From assembly GCA_023055425.1 (NCBI GenBank), contig JALGPY010000009.1, positions 34,639,275 through 34,703,274 on the forward strand: a DNA stretch of 64,000 nt, in the 5' to 3' direction. This document shows, piece after piece, positions 1 to 64,000 of this stretch. The translations under genes and the position numbers were made by a program. This DNA is from Linanthus parryae. Lineage: Eukaryota; Streptophyta; Magnoliopsida; Ericales; Polemoniaceae. Positions within the stretch are counted from its first letter, which is position 1. Every line of letters starts with the position of its first letter. The notes below the pieces were generated by a model. That model was not told where the DNA came from, made no database searches, and saw nothing but the letters and a program-made list of their open reading frames with translations.

Positions 1-1554
1 AGGCCGTACTTGGTCGGGTCAAAAGTGATCGTTTTTACCGACCATAGGGCCCTGAAATATCTACTGGACAAGAAGGACGCAAAACCAAGACTGCTGAGGT
101 GGGTATTACTGATGCAGGAATTTGATGTGGAAATCCAAGATAAGAAGGGAGTCGAGAACGTAGTAGCGGACCACCTGTCCAGGCTTGAGAATGTTGAGGT
201 GGACCCGGTACCAATCCAGAAAAAACTTCCCGGACGAGCATATCATGGCAGTTAAACTGGGGAGACCATGGTACTATGCTCTAGCCAACTATCTGGTGAG
301 TGGCACACTTCCCGAGGACCTAACCCGTCACAGCGGAAACGGTTTATTTCTGAGAGCCGGCAGTATTTCTTGGACGACCCGTATCTGTTCAAGCAGGGAG
401 TCGACAACATTCTGAGAAGGTGTGTTCCGACCCATGAGGCCTGGAATGTAATCCGTCACTGTCACTCGGCTCAGTGTGGAGGTCACTTCGGAGGGACCCG
501 CACGGCACACAAGGTACTGCAGTCAGGTTTCTTTTGGCCAACACTTTTCAAGGACTGTCATGATTATGTACAGGGATGTGATAGATGCCAGAGGACAGGG
601 AGTACGTCACATAGGGACGAGATGCCTTTGACTATTTGGCAGGAAGTTGAACCCTTTGATGTATGGGGGATTGACTTCATGGGGCCGTTTCCGTCTTCTA
701 TGGGAAATTTGTACATACTGCTGGCGGTAGACTATGTTACAAAGTGGATCGAGGCGATAGCGTGTCAGAAAAACGACGCATCGACAGTTGAGCGTTTTCT
801 GAAACGCAACATATTTACACGATTCGGGACCCCCAGAGCAATGATCAGCGATGAAGGGTCACACTTTATTAACAAAGTGTTTTCAAGGGTACTTAAGCAG
901 TACGGGGTGTCTATCCATGAGGTATCACTGCCTTATCATCCCCAGACTAACGGACAGGCTGAAGTGTCAAACAGAGAGATCAAGGGCATTCTCTAAAAAA
1001 CCGTAAATCTGGGCAGAAAGGATTGGTCAATGAGACTGGATGATGCGTTGTGGGCATACAGGACAGCCTTCAAAACACCGCTGGGAATGTCACCATACCA
1101 GCTCGTGTTTGGGAAAGCGTGTCACCTTCCAGTTGAGGTAGAGTATAAGGCCTATTGGGCTATCAAACTGCTCAACATGGATGAGAGTCTGGTCGGAGAT
1201 AAGAGAAAGATGGCGCTGCTGGAATTAGAGGAGTTCCGCAGAACGGCATTTGAGAGCGCCAAAATTTACAAAGAGAAGACGAAGAAGTGGCATGATCAGC
1301 GAATCACGCCAAAGCAGTTTAACGAAGGGGACAAAGTGCTTCTCTACAACACAAGAATGAGGTTCTTTCCGGGAAAATTGAGATCTCGTTGGTCAGGGCT
1401 GTCCATCATCAGGAAGATATTCGCATCGGGCGCATTTGAGCTGGAAAATCCAAAAGATAACTCAAACTTCAGGGTGAACGGAAACCGAATCAAGCCATAT
1501 CTCGAGAACGCCGAAGTGGCCAGGGTAGATCCATTTTACTTCGACGACCCGTGA
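1..1554 (+). pseudogene. Athila-type Ty3/gypsy pol, C-terminal part (RNase H end and integrase), decayed
   Basis: This is the 3' end of a retrotransposon polyprotein; it copies and integrates the element. The window opens inside RNase H ([11 protein letters not shown] near 30-60, then VADHLSRL at 160-185). An integrase HHCC zinc domain follows at about 433-590 (H..H..C..C, ending GCDRCQ). The catalytic core shows GIDFMGP near 670, ISDEGSHF near 850 and NGQAEVSNREIK near 960, giving the D, D and E positions. The C-terminal part contains [16 protein letters not shown], wording typical of the Athila/Tat branch. Breaks: the reading frame shifts near 220 and back near 335, a TAA stop interrupts at 994-996, and the frame continues to TGA at 1552-1554. 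The element is not functional here. Assignment to Ty3/gypsy is firm; the Athila label rests on the downstream env-like ORF and overall layout. Confidence 0.93.
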
Positions 1555-1605
1555 TCGAACCTGAGGTAACTGGGTCGGGCCGTCGACCGTAAATTACAAG
1601 CGCTG

Positions 1606-1623
1606 GTTGGGAGGCAACCCAAC
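1606..1623 (+). other. Hairpin just after pol (GTTGGG-AGGCAA-CCCAAC)
   Basis: A perfect 6-bp stem with a 6-base loop lies 52 bp after the pol stop. From memory, TGGGAGGCAACCCA-like sequences recur just behind pol in Athila/Tat relatives, so it may be an RNA element of the genomic or env-like transcript. The role is unknown. Confidence 0.6.
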
Positions 1624-1801
1624 GTAGTAAGTTTAAATTATTTTATTTATAGCTTTTATTTTAAGTTTTGAATTTTTGAGAGAGGTGAGATGAGTGGGTA
1701 TTTAATGAAAACTAAGCATGTGCAGGCACAGAGGAAGCAGACAGAGCAAACAAAAAGGAAGAGAATGGTGAAAGAGAGAAAAGTTAACCCTTCTACCCAC
1801 G

Positions 1802-2142
1802 GTGTGCGTATTTTACGCACAAGTTGTGCGTATTTTACGCACACCGATGCCAAAATAACCAAAGTTTGAAAAAAAATGAAAAAATATTTTAGCTGCTTTC
1901 TGCGTATTTTACGCAGCTTTCTGCGTATTATACGCAGCCAGCAGTATAAACAGTATTTTTCTGAATTTTTGAAAAAAAATAAAAAATAAATAAATTTGCA
2001 GTTTTACCTGCTGTCTGCGTATTTTACGCAGGTTTCTGCGTATTATACGATGACAGCAGATAAAAATGCAATTTTTTTTAGTTTTTGATACTCCGGTACC
2101 CCTGTGTGCATAAAATACGCACAATATACGTATTATATGCAC
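1802..2142. repeat. Internal array of four pairs of short palindromes (TGCGTA...TACGCA)
   Basis: Eight dyad-symmetric motifs come in four pairs: 1802-1822 with 1824-1844, 1900-1916 with 1921-1937, 2015-2031 with about 2036-2052, and 2105-2123 with about 2125-2142. The first and last pairs have the TGTGCGTA type of arm; the middle two have the CTGCGTA type. The fourth pair and the last member of the third are degraded. AT-rich DNA separates the pairs. The same design is found in the two Athila LTRs of this window. The block sits between pol and the env-like ORF. Role is inferred: transcription-factor dimer sites or RNA hairpins. Confidence 0.85.
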
Positions 2143-2198
2143 AAATAATCAGTTTTTTTACCATTTTTAGCCAGGGGCATTTTGGTCATTTGGGCACT

Positions 2199-2210
2199 TA
2201 GGGTTTAAAA
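2199..2210 (+). promoter_or_regulatory. Candidate TATA-like box upstream of the env-like ORF
   Basis: TTTAAAA at 2204-2210 lies about 60 bp after the last internal palindrome and about 600 bp before the ATG at 2818. This mimics the LTRs, where the palindromes end 76-78 bp before a TATA box. It is a weak motif on its own; proposed only because of the shared layout. Confidence 0.25.
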
Positions 2211-2817
2211 GAGAGGGGGCCGGCCATGGGAAGCCATTTTTGGCCTTCAAGCTTTCTCTCTCTACCTCCATTCCTCTCTAGCACCAACACACCAATTTTT
2301 CAAAAGTGCCCGTAATAAAAAATCGAATGTATATTTGGAATCCCCTCGTCGCAAGGAGCACGGAACTAGTCTCGGTTTTCATAAATTCAAATCGAGCTAG
2401 TGTGGGGGTTGAAGGAAATTGAAGGGTGTTCTTGAGGAAAAATCTTGGATTCGTAGAGTTTAAGCAAAACCGGAAAAAATCGTAGAAGGAAAGGTTGAAG
2501 AGGAGGAAGAAGACTACGTGTGGGTGTGACCGGAATTTCATTCCGGCAAAGTCGACTTTTCCGGCGACTTTTCCGGCGATAACCTTACCGGATTCTTTAC
2601 TTCACCCCCTTTGTGGGAAGGTCCAACTTTCATTCCCTCGCTTTATTTTTCCGTTTTAAGCACGACCCGTAGCCGGGTCATTATTTCTGCAATTTTCTCG
2701 GTTTCCGTGCCGTGTGGACCTCTTGTAGATCTTAGGGGGCTTATTTGCTGAGGCGCACGACTTCACGCGCACGTACTCTAGATTTCTGTTTCTGCTCGTT
2801 TTTTTTTTATATTTGTC

Positions 2818-3663
2818 ATGGCTTTGGTCAAACCTGTCGTAGACCCGAACCGTAGGCATGAGCCCATTGATATCCTTTCAAAAGACCTTAGGCCGCATTA
2901 CTTTGACAGTTATCGTTTTGTGAACTACGCGGCCCATTCCTATTATCTGACGGGTAAGAAGCCGAACTATACGTTGGCTAAGGATTTCCGTTACGAAGTA
3001 GATGACGATAGGATGCCTTTTCAGATGGTGAATTTTGCTAGTCGAGCAGACATTTTTGGCACTGCACTAATTGGATTTGAGGGTGCGTCGAGTTCCACAT
3101 TGACTAGGGAGTTATTTTGCAACCTGTTATATGCTGGCGATGGCAAAAACACTGACACGCGGTGGGTCTATTGTCGTCGCGACTATATCCTGCTGACCTC
3201 CGAGTCCATTAGGCAAGCTTACGGGATTGCACCATCCCAAGAGCCGTGTGCGTACCAGTTGGTTCTAAACAACCCTCCGTCGGGTGAGGAAATTCTGAGG
3301 GAATTGACGGGTGGGGCCACGGGGGCCCACTTTGAGGAGGATGGACACCTAGAGCTTAAGCTGCATTCTGGATATCTGTGCAAACCCGCCAAATGGGGGG
3401 CCGAGTGGGTGGTGAACCGCATTGTGGGGATCCAGCACTTTACTCACCTAGAGAATGAGTCTACCCTTATCGTGTACTGTCTTATGATGAGGAGGCGGAT
3501 CGATATCGCCCATCTTACTTGGGCTTACATTCAGGAGCGGAACGTCGCCGCGAGCCGGATGGGTCTCGGGTATAGCAACCTGATTATCCAACTGGCTCGT
3601 ATCTATCATATTCCCATCACAGAAAACGAGGGTGATTGGCTGCCTCCTATACAAGTCCTATAG
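2818..3663 (+). CDS. Athila env-like ORF, first segment (281 aa)
   Basis: An open frame begins with ATG 2818 after about 1.26 kb without coding sequence following pol, the place where Athila elements carry their extra 'env-like' ORF. It is hydrophilic with no clear signal peptide or membrane helix. Features include DILSKDLRPHYFDSYRFVNY near the N terminus, FCNLLYAGDG in the middle and HLTWAYIQERN near the end. This resembles the conserved N-terminal part of the plant-transposon proteins found behind gypsy pol genes. The frame stops at 3661-3663 where the reading moves to another frame, so the product is probably truncated by a frameshift. Function in the family is not settled; the 'env' name reflects position only. 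No plant host gene is implied. Confidence 0.75.
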   Translation: MALVKPVVDPNRRHEPIDILSKDLRPHYFDSYRFVNYAAHSYYLTGKKPNYTLAKDFRYEVDDDRMPFQMVNFASRADIFGTALIGFEGASSSTLTRELFCNLLYAGDGKNTDTRWVYCRRDYILLTSESIRQAYGIAPSQEPCAYQLVLNNPPSGEEILRELTGGATGAHFEEDGHLELKLHSGYLCKPAKWGAEWVVNRIVGIQHFTHLENESTLIVYCLMMRRRIDIAHLTWAYIQERNVAASRMGLGYSNLIIQLARIYHIPITENEGDWLPPIQVL

Positions 3664-4439
3664 GAAGATTAGAGGGGGAGGTCCGGGACCGAATGACCCA
3701 GTCATTGACCTTGATGCTGACCCTATGGAAGAGGATGAGCCTGCCCCTACCCCTGCCCCTAGGAGGAGATCGACCCAGGATAGACCTACTCGGGGGACGA
3801 GAGCATCTACACTTAGGCGTTCTCAGTCCACCCATGACCACGGGGAGTCGAGCCAGAGAGTCGGGCCGAGTCAGAGAGCCAGACCTAGCACGAGAGGTGC
3901 GACCGGTCCTACGCCACTTTCGGTCATAAACCGTAGGTTGGCTCGAGTAGGAAGGAGTTGAGGGATGTCGTGCTGGCCAGGAGTCCTTTGGTGAGAAGAT
4001 GCTTAAGAAATTAGGGAAAATTTTCCGCTACCTAAAGCAAACCAAAAGGACCCAGAAGAAGATAGCCAAAGACGGCGACGCTATTACTGCCATTCGAGAG
4101 GAGCAGCGAGAGGCGGCACGCCATGCGGGCCGAGAGGTGCCACAGCCCATTATCTTCCCTCCCTCCTATTCCAGTGACTACACTACCAGCTGGTCGGACG
4201 AGGCGATCTCGATTGAGTTTGCCACAGATCCGGATCCACTGCCACCTAGCACTCAGTCAAGATCCCGGACACAGTCCCGACAGTCATCGAGCTCACGGTC
4301 ACGCCAGTTGTCGAGCTCGCACCCACGACAATCTAGTAGTGCCAGATTCAGGCAGACCAGCAGCTCACCCAGCAGCATGTCCGGTTCATTCGAGACCGGG
4401 TCAGAACCGCCGTATAGTCCAGACGAGTCAGTGCCATGA
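3664..4439 (+). pseudogene. Athila env-like ORF, downstream segments in two other frames
   Basis: Coding-like sequence continues behind the first segment but in other frames. One piece runs to a stop at 3959-3961 and is rich in Pro, Arg, Ser and Thr (PAPTPAPRRRS). Another, from ATG 3999 to TGA at 4437-4439, has a basic, coiled-coil-like start (MLKKLGKIFRYLKQTKRTQ) and a Ser/Arg/Gln-rich repetitive tail ending SPDESVP. A charged, low-complexity C-terminal half is usual for proteins of this class. Two frameshifts, near 3655 and between about 3960 and 3999, would account for the pattern. An alternative is that the pieces were once separate small ORFs; the unbroken amino-acid style across them makes a single broken ORF more likely. 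Confidence 0.6.
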
Positions 4440-6211
4440 GGGCATGCCACCACATAGTGTGGGGGTGGGATTCGTGTCTGCATTAACCCGGTCTGCACGT
4501 TTCTTCATATTTATTTGCAGTTTTTATTTTATTTTATTTTTTGATTTTGCATATTTTCGTTCTTTGAGTCAACCCACCACAACATTCTGGCCTTGCATTG
4601 TGTATATCTAAAAAAAAAGAGAAAAAATCGAAAATTTTCCTAAAATCCTAAAAATTAAAAAATCGAAAATTTTTGAGAAAGGGCAATCGAGATAACAGAA
4701 ACTGGGAAGAAATCGAGGTTAAACCCTTTGACGGAAAAGAAACCTTGCACCGAGGTATAGTAGATAGGTGAGAGCCAGAGACCCTTGAAAACCGTAAGTA
4801 GTTATCACCTGAGCAAAGGATCCGACTAGTTGCCACACCGCCGTCATCTAGGTAGTCGACAATCCGCCCACAGGCGCCGTCACGGTCATCGCATCTTTCG
4901 GTGGAGTGACTGGCTATCGAGGGACCTCACGTCCTGTTTCTTACCCATAGGTCCAACTAGTAAACCCGTTTGATTCCTTTTACCCCTTTTATTCATAAGC
5001 CACTGTAGCCTAGGGAGCCTTCTTTGAGACCTTCATCAGTCGATAGTTAGCTATTCTACGAGTTATGACAGATGGAGTGAGTTGGGAAGGGTTTTAGATG
5101 GGAACACTTCATGGTATATCATTTTTGGACAGTTTTGACATTGACACGGTTTTTGAGGGAAGGATAGGGTGAGTTAGTGGCGACTGCATTAATTTGCGGA
5201 GGTGGATCACTGCGTTACATAGTGACCACATGAGGAGTTAGTCGCGTGCGAGACATCTTTCCGCACAAAATAGGGTCCGGGGTTTGTCAGATTAATTGGT
5301 GGTTGTGCCGTTTTTCTACATCTTTGGTGATGAGGAGGTTCGGTAGGACTGCACAGTATCATTCCGACTTCAGGATCAGCGCTTCAGGATTAGTGTGGGG
5401 GTACTTCATATGAGGACATCTTTCATATCCCACAACGACAGTTTACTTTTACTCACTCAGCTTTAGTCAGCTTATTTATTGTTATTCGTGTATTCATATG
5501 TATATAGCGTCTTATTATTGAAAAAACGAAAAAGAAAAAATAGAAAAGAAAAAAAATAGAAAAAACGAAAAAAAAAAAGAGAAAAAGAAAAAAAAAAAGA
5601 GAGAGAAATGATATAGTTTTGCACTTTTTCAGTTATTTATGTTATTGAGTCAAAAAGCTGAGTGAATAGGGGTGTGAGTTTGGGGAAATTGAGAGAATGT
5701 CATAACAAGTAGGATCGTGTCGTGCATATACACATATATATCCTACCTGTTAGATTTAGAACCTTGATTCGGAAATAGCTCGGATGGTAGGATAACTAGG
5801 GATTCACTCATGTTGATAGCAAAAGTAACAGTACTTGGTTCCATTGCTTAAATCCACCAAAGAAATATGTTCAGACTTACCGATCGCTTGCAGGGAAGTA
5901 TTTTCTGGAATAAGGGTGAAGTCTTGAGGACACTCGGCTATGTTTTGGAGATTGCCCGATCTCACCAAAAATTAATTGTTTTAGTACTTTTGAGTCGTTG
6001 TGTATTGAGTCTGTGTATATTATGTCTGAGTCAGTCTTTCTATCGAGTCGCCTACTTATACGGTTTAGGTCGAAAGAGTATGCAATTGCAGGGAGTATGC
6101 AAAGGTAGTGTATGCACGACAGGGTCGGCTTTGCAAAGACAGAGTGGTATGCAAGCAGGATGGTATGCAAGGGGATTGCTCGGGACGAGCAATATTTAGT
6201 ATGGGGGTATT
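4440..6211 (+). other. Non-coding 3' region of the Athila element, with A/G tract and polypurine tract
   Basis: No believable ORF is present. A strand-asymmetric A/G tract lies at about 5519-5608. GTGTGGGGGTACTTC near 5394-5408 and AGTATGGGGGTATT at 6198-6211 are polypurine-like; the latter sits directly against the LTR start TGATAACGCCC and is the probable 3' PPT, with the former a possible internal one. Long non-coding tracts between env-like ORF and 3' LTR are usual in Athila elements. Confidence 0.7.
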
Positions 6212-6493
6212 TGATAACGCCCAAATCGGGGTTATCTTATAGCTCGGTTTTTGTGCGTTTGTGCCGGAAAAATGATGTTTTAGCCAATTTTCACCCTCGG
6301 AAGGCCTCGGTTTTAGGAACGAGACAGTTATTTGCTCTTTGTAAATTTCTGCATTTTCCGTACTTTTATTGGATATGATCGCGGGTGTGTTCGTGATGTC
6401 TATGCAGGAACAGGGCTCGGGAATGCAGCAGGAATTGCTCGGGAATGCAGCAGGAAGCAAAAAGAGGCAGAAAAGAGAACCCTGCCTTGCTGT

Positions 6494-8220
6494 CTGCGTA
6501 TTTTACGCAAGCAGGCTGCGTATTATACGCAAACAGCAAGGTTGGTGAAGGGTTTGTTGGAATAGATGCCCTAGAGGCAATCGTAGATTTAGTATGAACA
6601 ATGTTTTGGCTAGAATATTCATTTATTATTTATTGCGATATTTAATATAATGAAGTCCTTAGATAAAATGTGTTGTTTATCTTAAATATCCCTAGTCCAT
6701 TATATTGATTAATAGGACAATCAAATATAGACTAGTATGTGGGTAGATTGATATGGGGATATCAAGTCTAACACATGGGTATGCATTAGGAGTAATGGCA
6801 TACTGGATTGACCCACGACGAAAAGGATACATTAGATTATGTGAAGTCACAATCGCTTTTCGTAGTGCTAATATTATTACAATCCTTGGACTTGAAGTCA
6901 CTAGATACTCTAGTTGTGAAATATTGCGCTTTGATGTCATCAAACGTTACACCGTAACTGGGTAATCATAAAGGTGGCTATCGGGCGTGATAGGAAGCAA
7001 GCTTAGAGATCGTAGTGATGTAGATAGGATTTGTCCCTCCCACATAATGGGGGTAAATATCCACGGCCACTCGAGGGATGAGGCTTATTGAATGTCTGGC
7101 CAGACTCAGATAAATTAATATATAGATATTAATGTTATCTGCAAGTATAAGCATATTCCCAGGATCGAGGAACTATGGATTGGATATACGAGTGTGACTA
7201 TATATGTCTCGTGTCCAATCCAGATATGGTGACAAAGGGATAATGCAATATGATATATTGGGCACAAAGGTTTGTCGGGATCACTGACTATTTCTATGGG
7301 TTGGGTGGCATGGATGTGTTGCTAGACACCACTCCATGTTAGTAATAGTTACTACCAACTATATAGAAACCTATGGGGTCACACGTCAAATAGAGTAGAG
7401 CTAGATTTGGGATTAATTAATATAGATTAATTAATAGAAGGATCATTGTGCAACACCTTGCAAACTTAGTGGGACTAATTTGCAAGGAAGGGAATAGTTC
7501 TAGTCTTACTAGAACAAGGAAACTCTAATATGGAAACAACAAGGAGTTGTTGGAGTATATATATAAGAGGCTCTAGCTTCCTTCCCACAAGATTGTTATT
7601 AGACATAACATAAGGAGTGGGAGAGAGCAAAAGAGAGAGCAAGACAAGAGCTAGGCTGAAACCTAGCCCCGTCCGCCCCCTCTACCCGACGGCAAAAGGA
7701 GGCCCCGAGCCCCTTTTGTGCTTTGTTTCCTTTGATCTTCTTCCCTCTTCCCCCGGGTTCAAGCTAGCACTTGTTTGAAGTAAGAATATAGATCTCACCT
7801 CTAGACGTGGATCAACCGTAGAGACGAGGACATCATTCTTCGTGTGATCTCACAAATCTAAAGGTACACATCTTCTATGACCCTAATCAGGTTATGATAT
7901 CTCTTCCTGTGATCCTTGGTGGGCTTTGAGTAGGATTAAATTTTTGTTATTCCGCTGCGTTACCTACGTCAAAACCCAACAGGGTTTTGGCCAGTTTTCT
8001 CCCCTGTCTGCGTATTTTACGCAGCATCTTGCGTATCATACGCAGCTAGGGGGAGAAAATACGCAGAAGGAAGAAGAAGAAGGCACAAAGTGGGTCCCTG
8101 TCTGCGTATTTTACGCATGGGCTGCGTATAATGCGCAGACAGCAGCAACAAGGGAAGAAAACAGCACAGGAGAAGACCCTGGCTGCGTATTTTACGCAGC
8201 AGGCTGCGTATAATACGCAG
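6494..8220. repeat. U3 array of four palindrome pairs (CTGCGTA...TACGCAG) in the + Athila LTR
   Basis: Pairs lie at 6494-6510/6516-6532, 8008-8024/8028-8045, 8102-8118/8122-8138 and 8183-8199/8204-8220. The first member of each pair has a TTT centre and the second usually a TAA, TTA or TCA centre. The copia LTR inserted between pair 1 and pair 2; without it, pairs repeat every 81-94 bp. The last palindrome ends 78 bp before the TATA box at 8298. Confidence 0.9.
6555..7981 (+). mobile_element. Copia solo LTR, 1427 bp, TSD GGGTT
   Basis: It starts TGTTGGAATAGATGCCCTAG and ends TCAAAACCCAACA, with terminal TGTTGG/CCAACA inverted ends. GGGTT occurs at 6550-6554 and again at 7982-7986. It is related to the solo LTR at 50735-52161 and to the 3' LTR at 30882-32281. 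A TATA-like TATATATATAAG lies near 7556-7567. No internal sequence remains, so it arose by LTR-LTR recombination. Confidence 0.95.
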
Positions 8221-8297
8221 ACAGCACAAAAATTGAGGCGGTTTCGGGCAGTGGCAGTTTCGTCAATAAAGACAAGTTCCAGAAACTTCTCCAGCAC

Positions 8298-8306
8298 TAT
8301 ATAAAA
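8298..8306 (+). promoter_or_regulatory. TATA box of the Athila LTR
   Basis: TATATAAAA in the context CAGCACTATATAAAAACTCG. The equivalent box in the antisense LTR is at 54336-54345. Transcription would start about 30 bp downstream by the usual plant rule. Confidence 0.7.
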
Positions 8307-9238
8307 ACTCGTCCAGACTCGTTTTGAAGACAACAATTCATCCAAGGAGAAGTCTGAGCATCCCCGGAGAGCACGAAAGCACTCATCCAGATCCGAAGAC
8401 TTAGTTTGATCTTATTCTCTCTCTTAATTTCAGAAACTTTGTTAATTCATTATGTCGTTTAGTAGCTAAACCTTTTACCTAGGTTCTCGGTGAACCTAGG
8501 GTTTCGTTTTCAGACATTGTTCTGCAGTTTGATTATGAATTCATGATTACGTTATCTTAATTCAGCAGTATTATCAGTTATTCTGTCTTTGATTATATCT
8601 GTTTATGCATGATCGGAGTCGCAAACCAGAATTGCTATAGACCCGAGCCTGTAGGTGAAAACGTCAGGTTAGGGTTAGGAAGAAAAGACAGGATTTAGTA
8701 CCTTACCCTGATAGACCGACCAGGGAAAGGGAGATAGGGCTAGCCAAAACGTATAGACCAACTGTTAGAGAATTTGACCTGGGCCATCAGGACAGGTTAG
8801 TAACCCTAGCAGACTTAGGAAGCTTAACAGGAACCTGAAAGTCTGCAGGATCGTGACAGCATGTGGAATCTGAAAGGTTACTGCACAATCGGTACGTGGC
8901 ACGGGCAATTAAAACTGCTAAGTGTTTTCATATCAAAACGAAGAACATAACTCTGAAGAAACCCTAGGGGATCCTGGGACCTAGTATTCCAAACCCTAGA
9001 TTTACAAACTTTCAAGATTTTCAGAAAAACATCACAAAAAGTATTTACGTTTTATTTGTTTATTTTTAGTTTATAAGCAATCATAATCCTAAACTACTCC
9101 CCCTTTTACACTCTGCAAGTTAAAACTAATTTCTCGAAAAACTCAAAATAGTCCTCATGGGAACGATCACCCGAGTTTAAATACACCCGGTATTACAAGA
9201 TTCGTATACTTGCGAACATCACGTTAGTTTGCGCATCA

Positions 9239-9520
9239 GGCAACAGGATTTCAGTGGTGGGACTGGAACCCCTTTGGTGGTGTTTTGAGCAATCCTTCCC
9301 AAGATTGTCATGATTTGAGCAATCTGGGTGGACTGGCCTGCATCATCTGGGCTTGACTCTGAATCGTCGCCTGGAGTTCTTCTAAAGAGGACCCTCCTCC
9401 AGCAGTTACTTGCGCACGGGCGCTGGGTTTGGCAGTGGTGTTAAGAAGTCCCTCTTCTCTCGAGGTTTCCTCGTGGGAAGGGGACCGATCGCCATCACGA
9501 ACGTTTGCGTCAGAAGACAT
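9239..9520 (-). pseudogene. Gag N-terminal fragment of a Tat-like gypsy element
   Basis: Read on the minus strand from ATG at 9518-9520 (MSSDANVRDGDRSPSHEE), this hydrophilic peptide continues through SSLEELQATIQSQAQMMQ. A frame change near 9345 leads to QIAQIMTILGRIAQNTTKG, so an indel is present. It stops being recognisable exactly at the Athila LTR end at 9238, so the Athila element probably inserted here. Upstream on the same strand lie a PBS-like stretch (GGTGAACCCGACGTG near 9553-9567) and an LTR end. Placement as gag rests on position and composition. The Tat-like label is a judgement from the leader. Confidence 0.55.
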
Positions 9521-9552
9521 TATGGAAGGGTTAAAAAGAGTTGAAGGTGGAT

Positions 9553-9889
9553 GTTTCACGTCGGGTTCACCGAATTGTGCTCACTGAAATCCCTCGGAGA
9601 GATCCAAGTGTGCACCTCAAGTAGAGAATAGGAACACAAAGAGATGTAGGGTGTGTGTAGGGAGAGGGTAAGCACTGGTAACTGCTCGAGAGAGAGACAG
9701 TAAGCTGAGAGAGAGAGTAGGTTGCTTAGTGTTCCAAGAGCTGATGTATGAGTCTGTACTCAATGATGTAATTGAAAGCTAACGATCCTATATATAGCAG
9801 GGAAGTGACCGTTGAGGGGTTTAACGGAACCTCCCTTTCCCCCTTTTCCATGATTGCTTTATTCCTTCTTCTATGTTGCTATCACAAGG
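9553..9889 (-). mobile_element. LTR end (TATA to PBS) of the Tat-like element
   Basis: On the minus strand a TATA-like CTATATATAGG (about 9788-9799) is followed by CT-rich leader sequence, an end GAGCACA and then TTCGGTGAACCCGACG, which has the look of a primer-binding site. No matching second LTR is in the window. The upstream side is lost at a copia LTR remnant. Confidence 0.5.
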
Positions 9890-10093
9890 CGTGGAGAAGA
9901 TTCCAGTTCTTAATCTCAAGGTGTGGATACCAGTAGAGATGAGGAACCTATTCTTCGTTGTGATCACACAAACTTAAAAGGTAAAAGTTACTTCCATTAT
10001 TACGTTATGAGAGCTTAACCTGCGATTCATGGAGGGCTTTGATCAAGAAATTTTAATTGTATTTCCGCTCCGTACCCTGCATCAAAACCCTTC
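9890..10093 (+). mobile_element. Remnant of a copia LTR 3' end
   Basis: GGTGTGGATACCAGTAGAG, then CTTCGTTGTGATCACACAAA, GAGGGCTTTGATCAAG and TTCCGCTCCGTACC...CATCAAAACCC follow the order of the 3' end of the copia LTR at 6555-7981 with clear divergence. The start of the LTR is missing. Confidence 0.6.
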
Positions 10094-10421
10094 TGCACAT
10101 TCCTATAGCTGTCCATAGCTGAGTGGCAGGAATTGGATGTTGCAAAAGAACGTTCATGAGACTCTCAAAGGTGTAATTACATAAGGGGCAAAGTGATTTA
10201 GAAGATATGTGAATTGTATTAAGTTTTTAAAGTGTAGGTCACGATTTAAGGAGTGTGCTCCATAAAAAGAATTTAACTTAGGTGGGAGTTTTAGCTTCCA
10301 AAAGGTTTTCCAAGGATAAGAATCCCCGTAGGGGTTAAGAAAGGTAGAATGTGTACCAGTGGTGATAGGATCTCTATCATCTTAAGGGAGGCGAATCCAT
10401 GGACCAGTTCGATTGCATGTC
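10094..10421 (-). pseudogene. LINE (L1-type) ORF2 C terminus with zf-RVT domain, broken
   Basis: On the minus strand the translation shows WKTFWKLKLPPKLNSF followed, in a shifted frame, by KSLCPLCNYTFESLMNVLL. These match the order and key Trp, Pro-Pro-Lys and Cys-x2-Cys features of the zf-RVT domain at the end of plant LINE reverse-transcriptase ORFs. Stops and at least one frameshift near 10197 show decay. The ORF continues upstream at 12799-13427, beyond the copia LTR inserted between. The two halves belong to one element: the break falls between a VKSAYY motif and the WKTFWKLK motif, which lie close together in intact proteins. Confidence 0.75.
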
Positions 10422-12798
10422 TGCTATACCGATTAAAATTCGTACGTTTATCAACAAGAACGCCATAACCGTACTAGGCGGAGTTATGGTTCACACCTGC
10501 GTCCTAGCTAGTTGATGTAGGTCTGAATCACTCCGGATCTTCTCCCGTATTCGTGAAGTTCCTCTTAGATGCAAGTGTGGGCTTGCTGGTTCCAGAATCC
10601 TTCTTGGCCTGCAGACGTATTGCTATCACTCTCGAAATCCTAGATTTCGGTGTGTATCTGAAGCATACGAATTCTGAATACTAAGGAAACTTATATAGGC
10701 TCCGGGAGGGACCTGGAGGAAAAATACGAATCAGGCTCCTAAATTTATTAAGACTTCTTGTTCCACCCGAACCTAGCCCATATAAAGTTAATAACAATTA
10801 GTAAAACTAAATAACTGTTATTGCACTCCTGTCCGCATTCTCAAAAAATAACATTTCGAGCTCTTGTTATTAAATACTTATTATCTCCCCATGTTAAGAT
10901 TACAAATATCCATCGATTAAATTAATTACTGATTAATTCATTTAATCGACCTCTTCCCAATTCATTGATTCTTACCACTTAACTTATTTGATATTTCCAG
11001 ATTACTAAGTACCACTCCGTTTCTTCTCTTTAGCCCCCTTTCTATTTTGGGACGTTTCCTTTCTTGCTCCCCCTTTCCTAATTTGGCAAGTTTTTTGTTG
11101 CCAAATGACTGTTTTACCCTCCAAAGAATACTCACTTGATTAGTTTATATTATTTTCATTCAGATTTTTTTTTTGTTTCTCTCACCCCTCACCACTCCCA
11201 ATCTCTTATCCTCACCACTCATCTTTCTTATCTTCTTTTCCCTCACCACTCACCAACAACAGAGGCCTCCCAACAACACCCGTCCCTCACCTCTCCATGT
11301 TCATCACAACTCACTGCCTCCTCCATCTCCATCTCCATCTCCATCTCCATCACCACCCACCGACCATCCCCCCCTCCCTCACCATCTCCTTCTCTGACTC
11401 CGAAACAAAACGAAGAGAGATACGACCATCCCCCTCTCCACCTCCATCTCCATCAGAGTAGAGACCGCGAGAGAAGCCCCGACGAACAGAGATGAAGAGC
11501 CCGACGAGTAGAGATGGATGCGAATCTGGTGGTGCTCTGCTTCTTCCCCGTCTTCTCCGGCGATTCAATTGATTGTAGATTGATTCAGTGGATTCAACAG
11601 CCGGATTTATGTCCCTGACTCTTCAATCGACTCAACAGTCGCCGTTTTCTCTGACCCTTCAATGGAGGTCTTTGAGGAGGACGAAGTACGCCTGTGGAAA
11701 AGGACGAGGAAGCCGATCTTGACCTCTACTGTGTAGATCTGCGATATTTGACTCAAGATCTGCTATTCTCGCATATCTCGGCGGCGGCATCGTGGTGGTC
11801 AGACGGTGGCGGCTTCTGTGATTTTTCCTCTTATCTTCTTCTTCTTCTTTGATTTTTTTCTTTGATTTGTAATTTTTGTATGGATCTTCGACTTTATTGT
11901 TTGGTCTTATACTTTTTTTTTTTGATAGTGGTGGTTGAAGGGTGGTGGACTGGTGGTAGAGGACCGGTGGGGTGGAGGACTGGTGGTTGTGTTGCTGGTT
12001 GTTTTGTTGTTCTTCACTATATCAAGGTGGAGTGAGAATTAGACATGACAGGGAATAAAGAAAAAGAGAGGGACAAAATTGTAAAAAGTCCATTTCTCTT
12101 AATTACCGTGCCCACCCAAAGGGGGCTAAAGAGAAGAAACAGAGTGGTAATCTATCAGCAGGGTTTGACATAATCAAAACTTATAAGCTTCATCAAGGGG
12201 ATATCATCAATCTCATAATCGGGACATGGATTCCTTCGATATATCAATTTACATCATGGACTCAATAGTCCCAACTCATCGAGGTTATTGACTCCATCGA
12301 AATCTCACTCACTTGACTTGTGAAAGCAGTAACTACTAAATACATGTGCAAATTGACTATATAAGGATTAAGAGCATAAGTAATCATAATAACCATGATA
12401 GATAGCTTGTCTTGTTATGTCAGTACAAAGACAATTATCACAACTTGGTCATGTTCAGTATACACAAAGTATACTAGCACATTGAGTTGAAACTATATCA
12501 TGAACTATACTGTTTCATGTAGTCAAGACAGGCCTACTAAAACAATGTGCTACAATCATTCCGATGGTTTGTCTATTTTCATCTAGATTGTGAACTCATA
12601 ACTTTCATTCCTCAAGAACCGAAGATAAGATCTTCTGTGTGTAAGCTAGACTCTACATACCAGATCTTCTACTATGTGGAATAATAGACAACTATGCACA
12701 ATAATAACATAATGAAAAAATTGCCCAAACCATTCTCATAAATATCAAATTCAGATAATCCAATACAAAAAGCATGACTTTTAGTATTCAATCCAACA
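10422..12798 (-). mobile_element. Copia-type solo LTR inserted in the LINE, near-TSD ATGTC/TTGTC
   Basis: Read on the minus strand it starts TGTTGGATTGAATACTAAAAG at 12798 and ends GGTATAGCA at 10422. The flanks ATGTC (10417-10421) and TTGTC (12799-12803) differ at one base and lie in LINE sequence on both sides. Without the mariner-like insert (11012-12147) the LTR is about 1.24 kb. The left boundary is less certain than the right. Confidence 0.65.
11012..12147. mobile_element. Mariner/Stowaway-like non-autonomous DNA element, 1136 bp, TA target
   Basis: Ends are CCACTCCGTTTCTTCTCTTT and its inverted copy, about 30 bp each with one mismatch, flanked by TA at 11010-11011 and 12148-12149. No transposase is seen. 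The interior is not a simple foldback: it holds CT-rich low-complexity sequence (repeated CTCCAT near 11323-11350) and GC-richer DNA near 11450-11820. The same end family occurs at 24746-25004. Confidence 0.85.
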
Positions 12799-13427
12799 TT
12801 GTCTGCAACAAAGATATAATAAGCTGATTTGACTGTGAAAACTTTGTCTTTGGTAAAGGTCCATTGAGAGCAGTCATCTATGGTGTGACTATGTAAGGGA
12901 ATGGTGGCAATATGATTACTAAGTCAAGAAGGAAAGAAAGAATCCATGAGTTCTTAATCCCACTTCCCATGAGAGGATTCCCAAATCGGGCTAGACACAT
13001 GCTTTAGATTTCTATATCCCTTCCATTCTGAAAACATAGTGGAAATAAGAACATTTGGAACCTGTTGATGCCGTATGATGTGAAGTTGGCAGTTCACACC
13101 AACTGTCCAAGAAAGACCCATTAAGAAGATAGGTAGTTCCATAGCGAATGGCCTTCCATGCAGAAGAACCAGAAGAAGGAGGGGAGGCAAGGTCCAAATG
13201 TTTTCTTTTACAATTGGTAGACATGAAGTGTTTTGACTAAAGAGAATCTTTGGCATTCAGAACCCTCCAGGCATTTTTAGCTACAAGAGCCTCATTGAAA
13301 GGGTGAGCTATTCTAATACCCAATTCCCCCTGTCTAACTGGCTGACATATTAAATCTAAATGAAGCAATAGCTAGTAGTATGATGTCTGATTCTAAGCAC
13401 TGTATGTTTCTTCATTTGGGGATCTTA
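12799..13427 (-). pseudogene. LINE (L1-type) ORF2, segment upstream of zf-RVT
   Basis: Minus-strand translation gives ICQPVRQGELGIRIAHPFNE, NEALVAKNAWRVLNAKDS and SAWKAIRYGTTYLLNG, matching the GLGIR...N.AL.AK..WR and W.SI..GR..L..G signatures that follow the RT domain in plant LINEs. Near 12840 FTKDKVFTVKSAYYIF marks the approach to zf-RVT. Frameshifts and stops are present, so it is dead. The 5' part of the LINE is absent; about 13360-13427 is not assigned to a motif. The element is split by the copia LTR at 10422-12798. Confidence 0.75.
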
Positions 13428-13842
13428 GAGCATCTCCAACAGTTATATGTATTTCTAATGCAAATTATACATAATAATGTTGTTTTGCATTTTGCAAGAG
13501 GTGTCCTACTCCAACAATAATTTGTAAAAGTTATGCAAAATTTGTTTTTTTATTTAATCTTCACTCACAACACGTGCAAATGATGATTTGTGGATGAGAG
13601 AGAAAACTATATTGTAGGAACACATATATCATCATGTAATAATTGTAGGAACATGTGTTGAGAAAAAATAGGAAACCATTCAAAATATTTTGCAGAACCA
13701 ATTATCATCGCCAAGTTTGGCGAGGGTTTTGCATGTTCTGTATTTTGCATCTCAAGATGCATGTACTGTTGGAGTCATATTTTTTACAAAATCCTTTAAA
13801 TTTTGCATAAAATGTTGGTTTGCATGATCTGTTAGCTTGCTC
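13428..13842. mobile_element. MITE with GAGCATCTCCAACAG end
   Basis: The left end GAGCATCTCCAACAG is a widespread plant MITE terminus; the right end CTGTTAGCTTGCTC is its degenerate inverted copy. Inner inverted stretches (TCCAACAATA near 13510, CTGTTGGAGTC near 13766) support it. An exact TSD is not clear, so the superfamily is left open. Confidence 0.55.
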
Positions 13843-14761
13843 TATTTGGGGGGTCTTGCAGTCGTTTTGCGTGTTCAGGACTGTAAGAATGGAACTCCTC
13901 TACATTTTGTTTTGATTTGTTTGGTTATCTGATAAGTTCTCATTTTGTAAAAAAATGCGATATTTTCAGTAGTGACCACAATAAGATAAATCAATTGGAC
14001 TATCTCCTGTTCTGAACAACTAAGAAAGGTACAAAACTATGTAAGATAACACGATGCTGAAATAAAATCGACCAATGAACAGACCAACATTCGGAGCTGT
14101 TGTCTTAGTCAGTGATGTTAATGACCGCCGATATCATTGAAATGTGAACTCGCCTCTTCGTTTCTCTCATATAGGTGTCCATTGTCCAAAATGTAACCTA
14201 AGTTTTACACACTTCTATTTGCAGTCGTAACTCGTAAGGTCTATGATTAATTTGATAAGTAGACACACACTGGACGCACATATAAATAACTTAAGCATCG
14301 ACCTTTAAATTGTTGCCTGTTATAATCAAACGCAGAAGCACACTTTTGAACCTACAAGGGGGTTCTTTAGTGACATTTGAAATCACGAAGGAGTCTTTTG
14401 CCATTATCCCTAATCACAGGGGGAATATATGCCGAGAACCCTTGTTTTTGTTTACTTTTTGGAGAAATTATTAGTACTAGCATGTAAGCAGCCAAGTGTA
14501 CATTCTTACTACCTCAAACATTTTATTAATTCCTGTAGCTTTTCCGATTATTTTATTTGGAGCACCATTTTGTAATGTATACGTTGACCAATTACATCAG
14601 TTAAGACCTGTGTTGTTGAGACTGGAGACCCATGCATTCCCTTTTCCATCTTCAGAAAGATTCCATCAACATTTTCAATATTAGAGCACCAAATAACAGC
14701 ATCTACAGGTGTACGCGAACATGTTTGGACGAGTTTTGCCAAAAAAAAATCACTCTACACA
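13843..14761. other. No gene recognised
   Basis: AT-rich sequence with only short unconvincing ORFs. I see no repeat ends or coding motif. Confidence 0.4.
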
Positions 14762-15202
14762 GTAAGTTTGGGAATGCTGTGGCGGTGGTAGAAAGCTGCT
14801 GTCCGAAAACATTGTAGAAAGCTGCTGTGAATTCTTGACTAAATGATGTTTGGTAAATATTACGTAGAAGCTGCTGTGAAATATTGATATAGTGATTTTG
14901 TGTTTGGTAAAATCAACTGTGAAGTTGCTGTGAGAGGGTAAAATGACAAAAATATATGACACGTGTCATTTCCGGAAAGATAACTATTGATATTTTAAAA
15001 AATTGTAAGGTTAAAATCGGTTGTAGATAAATTAATCAAAAGACTTTCTGGAAAAGCATCTCCCCCCTTGCTTCCTGAAAACTGCTGTGGGACAGCAGAA
15101 ACTGTCCGGAAAAGCATATATTTTATTTTTACCAAACACACTAAGACTGCTTCTGCTGTCGGAAAGCAGCTGTGCTGGCACCAGAAGCATTCCCAAACTC
15201 AC
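14762..15202. mobile_element. hAT-like MITE with GTAAGTTTGGGAATGCT ends
   Basis: GTAAGTTTGGGAATGCT at the left and AGCATTCCCAAACTCAC at the right form inverted ends of about 17 bp with one mismatch. Subterminal AGCTGCTGT and ACAGCAG repeats recur. This looks like the plant hAT MITE type with 'TTTGGGAATGCT' ends. An 8-bp TSD was not recognised. Confidence 0.65.
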
Positions 15203-15479
15203 CCTTTAAGTTGGTGAATTTTCAATCCAATTCTACCCAAATTTTCAGAAACCCAAACCCATCATAACTTATGGGTTCAGTTCGAAACGGTGAAACAGAT
15301 TTGAAAACCTTGATTTTTTAGTTGAAAAAAGCATAAATTCTATTTAAAATTTCAAAATATATGTATGAATAACTTATGGAGTTGGGAACAAGTGGTAAAT
15401 GAGTAGCTTAAACAATATTAGTTACAGTGATTACATGAACTGGTACTATTTAATTTATAAACTACGTACCGAATCTATA
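15203..15479. other. No feature recognised
   Basis: AT-rich intergenic sequence between a MITE and the Helitron 5' end. Confidence 0.4.
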
Positions 15480-15875
15480 TCTATATTATTATATATAAAA
15501 GCTATGAGGTGAGGAAAAACTCAATCTCCCTATGTCATTTGTCAATTCATTATTGTAGGTGAAAACATGTGGAGCGCTTATTGGGATTTTTAACCAATGA
15601 ACATCATTCTTAGTACCAACTTATCAAAGTAAATGTCTACCAAGGAAAATGACTCATCAAGTAACCATCACATTTGTATTTAATGACAACTACTAAGTAA
15701 TTTGATTATATGAGTTACTAAATTGCTAATGCTAGATTGGATATAATTACAATAATAAAATAAGTTACTAAATTGTTAATTATAAGATCTTTTTAGCAAC
15801 TAATAATGTATTTTTTTGAGGGAACTAATAATGTATTTTGGATGTATTGTATGACAAGTAAAATTCATAATTTAA

Positions 15876-15986
15876 AGCAACTAGGGTGGTAGCTCAAGTG
15901 GTAGAGCGTTAGAAGCCCCTGCATGATGTTCTGGGTTCAAACACGGTTGACGATAAAAAAAACAACAATTTCTCAGAAAAAATCAC
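15876..15986 (+). mobile_element. Short tRNA-derived SINE, copy 1
   Basis: GGTGGTAGCTCAAGTGGTAG gives an A-box and GGGTTCAAACACG a B-box, the split pol III promoter of tRNA-derived SINEs. The element ends in A-rich sequence. AATTTAA flanks both sides. The paralogous repeat at about 18233-18270 has a single ATAATTTAA with no insert, acting as an empty site. Confidence 0.65.
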
Positions 15987-16393
15987 AATTTAATATGCAA
16001 ATACAAATATTACATTAGCAATTTTATAATATGTTTCATTAATGTAGGTGGCGACATGTGGAGCGCTTATTGGGATTTTTAACCAATGAACATCATTCTT
16101 AGTTTCAACTTATCAAAGTAAATGTCCACTATGGAAAATGACTCATCAAGTAACCCCCACATTTGTATTTATTATTCAATTCCTCCATTTTACTTTTAAC
16201 GAAAAATACCTAGTAATTTGATTACATGAGTTACTAAATTGCTAATGCTAGATTGGATAATAATTACAATAATAAAATAAGTTACTAAATTGTTAATTAT
16301 AAGATCTTTTTAGCAACTAATAATGTATTTTTTTTTAGGGAACTAATAATGTATTTTGGATGTATTGTATGACAAGTAAAATTCATAATTTAA

Positions 16394-16505
16394 AGCAGCT
16401 AGGGTGGTAGCTCAAGTGGTAGAGCGTTGGAAGCCCCTGCATGATGTTCTGGGTTCAAACCCGGTTGACGATAAAAAAACAACAATTTCTCAAAAAAAAA
16501 TCATG
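16394..16505 (+). mobile_element. Short tRNA-derived SINE, copy 2
   Basis: Same element in the second Helitron repeat, with the best-preserved B-box (GGGTTCAAACCCG). It moved with the repeat unit and is not an independent insertion. Confidence 0.65.
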
Positions 16506-16956
16506 ATTTAATATGAAAAGACAAATATTACATTAGCAATTTTATAATACGCCGTTTAACAAGCTAGGAGGTGAGTAAAAACTCACTCTCCATATGCCAT
16601 TTGTCAATTCATTAATGTAGGTGAAGACATGTGGAGCGCTTATTGGAATTTTTAACCAATGAACATCATTCTACTTATCAAAGTAAATGTCCACTATGGA
16701 AAATGACTCATCAAGTAACCCACACATTTGTATTTATTATTCAATTCCTCCATTTTACTTTTAAGGACAAATACTAAGTAATTTGATTATATGAGTTACT
16801 AAATTGCTAATGCTAGATTGGATAATATTTACAATAATAAAATAAGTTACTAAATTGTTAATTATAAGATCTTTTTAGCAACTAATAATGTATTTTTTTG
16901 AGGGAATCAGTAATGTATTTTGGATGTATTGTATGACAGGTAAAATTCATGATTTA

Positions 16957-17066
16957 AAGCATCTAGGGTGGTAGCTCAAGTGGTAGAGCGTTGGAACCCC
17001 CTCATGATGTTCTAGGTTCAAACCCGATTGACGATAAAAAAACAACAATTTCTCAGAAAAAATCAT
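16957..17066 (+). mobile_element. Short tRNA-derived SINE, copy 3
   Basis: Third copy, with small changes between the boxes and a B-box reading AGGTTCAAACCCG. Same flanks as the other copies. Confidence 0.62.
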
Positions 17067-18851
17067 TATTTAATATGCAAATACATATATTACATTAGCA
17101 ATTTTATAATACACCGTTTAACCTCTACATGGTCCATCATAGAGCTAAATTGATTAAACTGATGTCCGAAGACGATAATTCTTAACCAATTACGGTTGGC
17201 AAATGATGTGAAATAATTTAAAAAAAAAATACTTCTATTTAAGAAAGAGAAAGAAAAATTTAGAAATTTATCTATTATAAAATAAAATATGATCACTTAT
17301 ATAAATAGAAAACTTGCATCAAATATTATAATAACTTTTTAGCAATGTAAAAAAATTACATCACTTGATGAAAAATATAACGATTGATAATACTCACATT
17401 TCGACTGCACACAACAACATATAAATACAAATGAGCACAAAATGTATAATCGTGGCACCATTACGACTCTACACATTATTAAAATTATCTATTTATATAT
17501 TGATGTCTTATGGCTATACTTTTTAGTATTTTAATGAGATTAAATAATGATCTTTATTTTTTTAATATTGTTATCAATTAAGATGCTCTATTTCATATCC
17601 AATATGAAATAACAATATAATTCGCTTAATCAATAATTCACTTCTCTATCTCTCTCTATATTTATATATTTATATATTTATATATATAAATTATCGCGAA
17701 AGTTTAAATATCTTGACATAAGAAATCTGGTAATTGAAAAAAATTGTTCATACTCATTAAAATTTGAATAATTTAATATACAAATATTAAATTATCAATT
17801 CCATAATACACCGTTTAACCTCTACATGGTCCATCATAGAGTTGAACTGATAAAATTTATGTCGGAAGACGAAAATGCTTAACCAATAACATTGGGCAAA
17901 TGGTATGAAAAAAAAAACTTTTATCCAAGAAAGAGAAAGAAAAATTTAGAATTACTAAAATGAATTTATCTATTAATTTTTTGTGCCAACTTATCAAAGT
18001 AAATGTCCACCATGGATAATGACTCATCAAGTAACCCCCCCCCCCCCCACATTTTTATTTATTATTAAACTCCTCTATTTTTCTTTTAATGACAACTACT
18101 AACTAATTTGATTATATGAGTTACTAAATTGCTAATGCTAAATTGGATAATAATTATAATAATAAAATAAGTTACTAAATTTCTAATTGTAAGATTTTAG
18201 CGACCAATATCGTATTTTAGATGTATTCCATGACAAGTAAAATTAATAATTTAAGATCCAAATACAAATGTTACATTATCAATTTCGTAATACAAAGTTT
18301 AACTTCTACATGGTCCATCATAGAGCTTTATTGATAAATTTATGTCCGGAGATGAAATTGCTTAACCAACTACGTTTGGCAAATTGTGTGGAATAATTAA
18401 AAATATATTTTTATTCAAGAAAGAGAAAGAAAAATTTAGAATTATCAATAGAAATTTATCTGTTATACAAGAAAATCTGATCACTTATATAAATAGAAAA
18501 CTTGCATCAAATATTATAATAACTTTTTAGCAATGTAAAAAATTACATCATGTGATGAAAGCTATAACGATTGATAATACTCCCATTCCGACTGCACACT
18601 ACAACAAATGAATGAAAATGAGCATAAAATGTATGATCGTGACAGCATTAGGACTCTACACATTATTACAATTAACGATTTATATATTGATGTCTTATGG
18701 TAACACTTTTTTAGTATTTTAGTAGATTAAATAATGCATTTTATTATTTTACTATTGTTATCAATTAAGATGCTCTATTTCATATCCAATATGAAATAAA
18801 TATATTATTCGCTTAATCAATAATTCACTTTCTCCCTCTCTCTCTCTGTCT

Positions 18852-18853
<2 letters not shown>

Positions 18854-18909
<56 letters not shown>
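18854..18909. repeat. (TA)n microsatellite
   Basis: About 28 uninterrupted TA steps inside a Helitron repeat. Shorter TA runs occupy the equivalent place in sister repeats near 17660 and 20165, suggesting growth from a shared seed. Confidence 0.9.
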
Positions 18910-18911
<2 letters not shown>

Positions 18912-18988
18912 TGTAACTTTAAAAATCTTGACATAAGAAATCTGGTAATTGAAAAATATTGTCCATACTCATTAAGATTTGGATAATC

Positions 18989-19670
18989 TGTAGGAACTGA
19001 GATCCTAAAATCTCTCATTCAGTTGCAGAGAGTGGATAAAAGACTGGTTTGAATTTTGAAAGACATAGAAGCTTACAGAGAACTGAGAAAGAGGTGTGAT
19101 ACATTCGTGGAAGACCAGACAATCAATCCCTCACAACTTCAGGCTTCAATCACTGCTTTCAGAAGATCAATCATTCCAGTTTTCCTGAAGAACACATCCA
19201 GGCCTTCACAAGCTTATTCTTTTATTGTGTTCTTCTATTGTACTTTAATCTGTTTATCTTCTGTATATCTTAAACCTCACAAAACCTAGTGGTTGGTTGT
19301 TCATGTGAACTTCTGTGTGAGTAATAAGAAGTGTTTGCCCAATCCTGGTGGGATTAGATCCCTCAGGCAGAGATTAGGTCCATTGTGACTGAACTCTGTA
19401 AATTGCCTTGTGTTCTTTACTTTACAGTTTTGCTATTTACTTCTGTAAGCAACTCAAATCAAACTAGGGTTTATAAACTGTTTAGAACGTATGATAGTTC
19501 AAGGCCTTGAAGCTTTCTGTCTGCCTTAGAAAGTTTCTGACTTGTTTTGCAAAATCTCAAGGCCTTGAGATTTGAGTCTTTCACTTGTTCACTTAGTTAA
19601 ATCTTGTGTTTTAGCAAAAAATTTCCATACTCTATTCTCCCCCCCTTCTAGTGTATTTTGGTCCTGTATT
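18989..19670 (+). mobile_element. LTR-like insertion in the Helitron, TSD TAATC
   Basis: The insert starts TGTAGGAACTGAGATCC and is flanked by TAATC at 18984-18988 and 19671-19675. Its content (CCCAATCCTGGTGGGATTAG, CTCAGGCAGAGATTAGGTCC and a pyrimidine stretch near the end) looks like a copia LTR of the SIRE type. With this TSD it ends TT, not CA, so the right edge may have changed. A 77-aa ORF at 19056-19289 is of unknown nature. Confidence 0.5.
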
Positions 19671-20280
19671 TAATCTACATTACAAACTTTCAATGCTTAA
19701 ACAATTTGATTGGGCAAATTGTGTGAAATAATTTAAAAAAAATACTTTATTCAAGAAAGAGAAAGAAAATTTAGAATTACCAATAGAAACTTATTTGTTA
19801 TATAAGAAAATTTGATCACTAATATAAATATGAAATTGCATAAAATATTGATTTTTTTTTAGCGTTGTAAGAAAATTACATCACGTGATGAAAAATATAA
19901 TGATTGATAATACTCCCATTCCGAGTCCACACAACAACAGATAAATGAAAATGAGCATAAAACTTATAATCGTAGCACCATTAAGACTCTACACATTATT
20001 ACAAGTAACTATTTATATATTGATGTCTTACGGTTACACTTTCTTAGTATTTTAATACGATTAAGTAATGCACTTTATTGTTTTACCATCATTATCAATT
20101 AAGATGCCCTATTTCATATCCAATGTGCATAAGAATATTATTCTCTTAATCAATAATTCACATTCTTATATATATGTATATATATATACATATATATTAT
20201 CGTGTAAGTTTAAAAATCTTGACATAAGAAATCCGGTAATTGAAATATATTATCCATACTAATTAAGATTTCTCCAGTTA

Positions 20281-22261
20281 GTGCTGAAGATAGGAACAAA
20301 ACGGGATAGAAAAATGAAAAATGGAAAATGTAATCGTGGTACCACTATGGCGCTCCACAATATTACATGTTTGACTATTTGTATAGTGACGATCTATAGT
20401 TAGACTTTCTCAGTATGTTGTAATAATTTGGCATTCACATTATCGTTTTACTACTGTTATCACTTATAATATTCTTTGTCTTATCCATAATTCATTTTAG
20501 ATGACCGTTTTCGTAATACATCTGTACACAATAGGTCTATTGCATTCAAGCAACTTCTTACGAGTTTTGATCTGCTCTGGCAATATTCTAAAGTGTTTGG
20601 TTTGTTGCATGTATAAACTTATGTCAATATTATGTAAGTTCATAATTATTGACATTACAAATTTGGTAATTGCAAAACATTGTCCGTTCTCATTTATGTT
20701 TATAAATTTGCTTTAATTTACTTTTAAAGGTACTATCAATTATTTTAATTTTTAGTTGACACTTTTGTAAAGGCTGAAACTAGTATTACTAGATAATGTC
20801 AAGTTTATTTTGGTCCAAGAGTGATACTATAAGAATAACCTTTTATCAGAAGAAAATTTGAAAAATTCTTACATTCTTTAATTTTAATTTTCAGCAGAGA
20901 AAAAATAAAATCCATATCGACAGTTGTTGCTCAATTGTAGCATCTTATCAACATTCATGAATGACAGATCATAGATGCACCATTGAATCATATGAAAAAT
21001 TGTACAATTATATATATTTTCATCAAATTAGGTCACGAATGGAGATAAATTTCAAAGTGGTCACATTCCCCGCATTAAACCACCACCTCTAGGTCCCAAC
21101 ACTGATAGAACTATGATAAGTGATTTCTATGAATGATGATAAAATTTCAACCACGCTTTTACGTGAAATTACCTCGAATATGAAAATAATTATGATAAAC
21201 AAAATTAGTGTTCATCTAAATCTACAATTTCACTTTTTATGTAAAAGTTGCAATTTCATGACTCTCCTAGAAACATAGTATTTTTCATGTTTCACCGTTT
21301 CTACCAAGGTAAAAACGAAAAAAATCTTATTGGCACACTTTATTTTTTTTATAAAATGGGATGAGCTGATTTGCCTTTCTAGAATAATGAGCGGATTTAC
21401 TTTTAAGTTGAGATTGTTTGTTATGAATATTTAGTTAATATTTTATAAATATTAAGTAAAGAAAATATTGATTCATTATATGTCTAGGAGTTACATATGA
21501 GAGAAATTATGAATGTGCATTAACTTTAAAATTGTCGATCACCTAAACTGTATTTAAATGATAAATTTGTAATTACTATTAAATAAGTATAGAACCAGTT
21601 GTCAAATTTTATTATTCTATTTTATAGGAATATCCACATCATTTTTATCTCATAAAGAAAAAATTGAAGGTGAAATAAGAATTTATAATTAAATTTTTTT
21701 GTACTACCTTTTTTCTCCCTACAGTTTGTTTTATTCTTTGTGAACATAGTCTTGAGAATCAGTTGTACGTGATCTCTCAGGTAAAATCCACTATCCACAT
21801 CACTACCATCATTGAGACTTCGCGAGTAAGAAATTGTTAGTATTTTTTTCCGAATATTTGCATTTTAAGCAACATAAGTCAAACATTTCATACAACATTT
21901 GAAGCCATGACTTTTATGAAAAGGTCATTGGTTTGATTTCTCTTCCTACCACGTTGACAGTGATATAATTTTTGATATTATTTTATTATTTTATGTGAAA
22001 AATATGGATCACGTTGTACTTAGTTTTCACTTTAATGTTTTTCTTAGTGATTTCAGAGGAATTTCATGTTGTCCAGAGACATAACATAAAAAGTATTTCA
22101 TAAGACATGTTATGACATTTCACTTGAAGAAAAATGAAAATAATTGCATTTCAACCATCAAAAAATAAAACAATAATGCCTCAAAAATATGAGATTAAAT
22201 AAAAATATTTTGATAGTTTTCAAATAGATTTTTCATTAAATGGAAGTCATTTTTTAAGAAA
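20281..22261. other. Helitron interior without recognised genes
   Basis: AT-rich, no believable ORF or motif. It may be captured or degraded host DNA. Confidence 0.4.
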
Positions 22262-22629
22262 GGCTTAATTACATAATGCATACCCCATTTTGCCGAAACT
22301 ATCATATTACAACCCCCAGTTCTAGAACCACCTGATTGCATCCCCCATTTGTAAAAAATACGTCAATGTCAAAATGGGAGCGAAATTCAACCATCAAATT
22401 AAAACACAACGAAGGTATTTTTATAAAATTCACTTCGTCTATGATACAATCGCATCACATTGTTTCAGATAATGCCCTTGGAGTACGTTAATTTTGCGAA
22501 GAAATTTCGTTCCCAGTTGCACATTGACGTATTTTTTGCAAATGGGGGATGCAATCAGTTAGTTCTACAATTGGAGGTTGCAATGTGATAGTTACGGTAA
22601 ACTAGGGGTATGCATTAAGTAATTAAGCC
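22262..22629. mobile_element. Mutator-like MITE, 368 bp, TSD TTTAAGAAA
   Basis: Inverted ends GGCTTAATTACATAATGCAT and its complement (with a small indel) are flanked by the 9-bp repeat TTTAAGAAA at 22253-22261 and 22630-22638. A 9-bp TSD with no transposase fits a MULE-derived MITE. Inner inverted segments make it a foldback. Confidence 0.85.
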
Positions 22630-22939
22630 TTTAAGAAATAAGTTTTATAATGGTTAAAATTTAATTTAAGTTTCTTATATGTATACTGGATCATGTTATA
22701 ATTTTGTTTACTTCTTCCTCCTGAGATTCAATTAGAGCTCAATATCAGCAACACGATTGGCACAAAAAATTAACATGCTCTTCTTAGAGCTTACTTCCCG
22801 AGAATCCTGGTCAAATTGTTCCATTTTTTAAAAAGATTTTGCCGAATACAGTTAGATACTTTTATTTTATTATTAGTTTCTTAAAAGTGAACAAATTGAA
22901 CTTATGGCAGACCCGCGCATCGCGCGGGGTATCGCCTAG

Positions 22940-23144
22940 TTATATTTAATATTTAGACATATAATTTAATAAGACTGGTTCTGTTTTACATAGTTGCACT
23001 AACTCCTAGCGCAGGATCAATAAAATATAGTCCGAATTTACAATTCTGTAATCATAGCCAATTTTAATTCTGATCGTTTTGACACAGGCCAGTTTGGGCC
23101 ACTGTTTGGATGAGTTTCGGTTACGCCTGTTAACATCTATTAGT
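22940..23144. other. Flank of the Helitron, nothing recognised
   Basis: Short stretch between Helitron and MITE with no ORF or repeat end. Confidence 0.4.
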
Positions 23145-23312
23145 AGAGAATTTTTTTAGTACTCTAACAGAGCACCACGTGGTGCTCTGCATCAAATGAG
23201 TGTGTGTCAATCACTTAGTAGGTGGTAAGTTCCACTAACAATTTGTATAAGTGGAACGTTTTAATTGAACTTAGAACACCGGTGTTCTAATGAAGCACTG
23301 AAAATTGACTCC
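23145..23312. mobile_element. Small MITE with a CACCACGTGGTG core (copy 1, degraded ends)
   Basis: Begins near AGAGAATTTTTTTAGTACTC, contains the perfect palindrome AGCACCACGTGGTGCT and ends near GAAGCACTGAAAATTGACTCC. It is recognised by comparison with the cleaner copy at 23887-24038. Confidence 0.5.
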
Positions 23313-23356
23313 TACGAATATGTACAAAGACATATATACAGATATATATACCTCAC

Positions 23357-23548
23357 CTAATAGCTACTGCCGAATTGGAGGTTCAAGTTAGATTCCTCAC
23401 CTTCTTTATTGGACTGCAGAAAAGAGTCTAATGTACTTGGAAGCTGAGACTTGAGTTTAATGTACTTGGAAGCAGAGACTTGGACGACTATTAATATGTC
23501 CAGATGCAATGTACCGTGGGCAAATCCGTCATGCGGGAAGCAGTACAA
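23357..23548 (-). pseudogene. Unidentified 63-aa ORF, possible gene fragment
   Basis: The minus-strand frame from ATG at 23546-23548 reads MYCFPHDGFAHGTLHLDIL and ends NLNLQFGSSY. Two copies of TAATGTACTTGGAAGC lie 29 bp apart within it, showing a small duplication. I do not recognise the protein. It could be a chance ORF between two MITEs or the last exon of a lost gene. Confidence 0.2.
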
Positions 23549-23886
23549 ATGTCAATAACTACTGTTCAGGTAACACAGAATAAATGTGTGAAGTCTATCA
23601 TTCAATGATTCACAAGCAGTGCAAGACCGTCACTCTTCGTAGCATGTTCATCCGTGGTGCTTTAGAATAGAAGAAATTCCGAATCATAAAAGCTATGTAC
23701 TTTTTAGTTTGCATTTTTACCCGTTAACATACAAGCAAGTACCATAGAGCTCTTATCAAGTGTTTCAAAAGTTTTATTACAAGTCGGCATCTGAATGGCA
23801 ACGGGAGAGAAAGGGACGTTGATCACTTTAAAAGGGTCTAGACTCTAGAGTGCTCAGCTCGTGCAATTGAGCCACTCCCTTAGAAC
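23549..23886. other. No feature recognised
   Basis: Intergenic sequence between the unidentified ORF and the second CACGTG-core MITE. Confidence 0.4.
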
Positions 23887-24038
23887 GGAGAAATTTTTAA
23901 GTGCTTTAAAAAATACACCACGTGGTGCTCTATGATCGATAAATGTGTGCCAACTATTGACTGTCTGAATAAGTGGTACACCGCTAATGGTTGTAGAACA
24001 CCACGTAATGCTCTTTTGGAGCACTAAAAAATTTCTCC
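23887..24038. mobile_element. Small MITE with CACCACGTGGTG core (copy 2)
   Basis: GGAGAAATTTTTAAGTGCT and AGCACTAAAAAATTTCTCC are inverted ends; similarity continues inward to ACACCACGTGGTGCTCT and AACACCACGTAATGCTCT. The element is nearly all inverted repeat. TSD is not clear. Confidence 0.7.
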
Positions 24039-24745
24039 TATGAACGTTAGTTAATAATGGTGCATTTTTATTCACTACAACAGTGTCTGTCATATTTAAA
24101 GTGTCCCAGTTATTGATTTTTTATATTAAATTTTGTTCAATTTTTTGAAGTTGGATTAATGCGAGTATAGGTACGACTTTGAGCATAGTTATCCTGAAAA
24201 AATTTACTATGTGGGTCAGAGGTAAAACATTGTGTTTGACTGTTTGTGATGCTGAACCTAGATCACCAAAAGAAACGTGCTCTCGGTAGGCAGTAGGGAC
24301 AAATTCATCCAAATGAATTCACTCCAAAGTGCCAAAAAAATGACCGAACTGTGAATGAATGTAGAAACAAGGCCAAATTTGCACTATATGATGCAGGCGA
24401 CAAACTAATCAAAGAACGCAGTGATTGTGCTCAGATTCTGGGCCGAACCCCTTCAAGTTAAAGGAGTAGCCCATACTTCTAAACCCACTACTTTTTAGTT
24501 TTAAATGGAGCTCCTACATCGCGATATGAGATCGATCTTAGCTTTGTAGATTTGAGTTAGAATGAGTTTGATTGCTAACGCTTATGAACTTGCTCCCTTC
24601 CGAGCACCTTGTAAGCTTGTGTTCCACGGGTCTACCTCTGGCTTTGGAGATTTTAACTTCATCGATATGCTCACTTGCTCAAAGACAACAAGAACCATCT
24701 TTAAGTTTCAGTGCACACTCATAAGAATAAACCTTCTACAACATA
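24039..24745. other. No gene recognised
   Basis: A 84-aa ORF at 24562-24816 runs into the next MITE and shows no motif; I treat it as chance. Confidence 0.4.
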
Positions 24746-25004
24746 CCACTCCGTTTCTTCTGAATAGCCCCCTTTTGACTTTTATCACTATTCACTGGGT
24801 CACTTTGACCCGATGATTTGGATAGCAAAACGAAGTAATTTTTTGATATACTTTCATGGTATTGTAGAATAAAAGTTACTCTACAACTTCATGAAAAATT
24901 ATCTAAAAGTTACATTGTTTTGTTATCCAAATTGCTGAGTCAAAGTAGTGACCCAACTACGAATAGAAAAGTTAAAAGAGGGCTATTCAGAAGAAACAGA
25001 GTGG
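24746..25004. mobile_element. Mariner/Stowaway-like MITE, 259 bp, TA target
   Basis: Ends CCACTCCGTTTCTTCTGAAT and inverse, flanked by TA (24744-24745, 25005-25006). The interior folds back along most of its length (CACTTTGACCC..., ...GAGTCAAAGTAGTGACCC). Ends match the larger element at 11012-12147 for about 17 bp. Confidence 0.88.
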
Positions 25005-25023
25005 TAATAGCATATAATGAGTA

Positions 25024-25268
25024 CCACTCTGTCTCACATCTTTCTCTCTATCCTGACTTTTTGACTTGTATCTGGTTTATTTTGATCGGGTAATTTTGAT
25101 AACAAAAATGATGCAATTTTTTAATAATTTTTTCGCCGTGTTACTCTACATCACCATGAAAAAAATAGTCAAAATTTGCATCATTTTGCTATCAAAATCA
25201 CCGAGTCAAAGTGACCCAATAAATAGTGATGAATGTTAAGATGAGGAGGAAAATGTGAGACAGGGCGG
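25024..25268. mobile_element. Second mariner/Stowaway-like MITE, 245 bp, TA target
   Basis: Ends CCACTCTGTCTCACATCTTT and inverse (GAAAATGTGAGACAGGGCGG), flanked by TA at 25022-25023 and 25269-25270. The interior is related to the neighbour at 24746-25004 but differs, so this is a sister subfamily 19 bp away rather than a duplicate. Confidence 0.85.
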
Positions 25269-25470
25269 TATAACAAACGTGTAGTCCATTAAGTGACTGA
25301 GCAAGGCAACGACCTCTCCCAGCACATGTAGTTTCTTTTTTTTTTCTTTTTTTTTTTGATATTTTGTTAATAAATTATAATTTATTGCAGTTAGCTCACC
25401 TACAGTTACCTGAAATGAAACCAAGCACCCTGGCATCCCCCCCCCCCATAAGTAGACCTTTCCTCTTTCA
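25269..25470. other. Low-complexity spacer
   Basis: Contains pyrimidine and T runs near 25326-25357 and a C run near 25437-25447. No gene is seen. Confidence 0.4.
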
Positions 25471-26179
25471 TTTCAAGTTACAACTTCATCCCCCATCTCG
25501 TCTTCCGATTATTTTTTCGGATTCGTAAGTTTATTATTTTTATTAGTTTCTCAACTCACTTGACATTCGAGAAAGAGAGAATCGCCAATTTACTAGCAAA
25601 ATTATAGCCGAATTAGTACTAGAGCTATGCCGATTCATTTTAAAAGGAGATTCCGACTTCCAGTAAAGGTAGGGGAAATACAAATTTCACGTCTACTGTT
25701 ATTATGGTCTATACGTGATTTTATATGTTAATTGTTAAGCTATTGCATGCTCTTCGTATGATATTTCCAAAGCATGATAATGGTATGATTCGTTCTCCGT
25801 GTTATTGTTTGATAACCTGTAATAGTTTAATTGATTATTATATTTCTACGCTAGTGGTTAGGCGGTATCTACTGGGCTTTTTGCTCACCCTAAATTTTTT
25901 ACAGGTACCGTACCAGACGATTGGAGACTATAGACGGGCTAGATTTATAGCGTTTTCGAATTAATTGTAGTATTTGTTAAGATGCTTTTATTCGATATTT
26001 GCAGATTATTATTGATCAAATGAATAGAAAAGTGACGTTTTTATTGAAATTGAAAAGAGTTGTATATTTTTAAGCTTCCGATGTATTTATGAAAAAACGA
26101 TACGGTTCGTAATTCTGTCGCGGCCGGAAATCACGTGTTAAATTCATAATTACTTTAAGCGAAAAGTCGGGTCGTGACA
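25471..26179. mobile_element. Probable gypsy LTR remnant ending GGGTCGTGACA
   Basis: The right edge TCGGGTCGTGACA has the GACGACCC-type terminus of chromovirus-like LTRs, either as an LTR end on + or an LTR start (TGTCACGACCCGA) on minus. No PBS follows on + and no partner LTR is visible. The left boundary is unknown. Confidence 0.35.
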
Positions 26180-28429
26180 AGAACCCTTCAACATATAGCT
26201 AAAATCAAAGAGCAAATACCCTAGGCTCAACCAAGTCCCCCCTCTTCCCATTTATTCATGATTTTAGCTGCAAGAACCCAAGTCCTAGATTGAACAAAGA
26301 TGTGGCCAACACTTATTATATATCCGCACACGCATGCACAGCTAAACCAAGACTCATCAGTCCAAAGTTCCCGACATCCAACCTTATCCAGGGGAGGTTA
26401 GCCAATTTAGCGCTTACCACTAGCTAAGCCTTATCCATTGAAGTCCAACGTAGCCCCTGCCCTATCCAATATGGAGCTCAGCCCACCCCTCAATATGAAA
26501 CTTAGCTTAGCCAAACACATAGTAAGACCAACCTTCATTCCATAGGAGGTTGGCCAAAAGCCTTATCCACAAGTTCGTCACCAACACAACTGTATACTAA
26601 GTACAGTTGGAGCTTAATCGATGGTACCCGGATTACAAATAATCAAGATATAACAACCTTAACAAGTACACAGATGGATTGAAGGGCCAAGGGGAGACAT
26701 AGGAAATTGGTGGAAATAAGTAATACCATACTTGTATAGGAGAGAAACAGCTTGTTGGCAGCAATTCAGAAATTCACAGAGAATGTTCTGAGTGAGGCGT
26801 ACGAAATAGCAGCATGTACCGTCCTATTTATACTAATTAGACCAGGGCAACCAATGGGAGACACATTATCGTACATACGTCCCACATCCCCTTATGAGGC
26901 AACGAATCCTAAATCCTTTGAGGACTGTCACAGATGACGTCAAACCTAGTATAAAGAAGACTGTAGAACAATTCAACTCCACATCATGTACTGGTTGCAT
27001 CTGCGATGGATCGCATATGCGACGAGCCTTATTCCAGCCTCCAAACCGATAGAACCCCTAGCTCCCGTGCGAGCTGATTGGTGCGAGAGACCCTGTCTCA
27101 TGGTACCTCCAAGTGCGATGTGGCATGATCTGGTGCTTCCTAGAGCACGGTGGTGAGAGCACCTATATGCTGTTGATAGGTCCACATGGCAGTGAACCAG
27201 TGTCTCACTTTTGACTGTCTATAACAACATAATCCCAAATGGCGTTATGTCAATGGCCTTATTCAAGCGTTCAGTTTAAACCATAACCAACGCATTATCC
27301 TTTAACGAGCTCACCGTGTCCACCACTTGGACATTTTGAACCTAGCCAATAATTTTATCCCAAATGGAGCATGGCCAAAGGACTCACATGAGAGTCGAGT
27401 TTTGTCACCACTTGGGAATTTTGAACTAAACCAAAAAATCATCCCACATGGAGCTTGACCAAATATCTTATCCTGAGAGTCCAGCGTGGTTACCACATGG
27501 GCATTATCCACCAGTACACCAAGTATGGTTCCCTTAGTGATATTCATGTCATTTCCAAAACCATTATCAGTACATCATCACCTTTACAATCATAACCAAT
27601 CCAACGTCCGTTTCCATGACCACAAGTATGTTCTCTTTTACCTATGAAAATTCAAAGTCCAAACTTGTTCAATACCAACGTTCATCCACCACCAATATTA
27701 ATACAATCCTGATAACCTAATACAAGTTCCAGCTAAGACCCAGAGCCTGTCTTAGAACTAGAACCCTTGTTTACATGTTGATAGTCAATGCAAAATATTT
27801 CAAAAGACAATGATCATTACCCACAAGAAAGTCTAATGATCCAACCTCGAAAAGATATTTCTAACAATACATAGCATATTTATAAACAAAGCACACATAA
27901 TCATCACCAAAAATCATTGTATTTTATAAATTCAATCGACGAATCAGCTATAAAAGAAGCTACAATCGAGCACGATATACTAAAAGAAAAGAAAGAAATG
28001 CATTTCAGTATTCCCATCAATTCTCCGCTCAGTGGTACCATCCTTTACTATTTGAACTTGTATCAACAATGACATCCTACATTCCAGCCCTTATCTCAAG
28101 ATTCCAATTTATACCCATAATCAGAACCTGTAACCAAAACATTCACAACTATTACTTCGTTTTTCAATTTCAAATGGAATTGGACCATGTAGTACTTAGG
28201 CAACAACAGTAGCCAAATCACATAATTCGTAACTATTCCATTCCATAGAAATCCAATAAGCACAAAAACCTTTTAACCATTCCCTTTTAGTTTTAATCAT
28301 TGACCTCGTTCTTGTCAAGATTATACTTATCGGCACCTCCAACAACCAAGTATCAATTGAAAAACAACTTTTTCCCTTTTCCAAACTGTAGGTGCCATCT
28401 CTTGTAGATAACATTAATTCTCAGATAGG
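26180..28429. other. Unidentified region with degenerate direct repeats near 27319-27515
   Basis: No convincing ORF. Segments CCACTTGGACATTTTGAACC...CCCAAATGGAGC (27320 on), CCACTTGGGAATTTTGAAC...CCCACATGGAGC (27409 on) and CCACATGGGCATTATCC (27494 on) repeat at about 85-90 bp. Related GGAGCTxAGCC and GGAGGTTxGCC phrases are scattered through 26390-26560. It looks like old repeat DNA, possibly an LTR on minus. Confidence 0.35.
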
Positions 28430-28700
28430 CTCTAGGCACATCCGGGTGATCAAGTGATGAATCGAATGGTTTGTGAAATCCTTTTCGTCATTCTCATGCT
28501 CATCCCATATCTTATTCTCAATAGCCGCCGCAAGCACATAGTTTGATTTAGCATTGATACCTTAATTCACCTCATGGTAAGAGCTTAATTTTCACAATGT
28601 ACCGCTTTGTGAGGGGAAGGATCAAGAGGAGTAGTATTGAAAGCCATGGCATTGCTATTTCTATCAAAGTACTGGACTCTATCGAGTGAAAGAGGACTAA
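28430..28700 (-). pseudogene. Fragment of an unidentified gene C terminus, copy 1
   Basis: On the minus strand, from about 28738, the frame reads DLRNFATTDPYRFSPLSLDR, then QYFDRNSNAMAF and TTPLDPSPHK, and meets a TAA near 28600; without that stop it would reach a shared end near 28575. The peptide is coherent and the same words recur in copy 2, so it is derived from a real coding sequence. I do not recognise the protein. Copy 1 differs from copy 2 by substitutions including the early stop. Confidence 0.4.
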
Positions 28701-28826
28701 ACCTATACGGATCAGTGGTAGCAAAATTTCTTAGGTCAAAAGCATGGGGTAAATCTCCATGCCCACGATGAAGCCTCGAAGAAGTTCTCTTGAAGAAAAT
28801 GAAACATGAGCCATTCTCAGAGCAGC

Positions 28827-29088
28827 TCTAGGCACATCCAGCTGATCAAGTGATGAACCGGATGATTTATGCAATCCTTTTCAATATTGTCATGCTCATC
28901 CTATCTCTTATCAATAGCTTTTCTTTCTTTTTTTCTCTGTAGCTGCCGCAATCGCAGAGTTTGATTTAGCATTGATACCTTAATTCACCTCATGGGAAGA
29001 GCCTCATTTTCACCATGAACCACTTTGTGAGGGGAAGGATCAAGAGGAGTAGTATCGAAAGCCATGGCATTGCTATTTCTATCGATGT
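28827..29088 (-). pseudogene. Fragment of the same unidentified gene, copy 2
   Basis: Minus-strand reading from the LTR edge gives IDRNSNAMAFDTTPLDPSPH and ends HGENEALPMR followed by a stop near 28991. It repeats the DNA of copy 1 from the GCTCTAGGCACATCC block up to CTATTTCTATC, with an extra pyrimidine stretch near 28916-28938. The family D LTR begins directly at 29089, cutting the coding fragment. That implies the gypsy element landed in, or picked up a flank with, this gene piece. Confidence 0.4.
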
Positions 29089-29683
29089 TGATGCAGGAAT
29101 AGATGAACCAGACGAGGCCGAGCTGTCAGAAGCGACTAATCTGGCGCTTTACTATCATGACATGGAAGACAAGCGAAAGAGAGGTGCAAAATGGTCACTT
29201 TTGATCACGCAACACTATTTTGGGTGTAACTTGAGCTAGATGGACCAGAATGCCTATCATGATATGTTTTTGGAAAGCTCTCAGCGAGATGGTCACGAAT
29301 TATAGGGGTGAAACCGTTACACAAGATTTCAGCCCCAACAAAAGACGTTTGACCAGTCAACAGAGACTTCAAAGATATTTTTTGATATTTTTGACAGCTT
29401 TCCTTTTTCGCATTTTGACCTCTTTATTTAGCCCGATTTGGGTCAAACTATTACATGCGTATTATTTTCAATAAGGCCTATAGTTTTGGGTCAGTTTTGT
29501 AATTTTTCTATTTTTGGTAAAATTAGGTTTTGAGCTATAAAACCCGACTTGTGGGTAATTTTTTGTCAGACTTTGATAATATATTTTATTTCAGAATTGT
29601 AGAGAGCTTTGTGCCCTAGTTTCTTTGCTCTGTTCATCGTTGATTCCGCTGTGAACCCATGCTTGGTTGATAACCCGACGTCA
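29089..29683 (+). mobile_element. Family D gypsy 5' LTR, 595 bp
   Basis: Starts TGATGCAGGAATAGATGAACC and ends AACCCGACGTCA, immediately before a Met-initiator-type primer site. The related non-autonomous element at 33279-35306 has ends TGATGCAGGAGAATATTGG and ...CGTCA/GTCA. A promoter-like GAGCTATAAAACCCG is at about 29533-29547, the same place as AGCTATTTATACCCGGC in the relatives. Confidence 0.85.
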
Positions 29684-29684
29684 G

Positions 29685-29698
29685 TTTGGTATCAGAGC
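29685..29698 (+). promoter_or_regulatory. Primer-binding site (tRNA-Met initiator type)
   Basis: TTTGGTATCAGAGC, one base after the LTR; TGGTATCAGAGC complements the 3' end of plant initiator tRNA-Met. It primes minus-strand DNA synthesis. Confidence 0.9.
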
Positions 29699-30881
29699 AT
29701 GTTCGACGTGAGAAGAAGATCATCATCGACGATTACTCGGGGTCGTGGGCAGCCTCTGGCGAAAGAAGCCCCCCAACGGGAACGCAACGTTGCAAACGTG
29801 ATGGTGATAGAAGATCTGCAAAGGCAGATCGCAGAATTGACACCGCGTCTGACGGCATAAGATCTGCATGAAGACGAATCCTCAGACCACGACTCTAGGT
29901 CGTCGTTCGAGAACCCGTACCAACGTGGACCACACGTCCGGGAGTATCGCGGGCCAAACGAGGATCGTGGAGGTCTAGGGTTCAAGGTTGAATTACCCAA
30001 CTTTGAAGGTACGCTGAAAGCCGATGGTTTCATTGATTGGCTGAACGAGGTGGATCGGATCTTCGAGTATAAGGAGGTTTCAGATCGCGAGAAGGTGAAG
30101 TTAGTGGCCACTAAACTGAAGGTAGAGCCTCTGCATGGTGGGAGCAGTTGCGACGTTCCCGTGAGAGGCAGGGCAAGGACAAGATCACAGACTGGGAGAA
30201 GATGAAGAAGAAGATGAAGGCTCACTTTCTTCCATTCGGCTACACCCAAACCCTATTTCAGCGGCTCTATACGCTGATCCGGGGCACAAAGTCAGTTGAT
30301 GATTACACGGAGGATTTTTATCAATTGATTGCCCGTAACGATCTATCGGAGACGGAGGAGCAGATGCTAGCTATGTATCTCAAGGGATTGCGTCAGTCCT
30401 TGCAAGACGTTCTTAGCCTCCTCTCACTGTAGACTGTCTCATAAGCCTACCAGAGAGCACTCACGTTCAGTAAAGTAAGAAACCAGTGGTAAGGAGCGAT
30501 CAAGGCAATCGATCGTCCCGAACCAAGGAATCTCGTCCAACTACGCAGTCAGCGCAGGGCGTTTCGAGCAGTACTATAAAGTGTTATCGGTGTGGTGAAC
30601 TAGGGCACAGGTAAAAAGAGTGCAAGAAGCCGGCTGTGCAAAATCCGAAGAATCTATTCATCGAGGAAGATAATACTGACGATATCAAAGAGGTTGCTTA
30701 CTAGGGAGATCCCATATATGAAGACTATGACGATGAACATGTGCTTTATGGAGATGGTCACGAGAATCTGGTCGTCCGTCAGAGTTTATTAACTCCCAAG
30801 GGCGATTCTATGATTGGTTGATAACCAATATCTTTCATACCACCTGCACGATAGGGAATAAGGTTTTCAAGATGATCTTAG
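29699..30881 (+). pseudogene. Family D gypsy gag with zinc knuckle, entering protease; decayed and interrupted
   Basis: Gag packages the element RNA in cytoplasmic particles. Near 29710 RRRSSSTITRGRG starts an N-terminal region with EDLQRQIAELTPRL; a TAA at 29860 follows. A gag core follows: DGFIDWLNEVDRIFEYKEV (30025-30080), then in a shifted frame TDWEKMKKKMKAHFLPFGY, LIRGTKSVDDYTEDFYQLI and LAMYLKGLRQSLQDVL, the order of the Retrotrans_gag domain. A CCHC knuckle CYRCGELGH...C lies near 30580-30630 and carries an in-frame stop. Just before 30881, IFHTTCTIGNKVFKMI resembles the approach to the aspartic protease. The minus-strand copia element begins there and no remainder of this polyprotein appears later in the window. 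Confidence 0.85.
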
Positions 30882-32281
30882 TGTTTGGCGTAGGTAACAC
30901 AGCGGAATAACAAAAATTTAATTCCTACTCAAAGCCCGCCAAGGATCACAAGAAGAGACTTCATAACATGATAAGGGACATAGAAGATGTGTACCTTTTG
31001 GTTTGGGAGATCACACGAAGAATATTTTCCTCGTCTCTACGGTTGATCCACGTCTAGAGGTGAGATCTAGATTCTTCCTTCTCAAGTGCTAGCTTACACC
31101 GGAGGAAGAGGGAAGAAGGAATCAAGCAACCAAGGAGTCAAAGGGAGGGATTCGGCCCGCTCTTTGAGCAGACGGGAAGGGGGGGCGGCGGATGCAGGGG
31201 CTTCGACCCTTGTGTTCTTGCTCTCTCTCTTGCTTTCTATCCCACTCACTTATGTTATGTCTATTAACATTAGTGGGAAGGAAGATAGAGCCTCCTTTAT
31301 ATAGACCAACAACTCTTGTTAGTTTACATAAAGGCCCATCCTAGTTCTACATGAACTTGGATTAGTCCCTTCATTGCATATTAGTCCTACTAAGTTTGCA
31401 AGGTGTTGGAAAGTGATCCTTCTTATTAATTAATCATATTAGTTAATCCCAAATTTAGTTCTACTCTATATGACGTGTGACCACATAGGTTTCTACTTAG
31501 TTGGTAGTAACTTTTACTAACATGGAGCGGTGTCTAGCAACACATCCATGCACCCAACTAATAGAAATAAGTCAGTGATCCCGACAAACCTTTTGTGCCC
31601 AATACCACACATTGCACGATCCCTTTGTCTCCATATCCAGATTGGACACGAGACATAAATAGTCACACTCGTATATCCAATCCATAGTTCCTCGATCCTG
31701 GGAATATGCTTATGCAATTAGAAAACATCAATATCTCCATATTGATTTATCTGAGTCTGGCTAGACGTTCAATAAGCCTCATCCTTCGAGTGGCCGTGGA
31801 TACCATTATGTGGGAGGGACAAATCCTCTCTACATTACAACGGCCTAAGCTTACTTCCTATCATGCCCGATAGCTATCTTTATAGTTACCTAGTTACGGT
31901 GTAACGTTTGATAACATACAAGAACAATATTTCACAACTAAAGTATCTAGTGACTTCAAGTCTAAGGATTGCAATTATATTAGCACTACGAGAAGCGATT
32001 GTGACTTTAACATAATCTAATGTATCCTTCTTGTTGTGGTTCAATTCAGTATGCCATTACTCCTAATGCATACCCATGTGTTAGACTTGATATCTCCATA
32101 TCAATCTACACAAATACTAGTATATATTTGATCGTCCTATTAATCAATATAGTGGACTAGAGATATTTAAGATAAACAACACATTGTATCTAAGGAATTC
32201 ATTATATTAAATATCACAATAAATAATAAATGAATATTCTAGACAATAACATTGTTCATACTATATATTAGATTGCCAACA
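30882..32281 (-). mobile_element. 3' LTR of the minus-strand copia element, 1400 bp
   Basis: On the minus strand it begins TGTTGGCAATCTAATATATAG at 32281 and ends CGCCAAACA at 30882. It follows the solo LTRs at 6555 and 50735 in order but lacks the ATAGATGCCCTAGAG part near the start. The PPT-like AAGTGGGAGAC adjoins it at 32282-32292. The 5' LTR is not in the window, so no TSD can be read. Confidence 0.9.
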
Positions 32282-33278
32282 GTCTCCCACTTGCACTGGA
32301 GCCAATCTGGTGCATCTCGTATGCCTATAGATCTGGCGTGCTCTTCATGCTTTCGCTGCGCAAGAGGTTTTGTGAGCGGATCTGAAAGATTGTCATCCTT
32401 TGGAATCTTGTACATCTTCACGTCTCCTCGACCGATGATATCACGAATAAGATGGAATCTCCTAAGTACATGCTTTGATTTCTGGTGTGATCTTGGTTCC
32501 TTAGCTTGTGCGATCGCCCATGAGTTGTCACAATACAACTCTATGAGATCCACAATGCTAGGGACCACACCGAGCTCAGTGATAAACTTCTTTATCCAAA
32601 CTGCCTCTTTTTTTGCTTCCGCAGCAGCAATGTACTCAGCTTTTTCTATAGAATCAGCAACTGTCCCTTTCTTGGAACTCTTCCAGCTCACAGCTCCTCC
32701 ATTCAGGCAAAACACGTATCCAGACTGCGATATGTAGTCATATTTTTCGGTTTGGAAGCTTGCATCAGTGTAACCAATTACACTTAGCTCTTCCTTACCT
32801 TTAAATATGAAGAACGCATCCTTAGTTCTTCTCAAGTACTTTAGGATGTTCTTGACAGCAATCCAGTGACTCACACCCGGATTGGACTGATATCTGCTCA
32901 CCATACTCAAGGCGTTTGATACGTCTGGTCTAGTACAGAACATGGCGTACATGATGGATCCTATGGCCGAAGCATAGGGTATCCTACTCATGCGGTCCTT
33001 CTCAATCTCATTGGAGGGACAGTCATTCTTGGAAAGAGTGACTCCATGCGACATGGGCAAGAATCCTTTCTTGGAATCTTGCATGTTGAACCTCTTCAAC
33101 ACCTTGTCTATATATGTACTTTGACTTAGGCCGAGCAGCTTTCTAGATCTATCCCTATAGATCTTTATACCAAGTATGTAGGCTGCATCTCCTAAGTCCT
33201 TCATTGCAAAACACTTTCCCAGCCAATCTTTAACAGATTGCAAAGTAGGAATGTCGTTTCCAATGATTAGTATGTCAT
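32239..33278 (-). pseudogene. Copia pol: RT C-terminal part and RNase H
   Basis: This is the end of a Ty1/copia polyprotein (TNT1-94/Tork-like wording). On the minus strand it starts with ILIIGNDIPTLQSVKDWLG directly behind the YVDD site, then KDLGDAAYILGIKIYRD, CTRPDVSNALSMVSRYQS and the RNase H segment with GYTDASF, SSKKGTVADSIEKAEYIAA, YCDNSWAIAQ and PRSHQKSKHVLRRFHLIRD. The frame is open through to 32239, its last residues lying inside the 3' LTR. This segment itself has no stop, but the ORF is cut off from its N-terminal part by the family D insertion at 33279-35306 and by stops upstream, so it cannot make a full product. Confidence 0.93.
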
Positions 33279-33718
33279 TGATGCAGGAGAATATTGGAGA
33301 ATTAATCAGTCGCATCCAAAAAAGCAGTTTCGGTCAAAGCGCAAAATTAGAGGCAGAATTGAAGGATGTGAGATTTGGGTCGAACCATACATAGTTTTGA
33401 TATGAAACGACGTTTTAAAAATAACTCGTGATAAATCACGAGCACCGCTATGATTTGGTCAAAATCGGCCATTTAGGGGTCCAAATCAGCGTTTTTTCAT
33501 TTTTAGTAATATTTATTTCGCTAATTAAGAGGTCAAATTAAACCCGATTTGGGTAAATCTTTTTGCTGAGTGTTTATTTTTTTTTAGGAATTTAATTTAG
33601 GATTGTTTTTTGAGATTTTTTCTATTTTTGGCAAAATTATGTTTTTTAGCTATTTATACCCGGCTTGTGGGTAAATTTCAGCAGTTTTGATATTATTTAC
33701 TTCGGAAATTCTAGAGAG

Positions 33719-33886
33719 TGGAACGTGCAATAAGAATTTTTGAAACAGAATGTGAAATACTGAGGGGCATTCGCCATAGGAACCTCACCAAGGTCATTAG
33801 CAGCTGTACGAACCTTGATTTCATGGCATTGGTTTTTGAGTACATGCCTAATGGAAGCCTTGACAAGTGGTTATATTCACACAACT
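33719..33886 (+). pseudogene. LRR receptor-like kinase fragment (56 codons) inside the 5' LTR
   Basis: The insert translates without stops as a kinase piece: ERAIRIFETECEILRGIRHR (alpha-C region with its Glu), NLTKVISSCTNLDF and ALVFEYMPNGSLDKWLYSHN (hinge, subdomain V). The wording is that of LRR-XII-type receptor kinases (EFR/Xa21-like group). The Lys of subdomain II and everything from the catalytic loop onward are missing, so it cannot act as a kinase. In the 3' LTR of the same element GAGAGATTTTGTGCCC reads straight through, so only the 5' LTR has it. No flanking duplication is visible. It shows exon capture or filler-DNA repair rather than a resident gene. Confidence 0.88.
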
Positions 33887-34144
33887 ATTTGTGCCCCAGT
33901 TTTCGTACCCTTTTCCATAGCTTGATTCCGTTGTGATCCCTCGTTGGGTGAATAACCCGGCGTCAGGTTGGTATTAGAGCAAGTTCGACTTGGGAGGAAG
34001 ATCATCATCAACGATGGTGCGTGGACTTCCTGGCGGCTGCGGGCAGGTTCCGGCTGAGGAAGCCCCCCAACAGAGACGTAACGTCCAAGACGTTATGATG
34101 ATAAAAGATCTGCAGAGGCAACAACGCTGCAGAGGCAGATTGAT

Positions 34145-34903
34145 GTGTTAGCCCAGCGCCTAGCATTGCGGGATTTGCAGCGACAAGTTGTGAAGTTAAC
34201 CCAACGCTTGGCAGCGCAGGATTGCAAAGATCGCAAGGTCTTTGATCGTTACTCGCAGCCCGCGTTGGAGATCCACTACAACGGCAATTCCGGTGGTTGG
34301 AGCGAGCGTTATGGAGGAGCGAGTTTGAAGAATGATCTCTCTTATTACTCAGGTACGGTACAACCTGATGAGTTCTTCAATTGTTTTCGTGAAGTTGATG
34401 AACTTGTTGGAGAGAAATTTGAAGATAATTCCTATGAAGATATCTTTTATGAGGGAAATTCATCTTCATGTAATTATGAGGTGGATTGGACTAAGCCTCC
34501 AGTTTATGACGATTATGGAGATGATGAGGAAGAGTTGATTGTGGAGGATGACAAGCATACTTCAGAAGTGTCGATTCGTTATAGGGTAATTTCATATTCA
34601 TCTCCAGTAATTTCTCAATCAATTATTTCTTATCAAGTTGAGGATGAATTGGTGGGAACTGAATTAGAAGAGTCCGTGATTTTTTTACTCAAGCCGCAAT
34701 CTTTTTATTGTGATGCGTTTATGGTCCCTCACATCTTTCAAGAGCCTATATTGAACTCGAGGATTAGTTCTATTGAAGAGGGGGTGACTGATGTAGGAGA
34801 ATATTGGAGAATTAATCAGTCGCATCCAGAAAAGCAGTTTCGGTCAAAGCGCAAAATTAGAGGCAGAATTGAAGATGTGAGATTTGGGTCGAACCATACA
34901 TAA
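34145..34903 (+). CDS. Gag-like ORF of the non-autonomous family D element (252 aa)
   Basis: The frame starts within LAQRLALRDLQRQVVKLTQR, which parallels the gag N-terminal coiled-coil of the family D element at 29700 (EDLQRQIAELTPRL). It goes on with an acidic middle (YDDYGDDEEELIVEDD) and runs 115 bp into the 3' LTR. The gag core and zinc knuckle are absent. ATG 34145 is only the first in frame; similar coding begins before it, near 34015 (VRGLPGGCGQ), in other frames, so the true N terminus is probably broken. If translated it would be a gag relic with an unrelated tail. Function unknown. Confidence 0.5.
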   Translation: MLAQRLALRDLQRQVVKLTQRLAAQDCKDRKVFDRYSQPALEIHYNGNSGGWSERYGGASLKNDLSYYSGTVQPDEFFNCFREVDELVGEKFEDNSYEDIFYEGNSSSCNYEVDWTKPPVYDDYGDDEEELIVEDDKHTSEVSIRYRVISYSSPVISQSIISYQVEDELVGTELEESVIFLLKPQSFYCDAFMVPHIFQEPILNSRISSIEEGVTDVGEYWRINQSHPEKQFRSKRKIRGRIEDVRFGSNHT

Positions 34904-35306
34904 TTCTGATCAGAAAGGACGTTCTAAAAATAACTCGTGATAAATCACGAGCACCGCCATGATTTGGTTAAAATCGGCCATTTAGGGGTCCAAATCAGCG
35001 TTTTTTCATTTTTAGTAATATTTATTTCGCTAATTAGGAGGTCAAATTAAACCCGATTTGGGTAAATCTTTTTGCTGAGTGTTTATTTTGTTTAGGAATT
35101 TAATTAAGGATTGTTTTTTGAGATTTTTGCTATTTTTGGCAAAATTATGTTTTTGAGCTATTTATACCCGGCTTGTGGGTAAATTTCAGCAGTTTTGATA
35201 TTATTTACTTATGAAATTCTAGAGAGATTTTGTGCCCTTGTTTTCGTACCCTTTTCCATAGCTTGATTCTTCTGTGATCCCTCATTGGGTGAATAACCCG
35301 GAGTCA

Positions 35307-37123
35307 GTCATCCACATACAAGACCAGAAATACTATAGAGCTCCCACTAACCTTCTTGTAAACACAAGACTCATCTTCGTTCTTGATGAAGCCAAACTCT
35401 TTGACTGCGTCGTCAAAACGTCGATTCCAGCTCCTAGAAGCTTGCTTTAATCCACAAATGGACCTTTGCAACTTACAGACTTTATTGGCATTTTCTGGAT
35501 CCTCAAAACCCTTCGGTTTTGTCATATACACATCCTCGAGAAGGTTCCGATAAATGAACGCTATTTTGACATCCATCTGCTAGATCTCATAGTCGTAGTA
35601 TGCTGCAATAGCAAGTAGGATTCGAATGGATTTAGTCATGGCGACTGGTGAAAAGGTCTCATCGTAGTCAATACCATGAATCTGTCTGTATGCTTTGGCT
35701 ACCAATCGCCCCTTATAGGCAACTACTGTGCCATCCATGTCGGTCTTCTTCTTGAAGACCCATTTTCACCCTATGGGCCGAGCCCCTTCGGGTGGTTCCA
35801 CCAAAGTCCATACTTTATTGGTGTACATGGAATCCATGTCGGTGTTCTTCTTGAAGACCCATTTGCACCCTATGGACCGAGCCCCTTCGGGAGGTTCCAC
35901 CAAAGTCCATACTTTGTTGGTGTACATGGAATCCATTTCGGATCTCATAGCTTCCATCCACTTCTTGGAGTCTAGGCTTTCCATGGCCTCCCCGTAAGTC
36001 GCAGGCTCATCATCCATCAGTGGTATGTCATCGGGCTCAGTCACGAGAAGTCCGTACCTCTCTGGCTCATGACGCACTCTTCCTGACCTACGGAGTTCCT
36101 GTGTTACCTGAACAGGTTCCTCCACAACAGTTTGCGGTTCCTGCTCTTGTTCCATCATTGGTTCAGTGATTTGTGGTTCTTGAATCTCTTCAATTTCTAC
36201 AGCCCTCCCACTTGCTTCTTTAGAGACAAATTCTCTTTCTAGAAACACGCCGGTCCGAGCAACAAATACTTTGTTCTCGGTGGGATTGTAGAAATAATAC
36301 CCTTTAGTTTCCTTAGGATATCCCACAAATTTACACTTATCCTCCTTGGGCCCGAGCTTGTCTATTTGTAAACTCTTTACATAGACATCGCAGCCCCAAA
36401 TCCTCATAAACGATACCATGGGACGCCTCCCAGTCCATATCTCATATGGTGTCTTCATGACTGATTTGGATGGAACACGATTAATGGTAAAAGCCACCGT
36501 CATTAGAGCATGTCCCCAAAATGATATCGGAAGATCTGTTTGAGACATCATAGATCGCACCATATCTAATAGTGTGCGATTCCTCCTCTCGGACACCCCA
36601 TTCCATTGTAGCGTTCCGGGTGGAGTGAGGTGGGATACTATCCCACACTCTCTAAGATACTCATCAAACTCTTGGCTTAAGTATTCTCCTCCACGATCCG
36701 ATCGTAGAGCCTTAATACTTTTACCAAGTTGCTTCTCTACTTCATTCTTAAAGTCTTTGAACAATTCCAAGGATTCGGATTTGGCCTTCATAAGGTACAC
36801 AAATCTATATCTACTGAAATCATCAGTAAATGTAATGAAGTAGGTGTAACCACCTCTGGCATGCGTGGGGAATGGCCCACATACATCAATATGTATGAGT
36901 GCCAATAACTCACTAGTACTCTCACCTTTATTGAAAGGGGACTTTGTCATTGTTCCTAATAAACAAGATTGGTATGTCTCATATGATTCCAAAACAAATG
37001 AGTCTAGAAGTCCATCCTTATGGAGTCTAGATATGTGTTTCTCATTTATATGGCCTAAACGACAGTACCATAGATATGTAGGATTTAAATCATTTGTTTT
37101 AATCCTTTTAGTATTTATGTTAT
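35307..37123 (-). pseudogene. Copia pol: GAG-pre-integrase, integrase and RT N-terminal part
   Basis: Continuing the minus-strand copia polyprotein. From 37123 down: YLWYCRLGHINEKHISRLHK (pre-integrase zinc part), integrase core with DVCGPFPTHARGGYTYFITF, SDRGGEYLSQEFDEYLRECG and WNGVSERRNRTLLDMVRS (D, D, E), then SFWGHALMTVAFTINRVPSK and the RT start with VDMK-like MDVKIAF, VCKLQRSICGLKQASRSWN and LYVDD at 35307-35325. Breaks: TGA at 35766-35768 within the duplicated linker and TAG near 35581-35583 where the family has Trp. A 33-codon tandem duplication is present at about 35733-35930. The first residues join the segment at 55594-55985, from which the Athila solo LTR has separated it. Confidence 0.93.
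35733..35930 (-). repeat. 99-bp in-frame tandem duplication in copia pol
   Basis: Two adjacent 99-bp units, offset exactly 99 bp, each encode MDSMYTNKVWTLVEPPEGAR plus GxKWVFKKxTD. They differ at several bases, and the lower-coordinate unit has TGA where the other has a Cys codon. Short ATGGATTCC-type homology at the junction suggests slippage or unequal exchange. Confidence 0.9.
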
Positions 37124-37992
37124 TGATGCGCAATTTAGCGTGCTATCCGCAAGTATACGAATCAAGTAATATAGAGAGTATTTTCAACTCGGATTATCGA
37201 TCCCACAGGGACTTTGCAGGTTTTTCTAGTAATCAGTTTTAACGAAAAGAGTGTAAAAAGGAGGAATATTTTGAGAGTTTGCTTACTAACTAAGTACTGA
37301 AAGTAAATAACTGAAACGTAAATCTTTTTGTGAGAATTTTCTGAATAATCATAAGGTTGTAAAACTAGGGTTTGAGATACTAGATCCCGGGATCCCCTAG
37401 GGTCTCAACATATTTTCGTTCTTTGTTTGACATGAAAACACACAGCAGTAATTTATCCGTGCCACGTACCAGTTGTGTAGTAACCTTTCAGATTCCACAC
37501 GCTATCACGATCCTGCAGACTTTCGGATTCCTGTTAAGCTGCCTAAGTCTGCAGTCTCGTTCTAAGTGTGCTAGGGTTTCTAACCTGTCCTGATGGCTCG
37601 GGTCAGATTCTCAAACAGTTGGTCAAACGTTTTGGTAGTCCTATCTCCCTTTCTCTGGTCGGTCTATCAGGGTAAGGTACTAAATTCTGTTTTTTCTTCC
37701 TAACCCTAGCAATTCTGGGTAGCTACTCCGATCGTGCATAAACAGTAAAATTCAAAGACAGAATAACTGATAAAAACTGCTGAATTAAGATAGTACGATC
37801 ATGAATTCATAGTCAAAACATAGACATAATCTCTGAAAACGAAACCCTAGGTTCACCAAGAACCTAGGTAAAAAGTTTAGCTACTGAAATCCATAACGTA
37901 AATAACAGAGTTTTTGAATAAAGAGAGAAGAAGAGCAAAGAGGTGTCTTGAATCTGGATTCGCGTTTCCGTGCTCTCCGGGGATGCTCCGAC

Positions 37993-40917
37993 TGTAACAC
38001 CCTGTAAATTTTTAGAGGGTTTAAAAGCAATATTTTAAAATTTTGGGATCAATGTGTGAATTTTGATATTTTTGTGTCAGCTGAAATCTAGGGAGTATGA
38101 TAATCAAGATGATAAGGTGATGATTTGTATCTAATCTCTAGTCAAGCGGTTAAAATATAATTTATAGGAAGAGCAATTACCTTTATCTACCCTAAACTTT
38201 ACAAAGACTATAAATAAACCCCTCATATGTGTCATATCCTCATAATAGCACATGCCACCACTTGACACCTCTCCAAATGAGGTGTAAGGTGTCAAGCCCC
38301 TAGAACCTCTGTACAACTTTTATAAACCATTCAAGAGATGATTCAAAGGGGAGTTTTTGGGGAAAAAGGCTCCAAAGAATTGGAGGAACTAATCTACCGT
38401 CCAAACATAGCAATCACTCTACACTCCAATACTCGTGCTGCTACCAAGAGTATCTCAGGTTATGGTCAGAAAAAGCCCTCGGTGAACTGGAGATTTCAAT
38501 GAGCAATAAGGGAGAAAACCGGGTAAGAAGTTGAAGAACCCTAATTCGGTTTCGATTGATTGCCTAATCTTAGAACAATTTCAGACAAATTAACAGTCGT
38601 TTACTGGGTTTTTTTTTTGAGGTCGAGGCGAGTCTATTTCCCTTTAATCAGAGCCAAACTCGTCGGAATTATAGAACTGCCAGTTTTGGGTTCGCTATTG
38701 TCACCGGTAAAAGCCATGGTTGCTTGCATTGATAAGTTTTTGTTTCCCCCGTTGAATCCAAATACTAAATTGCTCGTTGTGATACCTCTATATTCAGTTG
38801 GCATATTACATCATTGATTGATGCCCAGGTCGCGGTCAGATCACATCTTGATTCATTGGGAGTTGTTATTTTTTTATTGTTTTTTTAGGATGAACATAGC
38901 TTGTTCATATACATATAACACCCTATTTGAATTAGGGAATTGTGAGATTTTTGGACCTGGGTAACCTATACACCTAGGGCTATAACTTTCGTGTTGCTTT
39001 TCTCCTTTGAAATTCCTTGTAAGCAACCTGAAAATCGAGCTAAAGTCTCTGAAAACTGAAAACTGAGAAGTTCACCGGTAGTGTTCTTAGCTGTTTGGAG
39101 TGGTCAAATCCCAGACCTTATCTCTCATTACCTGTTTGATGAAAATAGTTGAAATTTGGATCAGGACATTCAAGTATAACAGCACTACAAGTACTATGTG
39201 GATCAAATGTTTGAATTCAGCTTTCAAATGCCCCAAATTCTCAATCAAAGAACCAACAAATTACAGCTACAAATGAAGCAGCAACATAGTGTGCTAAATT
39301 TGCACCCCATATAGTGGTCAATTCCTGATGAAAAGACCTGGCATTTGATGCTGGGCACTCTCCAATATCAATACTATGAGTTGCAAAGTTCAACTCTTGA
39401 ACTAAATCAATCATTTAGTCACCTTAAGAACATGGAGAAGTTGATGATATTAAGTTTATGGGTGCTTCATGGATTTTTGCAGAATCTAGGAACCGCCGTG
39501 ACTTGTTGGCGGTTGTGCACGAGTTGTTCCTTTCGGTTCTTGGGATTAATAGCAATATGTTTATGTTGAATTGTTGGTTTGAAATCACCTCTGACCCACC
39601 TGCTGTGATGAAAACTAATAAAAAGTATATACATATATATATATGTATATATATTGGACTAAGTTGTTTGCTTGGCAAGGTGCACTTTTTATCTCTCATT
39701 AACTTATGAGTATTACTACTCTGTTAATATGATTTGGTATATATGAGATAGCTAAGGCATTTCTTAAGCTCCTTATACTAAGTTGTTTGATTGAAATGTC
39801 TGTAGCAATATTGTGTGTGCTGTGTTGTATAGACATGTAAATAGAGGAGAAAATCATTAAGGAGGAAGATATAACAATAATCATAATAAATGAATTAAAC
39901 ATTAGAAACTGAAGCATCATCATCCCATAATTAAAGGGACTTATAAGTGGGAATAAATTATAGAGTATATGGACCACCAAGTGTGATAATCTTGAAGAAG
40001 GTATTACAGCTAGCTACTACATAAATCTGATGCAAAGCTGTTTTGATCCATTAACATGAAATCACATGAACTAAATTTATGAGGGTCCAATTACGCCATT
40101 TCTTATTCATATGGAAATACGAAAGAACTGATAAGAAAAGCACAACATGCTACAAAATGTTGAATAAATGGAAGCGCATAATTTACCACCTTGTGTATTT
40201 TAAATCATAAAGAGATCAAATATGTTGAAGAAATCTGGGAACGCAATCTACAAAGACTCATTCAAATTCTCATATTCTTAACTGACTATAAAGTTGACTA
40301 GATAAGAAAATTTCTTTATAATATTGTTTTTTTGATTTGACTGGTCAAATGATCTGAATGGCTAAAATGCCCTTCTGGAACGGTGTTCAAAATAACATTC
40401 TGTCTGCAAGGAGCAAGGTTAGCGAAGTTTGACTTTTCAGAAACCTAGTTTGACTGAGCTGTATATGAGGGGCAAACCAGTAATTTTACATTAACTTGAG
40501 TCAAACAATCTAATCGGAACTCATAACATGACATCATGCCTTCCTATCAGACTCACAATGTTTGGAGTCAGTCTGCATCCATCAGAGCTGAATTTGACTT
40601 GACTAAAAGTCAACTATAGGGTTTTTTATGGAGTTTTCCTAAACTGTAAGAACTTGAGTACAGTTAAGTAAAAAGTTTTAGTTTGCAATACTTAGTGTAT
40701 CAAGAGGGGTGAGGAATCATACTATCCTAATTATAGACTGACTAAGTATTATTATAAAGTTTTCAGTCTTTAGTTTATTTATTCTGTCTCGTAAACAGAA
40801 CCGTCCGTTAGGGTTAGACTCCTTGCTGAGGCCTTTCCATGCCTTAGCGGAGGACACTCCCATGAGTCTGGGGAATCTAAGTGCAATTTCTCCAGTACTG
40901 CTGGGTGGGGTGTTACA
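37993..40917 (+). repeat. Family A LTR 1 (2925 bp)
   Basis: Begins TGTAACACCC and ends GGTGTTACA. It has many private bases in its first half (for instance GTCAAGCGGTT near 38143 and CCCGTTGAATCC near 38749), but at several sites in the second half (GCTGGGCACTC, ACATGGAGAAG, CTATCAGAC) it agrees with LTR 4 against LTRs 2 and 3. Confidence 0.95.
39425..39640 (+). other. Coding-like segment in family A LTRs (also near 43430, 47430 and 52810)
   Basis: In all four LTRs one + frame reads KFMGASWIFAESRNRRDLL, VVHELFLSVLGINSNMF and WFEITSDPPAV without a stop. Composition is like a globular protein and differs from the LTR around it. It vaguely resembles the N-terminal part of MULE-type transposase proteins, but I cannot identify it. 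It may be a captured gene fragment fixed in the family or a chance ORF. Confidence 0.25.
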
Positions 40918-41993
40918 GATGGCATCAGAGCCAAGTTCCGTGAAGAGACATGATTGGAAACTTAAGAGGTGGCTAGTAGTTTCGAAACTGAAACTAGATA
41001 GGAAGCGAGACTATAGCTGAAACAGGATTTGTGGGTGAGTACACGGACAAGAATGTTATATGTGCATCTCTTGTCCAACTAGGCCGATGTGGTGGAACCT
41101 AAGGCAGAGGTTCATAGTTATTGTCGTGTATGACTATCAAATAAAAATTAAATAAAAATAAAAATAGAATGGAACTGAGAATGGACAGTGGATGTAGACA
41201 AGTGAAGTGTAGATGACATCGCTACCGGAATGATCCAGGACTCAAGGGAAAAGGTGACTTTAACATTGGTGTTGGCTGAGTTTTCTCATTAATAGCGGGA
41301 AAGTGGGCACATGTTACTGACCCAAAATTGGGAAGAGTGATTCCTTGGTATGATAATTGTCTTCGGACGTCTGGGCCGTGGCTACAGACATGAGTATTAT
41401 AATTGTCTTCGGACGTCTGGGTCGTGGCTACAGACATCAGTATCATAACTGTCTTCGGACGTCTGGGCCGTGGCTACAGACATGAGTATTATAATTGTCT
41501 TCGGACGTCTGGGCCGTGGCTACAGACATGAGTATTATAATTGTCTTCGGACATCTGGGCCGTGGCTACAGACATGAGTATTATAATTGTCTTCGGACGT
41601 CTGGGCTGTGGCTACAGACATGAGTATTATAATTGTCTTCGGACGTCTGGGCCGTGGCTACAGACATGAGTATTATAATTGTCTTCGGACGTCTGGGCTG
41701 TGGCTACAAACATGAGTATTATAATCGTCTTCGGACGCCTGGGCCTTGGCTACAAACATGTGTGTATCTGGATATGATCCAGATGAACTATTATCATGAT
41801 TACGAACCTGACGAATTGCTAACAGGAAGACAGAGAACATTAAAGACATGATGAAAATCCGAAAAAGTAAGTTGAGACTACGTCTGAAACCTGAAGTGCA
41901 AGTCAAGAAACTGGGAAAAGCAGGTAAGTGTCAGATGAACTAAATAATAGTACGAGATCTTCGAGGACGAAGATTCTTTTAAGGGGGGTAGAA
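40918..41993 (+). mobile_element. Family A internal region 1 (1076 bp): PBS, 46-bp minisatellite, PPT
   Basis: PBS TGGCATCAGAGCC at 40920-40932 lies 2 bases behind the LTR and has one mismatch to the Met-initiator site. A nine-unit minisatellite is at 41355-41768. The PPT CTTTTAAGGGGGGTAGAA ends at 41993. No ORF longer than about 75 codons has coding character. Confidence 0.92.
41355..41768 (+). repeat. 46-bp minisatellite, 9 units (array 1)
   Basis: Units read AATTGTCTTCGGACGTCTGG then GCCGTGGCTACAGACATGAG then TATTAT. Each holds GTC-TTCG-GAC (a UUCG tetraloop hairpin in RNA) and GTCTG...CAGAC arms. Unit 2 has CATCAGTATCAT and the last unit CATGTGTGTAT in every array. Confidence 0.95.
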
Positions 41994-44920
41994 TGTAACA
42001 CCCTGTAAATTTTTAGAGGGTTTAAAAGCAATATTTTAAAATTTTGGGATCAATGTGTGAATTTTGAGATTTTTGTGTCAGCTGAAATCTAGGGAGTATG
42101 ATAATCAAGATGATAAGGTGATGATTTGTATCTAATCTCTAGTCAAGGGGTTAAAATATAATTTATAGGAAGAGCAATTACCTTTATCTACCCTAAACTT
42201 GACAAAGACTATAAATAAACCTCTCATATGTGTCATATCCTCATAATAGCACATGCCACCACTTGACACCTCACCAAATGAGGTGTAAGGTGTCAAGCCC
42301 CTAGAACCCCTGTACAACTTTTATAAACCATTCAAGAGATGATTCAAAGGGGAGTTTTGGGGGAAAAAGGCTCCAGAGAATTGGAGGAACTAATCTACCG
42401 TCCAAACATAGCAATCACTCTACACTCCAATACTCGTGCTGCTACCAAGAGTATCTCAGGTTATGGTCAGAAAAAGCCCTCGGTGAACTGGAGATTTCAA
42501 TGAGCAATAAGGGAGAAAACCGGGTAAGAAGTTGAAGAACCCTAATTCGGTTTCGATTGATTGCTTAATCTTAGAACAATTTCAGATAAATTAACAATCG
42601 TTTACTGGGTTTTTTTTTGAGGTCGAGGCGAGTCTATTTCCCTTTAATCAGGGCCAAACTCGTCGGAATTATAGAACTGCCAGTTTTGGGTTCGCTATTG
42701 TCACCGGTAAAAGCCATGGTTGCTTGCATTGATAAGTTTTTGTTTCCCCCGTTAAATCCAAATACTAAATTGCTTGTTGTGATACCTCTATACTCAGTTG
42801 GCATATTACATCATTGATTGATGCCCAGGTCGCGGTCAGATCACATCTTGATTCATTGGGAGTTGTTATTTTTTTATTGTTTTTTTAGGATGAACATAGC
42901 TTGTTCATATACATATAACACCCTATTTGAATTAGGGAATTGTGAGATTTTTGGACCTGGGTAACCTATACACCTAGGGCTATAACTTTCGTGTTGATTT
43001 TCTCCTTTGAAATTCCTTGTAAGCAACCTGAAAAATCGAGCTAAAGTCTCTGAAAACTGAAAACTGAGAAGTTCACCGGTAGTGTTCTTAGCTGTTTGGA
43101 GTGGTCAAATCCCAGACCTTATCTCTCATTACCTGTTTGATGAAAATAGTTGAAATTTGGATCAGGACATTCAAGTATAACAGCACTACAAGTACTATGT
43201 GGATCAAATGTTTGAATTCAGCTTTCAAATGCCCCAAATTCTCAATCAAAGAACCAACAAATTACAGCTACAAATGAAGCAGCAACATAGTGTGCTAAAT
43301 TTGCACCCCATATAGTGGTCAATTCCTGATGAAAAGACCTGGCATTTGATGCTGGACACTCTCCAATATCAATACTATGAGTTGCAAAGTTCAACTCTTG
43401 AACTAAATCAATCATTTAGTCACCTTAAGAACATGGTGAAGTTGATGATATTAAGTTTATGGGTGCTTCATGGATTTTTGCAGAATCTAGGAACCGCCGT
43501 GACTTGTTGGCGGTTGTGCACGAGTTGTTCCTTTCGGTTCTTGGGATTAATAGCAATATGTTTATGTTGAATAGTTGGTTTGAAATCACCTCTGACCCAC
43601 CTGCTGTGATTAAAACTATTAAAAAGTATATAAATATATATATATATGTATATATATTGGACTAAGTTGTTTGCTTGGCAAGGTGCACTTGGTATCTCTC
43701 ATTAACTTATGAGTATTACTACTCTGTTAATATGATTTGGTATATATGAGATAGCTAAGGCATTTCTTAAGCTCCTTATACTAAGTTGTTTGATTGAAAT
43801 GTCTGTAGCAATGTTGTGTGTGCTGTGTTGTATAGACATGTAAATAGAGGAGAAAATCATTAAGGAGGAAGATATAACAATAATCATAATAAATGAATTA
43901 AACATTAGAAACTGAAGCATCATCATCCCATAATTAAAGGGACTTATAAGTGGGAATAAATTATAGAGTATATGGACCACCAAGTGTGATAATCTTGAAG
44001 AAGGTATTACAGCTAGCTACTACATAAATCTGATGCAAAGCTGTTTTGATCCATTAACATGAAATCACATGAACTAAATTTATGAGGGTCCAATTACGCC
44101 ATTTCTTATTCATATGGAAATACGAAGGAACTGATAAGAAAAGCACAACATGCTACAAAATGTTGAATAAATGGAAGCGCATAATTTACCACCTTGTGTA
44201 TTTTAAATCATAAAGAGATCAAATATGTTGAAGAAATCTGGGAACGCAATCTACAAAGACTCATTCAAATTCTGATATTCTTAACTGACTATAAAGTTGA
44301 CTAGATAAGAAAATTTCTTTATAATATTGTTTTTTTGATTTGACTGGTCAAATGATCTGAATGGCTAAAATGCCCTTCTGGAACGGTGTTCAAAATAACA
44401 TTCTGTCTGCAAGGAGCAAGGTTAGCGAAGTTTGACTTTTCAGAAACCTAGTTTGACTGAGCTGTATATGAGGGGCAAACCAGTAATTTTACATTAACTT
44501 GAGTCAAACAATCTAATCGGAACTCATAACATGACATCATGCCTCCCTATAAGACTCACAATGTTTGGAGTCAGTCTGCATCCATCAGAGCTGAATTTGA
44601 CTTGACTAAAAGTCAACTATAGGGTTTTTTATGGAGTTTTACTAAACGTAAGAACTTGAGTACAGTTAAGTAAAAAGTTTTAGTTTGCAATACTTAGTGT
44701 ATCAAGAGGGGTGAGGAATCATACTATCCTAATTATAGACTGACTAAGTATTATTATAAAGTTTTCAGTCTTTAGTTTATTTATTCTGTCTCGTGAACAG
44801 AACCGTCCGTTAGGGTTAGACTCCTTGCTGAGGCCTTTCCATGCCTTAGCGGAGGACACTCCCATGAGTCTGGGGAATCTAAGTGCAATTTCTCCAGTAC
44901 TGCTGGGTGGGCGTTTTACA
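41994..44920 (+). repeat. Family A LTR 2 (2927 bp)
   Basis: Begins TGTAACACCC; the right end reads GCGTTTTACA, a changed form of GGTGTTACA. It shares second-half variants (GCTGGACACTC, ACATGGTGAAG, CTATAAGAC) with LTR 3. Confidence 0.95.
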
Positions 44921-45996
44921 GATGGCATCAGAGCCAAGTTCCGTGAAGAGACATGATTGGAAACTTAAGAGGTGGCTAGTAGTTTCGAAACTGAAACTAG
45001 ATAGGAAGCGAGACTATAGCTGAAACAGGATTTGTGGGTGAGTACACGGACAAGAATGTTATATGTGCATCTCTTTTCCAACTAGGCCGATGTGGTGGAA
45101 CCTAAGGCAGAGGTTCATAGTTATTGTCGTGTATGACTATCAAATAAAAATTAAATAAAAATAAAAATAGAATGGAACTGAGAATGGACAGTGGATGTAG
45201 ACAAGTGAAGTGTAGATGACATCGCTACCGGAATGATCCAGGACTCAAGGGAAAATGTGAATTTAACATTGGTGTTGGCAGAGTTTTCTCATTAATAGCG
45301 GGAAAGTGGGCACATGTTACTGACCCAAAATTGGGAAGAGTGATTCCTTGGTATGATAGTTGTCTTCGGACGTCTGGGCCGTGGCTACAGACATGAGTAT
45401 TATAATTGTCTTCGGACGTCTGGGTCGTGGCTACAGACATCAGTATCATAACTGTCTTCAGACGTCTGGGCCGTGGCTACAGACATGAGTATTATAATTG
45501 TCTTCGGACGTCTGGGCCGTGGCTACAGACATGAGTATTATAATTGTCTTCGGACGTCTGGGCCGTGGCTACAGACATGAGTATTATAATTGTCTTCGGA
45601 CGTCTGGGCTGTGGCTACAGACATGAGTATTATAATCGTCTTCGGACGTCTGGGCCGTGGCTATAGACATGAGTATTATAATTGTCTTCGGACGTCTGGG
45701 CTGTGGCTACAGACATGAGTATTATAATCGTCTTCGGACGCCTGGGCCGTGGCTACAAACATGTGTGTATCTGGATATGATCCAGATGAACTATTATCAT
45801 GATTACGAACCTGACGAATTGCTAACAGGAAGACAGAGAACAACAAAGACATGATGAAAATCCGAAAAAGTAAGTTGAGACTACGTCTGAAACCTGAAGT
45901 GCAAGTCAAGAAACTGGGAAAAGCAGGTAACTGTCAGAAGAACTAAATAATAGTACGAGATCTTCGAGGACGAAGATTCTTTTAAGGGGGGTAGAA
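44921..45996 (+). mobile_element. Family A internal region 2 (1076 bp)
   Basis: Same layout as internal region 1: PBS TGGCATCAGAGCC, nine-unit minisatellite at 45358-45771 and PPT before 45997. Non-coding. Confidence 0.92.
45358..45771 (+). repeat. 46-bp minisatellite, 9 units (array 2)
   Basis: Same unit as array 1, with the same position-specific variants in unit 2 and the last unit and a few private changes (AGTTGTC in unit 1, TTCAGAC in unit 3, GGCTATAG in unit 7). Confidence 0.95.
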
Positions 45997-48922
45997 TGTA
46001 ACACCCTGTAAATTTTTAGAGGGTTCAAAAGCAATATTTTAAAATTTAAGGATCAATGTGTGAATTTTGAGATTTTTGTGTCAGCTGAAATCTAGGGAGT
46101 ATGATAATCAAGATGATAAGGTGATGATTTGTATCTAATCTCTAGTCAAGGGGTTAAAATATAATTTATAGGAAGAGCAATTACCTTTATCTACCCTAAA
46201 CTTTACAAAGACTATAAATAAACCCCTCATATGTGTCATATCCTCATAATAGCACATGCCACCACTTGACACCTCACCAAATGAGGTGTAAGGTGTCAAG
46301 CCCCTAGAACCTCTGTACAACTTTTATAAACCATTCAAGAGATGATTCAAAGGGGAGTTTTTGGGGGAAAAAGGCTCCAAAGAATTGGAGGAACTAATCT
46401 ACCGTCCAAACATAGCAATCACTCTACACTCCAATACTCGTGCTGCTACCAAGAGTATCTCAGGTTATGGTCAGAAAAAGCCCTCGGTGAACTGGAGATT
46501 TCAATGAGCAATAAGGGAGAAAACCGGGTAAGAAGTTGAAGAACCCTAATTCGGTTTCGATTGATTGCCTAATCTTAGAACAATTTCAGATAAATTAACA
46601 GTCGTTTACTGGGTTTTTTTTTGAGGTCGAGGCGAGTCTATTTCCCTTTAATCATAGCCAAACTCGTCGGAATTATAGAACTGCCAGTTTTGGGTTCGCT
46701 ATTGTCACCGGTAAAAGCCATGGTTGCTTGCATTGATAAGTTTTTGTTTCCCCCGTTAAATCCAAATACTAAATTGCTCGTTGTGATACCTCTATACTCA
46801 GTTGGCATATTACATCATTGATTGATGCCCAGGTCGCGGTCAGATCACATCTTGATTCATTGGGAGTTGTTATTTTTTTATTGTTTTTTTAGGATGAACA
46901 TAGCTTGTTCATATACATATAACACCCTATTTGAATTAGGGAATTGTGAGATTTTTGGACCTGGGTAACCTATACACCTAGGGCTATAGCTTTCGTGTTG
47001 ATTTTCTCCTTTGAAATTCCTTGTAAGCAACCTGAAAATCGAGCTAAAGTCTCTGAAAACTGAAAACTGAGAAGTTCACCGGTAGTGTTCTTAGCTGTTT
47101 GGAGTGGTCAAATCCCAGACCTTATCTCTAATTACCTGTTTGATGAAAATAGTTGAAATTTGGATCAGGACATTCAAGTATAACAGCACTACAAGTACTA
47201 TGTGGATCAAATGTTTGAATTCAGCTTTCAAATGCCCCAAATTCTCAATCAAAGAACCAACAAATTACAGCTACAAATGAAGCAGCAACATAGTGTGCTA
47301 AATTTGCACCCCATATAGTGGTCAATTCCTGATGAAAAGACCTGGCATTTGATGCTGGACACTCTCCAATATCAATACTATGAGTTGCAAAGTTCAACTC
47401 TTGAACTAAATCAATCATTTAGTCACCTTAAGAACATGGTGAAGTTGATGATATTAAGTTTATGGGTGCTTCATGGATTTTTGCAGAATCTAGGAACCGC
47501 CGTGACTTGTTGGCGGTTGTGCACGAGTTGTTCCTTTCGGTTCTTGGGATTAATAGCAATATGTTTATGTTGAATAGTTGGTTTGAAATCACCTCTGACC
47601 CACCTGCTGTGATTAAAACTATTAAAAAGTATATAAATATATATATATGTATATATATTGGACTAAGTTGTTTGCTTGGCAAGGTGCACTTGGTATCTCT
47701 CATTAACTTATGAGTATTACTACTCTGTTAATATGATTTGGTATATATGAGATAGCTAAGGCATTTCTTAAGCTCCTTATACTAAGTTGTTTGATTGAAA
47801 TGTCTGTAGCAATGTTGTGTGTGCTGTGTTGTATAGACATGTAAATAGAGGAGAAAATCATTAAGGAGGAAGATATAACAATAATCATAATAAATGAATT
47901 AAACATTAGAAACTGAAGCATCATCATCCCATAATTAAAGGGACTTATAAGTGGGAATAAATTATAGAGTATATGGACCACCAAGTGTGATAATCTTGAA
48001 GAAGGTATTACAGCTAGCTACTACATAAATCTGATGCAAAGCTGTTTTGATCCATTAACATGAAATCACATGAACTAAATTTATGAGGGTCCAATTACGC
48101 CATTTCTTATTCATATGGAAATACGAAGGAACTGATAAGAAAAGCACAACATGCTACAAAATGTTGAATAAATGGAAGCGCATAATTTACCACCTTGTGT
48201 ATTTTAAATCATAAAGAGATCAAATATGTTGAAGAAATCTGGGAACGCAATCTACAAAGACTCATTCAAATTCTCATATTCTTAACTGACTATAAAGTTG
48301 ACTAGATAAGAAAATTTCTTTATAATATTGTTTTTTTGATTTGACTGGTCAAATGATCTGAATGGCTAAAATGCCCTTCTGGAACGGTGTTCAAAATAAC
48401 ATTCTGTCTGCAAGGAGCAAGGTTAGCGAAGTTTGACTTTTCAGAAACCTAGTTTGACTGAGCTGTATATGAGGGGCAAACCAGTAATTTTACATTAACT
48501 TGAGTCAAACAATCTAATCGGAACTCATAACATGACATCATGCCTCCCTATAAGACTCACAATGTTTGGAGTCAGTCTGCATCCATCAGAGCTGAATTTG
48601 ACTTGACTAAAAGTCAACTATAGGGTTTTTTATGGAGTTTTACTAAACTGTAAGAACTTGAGTACAGTTAAGTAAAAAGTTTTAGTTTGCAATACTTAGT
48701 GTATCAAGAGGGGTGAGGAATCATACTATCCTAATTATAGACTGACTAAGTATTATTATAAAGTTTTCAGTCTTTAGTTTATTTATTTTGTCTCGTAAAC
48801 AGAACCGTCCGTTAGGGTTAGACTCCTTGCTGAGGCCTTTCCATGCCTTAGCGGAGGACACTCCCATGAGTCTGGGGAATCTAAGTGCAATTTCTCCAGT
48901 ACTGCTGGGTGGGGGTGTTACA
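45997..48922 (+). repeat. Family A LTR 3 (2926 bp)
   Basis: Begins TGTAACACCC and ends GGTGTTACA. In the second half it groups with LTR 2. Confidence 0.95.
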
Positions 48923-49951
48923 GATGGCATCAGAGCCAAGTTCCGTGAAGAGACATGATTGGAAACTTAAGAGGTGGCTAGTAGTTTCGAAACTGAAACT
49001 AGATAGGAAGCGAGACTATAGCTGAAACAGGATTTGTGGGTGAGTACACGGACAAGAATGTTATATGTGCATCTCTTTTCCAACTAGGCCGATGTGGTGG
49101 AACCTAAGGCAGAGGTTCATAGTTATTGTCGTGTATGACTATCAAATAAAAATTAAATAAAAATAAAAATAGAATGGAACTGAGAATGGACAGTGGATGT
49201 AGACAAGTGAAGTGTAGATGACATCGCTACCGGAATGATCCAGGACTCAAGGGAAAAGGTGACTTTAACATTGGTGTTGGCTGAGTTTTCTCATTAATAG
49301 CGGGAAAGTGGGCACATGTTACTGACCCAAAATTGGGAAGAGTGATTCCTTGGTATGATAATTGTCTTCGGACGTCTGGGCCGTGGCTACAGACATGAGT
49401 ATTATAATTGTCTTCGGACGTCTGGGCCGTGGCTACAGACATCAGTATCATAACTGTCTTCGGACGTCTGGGCCGTGGCTACAGACATGAGTATTATAAT
49501 TGTCTTCGGACGTCTGGGCCGTGGCTACAGACATGAGTATTATAATTGTCTTCGGACGTCTGGGCTGTGGCTACAGACATGAGTATTATAATCGTCTTCG
49601 GACGTCTGGGCCGTGGCTACAGACATGAGTATTATAATTGTCTTCGGACGTCTGGGCTGTGGCTACAGACATGAGTATTATAATCGTCTTCGGACGCCTG
49701 GGCCGTGGCTAGAAACATGTGTGTATCTGGATATGATCCAGATGAACTATTATCATGATTACGAACCTGACGAATTGCTACAGGAAGACAGAGAACAACA
49801 AAGACATGATGAAAATCCGAAAAAGTAAGTTGAGACTACGTCTGAAACCTGAAGTGCAAGTCAAGAAACTGGGAAAAGCAGGTAAGTGTCAGAAGAACTA
49901 AATAATAGTACGAGATCTTCGAGGACGAAGATTCTTTTAAGGGGGGTAGAA
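48923..49951 (+). mobile_element. Family A internal region 3 (1029 bp)
   Basis: Same PBS and PPT as the other two. It is shorter by one minisatellite unit. Non-coding. Confidence 0.92.
49360..49727 (+). repeat. 46-bp minisatellite, 8 units (array 3)
   Basis: One unit fewer than arrays 1 and 2; the shared special units 2 and last are kept, so the loss was inside the array. Confidence 0.95.
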
Positions 49952-52900
49952 TGTAACACCCTGTAAATTTTTAGAGGGTTTAAAAGCAATATTTTAAAAT
50001 TTTGGGATCAATGTGTGAATTTTGAGATTTTTGTGTCAGCTGAAATCTAGGGAGTATGATAATCAAGATGATAAGGTGATGATTTGTATCTAATCTCTAG
50101 TCAAGGGGTTAAAATATAATTTATAGGAAGAGCAATTACCTTTATCTACCCTAAACTTTACAAAGACTATAAATAAACCCCTCATATGTGTCATATCCTC
50201 ATAATAGCACATGCCACCACTTGACACCTCACCAAATGAGGTGTAAGGTGTCAAGCCCCTAGAACCTCTGTACGACTTTTATAAACCATTCAAGAGATGA
50301 TTCAAAGGGGAGTTTTTGGGGAAAAAGGCTCCAAAGAATTGGAGGAACTAATCTACCGTCCAAACATAGCAATCACTCTACACTCCAATACTCGTGCTGC
50401 TACCAAGAGTATCTCAGGTTATGGTCAGAAAAAGCCCTCGGTGAACTGGAGATTTCAATGAGCAATAAGGGAGAAAACCGGGTAAGAAGTTGAAGAACCC
50501 TAATTCGGTTTCGATTGATTGCCTAATCTTAGAACAATTTCAGATAAATTAACAGTCGTTTACTGGGTTTTTTTTTGAGGTCGAGGCGAGTCTATTTCCC
50601 TTTAATCAGAGCCAAACTCGTCGGAATTATAGAACTGCCAGTTTTGGGTTCGCTATTGTCACCGGTAAAAGCCATGGTTAATAAGTTTTTGTTTCTCCCG
50701 TTAAATCCAAATACTAAATTGCTCGTTGTGATACTGTTGGAATAGATGCCCTAGAGGCAATCTAGTTTAGTATGAATTTGTAATTGGCTAGAAAATTCAT
50801 TTATTATTTATTGGATATTTAATATAATGAAGTCCTTAGATTTACAATCGTGTTGTTTATCTTAAATATCCCTAGTCAAGTATAATGATTAATGGGACAA
50901 TCATCTATAGACTAGTATGGGGTTGGATTGATATGGAGATATCACGATCCAACACATAGGTGTGCATTACGGAATGTCGCACTGGATTGACCCATCACCG
51001 AGAAGGCTACATACACGTTATGTTGAGTCACAAGTGCTTCTCGGGTACAATGGTATTGTCATCCTTAGACTTGAAGTCACTAGATATTCTAGTTGTGGAT
51101 CATTGTGATCTTGGTAGCGTTAAACGCTACACCGTAACTGGGTAGTTATAAAGGCGTGTACTGGATACAATGAGAAGCAAGCTTAGAGATCGTAGTGGAC
51201 GTAGAGAGGATTTGCCCCTCCCACATAACGGGAGCAAATATCCAAGGCCACTCGAGGATAGTGCTTATAGAATGTCTGGCCAGACTCAAATAAATCAATA
51301 TGGGATATTGATGTTATTTGCACGAATAAGGCTATTCCATGGATCGAGAAACTAGGGATTGGATATACGAGTGTGACTTGTATGTCTCGTGTCCAATCCG
51401 GATATGGAGGCAAAGGGATGAGACAATTACTTGTACAAGGTTGTCTAGATGACTATTCTATTAGTTGGCTAGAATGGATGTTTTGCTAGAAACCGCTCCA
51501 TATTAGCAAAGAGTTGCTACCAACTAGATAGAACCTATGGGGTCACACGCTATATAGAGTTGTACTAGATTTGGGAATTAATTAATTGGATTAATTAATT
51601 AGAAGGATCACTTTGCAAACCCTTGCAAACTTAGTAGGGACTAATTTGCAAGGAAGGGACTAAATTGAATTCTAGTAGGACTAGAATAAGTCCTTTAGGT
51701 AGTTAACAAGGAGTTGTTGGACTATATAAAGGACCCTCCTTCCTTCCTTCCTCATAACTTATGCTCTAAAGAGAACATAACAAGAGTGGGAGAGAACAAA
51801 GGAGAGAGAGAGCAAGCAACAAGGAGGACGCCCCCCCCTTGCCGCCGCCCCTCGTCCCCGACGCCACAAGAGGGCCGAACCCCCTCTTTGTGCCTCGTTT
51901 TGCGTGATTCCTTCACCCTCCTCTCATTCCGGGCTAGCACCAAGGAGATTGGAGATCTAGGATCAACTCTAGGCGTGGATCAACTATAGAGAACGTGACA
52001 CTATTCGCGTTTGAAGTCATCAAGGAGAACCCAAAGGTGTGTTTATGATTTCTTACCTTCACTATCGTTATGCATCTAGACTTGTGATCCTTGGAGGGTT
52101 TTGCATGGTTGTTTGTTTGATTATGCTTCCGTTTGCGCGATCCATGAATCAAAACCCTACAGATACCTCTATACTCAGTTGGCATATTACATCATTGATT
52201 GATGCCCATGTCGCGGTCAGATCACATCTTGATTCATTGGGAGTTTTTATTTTTTTATTGTTTTTTTAGGATGAACATAGCTTGTTCATATACATATAAC
52301 ACCCTATTTGAATTAGGGAATTGTGAGATATTTGGACCTGGGTAACCTATACACCTAGGGCTATAACTTTTGTGTTGATTTTCTCCTTTGAAATTCCTTG
52401 TAAGCAACCTGAAAATCGAGCTAAAGTCTCTGAAAACTGAAAACTGAGAAGTTCACCGGTAGTGTTCTTAGCTGTTTGGAGTGGTCAAATCCCAGACCTT
52501 ATCTCTCATTACCTGTTTGATGAAAATAGTTGAAATTTGGATCAGGACATTCAAGTATAACAGCACTACAAGTACTATGTGGATCAAATGTTTGAATTCA
52601 GCTTTCAAATGCCCCAAATTCTCAATCAAAGAACCAACAAATTACAGCTACAAATGAAGCAGCAACATAGTGTGCTAAATTTGCACCCCATATAGTGGTC
52701 AATTCCTGATGAAAAGACCTGGCATTTGATGCTGGGCACTCTCCAATATCAATACTATGAGTTGCAAAGTTCAACTCTTGAACTAAATCAATCATTTAGT
52801 CACCTTAAGAACATGGAGAAGTTGATGATATTAAGTTTATGGGTGCTTCATGGATTTTTGCAGAATCTAGGAACCGCCGTGACTTGTTGGCGGTTGTGCA

Positions 52901-54284
52901 CGAGTTGTTCCTTTCGGTTCTTGGGATTAATAGCAATATGTTTATGTTGAATAGTTGGTTTGAAATCACCTCTGACCCACCTGCTGTGATGAAAACTAAT
53001 AAAAAGTATATACATATATATATGTATATATATTGGACTAAGTTGTTTGCTTGGCAAGGTGCACTTGGTATCTCTCATTAACTTATGAGTATTACTACTC
53101 TGTTAATATGATTTGGTATATATGAGATAGCTAAGGCATTTCTTAAGCTCCTTATACTAAGTTGTTTGATTGAAATGTCAGTAGCAATGTTGTGTGTGCT
53201 GTGTTGTATAGACATGTAAATAGAGGAGAAAATCATATAACAATAATCATAATAAATGAATTAAACATTAGAAACTGAAGCATCATCATCCCATAATTAA
53301 AGGGACTTATAAGTGGGAATAAATTATAGAGTATATGGACCACCACGTGTGATAATCTTGAAGAAGGTATTACAGCTAGCTACTACATAAATCTGATGCA
53401 AAATTGTTTTGATCCATTAACATGAAATCACATGAACTAAATTTATGAGGGTCCAATTACGCCATTTCTTATTCATATGGAAATACGAAAGAACTGATAA
53501 GAAAAGCACAACATGCTACAAAATGTTGAATAAATGGAAGCGCATAATTTACCACCTTGTGTATTTTAAATCATAAAGAGATCAAATATGTTGAAGAAAT
53601 CTGGGAACGCAATCTACAAAGACTCATTCAAATTCTCATATTCTTAACTGACTATAAAGTTGACTAGATAAGAAAATTTCTTTATAATATTGGTTTTTTG
53701 ATTTGACTGGTCAAATGATCTGAATGGCTAAAATGCCCTTCTGGAACGGTGTTCAAAATAACATTCTGTCTGCAAGGAGCAAGGTTAGCGAAGTTTGACT
53801 TTTCAGAAACCTAGTTTGACTGAGCTGTATATGAGGGGCAAACCAGTAATTTTACATTAACTTGAGTCAAACAATCTAATCGGAACTCATAACATGACAT
53901 CATGCCTCCCTATCAGACTCACAATGTTTGGAGTCAGTCTGCATCCATCAGAGCTGAATTTTACTTGACTAAAAGTCAACTATAGGGTTTTTTATGGAGT
54001 TTTACTAAACTGTAAGAACTTGAGTACAGTTAAGTAAAAAGTTTTAGTTTGCAATACTTAGTGTATCAAGAGGGGTGAGGAATCATACTATCCTAATTAT
54101 AGACTGACTAAGTATTATTATAAAGTTTTCAGTCTTTAGTTTATTTATTCGGTCTCGTAAACAGAACCGTCCGTTAGGGTTAGACTCCTTGCTGAGGCCT
54201 TTCCATGCCTTAGCGGAGGACACTCCCATGAGTCTGGGGAATCTAAGTGCAATTTCTCCAGTACTGCTGGGTGGGGGTGTTACA
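49952..54284 (+). repeat. Family A LTR 4, split by a copia solo LTR
   Basis: Without the insert at 50735-52161 and the extra GATAC it is about 2.9 kb. It has a small deletion near 53236 relative to the other LTRs and ends GGGGGTGTTACA at the outer TSD. Second-half variants match LTR 1. Confidence 0.94.
50735..52161 (+). mobile_element. Copia solo LTR, 1427 bp, TSD GATAC
   Basis: Starts TGTTGGAATAGATGCCCTAG, ends CAAAACCCTACA, with GATAC at 50730-50734 and 52162-52166. The other family A LTRs show the uninterrupted GTGATACCTCTATACTCAG. TATA-like GACTATATAAAGG lies near 51720. It is the same family as 6555-7981 but clearly diverged. Confidence 0.96.
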
Positions 54285-54335
54285 CCGACTTCTCCTTGGA
54301 TGCGTTGATCTCCTTTAAAGCGAGTCTGGACGTGT

Positions 54336-54345
54336 CTTTATATAG
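54336..54345 (-). promoter_or_regulatory. TATA box of the antisense Athila LTR
   Basis: Minus-strand CTATATAAAG, in the context GCACTATATAAAG, matching CAGCACTATATAAAA at 8293-8306. The nearest palindrome begins 76 bp upstream on its strand. Confidence 0.7.
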
Positions 54346-54420
54346 TGCTAGCGACGTTTCTGGAACTTGCCTTTATTTACGAAACTGCCACCGACCGAAA
54401 CCGCCTTGGAGTATGTGCTG

Positions 54421-54729
54421 TGTGCGTATAATACGCACAGGGTGTGCGTAAAATACGCACACAATGATCCTGGAATGTGCTGATTTACTTCATGTCTGCG
54501 TATTTTCTTCCATGTGTGCGTATAATACGCACAGGTGTGCGTAAAATACGCACACAGTGGCCTGTCCTGTGCAGTTTTTTCTCATCTTTGCGTATTTGTC
54601 CTCCATGTGTGCGTATAATACGCACAAGTGTGCGTAAAATACGCACACAGGGACTCTTGCTGCAAAAAATCACCCCATCTCCTTGCTGTGTGCGTATAAT
54701 ACGCACAGGTGTGCGTAAAATACGCACAT
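54421..54729. repeat. U3 array of four palindrome pairs (TGTGCGTA...TACGCACA) in the antisense Athila LTR
   Basis: Pairs: 54421-54439/54442-54462, 54515-54533/54535-54555, 54608-54626/54628-54648 and 54689-54707/54709-54729. The first member of each reads TGTGCGTATAATACGCACA; the second has a GTAAAATAC centre. Pair period is 94, 93 and 81 bp. Half motifs CTGCGTATTTT (54496) and TTGCGTATTTG (54587) lie between. Confidence 0.92.
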
Positions 54730-55593
54730 AGTGAACTTCTCAGCTCATTTCTGCTTCCTCTGCCTCGGCCTGCGTTTTAACCCGAAATTTGTCAAAATTA
54801 CCAAAATATCCCTGGGTCGAAACCGCTCCAAATTCTGCCCAATCCCGACTCTGGTCCTTGAAAGACTGCTAACTGAATCTGGGCGCCAAAATCCAACCTC
54901 GACTTCGAAAGCCCGGACACGGTGCCAAATGACCAAAATATCCCTGGGTCAGAACTGTCTCGCAAATCGTCACGAACATGAAACAGTTATTCACGACTCC
55001 GGACACTGGGAACCGAGACTCCTTACCTGGGCGTTGCCTGTCTAGGACCCACACTTGACGTGAGTCGGTTTTTCGGCCGGACTCCGTTTTAACATTATGA
55101 CCTGTTTTCGAAAATCCCTCGACGTCTTCGTTCTTTTGCCCTTGGTTTCACTTCAAATTCCAAGCCAAGCTCAAGATATTATCAACCGAGCGCATCCCGA
55201 TCATTCTCGGTTTTTGCCTTTTTCAGCTTCCTTGGCCGGTTTTCACTACCCGTTTCCCTCCAGTCTTTTTGTTTTCTGTTTCACTATCCCTTTTTCCCCG
55301 TCTCGGTCACATCCTGCTCCGAGCATTTTCTGCACGTTTCCCAAGGCGAACCCAATTTTGTCTCGGCACGCATCCCAATGCAGTTCCCGAACTTGTTCCT
55401 GTAACGACAACATGAACAAACCCGCGATCATATCCAATAAAAGTACAAAATACGCAGAAATTTTCGAAGAGCAAATAAACGTCTCCTTCCTATTTCCGAG
55501 GCTTTGTGAGGGTGAATTCTGCCTAAAACATCGTTTTCCGGCACACATACACATCTTTTCCGGCTATAAGATAACCCTTGTGGGGAGTTCTCA

Positions 55594-55985
55594 GTTATGG
55601 ATTGGACTATTTAGATCAAGGATAGACAATCCATTAGACAAATGCGCACTACAATAGTGCATACTATCACAATAAATTGAGCAACACTTGTCCTTTATTG
55701 AAATAGAAAAACCCTTCTCGTCCAAACAAGAAATGGAAATAATGTTTCCGCTCATAGTAGGCACATAAAAGAAATTTTCTAATTCTAAAATAAGTATAGA
55801 AGGAAAAGAGTGCTCATAAACGCCTACAACTCATGCAGCAACTCTTGCTCCATTCCCGATGCGCATATCTATCTCCCCTTTAGCCAATCTTCTACTTCTT
55901 TTCAAATCCAGCACATTTCGACAAATGTGAGAGCCACATCCAGTATCCAATATCCAAGATGAAGAAATAGAAAGATTGACGTCTA
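55594..55985 (-). pseudogene. Copia pol: protease segment
   Basis: On the minus strand SSWILDTGCGSHICRNVLDL gives the aspartic protease active site (D-T-G) of copia polyproteins, followed by DMRIGNGARVAA, a stop, then LELENFFYVPTMSGNIISIS, CCSIYCDSMHYC and SNGLSILDL. The last words lead into the pre-integrase segment at 37123 across the Athila LTR. The sequence ends at about 55985, where family B LTR sequence begins, so gag and the 5' LTR are lost. The stop after VAA confirms decay. Confidence 0.88.
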
Positions 55986-57157
55986 AGTGCACTTTATTGA
56001 AAGTTGTATATTTCGATGCTAATTTAATATGGGAGAGTTTAGAGTCGTTATTACATGTTTTTGGGCCAGTATGAGTATAGTCTGGGGTCCATGCACAATC
56101 AGAGTCGGTACTAGAGAGTTTTGAAGTATCAGGGGCATTCTGGTCAAGTTAGCTTGCATGACCCCCAATTTCATTGCATTCTTGCATAAAACCTCATATA
56201 GAGGATATATGTTAATAGGTTGTATACTTTACTTGTGTATATCCAGCCGTTATTAAGGATCTTTCGAAGTAGACGTACGTTTTCGTGTTGCTGCATTTAC
56301 TGTGAGACTCGGAGACGAGCGTTGTAGGAGTGCTAGCGTTGCTTTGCGCCTTTCATGGCTCAGAGGTAAGTACATATGTACGGCCTTTTCATATCAAAAT
56401 CTGTGAATGTATTTGATGTTTCAAATGAATGTTTGTTATATGAAATAGTATGAGAATGCATGTTTTCCACTCGAAAGTTGTTAAACTATTTTATTCATCT
56501 CCTTTGAGAACTCTCGGAAATTACTTGTGAAATGTTGATACTCTGATTCTGGTTATGTGAAAGAGAAGAAATAAAATGCCTCTAATAGAATTAGGACGAT
56601 GTACAGAGTACTGTTATTAATGGGAGGCGTCAAGCGATCCTCCATTTTCTTATGGCTAAGGCCATTGAAGTAATGATTCTTATTATTGGATAGAACGTTG
56701 ATGTTCACAAATCCGCCCCCGATGAGCCAAAATGTATCAAGATATTGAGGCCAAGGGGTTTATAGAGCTATAGAGTGATACTTATACTTTTAAGGGTCAC
56801 TACAGTATAGGGGTGTCGACACTTAAGGTCTTTTAGGTGATGTTGTGAGCGGGGTTGACGAATGGGCTCCCTTAACGCTCGCGTGAAATAGGGTTTGATA
56901 GACCCTAGAAGGAACCCTTAGTGATTTTTTTCGTGATCCCTCTGTCTACATCGATCCTGCTGGTGGCTCTGGACATGCCTCAGCTAAATTATACAGTTGA
57001 TTGAAGTCGAAATTAAAAATTGACTACTGTATTGATGTTGTTTGTGGCACTTGATTGCCCAAATCGATTCAAATGATTTGAAATGCTTTCGCTACTAATG
57101 AACTAAGTTATTCTCTTAAATGGACTTGTTTACTCTGGATATGTTACCAACTACTCG
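55986..57157 (+). mobile_element. Family B gypsy 5' LTR, truncated, part 1
   Basis: It starts inside the LTR: CTAAGTGCACTTTATTGAAAG matches 63967 onward in the 3' LTR (CTAAGTGCAATTTATTGAAAG), so roughly the first 2.39 kb is missing here. Its continuation behind the family C insert is 59902-60345. No gene is seen. Confidence 0.7.
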
Positions 57158-59901
57158 TGTGACGACCCGTCACACTTTTAATAATAAAAATCGATTATTT
57201 GATAAAAATCACGGTTTACTGTCAACCCGTCTGACACTTTCAGACTTCTAAAACTCAACCACCAGGACACAGTCCTCTGAACAACATTTTCAATAATATT
57301 TCTGAAAATCCGGTACGTGACTGAATTTAGTAAATAATTACACCAGCTCGTCAAAATGACAGTTTATATTAATATTTGGTCAAACCAGCAATTTACAACA
57401 AATTATTAAAAACAGCTAAAAATAACATTTTTAACAAATAAATACAATTTTTAGCTACAACACCGCGATCCCGTCGCGCTCCAGGTCAACCTGTAAAATA
57501 AAGGGGTGAGCCAAAATAGCCCAGCAGGTACCGCCTAACTGCTGGCGTAGAAATTTAAAAGCCACTTAAACTGTACCGGCTAACAGGAAATCATACATCA
57601 CATACCACATCAATAACATGATTATTCACCCAACAATCACAATATCACTTAAAAAGCTGTAAATAATCAACCCACATACGTATACACACATACCCCGTAA
57701 ATACAGTAAACTTGGAAATTAAATTTCCCCTACCTCTTACAAAGCAAAGCTCCACATACACTGATAGCCCCCTTTGCCAATAGTTTGAAAATTAAACCCA
57801 AACTTAGTCCTTTTTCTATTCTTCAAACCCACTGCCGAAGGTAAGAAAATGGTAGTCCTTTCTCACACTTTGATTATGTTCTAGGTAAAAATCCCAAGTT
57901 AACATATGACTAAGCACACTAATATTTTATTTGGGATAATTAGATGACATGTGGCGTTTATCAAATCAATTACTTCAACATAAGGTAACACATGTAAGCA
58001 TGGTAGATGTAAGAGCTCAGAAAATAGATTAACATGATAGCTATGAGGAATTCTAGCCACGTAAAGGAGACCATTAGGAGAAAGTTGCCCAATTCATCTC
58101 ATTTTAACTACACAATGACACAATGACCCCTATAAAATAAAGAATTACAAAAGTCACACTATTGAATAATTACAAGACCTAACATGCATGGAATAAGTAA
58201 CAAGCATTATATATTCTATGTAGTTTTGTATTATCATAGAACATCAACAAATGAGTAAAATTAAGCTATAGTGTATCAATATCAAACCAATTGATGCTAA
58301 TATCACAAAAAATGCCACTATAGACATTCACTAACCATGTCATCACATACGAAATAAACTGTAAAGTTTAAATACTCGTAGTTACGGGGTCTCACAATCT
58401 ACCCCACTTATAATAATTTCGTCCCGAAATTACTAAAAAATCACTTTCACTTTAAAAAAAATGTCACGTACCAATCACCGCACATCACCTCCACCACCCA
58501 AGCAGTACTAGACTGTTTACCTCTAGCTCGAGAGTGCAGTGGCTCACAAGTGTGGTGACTCACAAGTGCCTACCTCTTGTACGACACCAGTCACAGACAC
58601 CTGCCAAAACACCCGCCCAGTCCCAGATACACTATCCGTACCTCCGGTTGGGTCAGACTCTGATACCACTGTGACGAACCGTCACACTTTTAATAATAAA
58701 AATCGAATATTTGATAAAAATCACGGTTTACTGTCAACCCGTCTGACACTTTTAGACGTCCAAAACTCAACCACCAGGACACACTGTCCTCTGGACAACA
58801 TTTTCAATAATATTTCTGAAAATCGGAGACGTGACTGAATTTAGTAAATAATTACACCAGCTCGTCAAAATGACAGTTTGTATTAATATTTGGTCAAACC
58901 AGCAATTTACAACAAATTATTAATAACGGCTAAAAATAACATTTTTAACAAATAAATACAATTTTTAGCTACAACACTGCGATCCAGTCGCGCTCCTGGT
59001 CAACCTGTAAAATAAAGGGGTGAGCCAAAATAGCCCAGCAGGTACCGCCTAACCACTGGCGTAGAAATTTAAAATCCACTTAAACTGTACCGGCTAACAG
59101 GAAATCATACAGCACATACCACATCAATAACATGATTATTCACCCAACAATCACAATATCGCTTAAAAAGCTGTAAATAATCAACCCACATACGTATACA
59201 CACATACCCCGTAAATACAGTAAACTTGGAAATTAAATTTCCCCTACCTCTTACAAAGCAAAGCTCCACATACACCGATAGCCCCCTTTTCCAATAGTTT
59301 GAAAATTAAACCCAAACTTAGTCCTTTTTGTATTCTTCAAACCCACTGCCGAAGGTATGAAAATGGTAGTCCTTTCTCACACTTTGATTATATTCTAGGT
59401 AAAAAGCCCAAGTTAATATATGACTAAGCACAACAATATTTTATTTGGGATAATTAGATGACATGTGGCGTTTATCAAATCAATTACTTCAACATAAGGT
59501 AACACATGTAAGCATGGTAGATGTGAAAATAGATTAACATGATAGCTATGAGGAATACTAGCCACGTAAAGGAGACCATTAGGAGAAAGTTGCCTAATTT
59601 ATCTCATTTTAACTACACAATGACACAATGACCCCTACAAAATAAAGAATTACAAAAGTCACACTATTGAATAATTACAAGACCTCACATGCATGGAATA
59701 AGTAACAAGCATTACATATTCTATGTAGTTTTGTATAATCATAGAACATCGACAAATGAGTAAAATTAAACTATAGTGTATCAATATCAAACCAATTGAT
59801 GATAATATTACAAAAAATGCAACTATAGACATTCACTAACCATGTCATCACATACGAAATAAACTGTAAAGTTTAAATACTCGTATTTACGCGGTTTCAC
59901 A
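57158..59901 (-). mobile_element. Family C small LTR element, 2744 bp, TSD ACTCG
   Basis: LTRs at 57158-58396 (3' on minus) and 58670-59901 (5' on minus) start/end TGTGACGACCCG...CTCACA on plus. The minus-strand PBS TGGTATCAGAGTC (58656-58668) follows the 5' LTR, and the PPT AAGTGGGGTAGAT (58397-58409) precedes the 3' LTR. The internal region is 273 bp and non-coding. ACTCG flanks at 57153-57157 and 59902-59906. It lies midway between a TRIM and a LARD. Confidence 0.94.
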
Positions 59902-60345
59902 ACTCGTGGTTTCTCAATGTTATTAAATTGAGAGGTTTTTGTTACTCGGTTACTTCCAGTTGTTCCAAATTCTACAACATGATAGTTCTACTGTTTCAAT
60001 ATTCTGATTTGTTTCAACTCATGCTTCCGTGCCACTCGTTGCTTTACATGTCGTAGTATGTATTTACTCAGTTTTTACTGATCATTTATTCAAAACTGCG
60101 TCGACTTTTGCAATTTTAAAACCGCAGGTCGTCAATCAAGTTTGGGGAACGGGAACACGGATCGAGACGAAGAATTTTAGCTTAAGTCAGATCACTTAGT
60201 AGATCACACACGATTTGTTTTAGATTGTACTAATTATCGAAATTTTGGTATGTACTTTAACCGAAATGTAAATTTAATAGTTAATAATCTACTTTTGGTT
60301 ATCGATTGTCGCATTAACCCTGAACCGAGATCCCGGGTCGTTATA
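59902..60345 (+). mobile_element. Family B gypsy 5' LTR, part 2 (end of LTR)
   Basis: Continues ...ACTACTCG|TGGTTTCTC across the family C insertion and ends GGGTCGTTATA, a changed TGTTACA terminus, 2 bases before the PBS. Confidence 0.7.
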
Positions 60346-60347
60346 GA

Positions 60348-60360
60348 TGGTATCAGAGCA
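60348..60360 (+). promoter_or_regulatory. Family B primer-binding site
   Basis: TGGTATCAGAGCA, full match to the initiator tRNA-Met type, spaced from the LTR by GA exactly as in family A. Confidence 0.9.
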
Positions 60361-61580
60361 TCGGTTCTCCGGTTAAAGTGAAATTTCGATTTCCATTAGT
60401 AGAGAATAAGAAAGATACAACGTTTTCGAAATTTTAAAATTTACTAGGATAACTCAATGTGGCAATAAATGAAGTGAACAAGCCGTTGGGAATTGGGTTA
60501 CTTACCTGTCATTAATCTCGATTTGTACCATATTTGTTGATGTTAACGACTAATTGAGATGCGATTCATGTAATTTACTTGCCTATTTACATGATCAGTA
60601 CATATGTGACAAGCTTATGTATGTCAAGATGTTTTCTATAGTTGTGCGATGCGTATGTATGATTCTTTATGCTTCTATGTTAATTTGTAGACGAGAGAGT
60701 ATTAACGCTTTGATTAAGAAGATCGTGAGACCATTCATATTATACCTATGAGCGTGACTTTTAAGATTCTATATATATATATATATATATATATTGTTTT
60801 TGAGTTTATTTGACACGATCATTTCCAAATTAGGAAGTGTAAACAATAAAATTATTTGTTTAAACAAAAAGAGTTTTCCAGAATTATTAGGGTGTCGAGC
60901 TACCAAATGCCAAGTGATATGGACCACTTAGTTTATCAGTCGGCTTGCGCGACTCTTAGTACGACAGTACTATAAGTTGTACCCGCTGTGTAGACTAAGT
61001 TGGAACATCTGGAACACATGCAAGTTGTGTTTGAGAGGCACGATGTGTGACGACACATATTGTTCTTTCTCCCTCGTATGTGTGGAACACTTGAGGTGAT
61101 TGGTTTATCTAATCTTGTAAAGGTAAGACAACATTTTTACATGAGGATGAGCCAAGCGAAATGATATGTTTGTGGCGATCAAAGTATTTTCTAAAAGTCG
61201 ATATTTGTTTAAATGCTAGAAAATTTTCGGATTGCTTTGTAGACATGAGAAGTTGCATTTTGGTCTAAATTTTCAAATTTCAGTGCGACATTTTACTTGA
61301 GGTAATTTTAGATGAAACCCTAATGTGATACGAGTTTAGGCTGGTATGTAGTATAGACCCCGTCGTGCGGAGAGTGAGAATGAGAAATTTCTTTCCATTA
61401 ATGTATTGGTTACTGACCAACTAAGGAAGCCATCTATTGGGAGCAGAACATCCGACGAGAGCGGTTTATGTACTTGTCTGACTAAGTCAAATAGACTTAG
61501 TCACATAGTTGCATTTCATGTATGTGGGTAAGTATAGTATGAGATCTTCGGGGAAGAAGATTCTCTTAAGGTGGGTAGAC
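60361..61580 (+). mobile_element. Family B internal region, non-coding, with PPT
   Basis: About 1.23 kb from PBS to PPT with no gag or pol. The last 45 bases (GAGATCTTCGGGGAAGAAG, TTCTCTTAAGGTGGGTAGAC) parallel the family A end (GAGATCTTCGAGGACGAAG). The 46-bp minisatellite of family A is absent. An (AT)n tract lies at 60769-60795. A 65-aa ORF at 60554 shows no motif. Confidence 0.8.
60769..60795. repeat. (AT)n microsatellite
   Basis: About 13 AT steps in the family B internal region. Confidence 0.9.
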
Positions 61581-64000
61581 TGTAACACCCCTAATTCTCG
61601 AGAGAGTTCTTAGTCCAATATCAAGACTTTAGGGGGATTTTGTAAATAATTTTGTCACGACTTTAAAGTTGGAATTTTGGAGTGTTAGCAATATTTTAAA
61701 GTTTTTAGAATGATTTTGAGGCACTAGAGATATTTGGGGTGGTTGTGCAATTCGTCGAAAGTAAGTAGAACCTCTAATTGTAGTTTGTATCCCAAACTTT
61801 AAGAAAATTACACTTTCACCCCCAATGCATGAGAGACACTTGTCCACTCAATTTTGACACTCTAGTGAGGTAGCAACAACATTATTCTCCCCACTTCACC
61901 AGCACAATGTGGAAAAAAAATCTCTTTCTCTCATCCATCATCTTCATTCTCTTCTTCTTCCTCTTTCTTCACTATGAAGAACCACCACCACCACCAAAGA
62001 ACTCCACCATATGTCCACCTCTCCCCGACCTGCTACTACCGGAGGTAGCCCCCAACCCCAGGAGTAAAACGCACAAATCAATTTTGGAAAAAGACGAGTA
62101 ACGAGAGAGAAAAAACCCGATTCAAAGGAAGGAGCCCTAGAACCGTTTATTGTCGATTCCTCCCTCATCGTTGAATTTAAGTTCGATTAACCCACATAAT
62201 ATTGTTCCTGGGGTTGAGACGAGTCCAGGAAGCACAAGCTTGTCCCTCAAATCGCCGGAAACGGGGCTCGCCGGATTCCGGGATCATGCGACCGCCGGAA
62301 TAGCGCCATGAACGTCGGAGATGATAACTCCTTCGTTATTCGAGCAAGCTCGCTGATTCTTGCAGCAAAGTGAACTCTGAGGACCCAGTAAGGATACACT
62401 TAGCCTAGAATCAGCCCAGAAATCATCTACAAGGCTTGGGAGCATCGGAACTAGGCGACAAAGTCGCCGAAAAACTCCATAGCCGACCAAACCTTGGGTA
62501 AGCTTCATTTCTCCACCAAATTTCACTTCCTATGCATAAAATTTCTCCTAATCATGTCGTGAACCTGTTTGAATGATCCAAATCTGCCCAGATTGTTGTT
62601 AGAGTCGAGTTTGATTTCACATTTCACTCTTGGTTCGTTTTTTCGTCATGCATAAACAACCCATGTTCAAATGATCATCTCTCTCTCATTTTTAATCCGT
62701 TTTGAGCGATTCTGGACTTTCTGGAAACCTCAGAAGATTGGATACGACTTTCGTGTTTTAAATTTTGTCTAATTCGGTCTCTAAATCACCTGAAAATGTA
62801 GTTGAAGTTGCAGCAAAACCCTGTTCTTCAATCTGTACAAGTGCACAAATTTTCTAAGTGTTGGAATATGAATTTTCACCCAACTTTGAAATCTTGTATC
62901 TTCCTTTTTTTTGGTCCGTTCTGAATTATCCTTAGCTTTCTGGAATCCTTGGAGAATTGGCTACAACTTTCATGTTGATTTCTTGGTCCAATTAGGTCTC
63001 TAAACCCCCTGATTTTGGCCTTGAAGTGGGCTGGTTTGCGGTGTTCTTGAACCAACAAGAGCTGAAATTTTTCTAAGTGTAGAACTATGTTGAAGTACCC
63101 ATTTTATGACATCTATAACTTTCTCAAATGTTAATGAAATCTTGTTCTATTTTCTCTTATGTAAAGCTGGTGTGTAATACTTCATTTTTTTGTCTCTGGG
63201 TCATCTTCAAATTTATAACGGATTGCTCACAAATCGAGCCTGAACTTGCTACATTGGACCTATAAGAAACACTTAAAATAAGTGTTGAATCATTATTTGA
63301 CCCAACTTTGAACAAGCATAGCTTCTTGTGTATTTTGAGTTTTTGGGAGTTCAAATATGTTTTGGAATCCTTGAATTACCATCTTCAAGTACATGCTTTC
63401 GGATTTCCAAATCTCATTCTCAAATGATCATAAATTGGCCACAAAGTTGACTAGTTGAGTCGATTTTCTCTCAATCTTGACTTTCAAATTCGATGTCGTA
63501 ACGACATCTTCAACCTTATCATCCTTCACGGAAGTTGTTCGTAATGTTATTATGACCCTAAATATCAACCCTAACCAAGTTTGACTTTCTGTAAACCCTA
63601 GTTTGACTGAACTGTATACGAGGAGCATAATAGTAATTTCACTTAAACTTTGAATTGAGATTAGTTAAGTTACGTGGAGTTTGTAAGCATGTATTTTATG
63701 CGTATTTGGAGTACTCGTATGTAATTATGGGCTAGTGTTGACCAATTCGAATGTTGAGGTCTTATTGCAGTTTTACTAAACTTCGGGGGGCATATGTGCA
63801 TTTAATTAAAACTTCACACTTGAACTACTTGAGACTAGATTAACGTTTTGAGACAAACAACCTGAATTAGAAGGATATTTGAACTCTCAAGAAGGATGTA
63901 ATTGACTGGGGAGTTATCAAATCAATGGTGGGGGTCTTTTTGTAATTTCAGCAAACTTTAGGGGCCTAAGTGCAATTTATTGAAAGTTGTATATTTCGAT
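61581..64000 (+). mobile_element. Family B gypsy 3' LTR, running off the window
   Basis: Begins TGTAACACCCCTAATTCTCG right after the PPT. Near 63580-63640 GTTTGACTTTCTGTAAACCC and TAGTTTGACTGAACTGTATA parallel the family A LTR (TAGTTTGACTGAGCTGTATA), so A and B are related families. Proline-rich or other short ORFs (61907-62101, 62284-62526) lie inside the LTR and are not taken as genes. Confidence 0.85.

Follow-up and report, generated by a model that had tools for sequence, protein, structure and literature searches.

Paired TGCGTA palindromes in Athila-like retrotransposons of Linanthus parryae: arrays before the LTR TATA box and in the internal region that may serve as operators for a dimeric factor

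The closest described counterparts of the arrays reported here are the repeated motifs (RMs) of Sireviruses, which belong to the Ty1/copia superfamily (Bousios et al. 2010, PMC2829016). Like our arrays, the RMs are dyad-symmetric, contain CG in their core and are present in many copies ahead of a conserved TATA box, within the upper half of the LTR, with further copies between pol and the envelope-like gene; the authors backed the hypothesis of an internal promoter serving this extra gene. The palindromes of maize Sireviruses (Bousios et al. 2016, cited through PMC10760457) also form strongly folding clusters in the LTR cis-region, where they are small-RNA hot spots, while the maize survey itself, in the parts of PMC10760457 consulted, describes no clear peak of this kind of structure among Ty3/RLG elements. 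On the Ty3/gypsy side, Grande and Retand resemble our elements in having extra genes between pol and the 3' LTR (PMC11963269, which also cites a title on Grande's own promoter); the extra genes of Retand are mostly antisense, and paired palindromes are absent from the excerpts of its description in that paper. In sunflower, the 3' additional ORF (aORF) of Athila 14 has the PF20167 domain, related to PF03078 of Athila ORF1, and its product is predicted to be nuclear (PMC11728184).

In the stretch of 64,000 nucleotides of L. parryae DNA analysed here (the window), a similar layout is found in elements that combine a Ty3/gypsy integrase with an Athila-type aORF (Table 1). The core is TGCGTA/TACGCA and the CGG-CCG signature of Sirevirus cores is absent, as it is from the Sirevirus Tnd-1 (PMC2829016). 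The fixed pairing at 20–22 bp and the two-state base flanking the half-sites distinguish the Athila-like arrays from the RMs as the consulted parts of the same paper describe them. A preliminary description, made from the DNA letters, had known of no named element of this kind in Athila LTRs. The literature searched, which was covered in part, indeed contained no TGCGTA palindrome motif for Athila, but since Sireviruses have dyad arrays before both the LTR TATA box and the extra gene (PMC2829016), the kind is already known; superfamily and motif are what differ in the Athila-like elements.

The window contains 20 exact copies of TGCGTANNNTACGCA (TGCGTA-N3-TACGCA), against none in shuffled sequences, or 24 palindromes against 1.0 when up to two mismatches are allowed, and these palindromes make up three arrays (A, B and C) of four pairs each. 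The centre-to-centre distance within the pair is 20–22 bp in all 12 units, and the pairs recur every 81–94 bp in the LTR arrays and every 91–115 bp in array A. All eight palindromes of array C are exact, with pair starts at 54423/54445, 54517/54538, 54610/54631 and 54691/54712 and periods of 94, 93 and 81 bp. The pairs of array B start at 6495/6517, 8009/8030, 8103/8123 and 8184/8205, with a mismatch in one of the eight palindromes; restoration of the empty site of the copia LTR that divides this array gives spacings of 82, 94 and 81, and the same spacing is seen in the other LTR of the plus-strand element, just upstream of the window (at about L133:2235-3848). The four pairs per LTR and their 81–94 bp period had been reported in the preliminary description, which placed the array ends 76 and 78 bp from the TATA box; pairs and period were borne out, and TATATAAA begins 79 bp past the last palindrome in both LTRs of the window. 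The arrays are not confined to the LTRs, however, as the internal array A had been missed; it has five exact palindromes and three with one or two mismatches, mixes both arm types, and its longest foldback pairs 1981–2031 with 2036–2086 at 82% complementarity. Half-sites without a partner trail some pairs by about 25 bp, and counterparts of the one tabulated for array B lie at 54589 and 54497 in array C. The RM arrays of Sireviruses define CpG islands; in the window, the observed/expected CpG ratio is 1.75 in array A, 0.94 in B and 1.13 in C, compared to 0.77–1.11 in flanking stretches and 0.71 in the window as a whole. No known RNA family was found in the window.

Table 1. Positions of the arrays, of their host elements and of associated features in the window
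Feature	Position	Strand	Remarks
Ty3/gypsy integrase region	268..1554	+	spread over two ORFs; the first matches rve and Integrase_H2C2, the second no family
Internal array A	1805..2141	+	four pairs, between the integrase end and the extra ORF
Weak TATA-like box TTTAAAAG	2204..2211	+	63 bp past the internal array
Pyrimidine-rich block, 36 bp	2249..2284	+	identical in four aligned elements (window, L126, L129, L130)
3' additional ORF (aORF), first part	2818..3663	+	PF20167 (Transposase_32), Athila aORF domain
3' LTR of the plus-strand Athila-like element	6212..9238	+	encloses copia solo LTR 6555-7981
LTR array B, pair 1	6495..6531	+	separated from pairs 2-4 by the solo copia LTR
LTR array B, pairs 2-4	8009..8219	+	half-sites mostly C-type
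Lone half-site	8060..8065	-	about 25 bp past pair 2 of array B
TATA box of the plus-strand LTR	8298..8305	+	
Array-bearing part of the solo Athila-like LTR	54285..55593	-	rest at 37992-37124; target duplication ATAAC
TATA box TATATAAA of the 54.4-kb LTR	54337..54344	-	
LTR array C	54423..54726	-	four TGCGTA-N3-TACGCA pairs; 16/16 half-sites of G type (GTGCGTA)

The Athila label given to the array-bearing elements at the outset is supported by the aORF, which matches PF20167, the domain of the sunflower Athila element, at 7.2e-13. No chromodomain was found in 1030–1554, and the species-named relatives among the 120 listed were plants. The combination of a Ty3/gypsy integrase lacking a chromodomain with an Athila-type aORF supports, at the level of sequence, the assignment of the element as Athila-like. 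Neither integrase nor aORF had confirmed relatives in the viral and prokaryote collections; a protein search with the aORF piece passed 0 of 366 candidates, the best hit of a solved-structure search (cytochrome b5, E 0.073) was taken as chance, and a single-sequence structure model of the piece, with a mean pLDDT of 31.9, was not used. Genome-wide, 138 copies of the aORF were scored of 5,890 candidates, many having open frames of about 555 codons.

Both array-bearing LTRs of the window are interrupted by later insertions. The solo LTR with array C runs on the minus strand from 55593 to 37124 and is divided by a 16.3-kb insertion (37993–54284), which has the ends TGTAACACCC/GGGTGTTACA and the duplication CCGAC. 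This insertion comprises three tandem 4-kb units, each with a 46-bp minisatellite of 8–9 copies, and a further repeat copy; it has the appearance of a multimeric LTR element that is nested within the solo Athila LTR. The solo LTR itself apparently lies within a copia element, with an integrase to the left of 37119 and, as judged by eye, gag/protease sequence to the right (55594 onward). The copia solo LTR within the LTR of array B has a 5-bp duplication GGGTT and is one of three related copies, 77–86% identical (6555–7981, 30884–32277 and 50735–51992). The window also contains a direct duplication of about 1.24 kb (57158–58397 and 58670–59902, 95.6% identical).

Exact TGCGTA-N3-TACGCA palindromes occur 8,879 times in the 1.51-Gb genome, compared to 25 occurrences of a reversed-pattern control. 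To collect LTRs of the family, the genome was searched for the palindrome-free 126-bp TATA block from array C, and the 40 LTRs scored are the best-scored of 1,529 candidates, a sample biased towards the subfamily of array C. The array is present in all 40, with 4–8 palindromes at up to two mismatches and 1–8 exact ones, only one to three exact copies being left in some of the LTRs. In every one of them, exactly 7 bp separate the end of the last palindrome from the TATA block, whose start was extrapolated for matches that set in a few bases late. Among the 116 consecutive spacings below 25 bp, 92 are 21 bp, 22 are 22 bp, one is 20 bp and one is 14 bp, so that 115 fall within 20–22 bp; the check proposed in the preliminary description, whether other family members have the arrays and a constant pair spacing, is thus answered positively for the scored LTRs. 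The arrays are also present in an element of recent insertion, whose LTRs are 99.6% identical over 1,098 bp and have two of the eight LTR palindromes degraded in both, which indicates that the full array is not strictly needed. The paired pattern had no match in the viral and prokaryote collections; single palindromes were matched in viral contigs (L001–L120 among the matches listed, 80 shown, one site each) and were not used. At G000:C57:18931175-18938673 a mixed-type palindrome recurs at least eight times every 1,066 bp (once 1,086 bp), and this repeat seems to be a satellite-like tandem array including a piece of an Athila-like element.

The base adjoining the half-site is mostly C or G, and the two arms of a dyad share the same state. 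The 288 sites of the fetched loci (leaving out L134, which lies within the window) comprise 128 C...G, 95 G...C, 15 mixed and 50 other sites, whereas 117 mixed sites would be expected among the 238 with C or G on both arms; genome-wide, 6,557 C...G sites stand against 200 mixed ones. The G-type site reads GTGCGTANNNTACGCAC. The arm types first ascribed to the two LTRs were found as described, the 54.4-kb LTR being GTG...CAC throughout and the plus-strand LTR C...G at 12 of 16 half-sites, with 4 of 16 of neither type. The compensatory change of the arms, which had been claimed from these two LTRs, holds at the base beside the half-site but not for the longer outer arms in the 40-LTR sample. In most of the 40 LTRs nearly all sites have one and the same state, and several LTRs are mosaics. 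In ten elements (without L132, a place with a single exact palindrome, and L169, which has no integrase match) the G share of the LTR arrays tracks the internal G share (r 0.90, Spearman p 0.014, kinship uncorrected). Both G-type elements of the ten have a pure G internal array; the C-type elements have C in the middle internal units and often G in the end units, with an internal G share of 0.06–0.48.

Arrays B and C differ at 1 of 96 core positions (cores defined on C alone) and at 85 of 171 aligned letters between the palindromes, and while all 16 core CpGs are retained, only 6 of 15 are in the remainder of the block. Comparison of the two LTRs from the plus-strand element gives 3 differences in 96 core positions versus 61 in 1,497 other sites, and the cores are not specially protected after insertion. 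In eight within-element LTR pairs, each counted from both sides, the cores differ at 38 of 1,148 positions and the rest at 332 of 7,316 (ratio 0.73). Between elements, 80 random pairs among 34 LTRs (ten of 44 being left out, namely eight second LTRs, L155 and L162) give 811 of 11,084 for the cores versus 20,673 of 71,054 for the rest (ratio 0.25), and the cores are slower in 79 of the 80 pairs. Core divergence near that of the rest within elements and far below it between elements indicates that the cores are kept in the transposing lineage, while homogenisation of short tracts could be another way of keeping them alike.

We consider it fairly probable, from these sequence patterns, that the arrays are a promoter-proximal operator or enhancer for a dimeric factor, acting at the LTR promoter and probably also at an internal one. 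The fixed TATA distance, the pair spacing of two turns, the lineage-level conservation of the cores and the coupled flanks all fit an operator for a dimeric protein. Each 15-bp dyad would be the site of a dimer on two TGCGTA half-sites, two dimers would be placed about two helical turns apart (20–22 bp), and up to about four such dimer pairs would be held at a constant distance from the LTR TATA box, ahead of it. In this scheme the protein binding, its activating rather than repressing effect and the internal promoter are the steps that we infer. The functional interpretation of the preliminary description is upheld by the presence of the arrays in 40 of 40 scored LTRs and by the covariation of the flank base, and of the options that it named a homodimer-type site is the best reading; its RNA/DNA hairpins are weakened for the LTR array by outer arms that do not covary.

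Two plant factor families with similar half-sites were considered and rejected. For both, the half-site fit is loose and the N5 spacing of the arms here is different. The VOZ site is GCGT-N7-ACGC. The flank base of our arrays, C or G in most cases, departs from the T of TTGCGT. Palindromic NAC sites share with the arrays the convergent half-sites with a CGT/ACG core, suited to a dimer, and the NAC core T[G/A]CGT is similar to our half-site; the spacing, however, is CGT-N5-ACG instead of the CGTN7-8ACG of the palindromic NAC site (PMC4081100, in the parts consulted).

The second array, which lies ahead of the extra ORF and of a conserved pyrimidine-rich block, would mark the internal promoter, probably operated by the same factor. 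The internal array recurs in nine of the ten other elements probed. It follows the integrase in all seven integrase-matched elements (that of the window, L164–L168 and L170) and is found at the corresponding place, by position alone and not by an integrase match, in L126, L129 and L130; L169 showed no integrase match and no internal array where one would be expected, a single pair lying at the margin of the piece examined. The array precedes the aORF in all three elements with a listed aORF (window, L126 and L130), where the aORF starts about 675–705 bp past it, and no aORF of L129's element was among the matches listed. It is also present in all six elements with an integrase in which tblastn detected no aORF between integrase and LTR (L164–L168 and L170). 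The LTR blocks of these six elements are 7.6–7.9 kb apart in five cases. Since the internal array is kept where no aORF was detected, service to the aORF cannot be its sole reason, and this explanation was dropped. This differs from the four RM-bearing Sireviruses without ENV, which lack the linker copies (PMC2829016, in the parts consulted). The core of the pyrimidine-rich block, TCTACCTCCA, is kept in all six elements in which the aORF was undetected, and the TTTAAAAG box, with 7 of 8 positions matched, does not exceed chance expectation, as 214 of 394 background stretches also match at 7 or more of the 8. An internal promoter following the internal array, and not for the aORF alone, appears likely.

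It is also possible, though in our opinion rather doubtful, that the pairs function as hairpins, folding either in single-stranded cDNA or in the element RNA, there within the internal array and within U3 at its 3' end, the fold being used for processing, export, stability or extra-ORF translation. The 12 window units do form better folds than their shuffled versions (z -2.8 to -8.5, the weakest being equalled by 4 of 200 shuffles); 8 of their 22 pairs are changed on both sides, and their covariation score is above that of 500 of 500 shuffles. The outer arms of 43 internal units pair far above permutation, at 124 of 215 for positions 6–10 against 76.9 permuted (largest of 20,000: 102) and at 143 of 258 for positions 11–16 against 98.3 (largest 128). 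In the 106 LTR units left of 122 after those with identical outer flanks were dropped, however, the first flank base covaries (0.83 own versus 0.43 other) and nothing beyond it does: positions 4–8 are paired at 275 of 530 versus 262.6 (sd 8.8), and positions 9–12 and 13–16 are below the permutation mean. The idea that pair units are long hairpins in general was rejected on these data, and for the LTR array a hairpin is less well supported than one would think from the window. The outer-arm effect is located in the internal arrays and also, as judged by eye, in LTR units 1 and 2 of the plus-strand subfamily of the window. The pair centres, TTT or TTA in the first palindrome and mostly TTA in the second, are conserved yet largely unpaired in the long hairpin (L127, the second LTR of the L125 element, was left out of one centre/pairing count), which favours a reading of duplex DNA, and RNA needs neither the two-turn pair spacing nor the fixed TATA distance. 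The evidence on the LTR array thus points to duplex DNA, while the fold may matter for the internal array.

A bolder version of the operator reading, which we regard as distinctly unlikely, is that the dimeric factor is encoded by the element itself. In foamy viruses one element-encoded factor controls two promoters. By analogy, a protein of the Athila-like element, for which the product of the PF20167 aORF is the candidate, would bind both the LTR array and the array before its own gene, so that one factor would serve two promoters; the G state of array C would trace a change of specificity, and the ORF-less elements would be parasitic. The two G-type elements read do have internal arrays in the same G state as array C, but no aORF was detected in either of them, which counts against a self-encoded factor.

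The symmetry might also be driven by mutation, if template switching during reverse transcription perfects imperfect palindromes and homogenisation acts on short tracts, the result having hardly any function or none. Such a process accounts for the coupled arms and for the long internal foldbacks without selection, and the C/G state is often uniform within one LTR. We nevertheless consider it very unlikely, as it leaves the fixed 7 bp to the TATA block and the 20–22 bp spacing unexplained and the near-identical cores of arrays B and C adjoin unit-specific arms that diverge; the post-insertion loss of core positions in the plus-strand element is uncorrected, though this tests host replication only. 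That the arrays are chiefly a source of host small RNAs and CpG methylation, as argued for the maize Sirevirus palindromes, is exceedingly improbable even though their best 110-nt windows (C -52.1, B -50.5, A -45.2 and B1 -42.1 kcal/mol) pass the -40 kcal/mol threshold for miRNA-like regions (PMC10760457), as do 0.55% of 550 background windows on one strand, since a silencing target would be a cost to the element and leaves the long-term conservation unexplained, and the authors of that argument, in the parts consulted, themselves suppose an underlying cis-regulatory need.

Sireviruses and the Athila-like family, which belong to unrelated superfamilies, have the same layout, with dyad arrays ahead of the LTR TATA box and again ahead of the extra gene, and this common layout suggests a shared solution for driving two promoters. 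The expression of the envelope-like and additional genes of plant retrotransposons is an old question that now becomes directly testable, and the thousands of natural variants of one putative operator are a resource for finding the factor that binds it.
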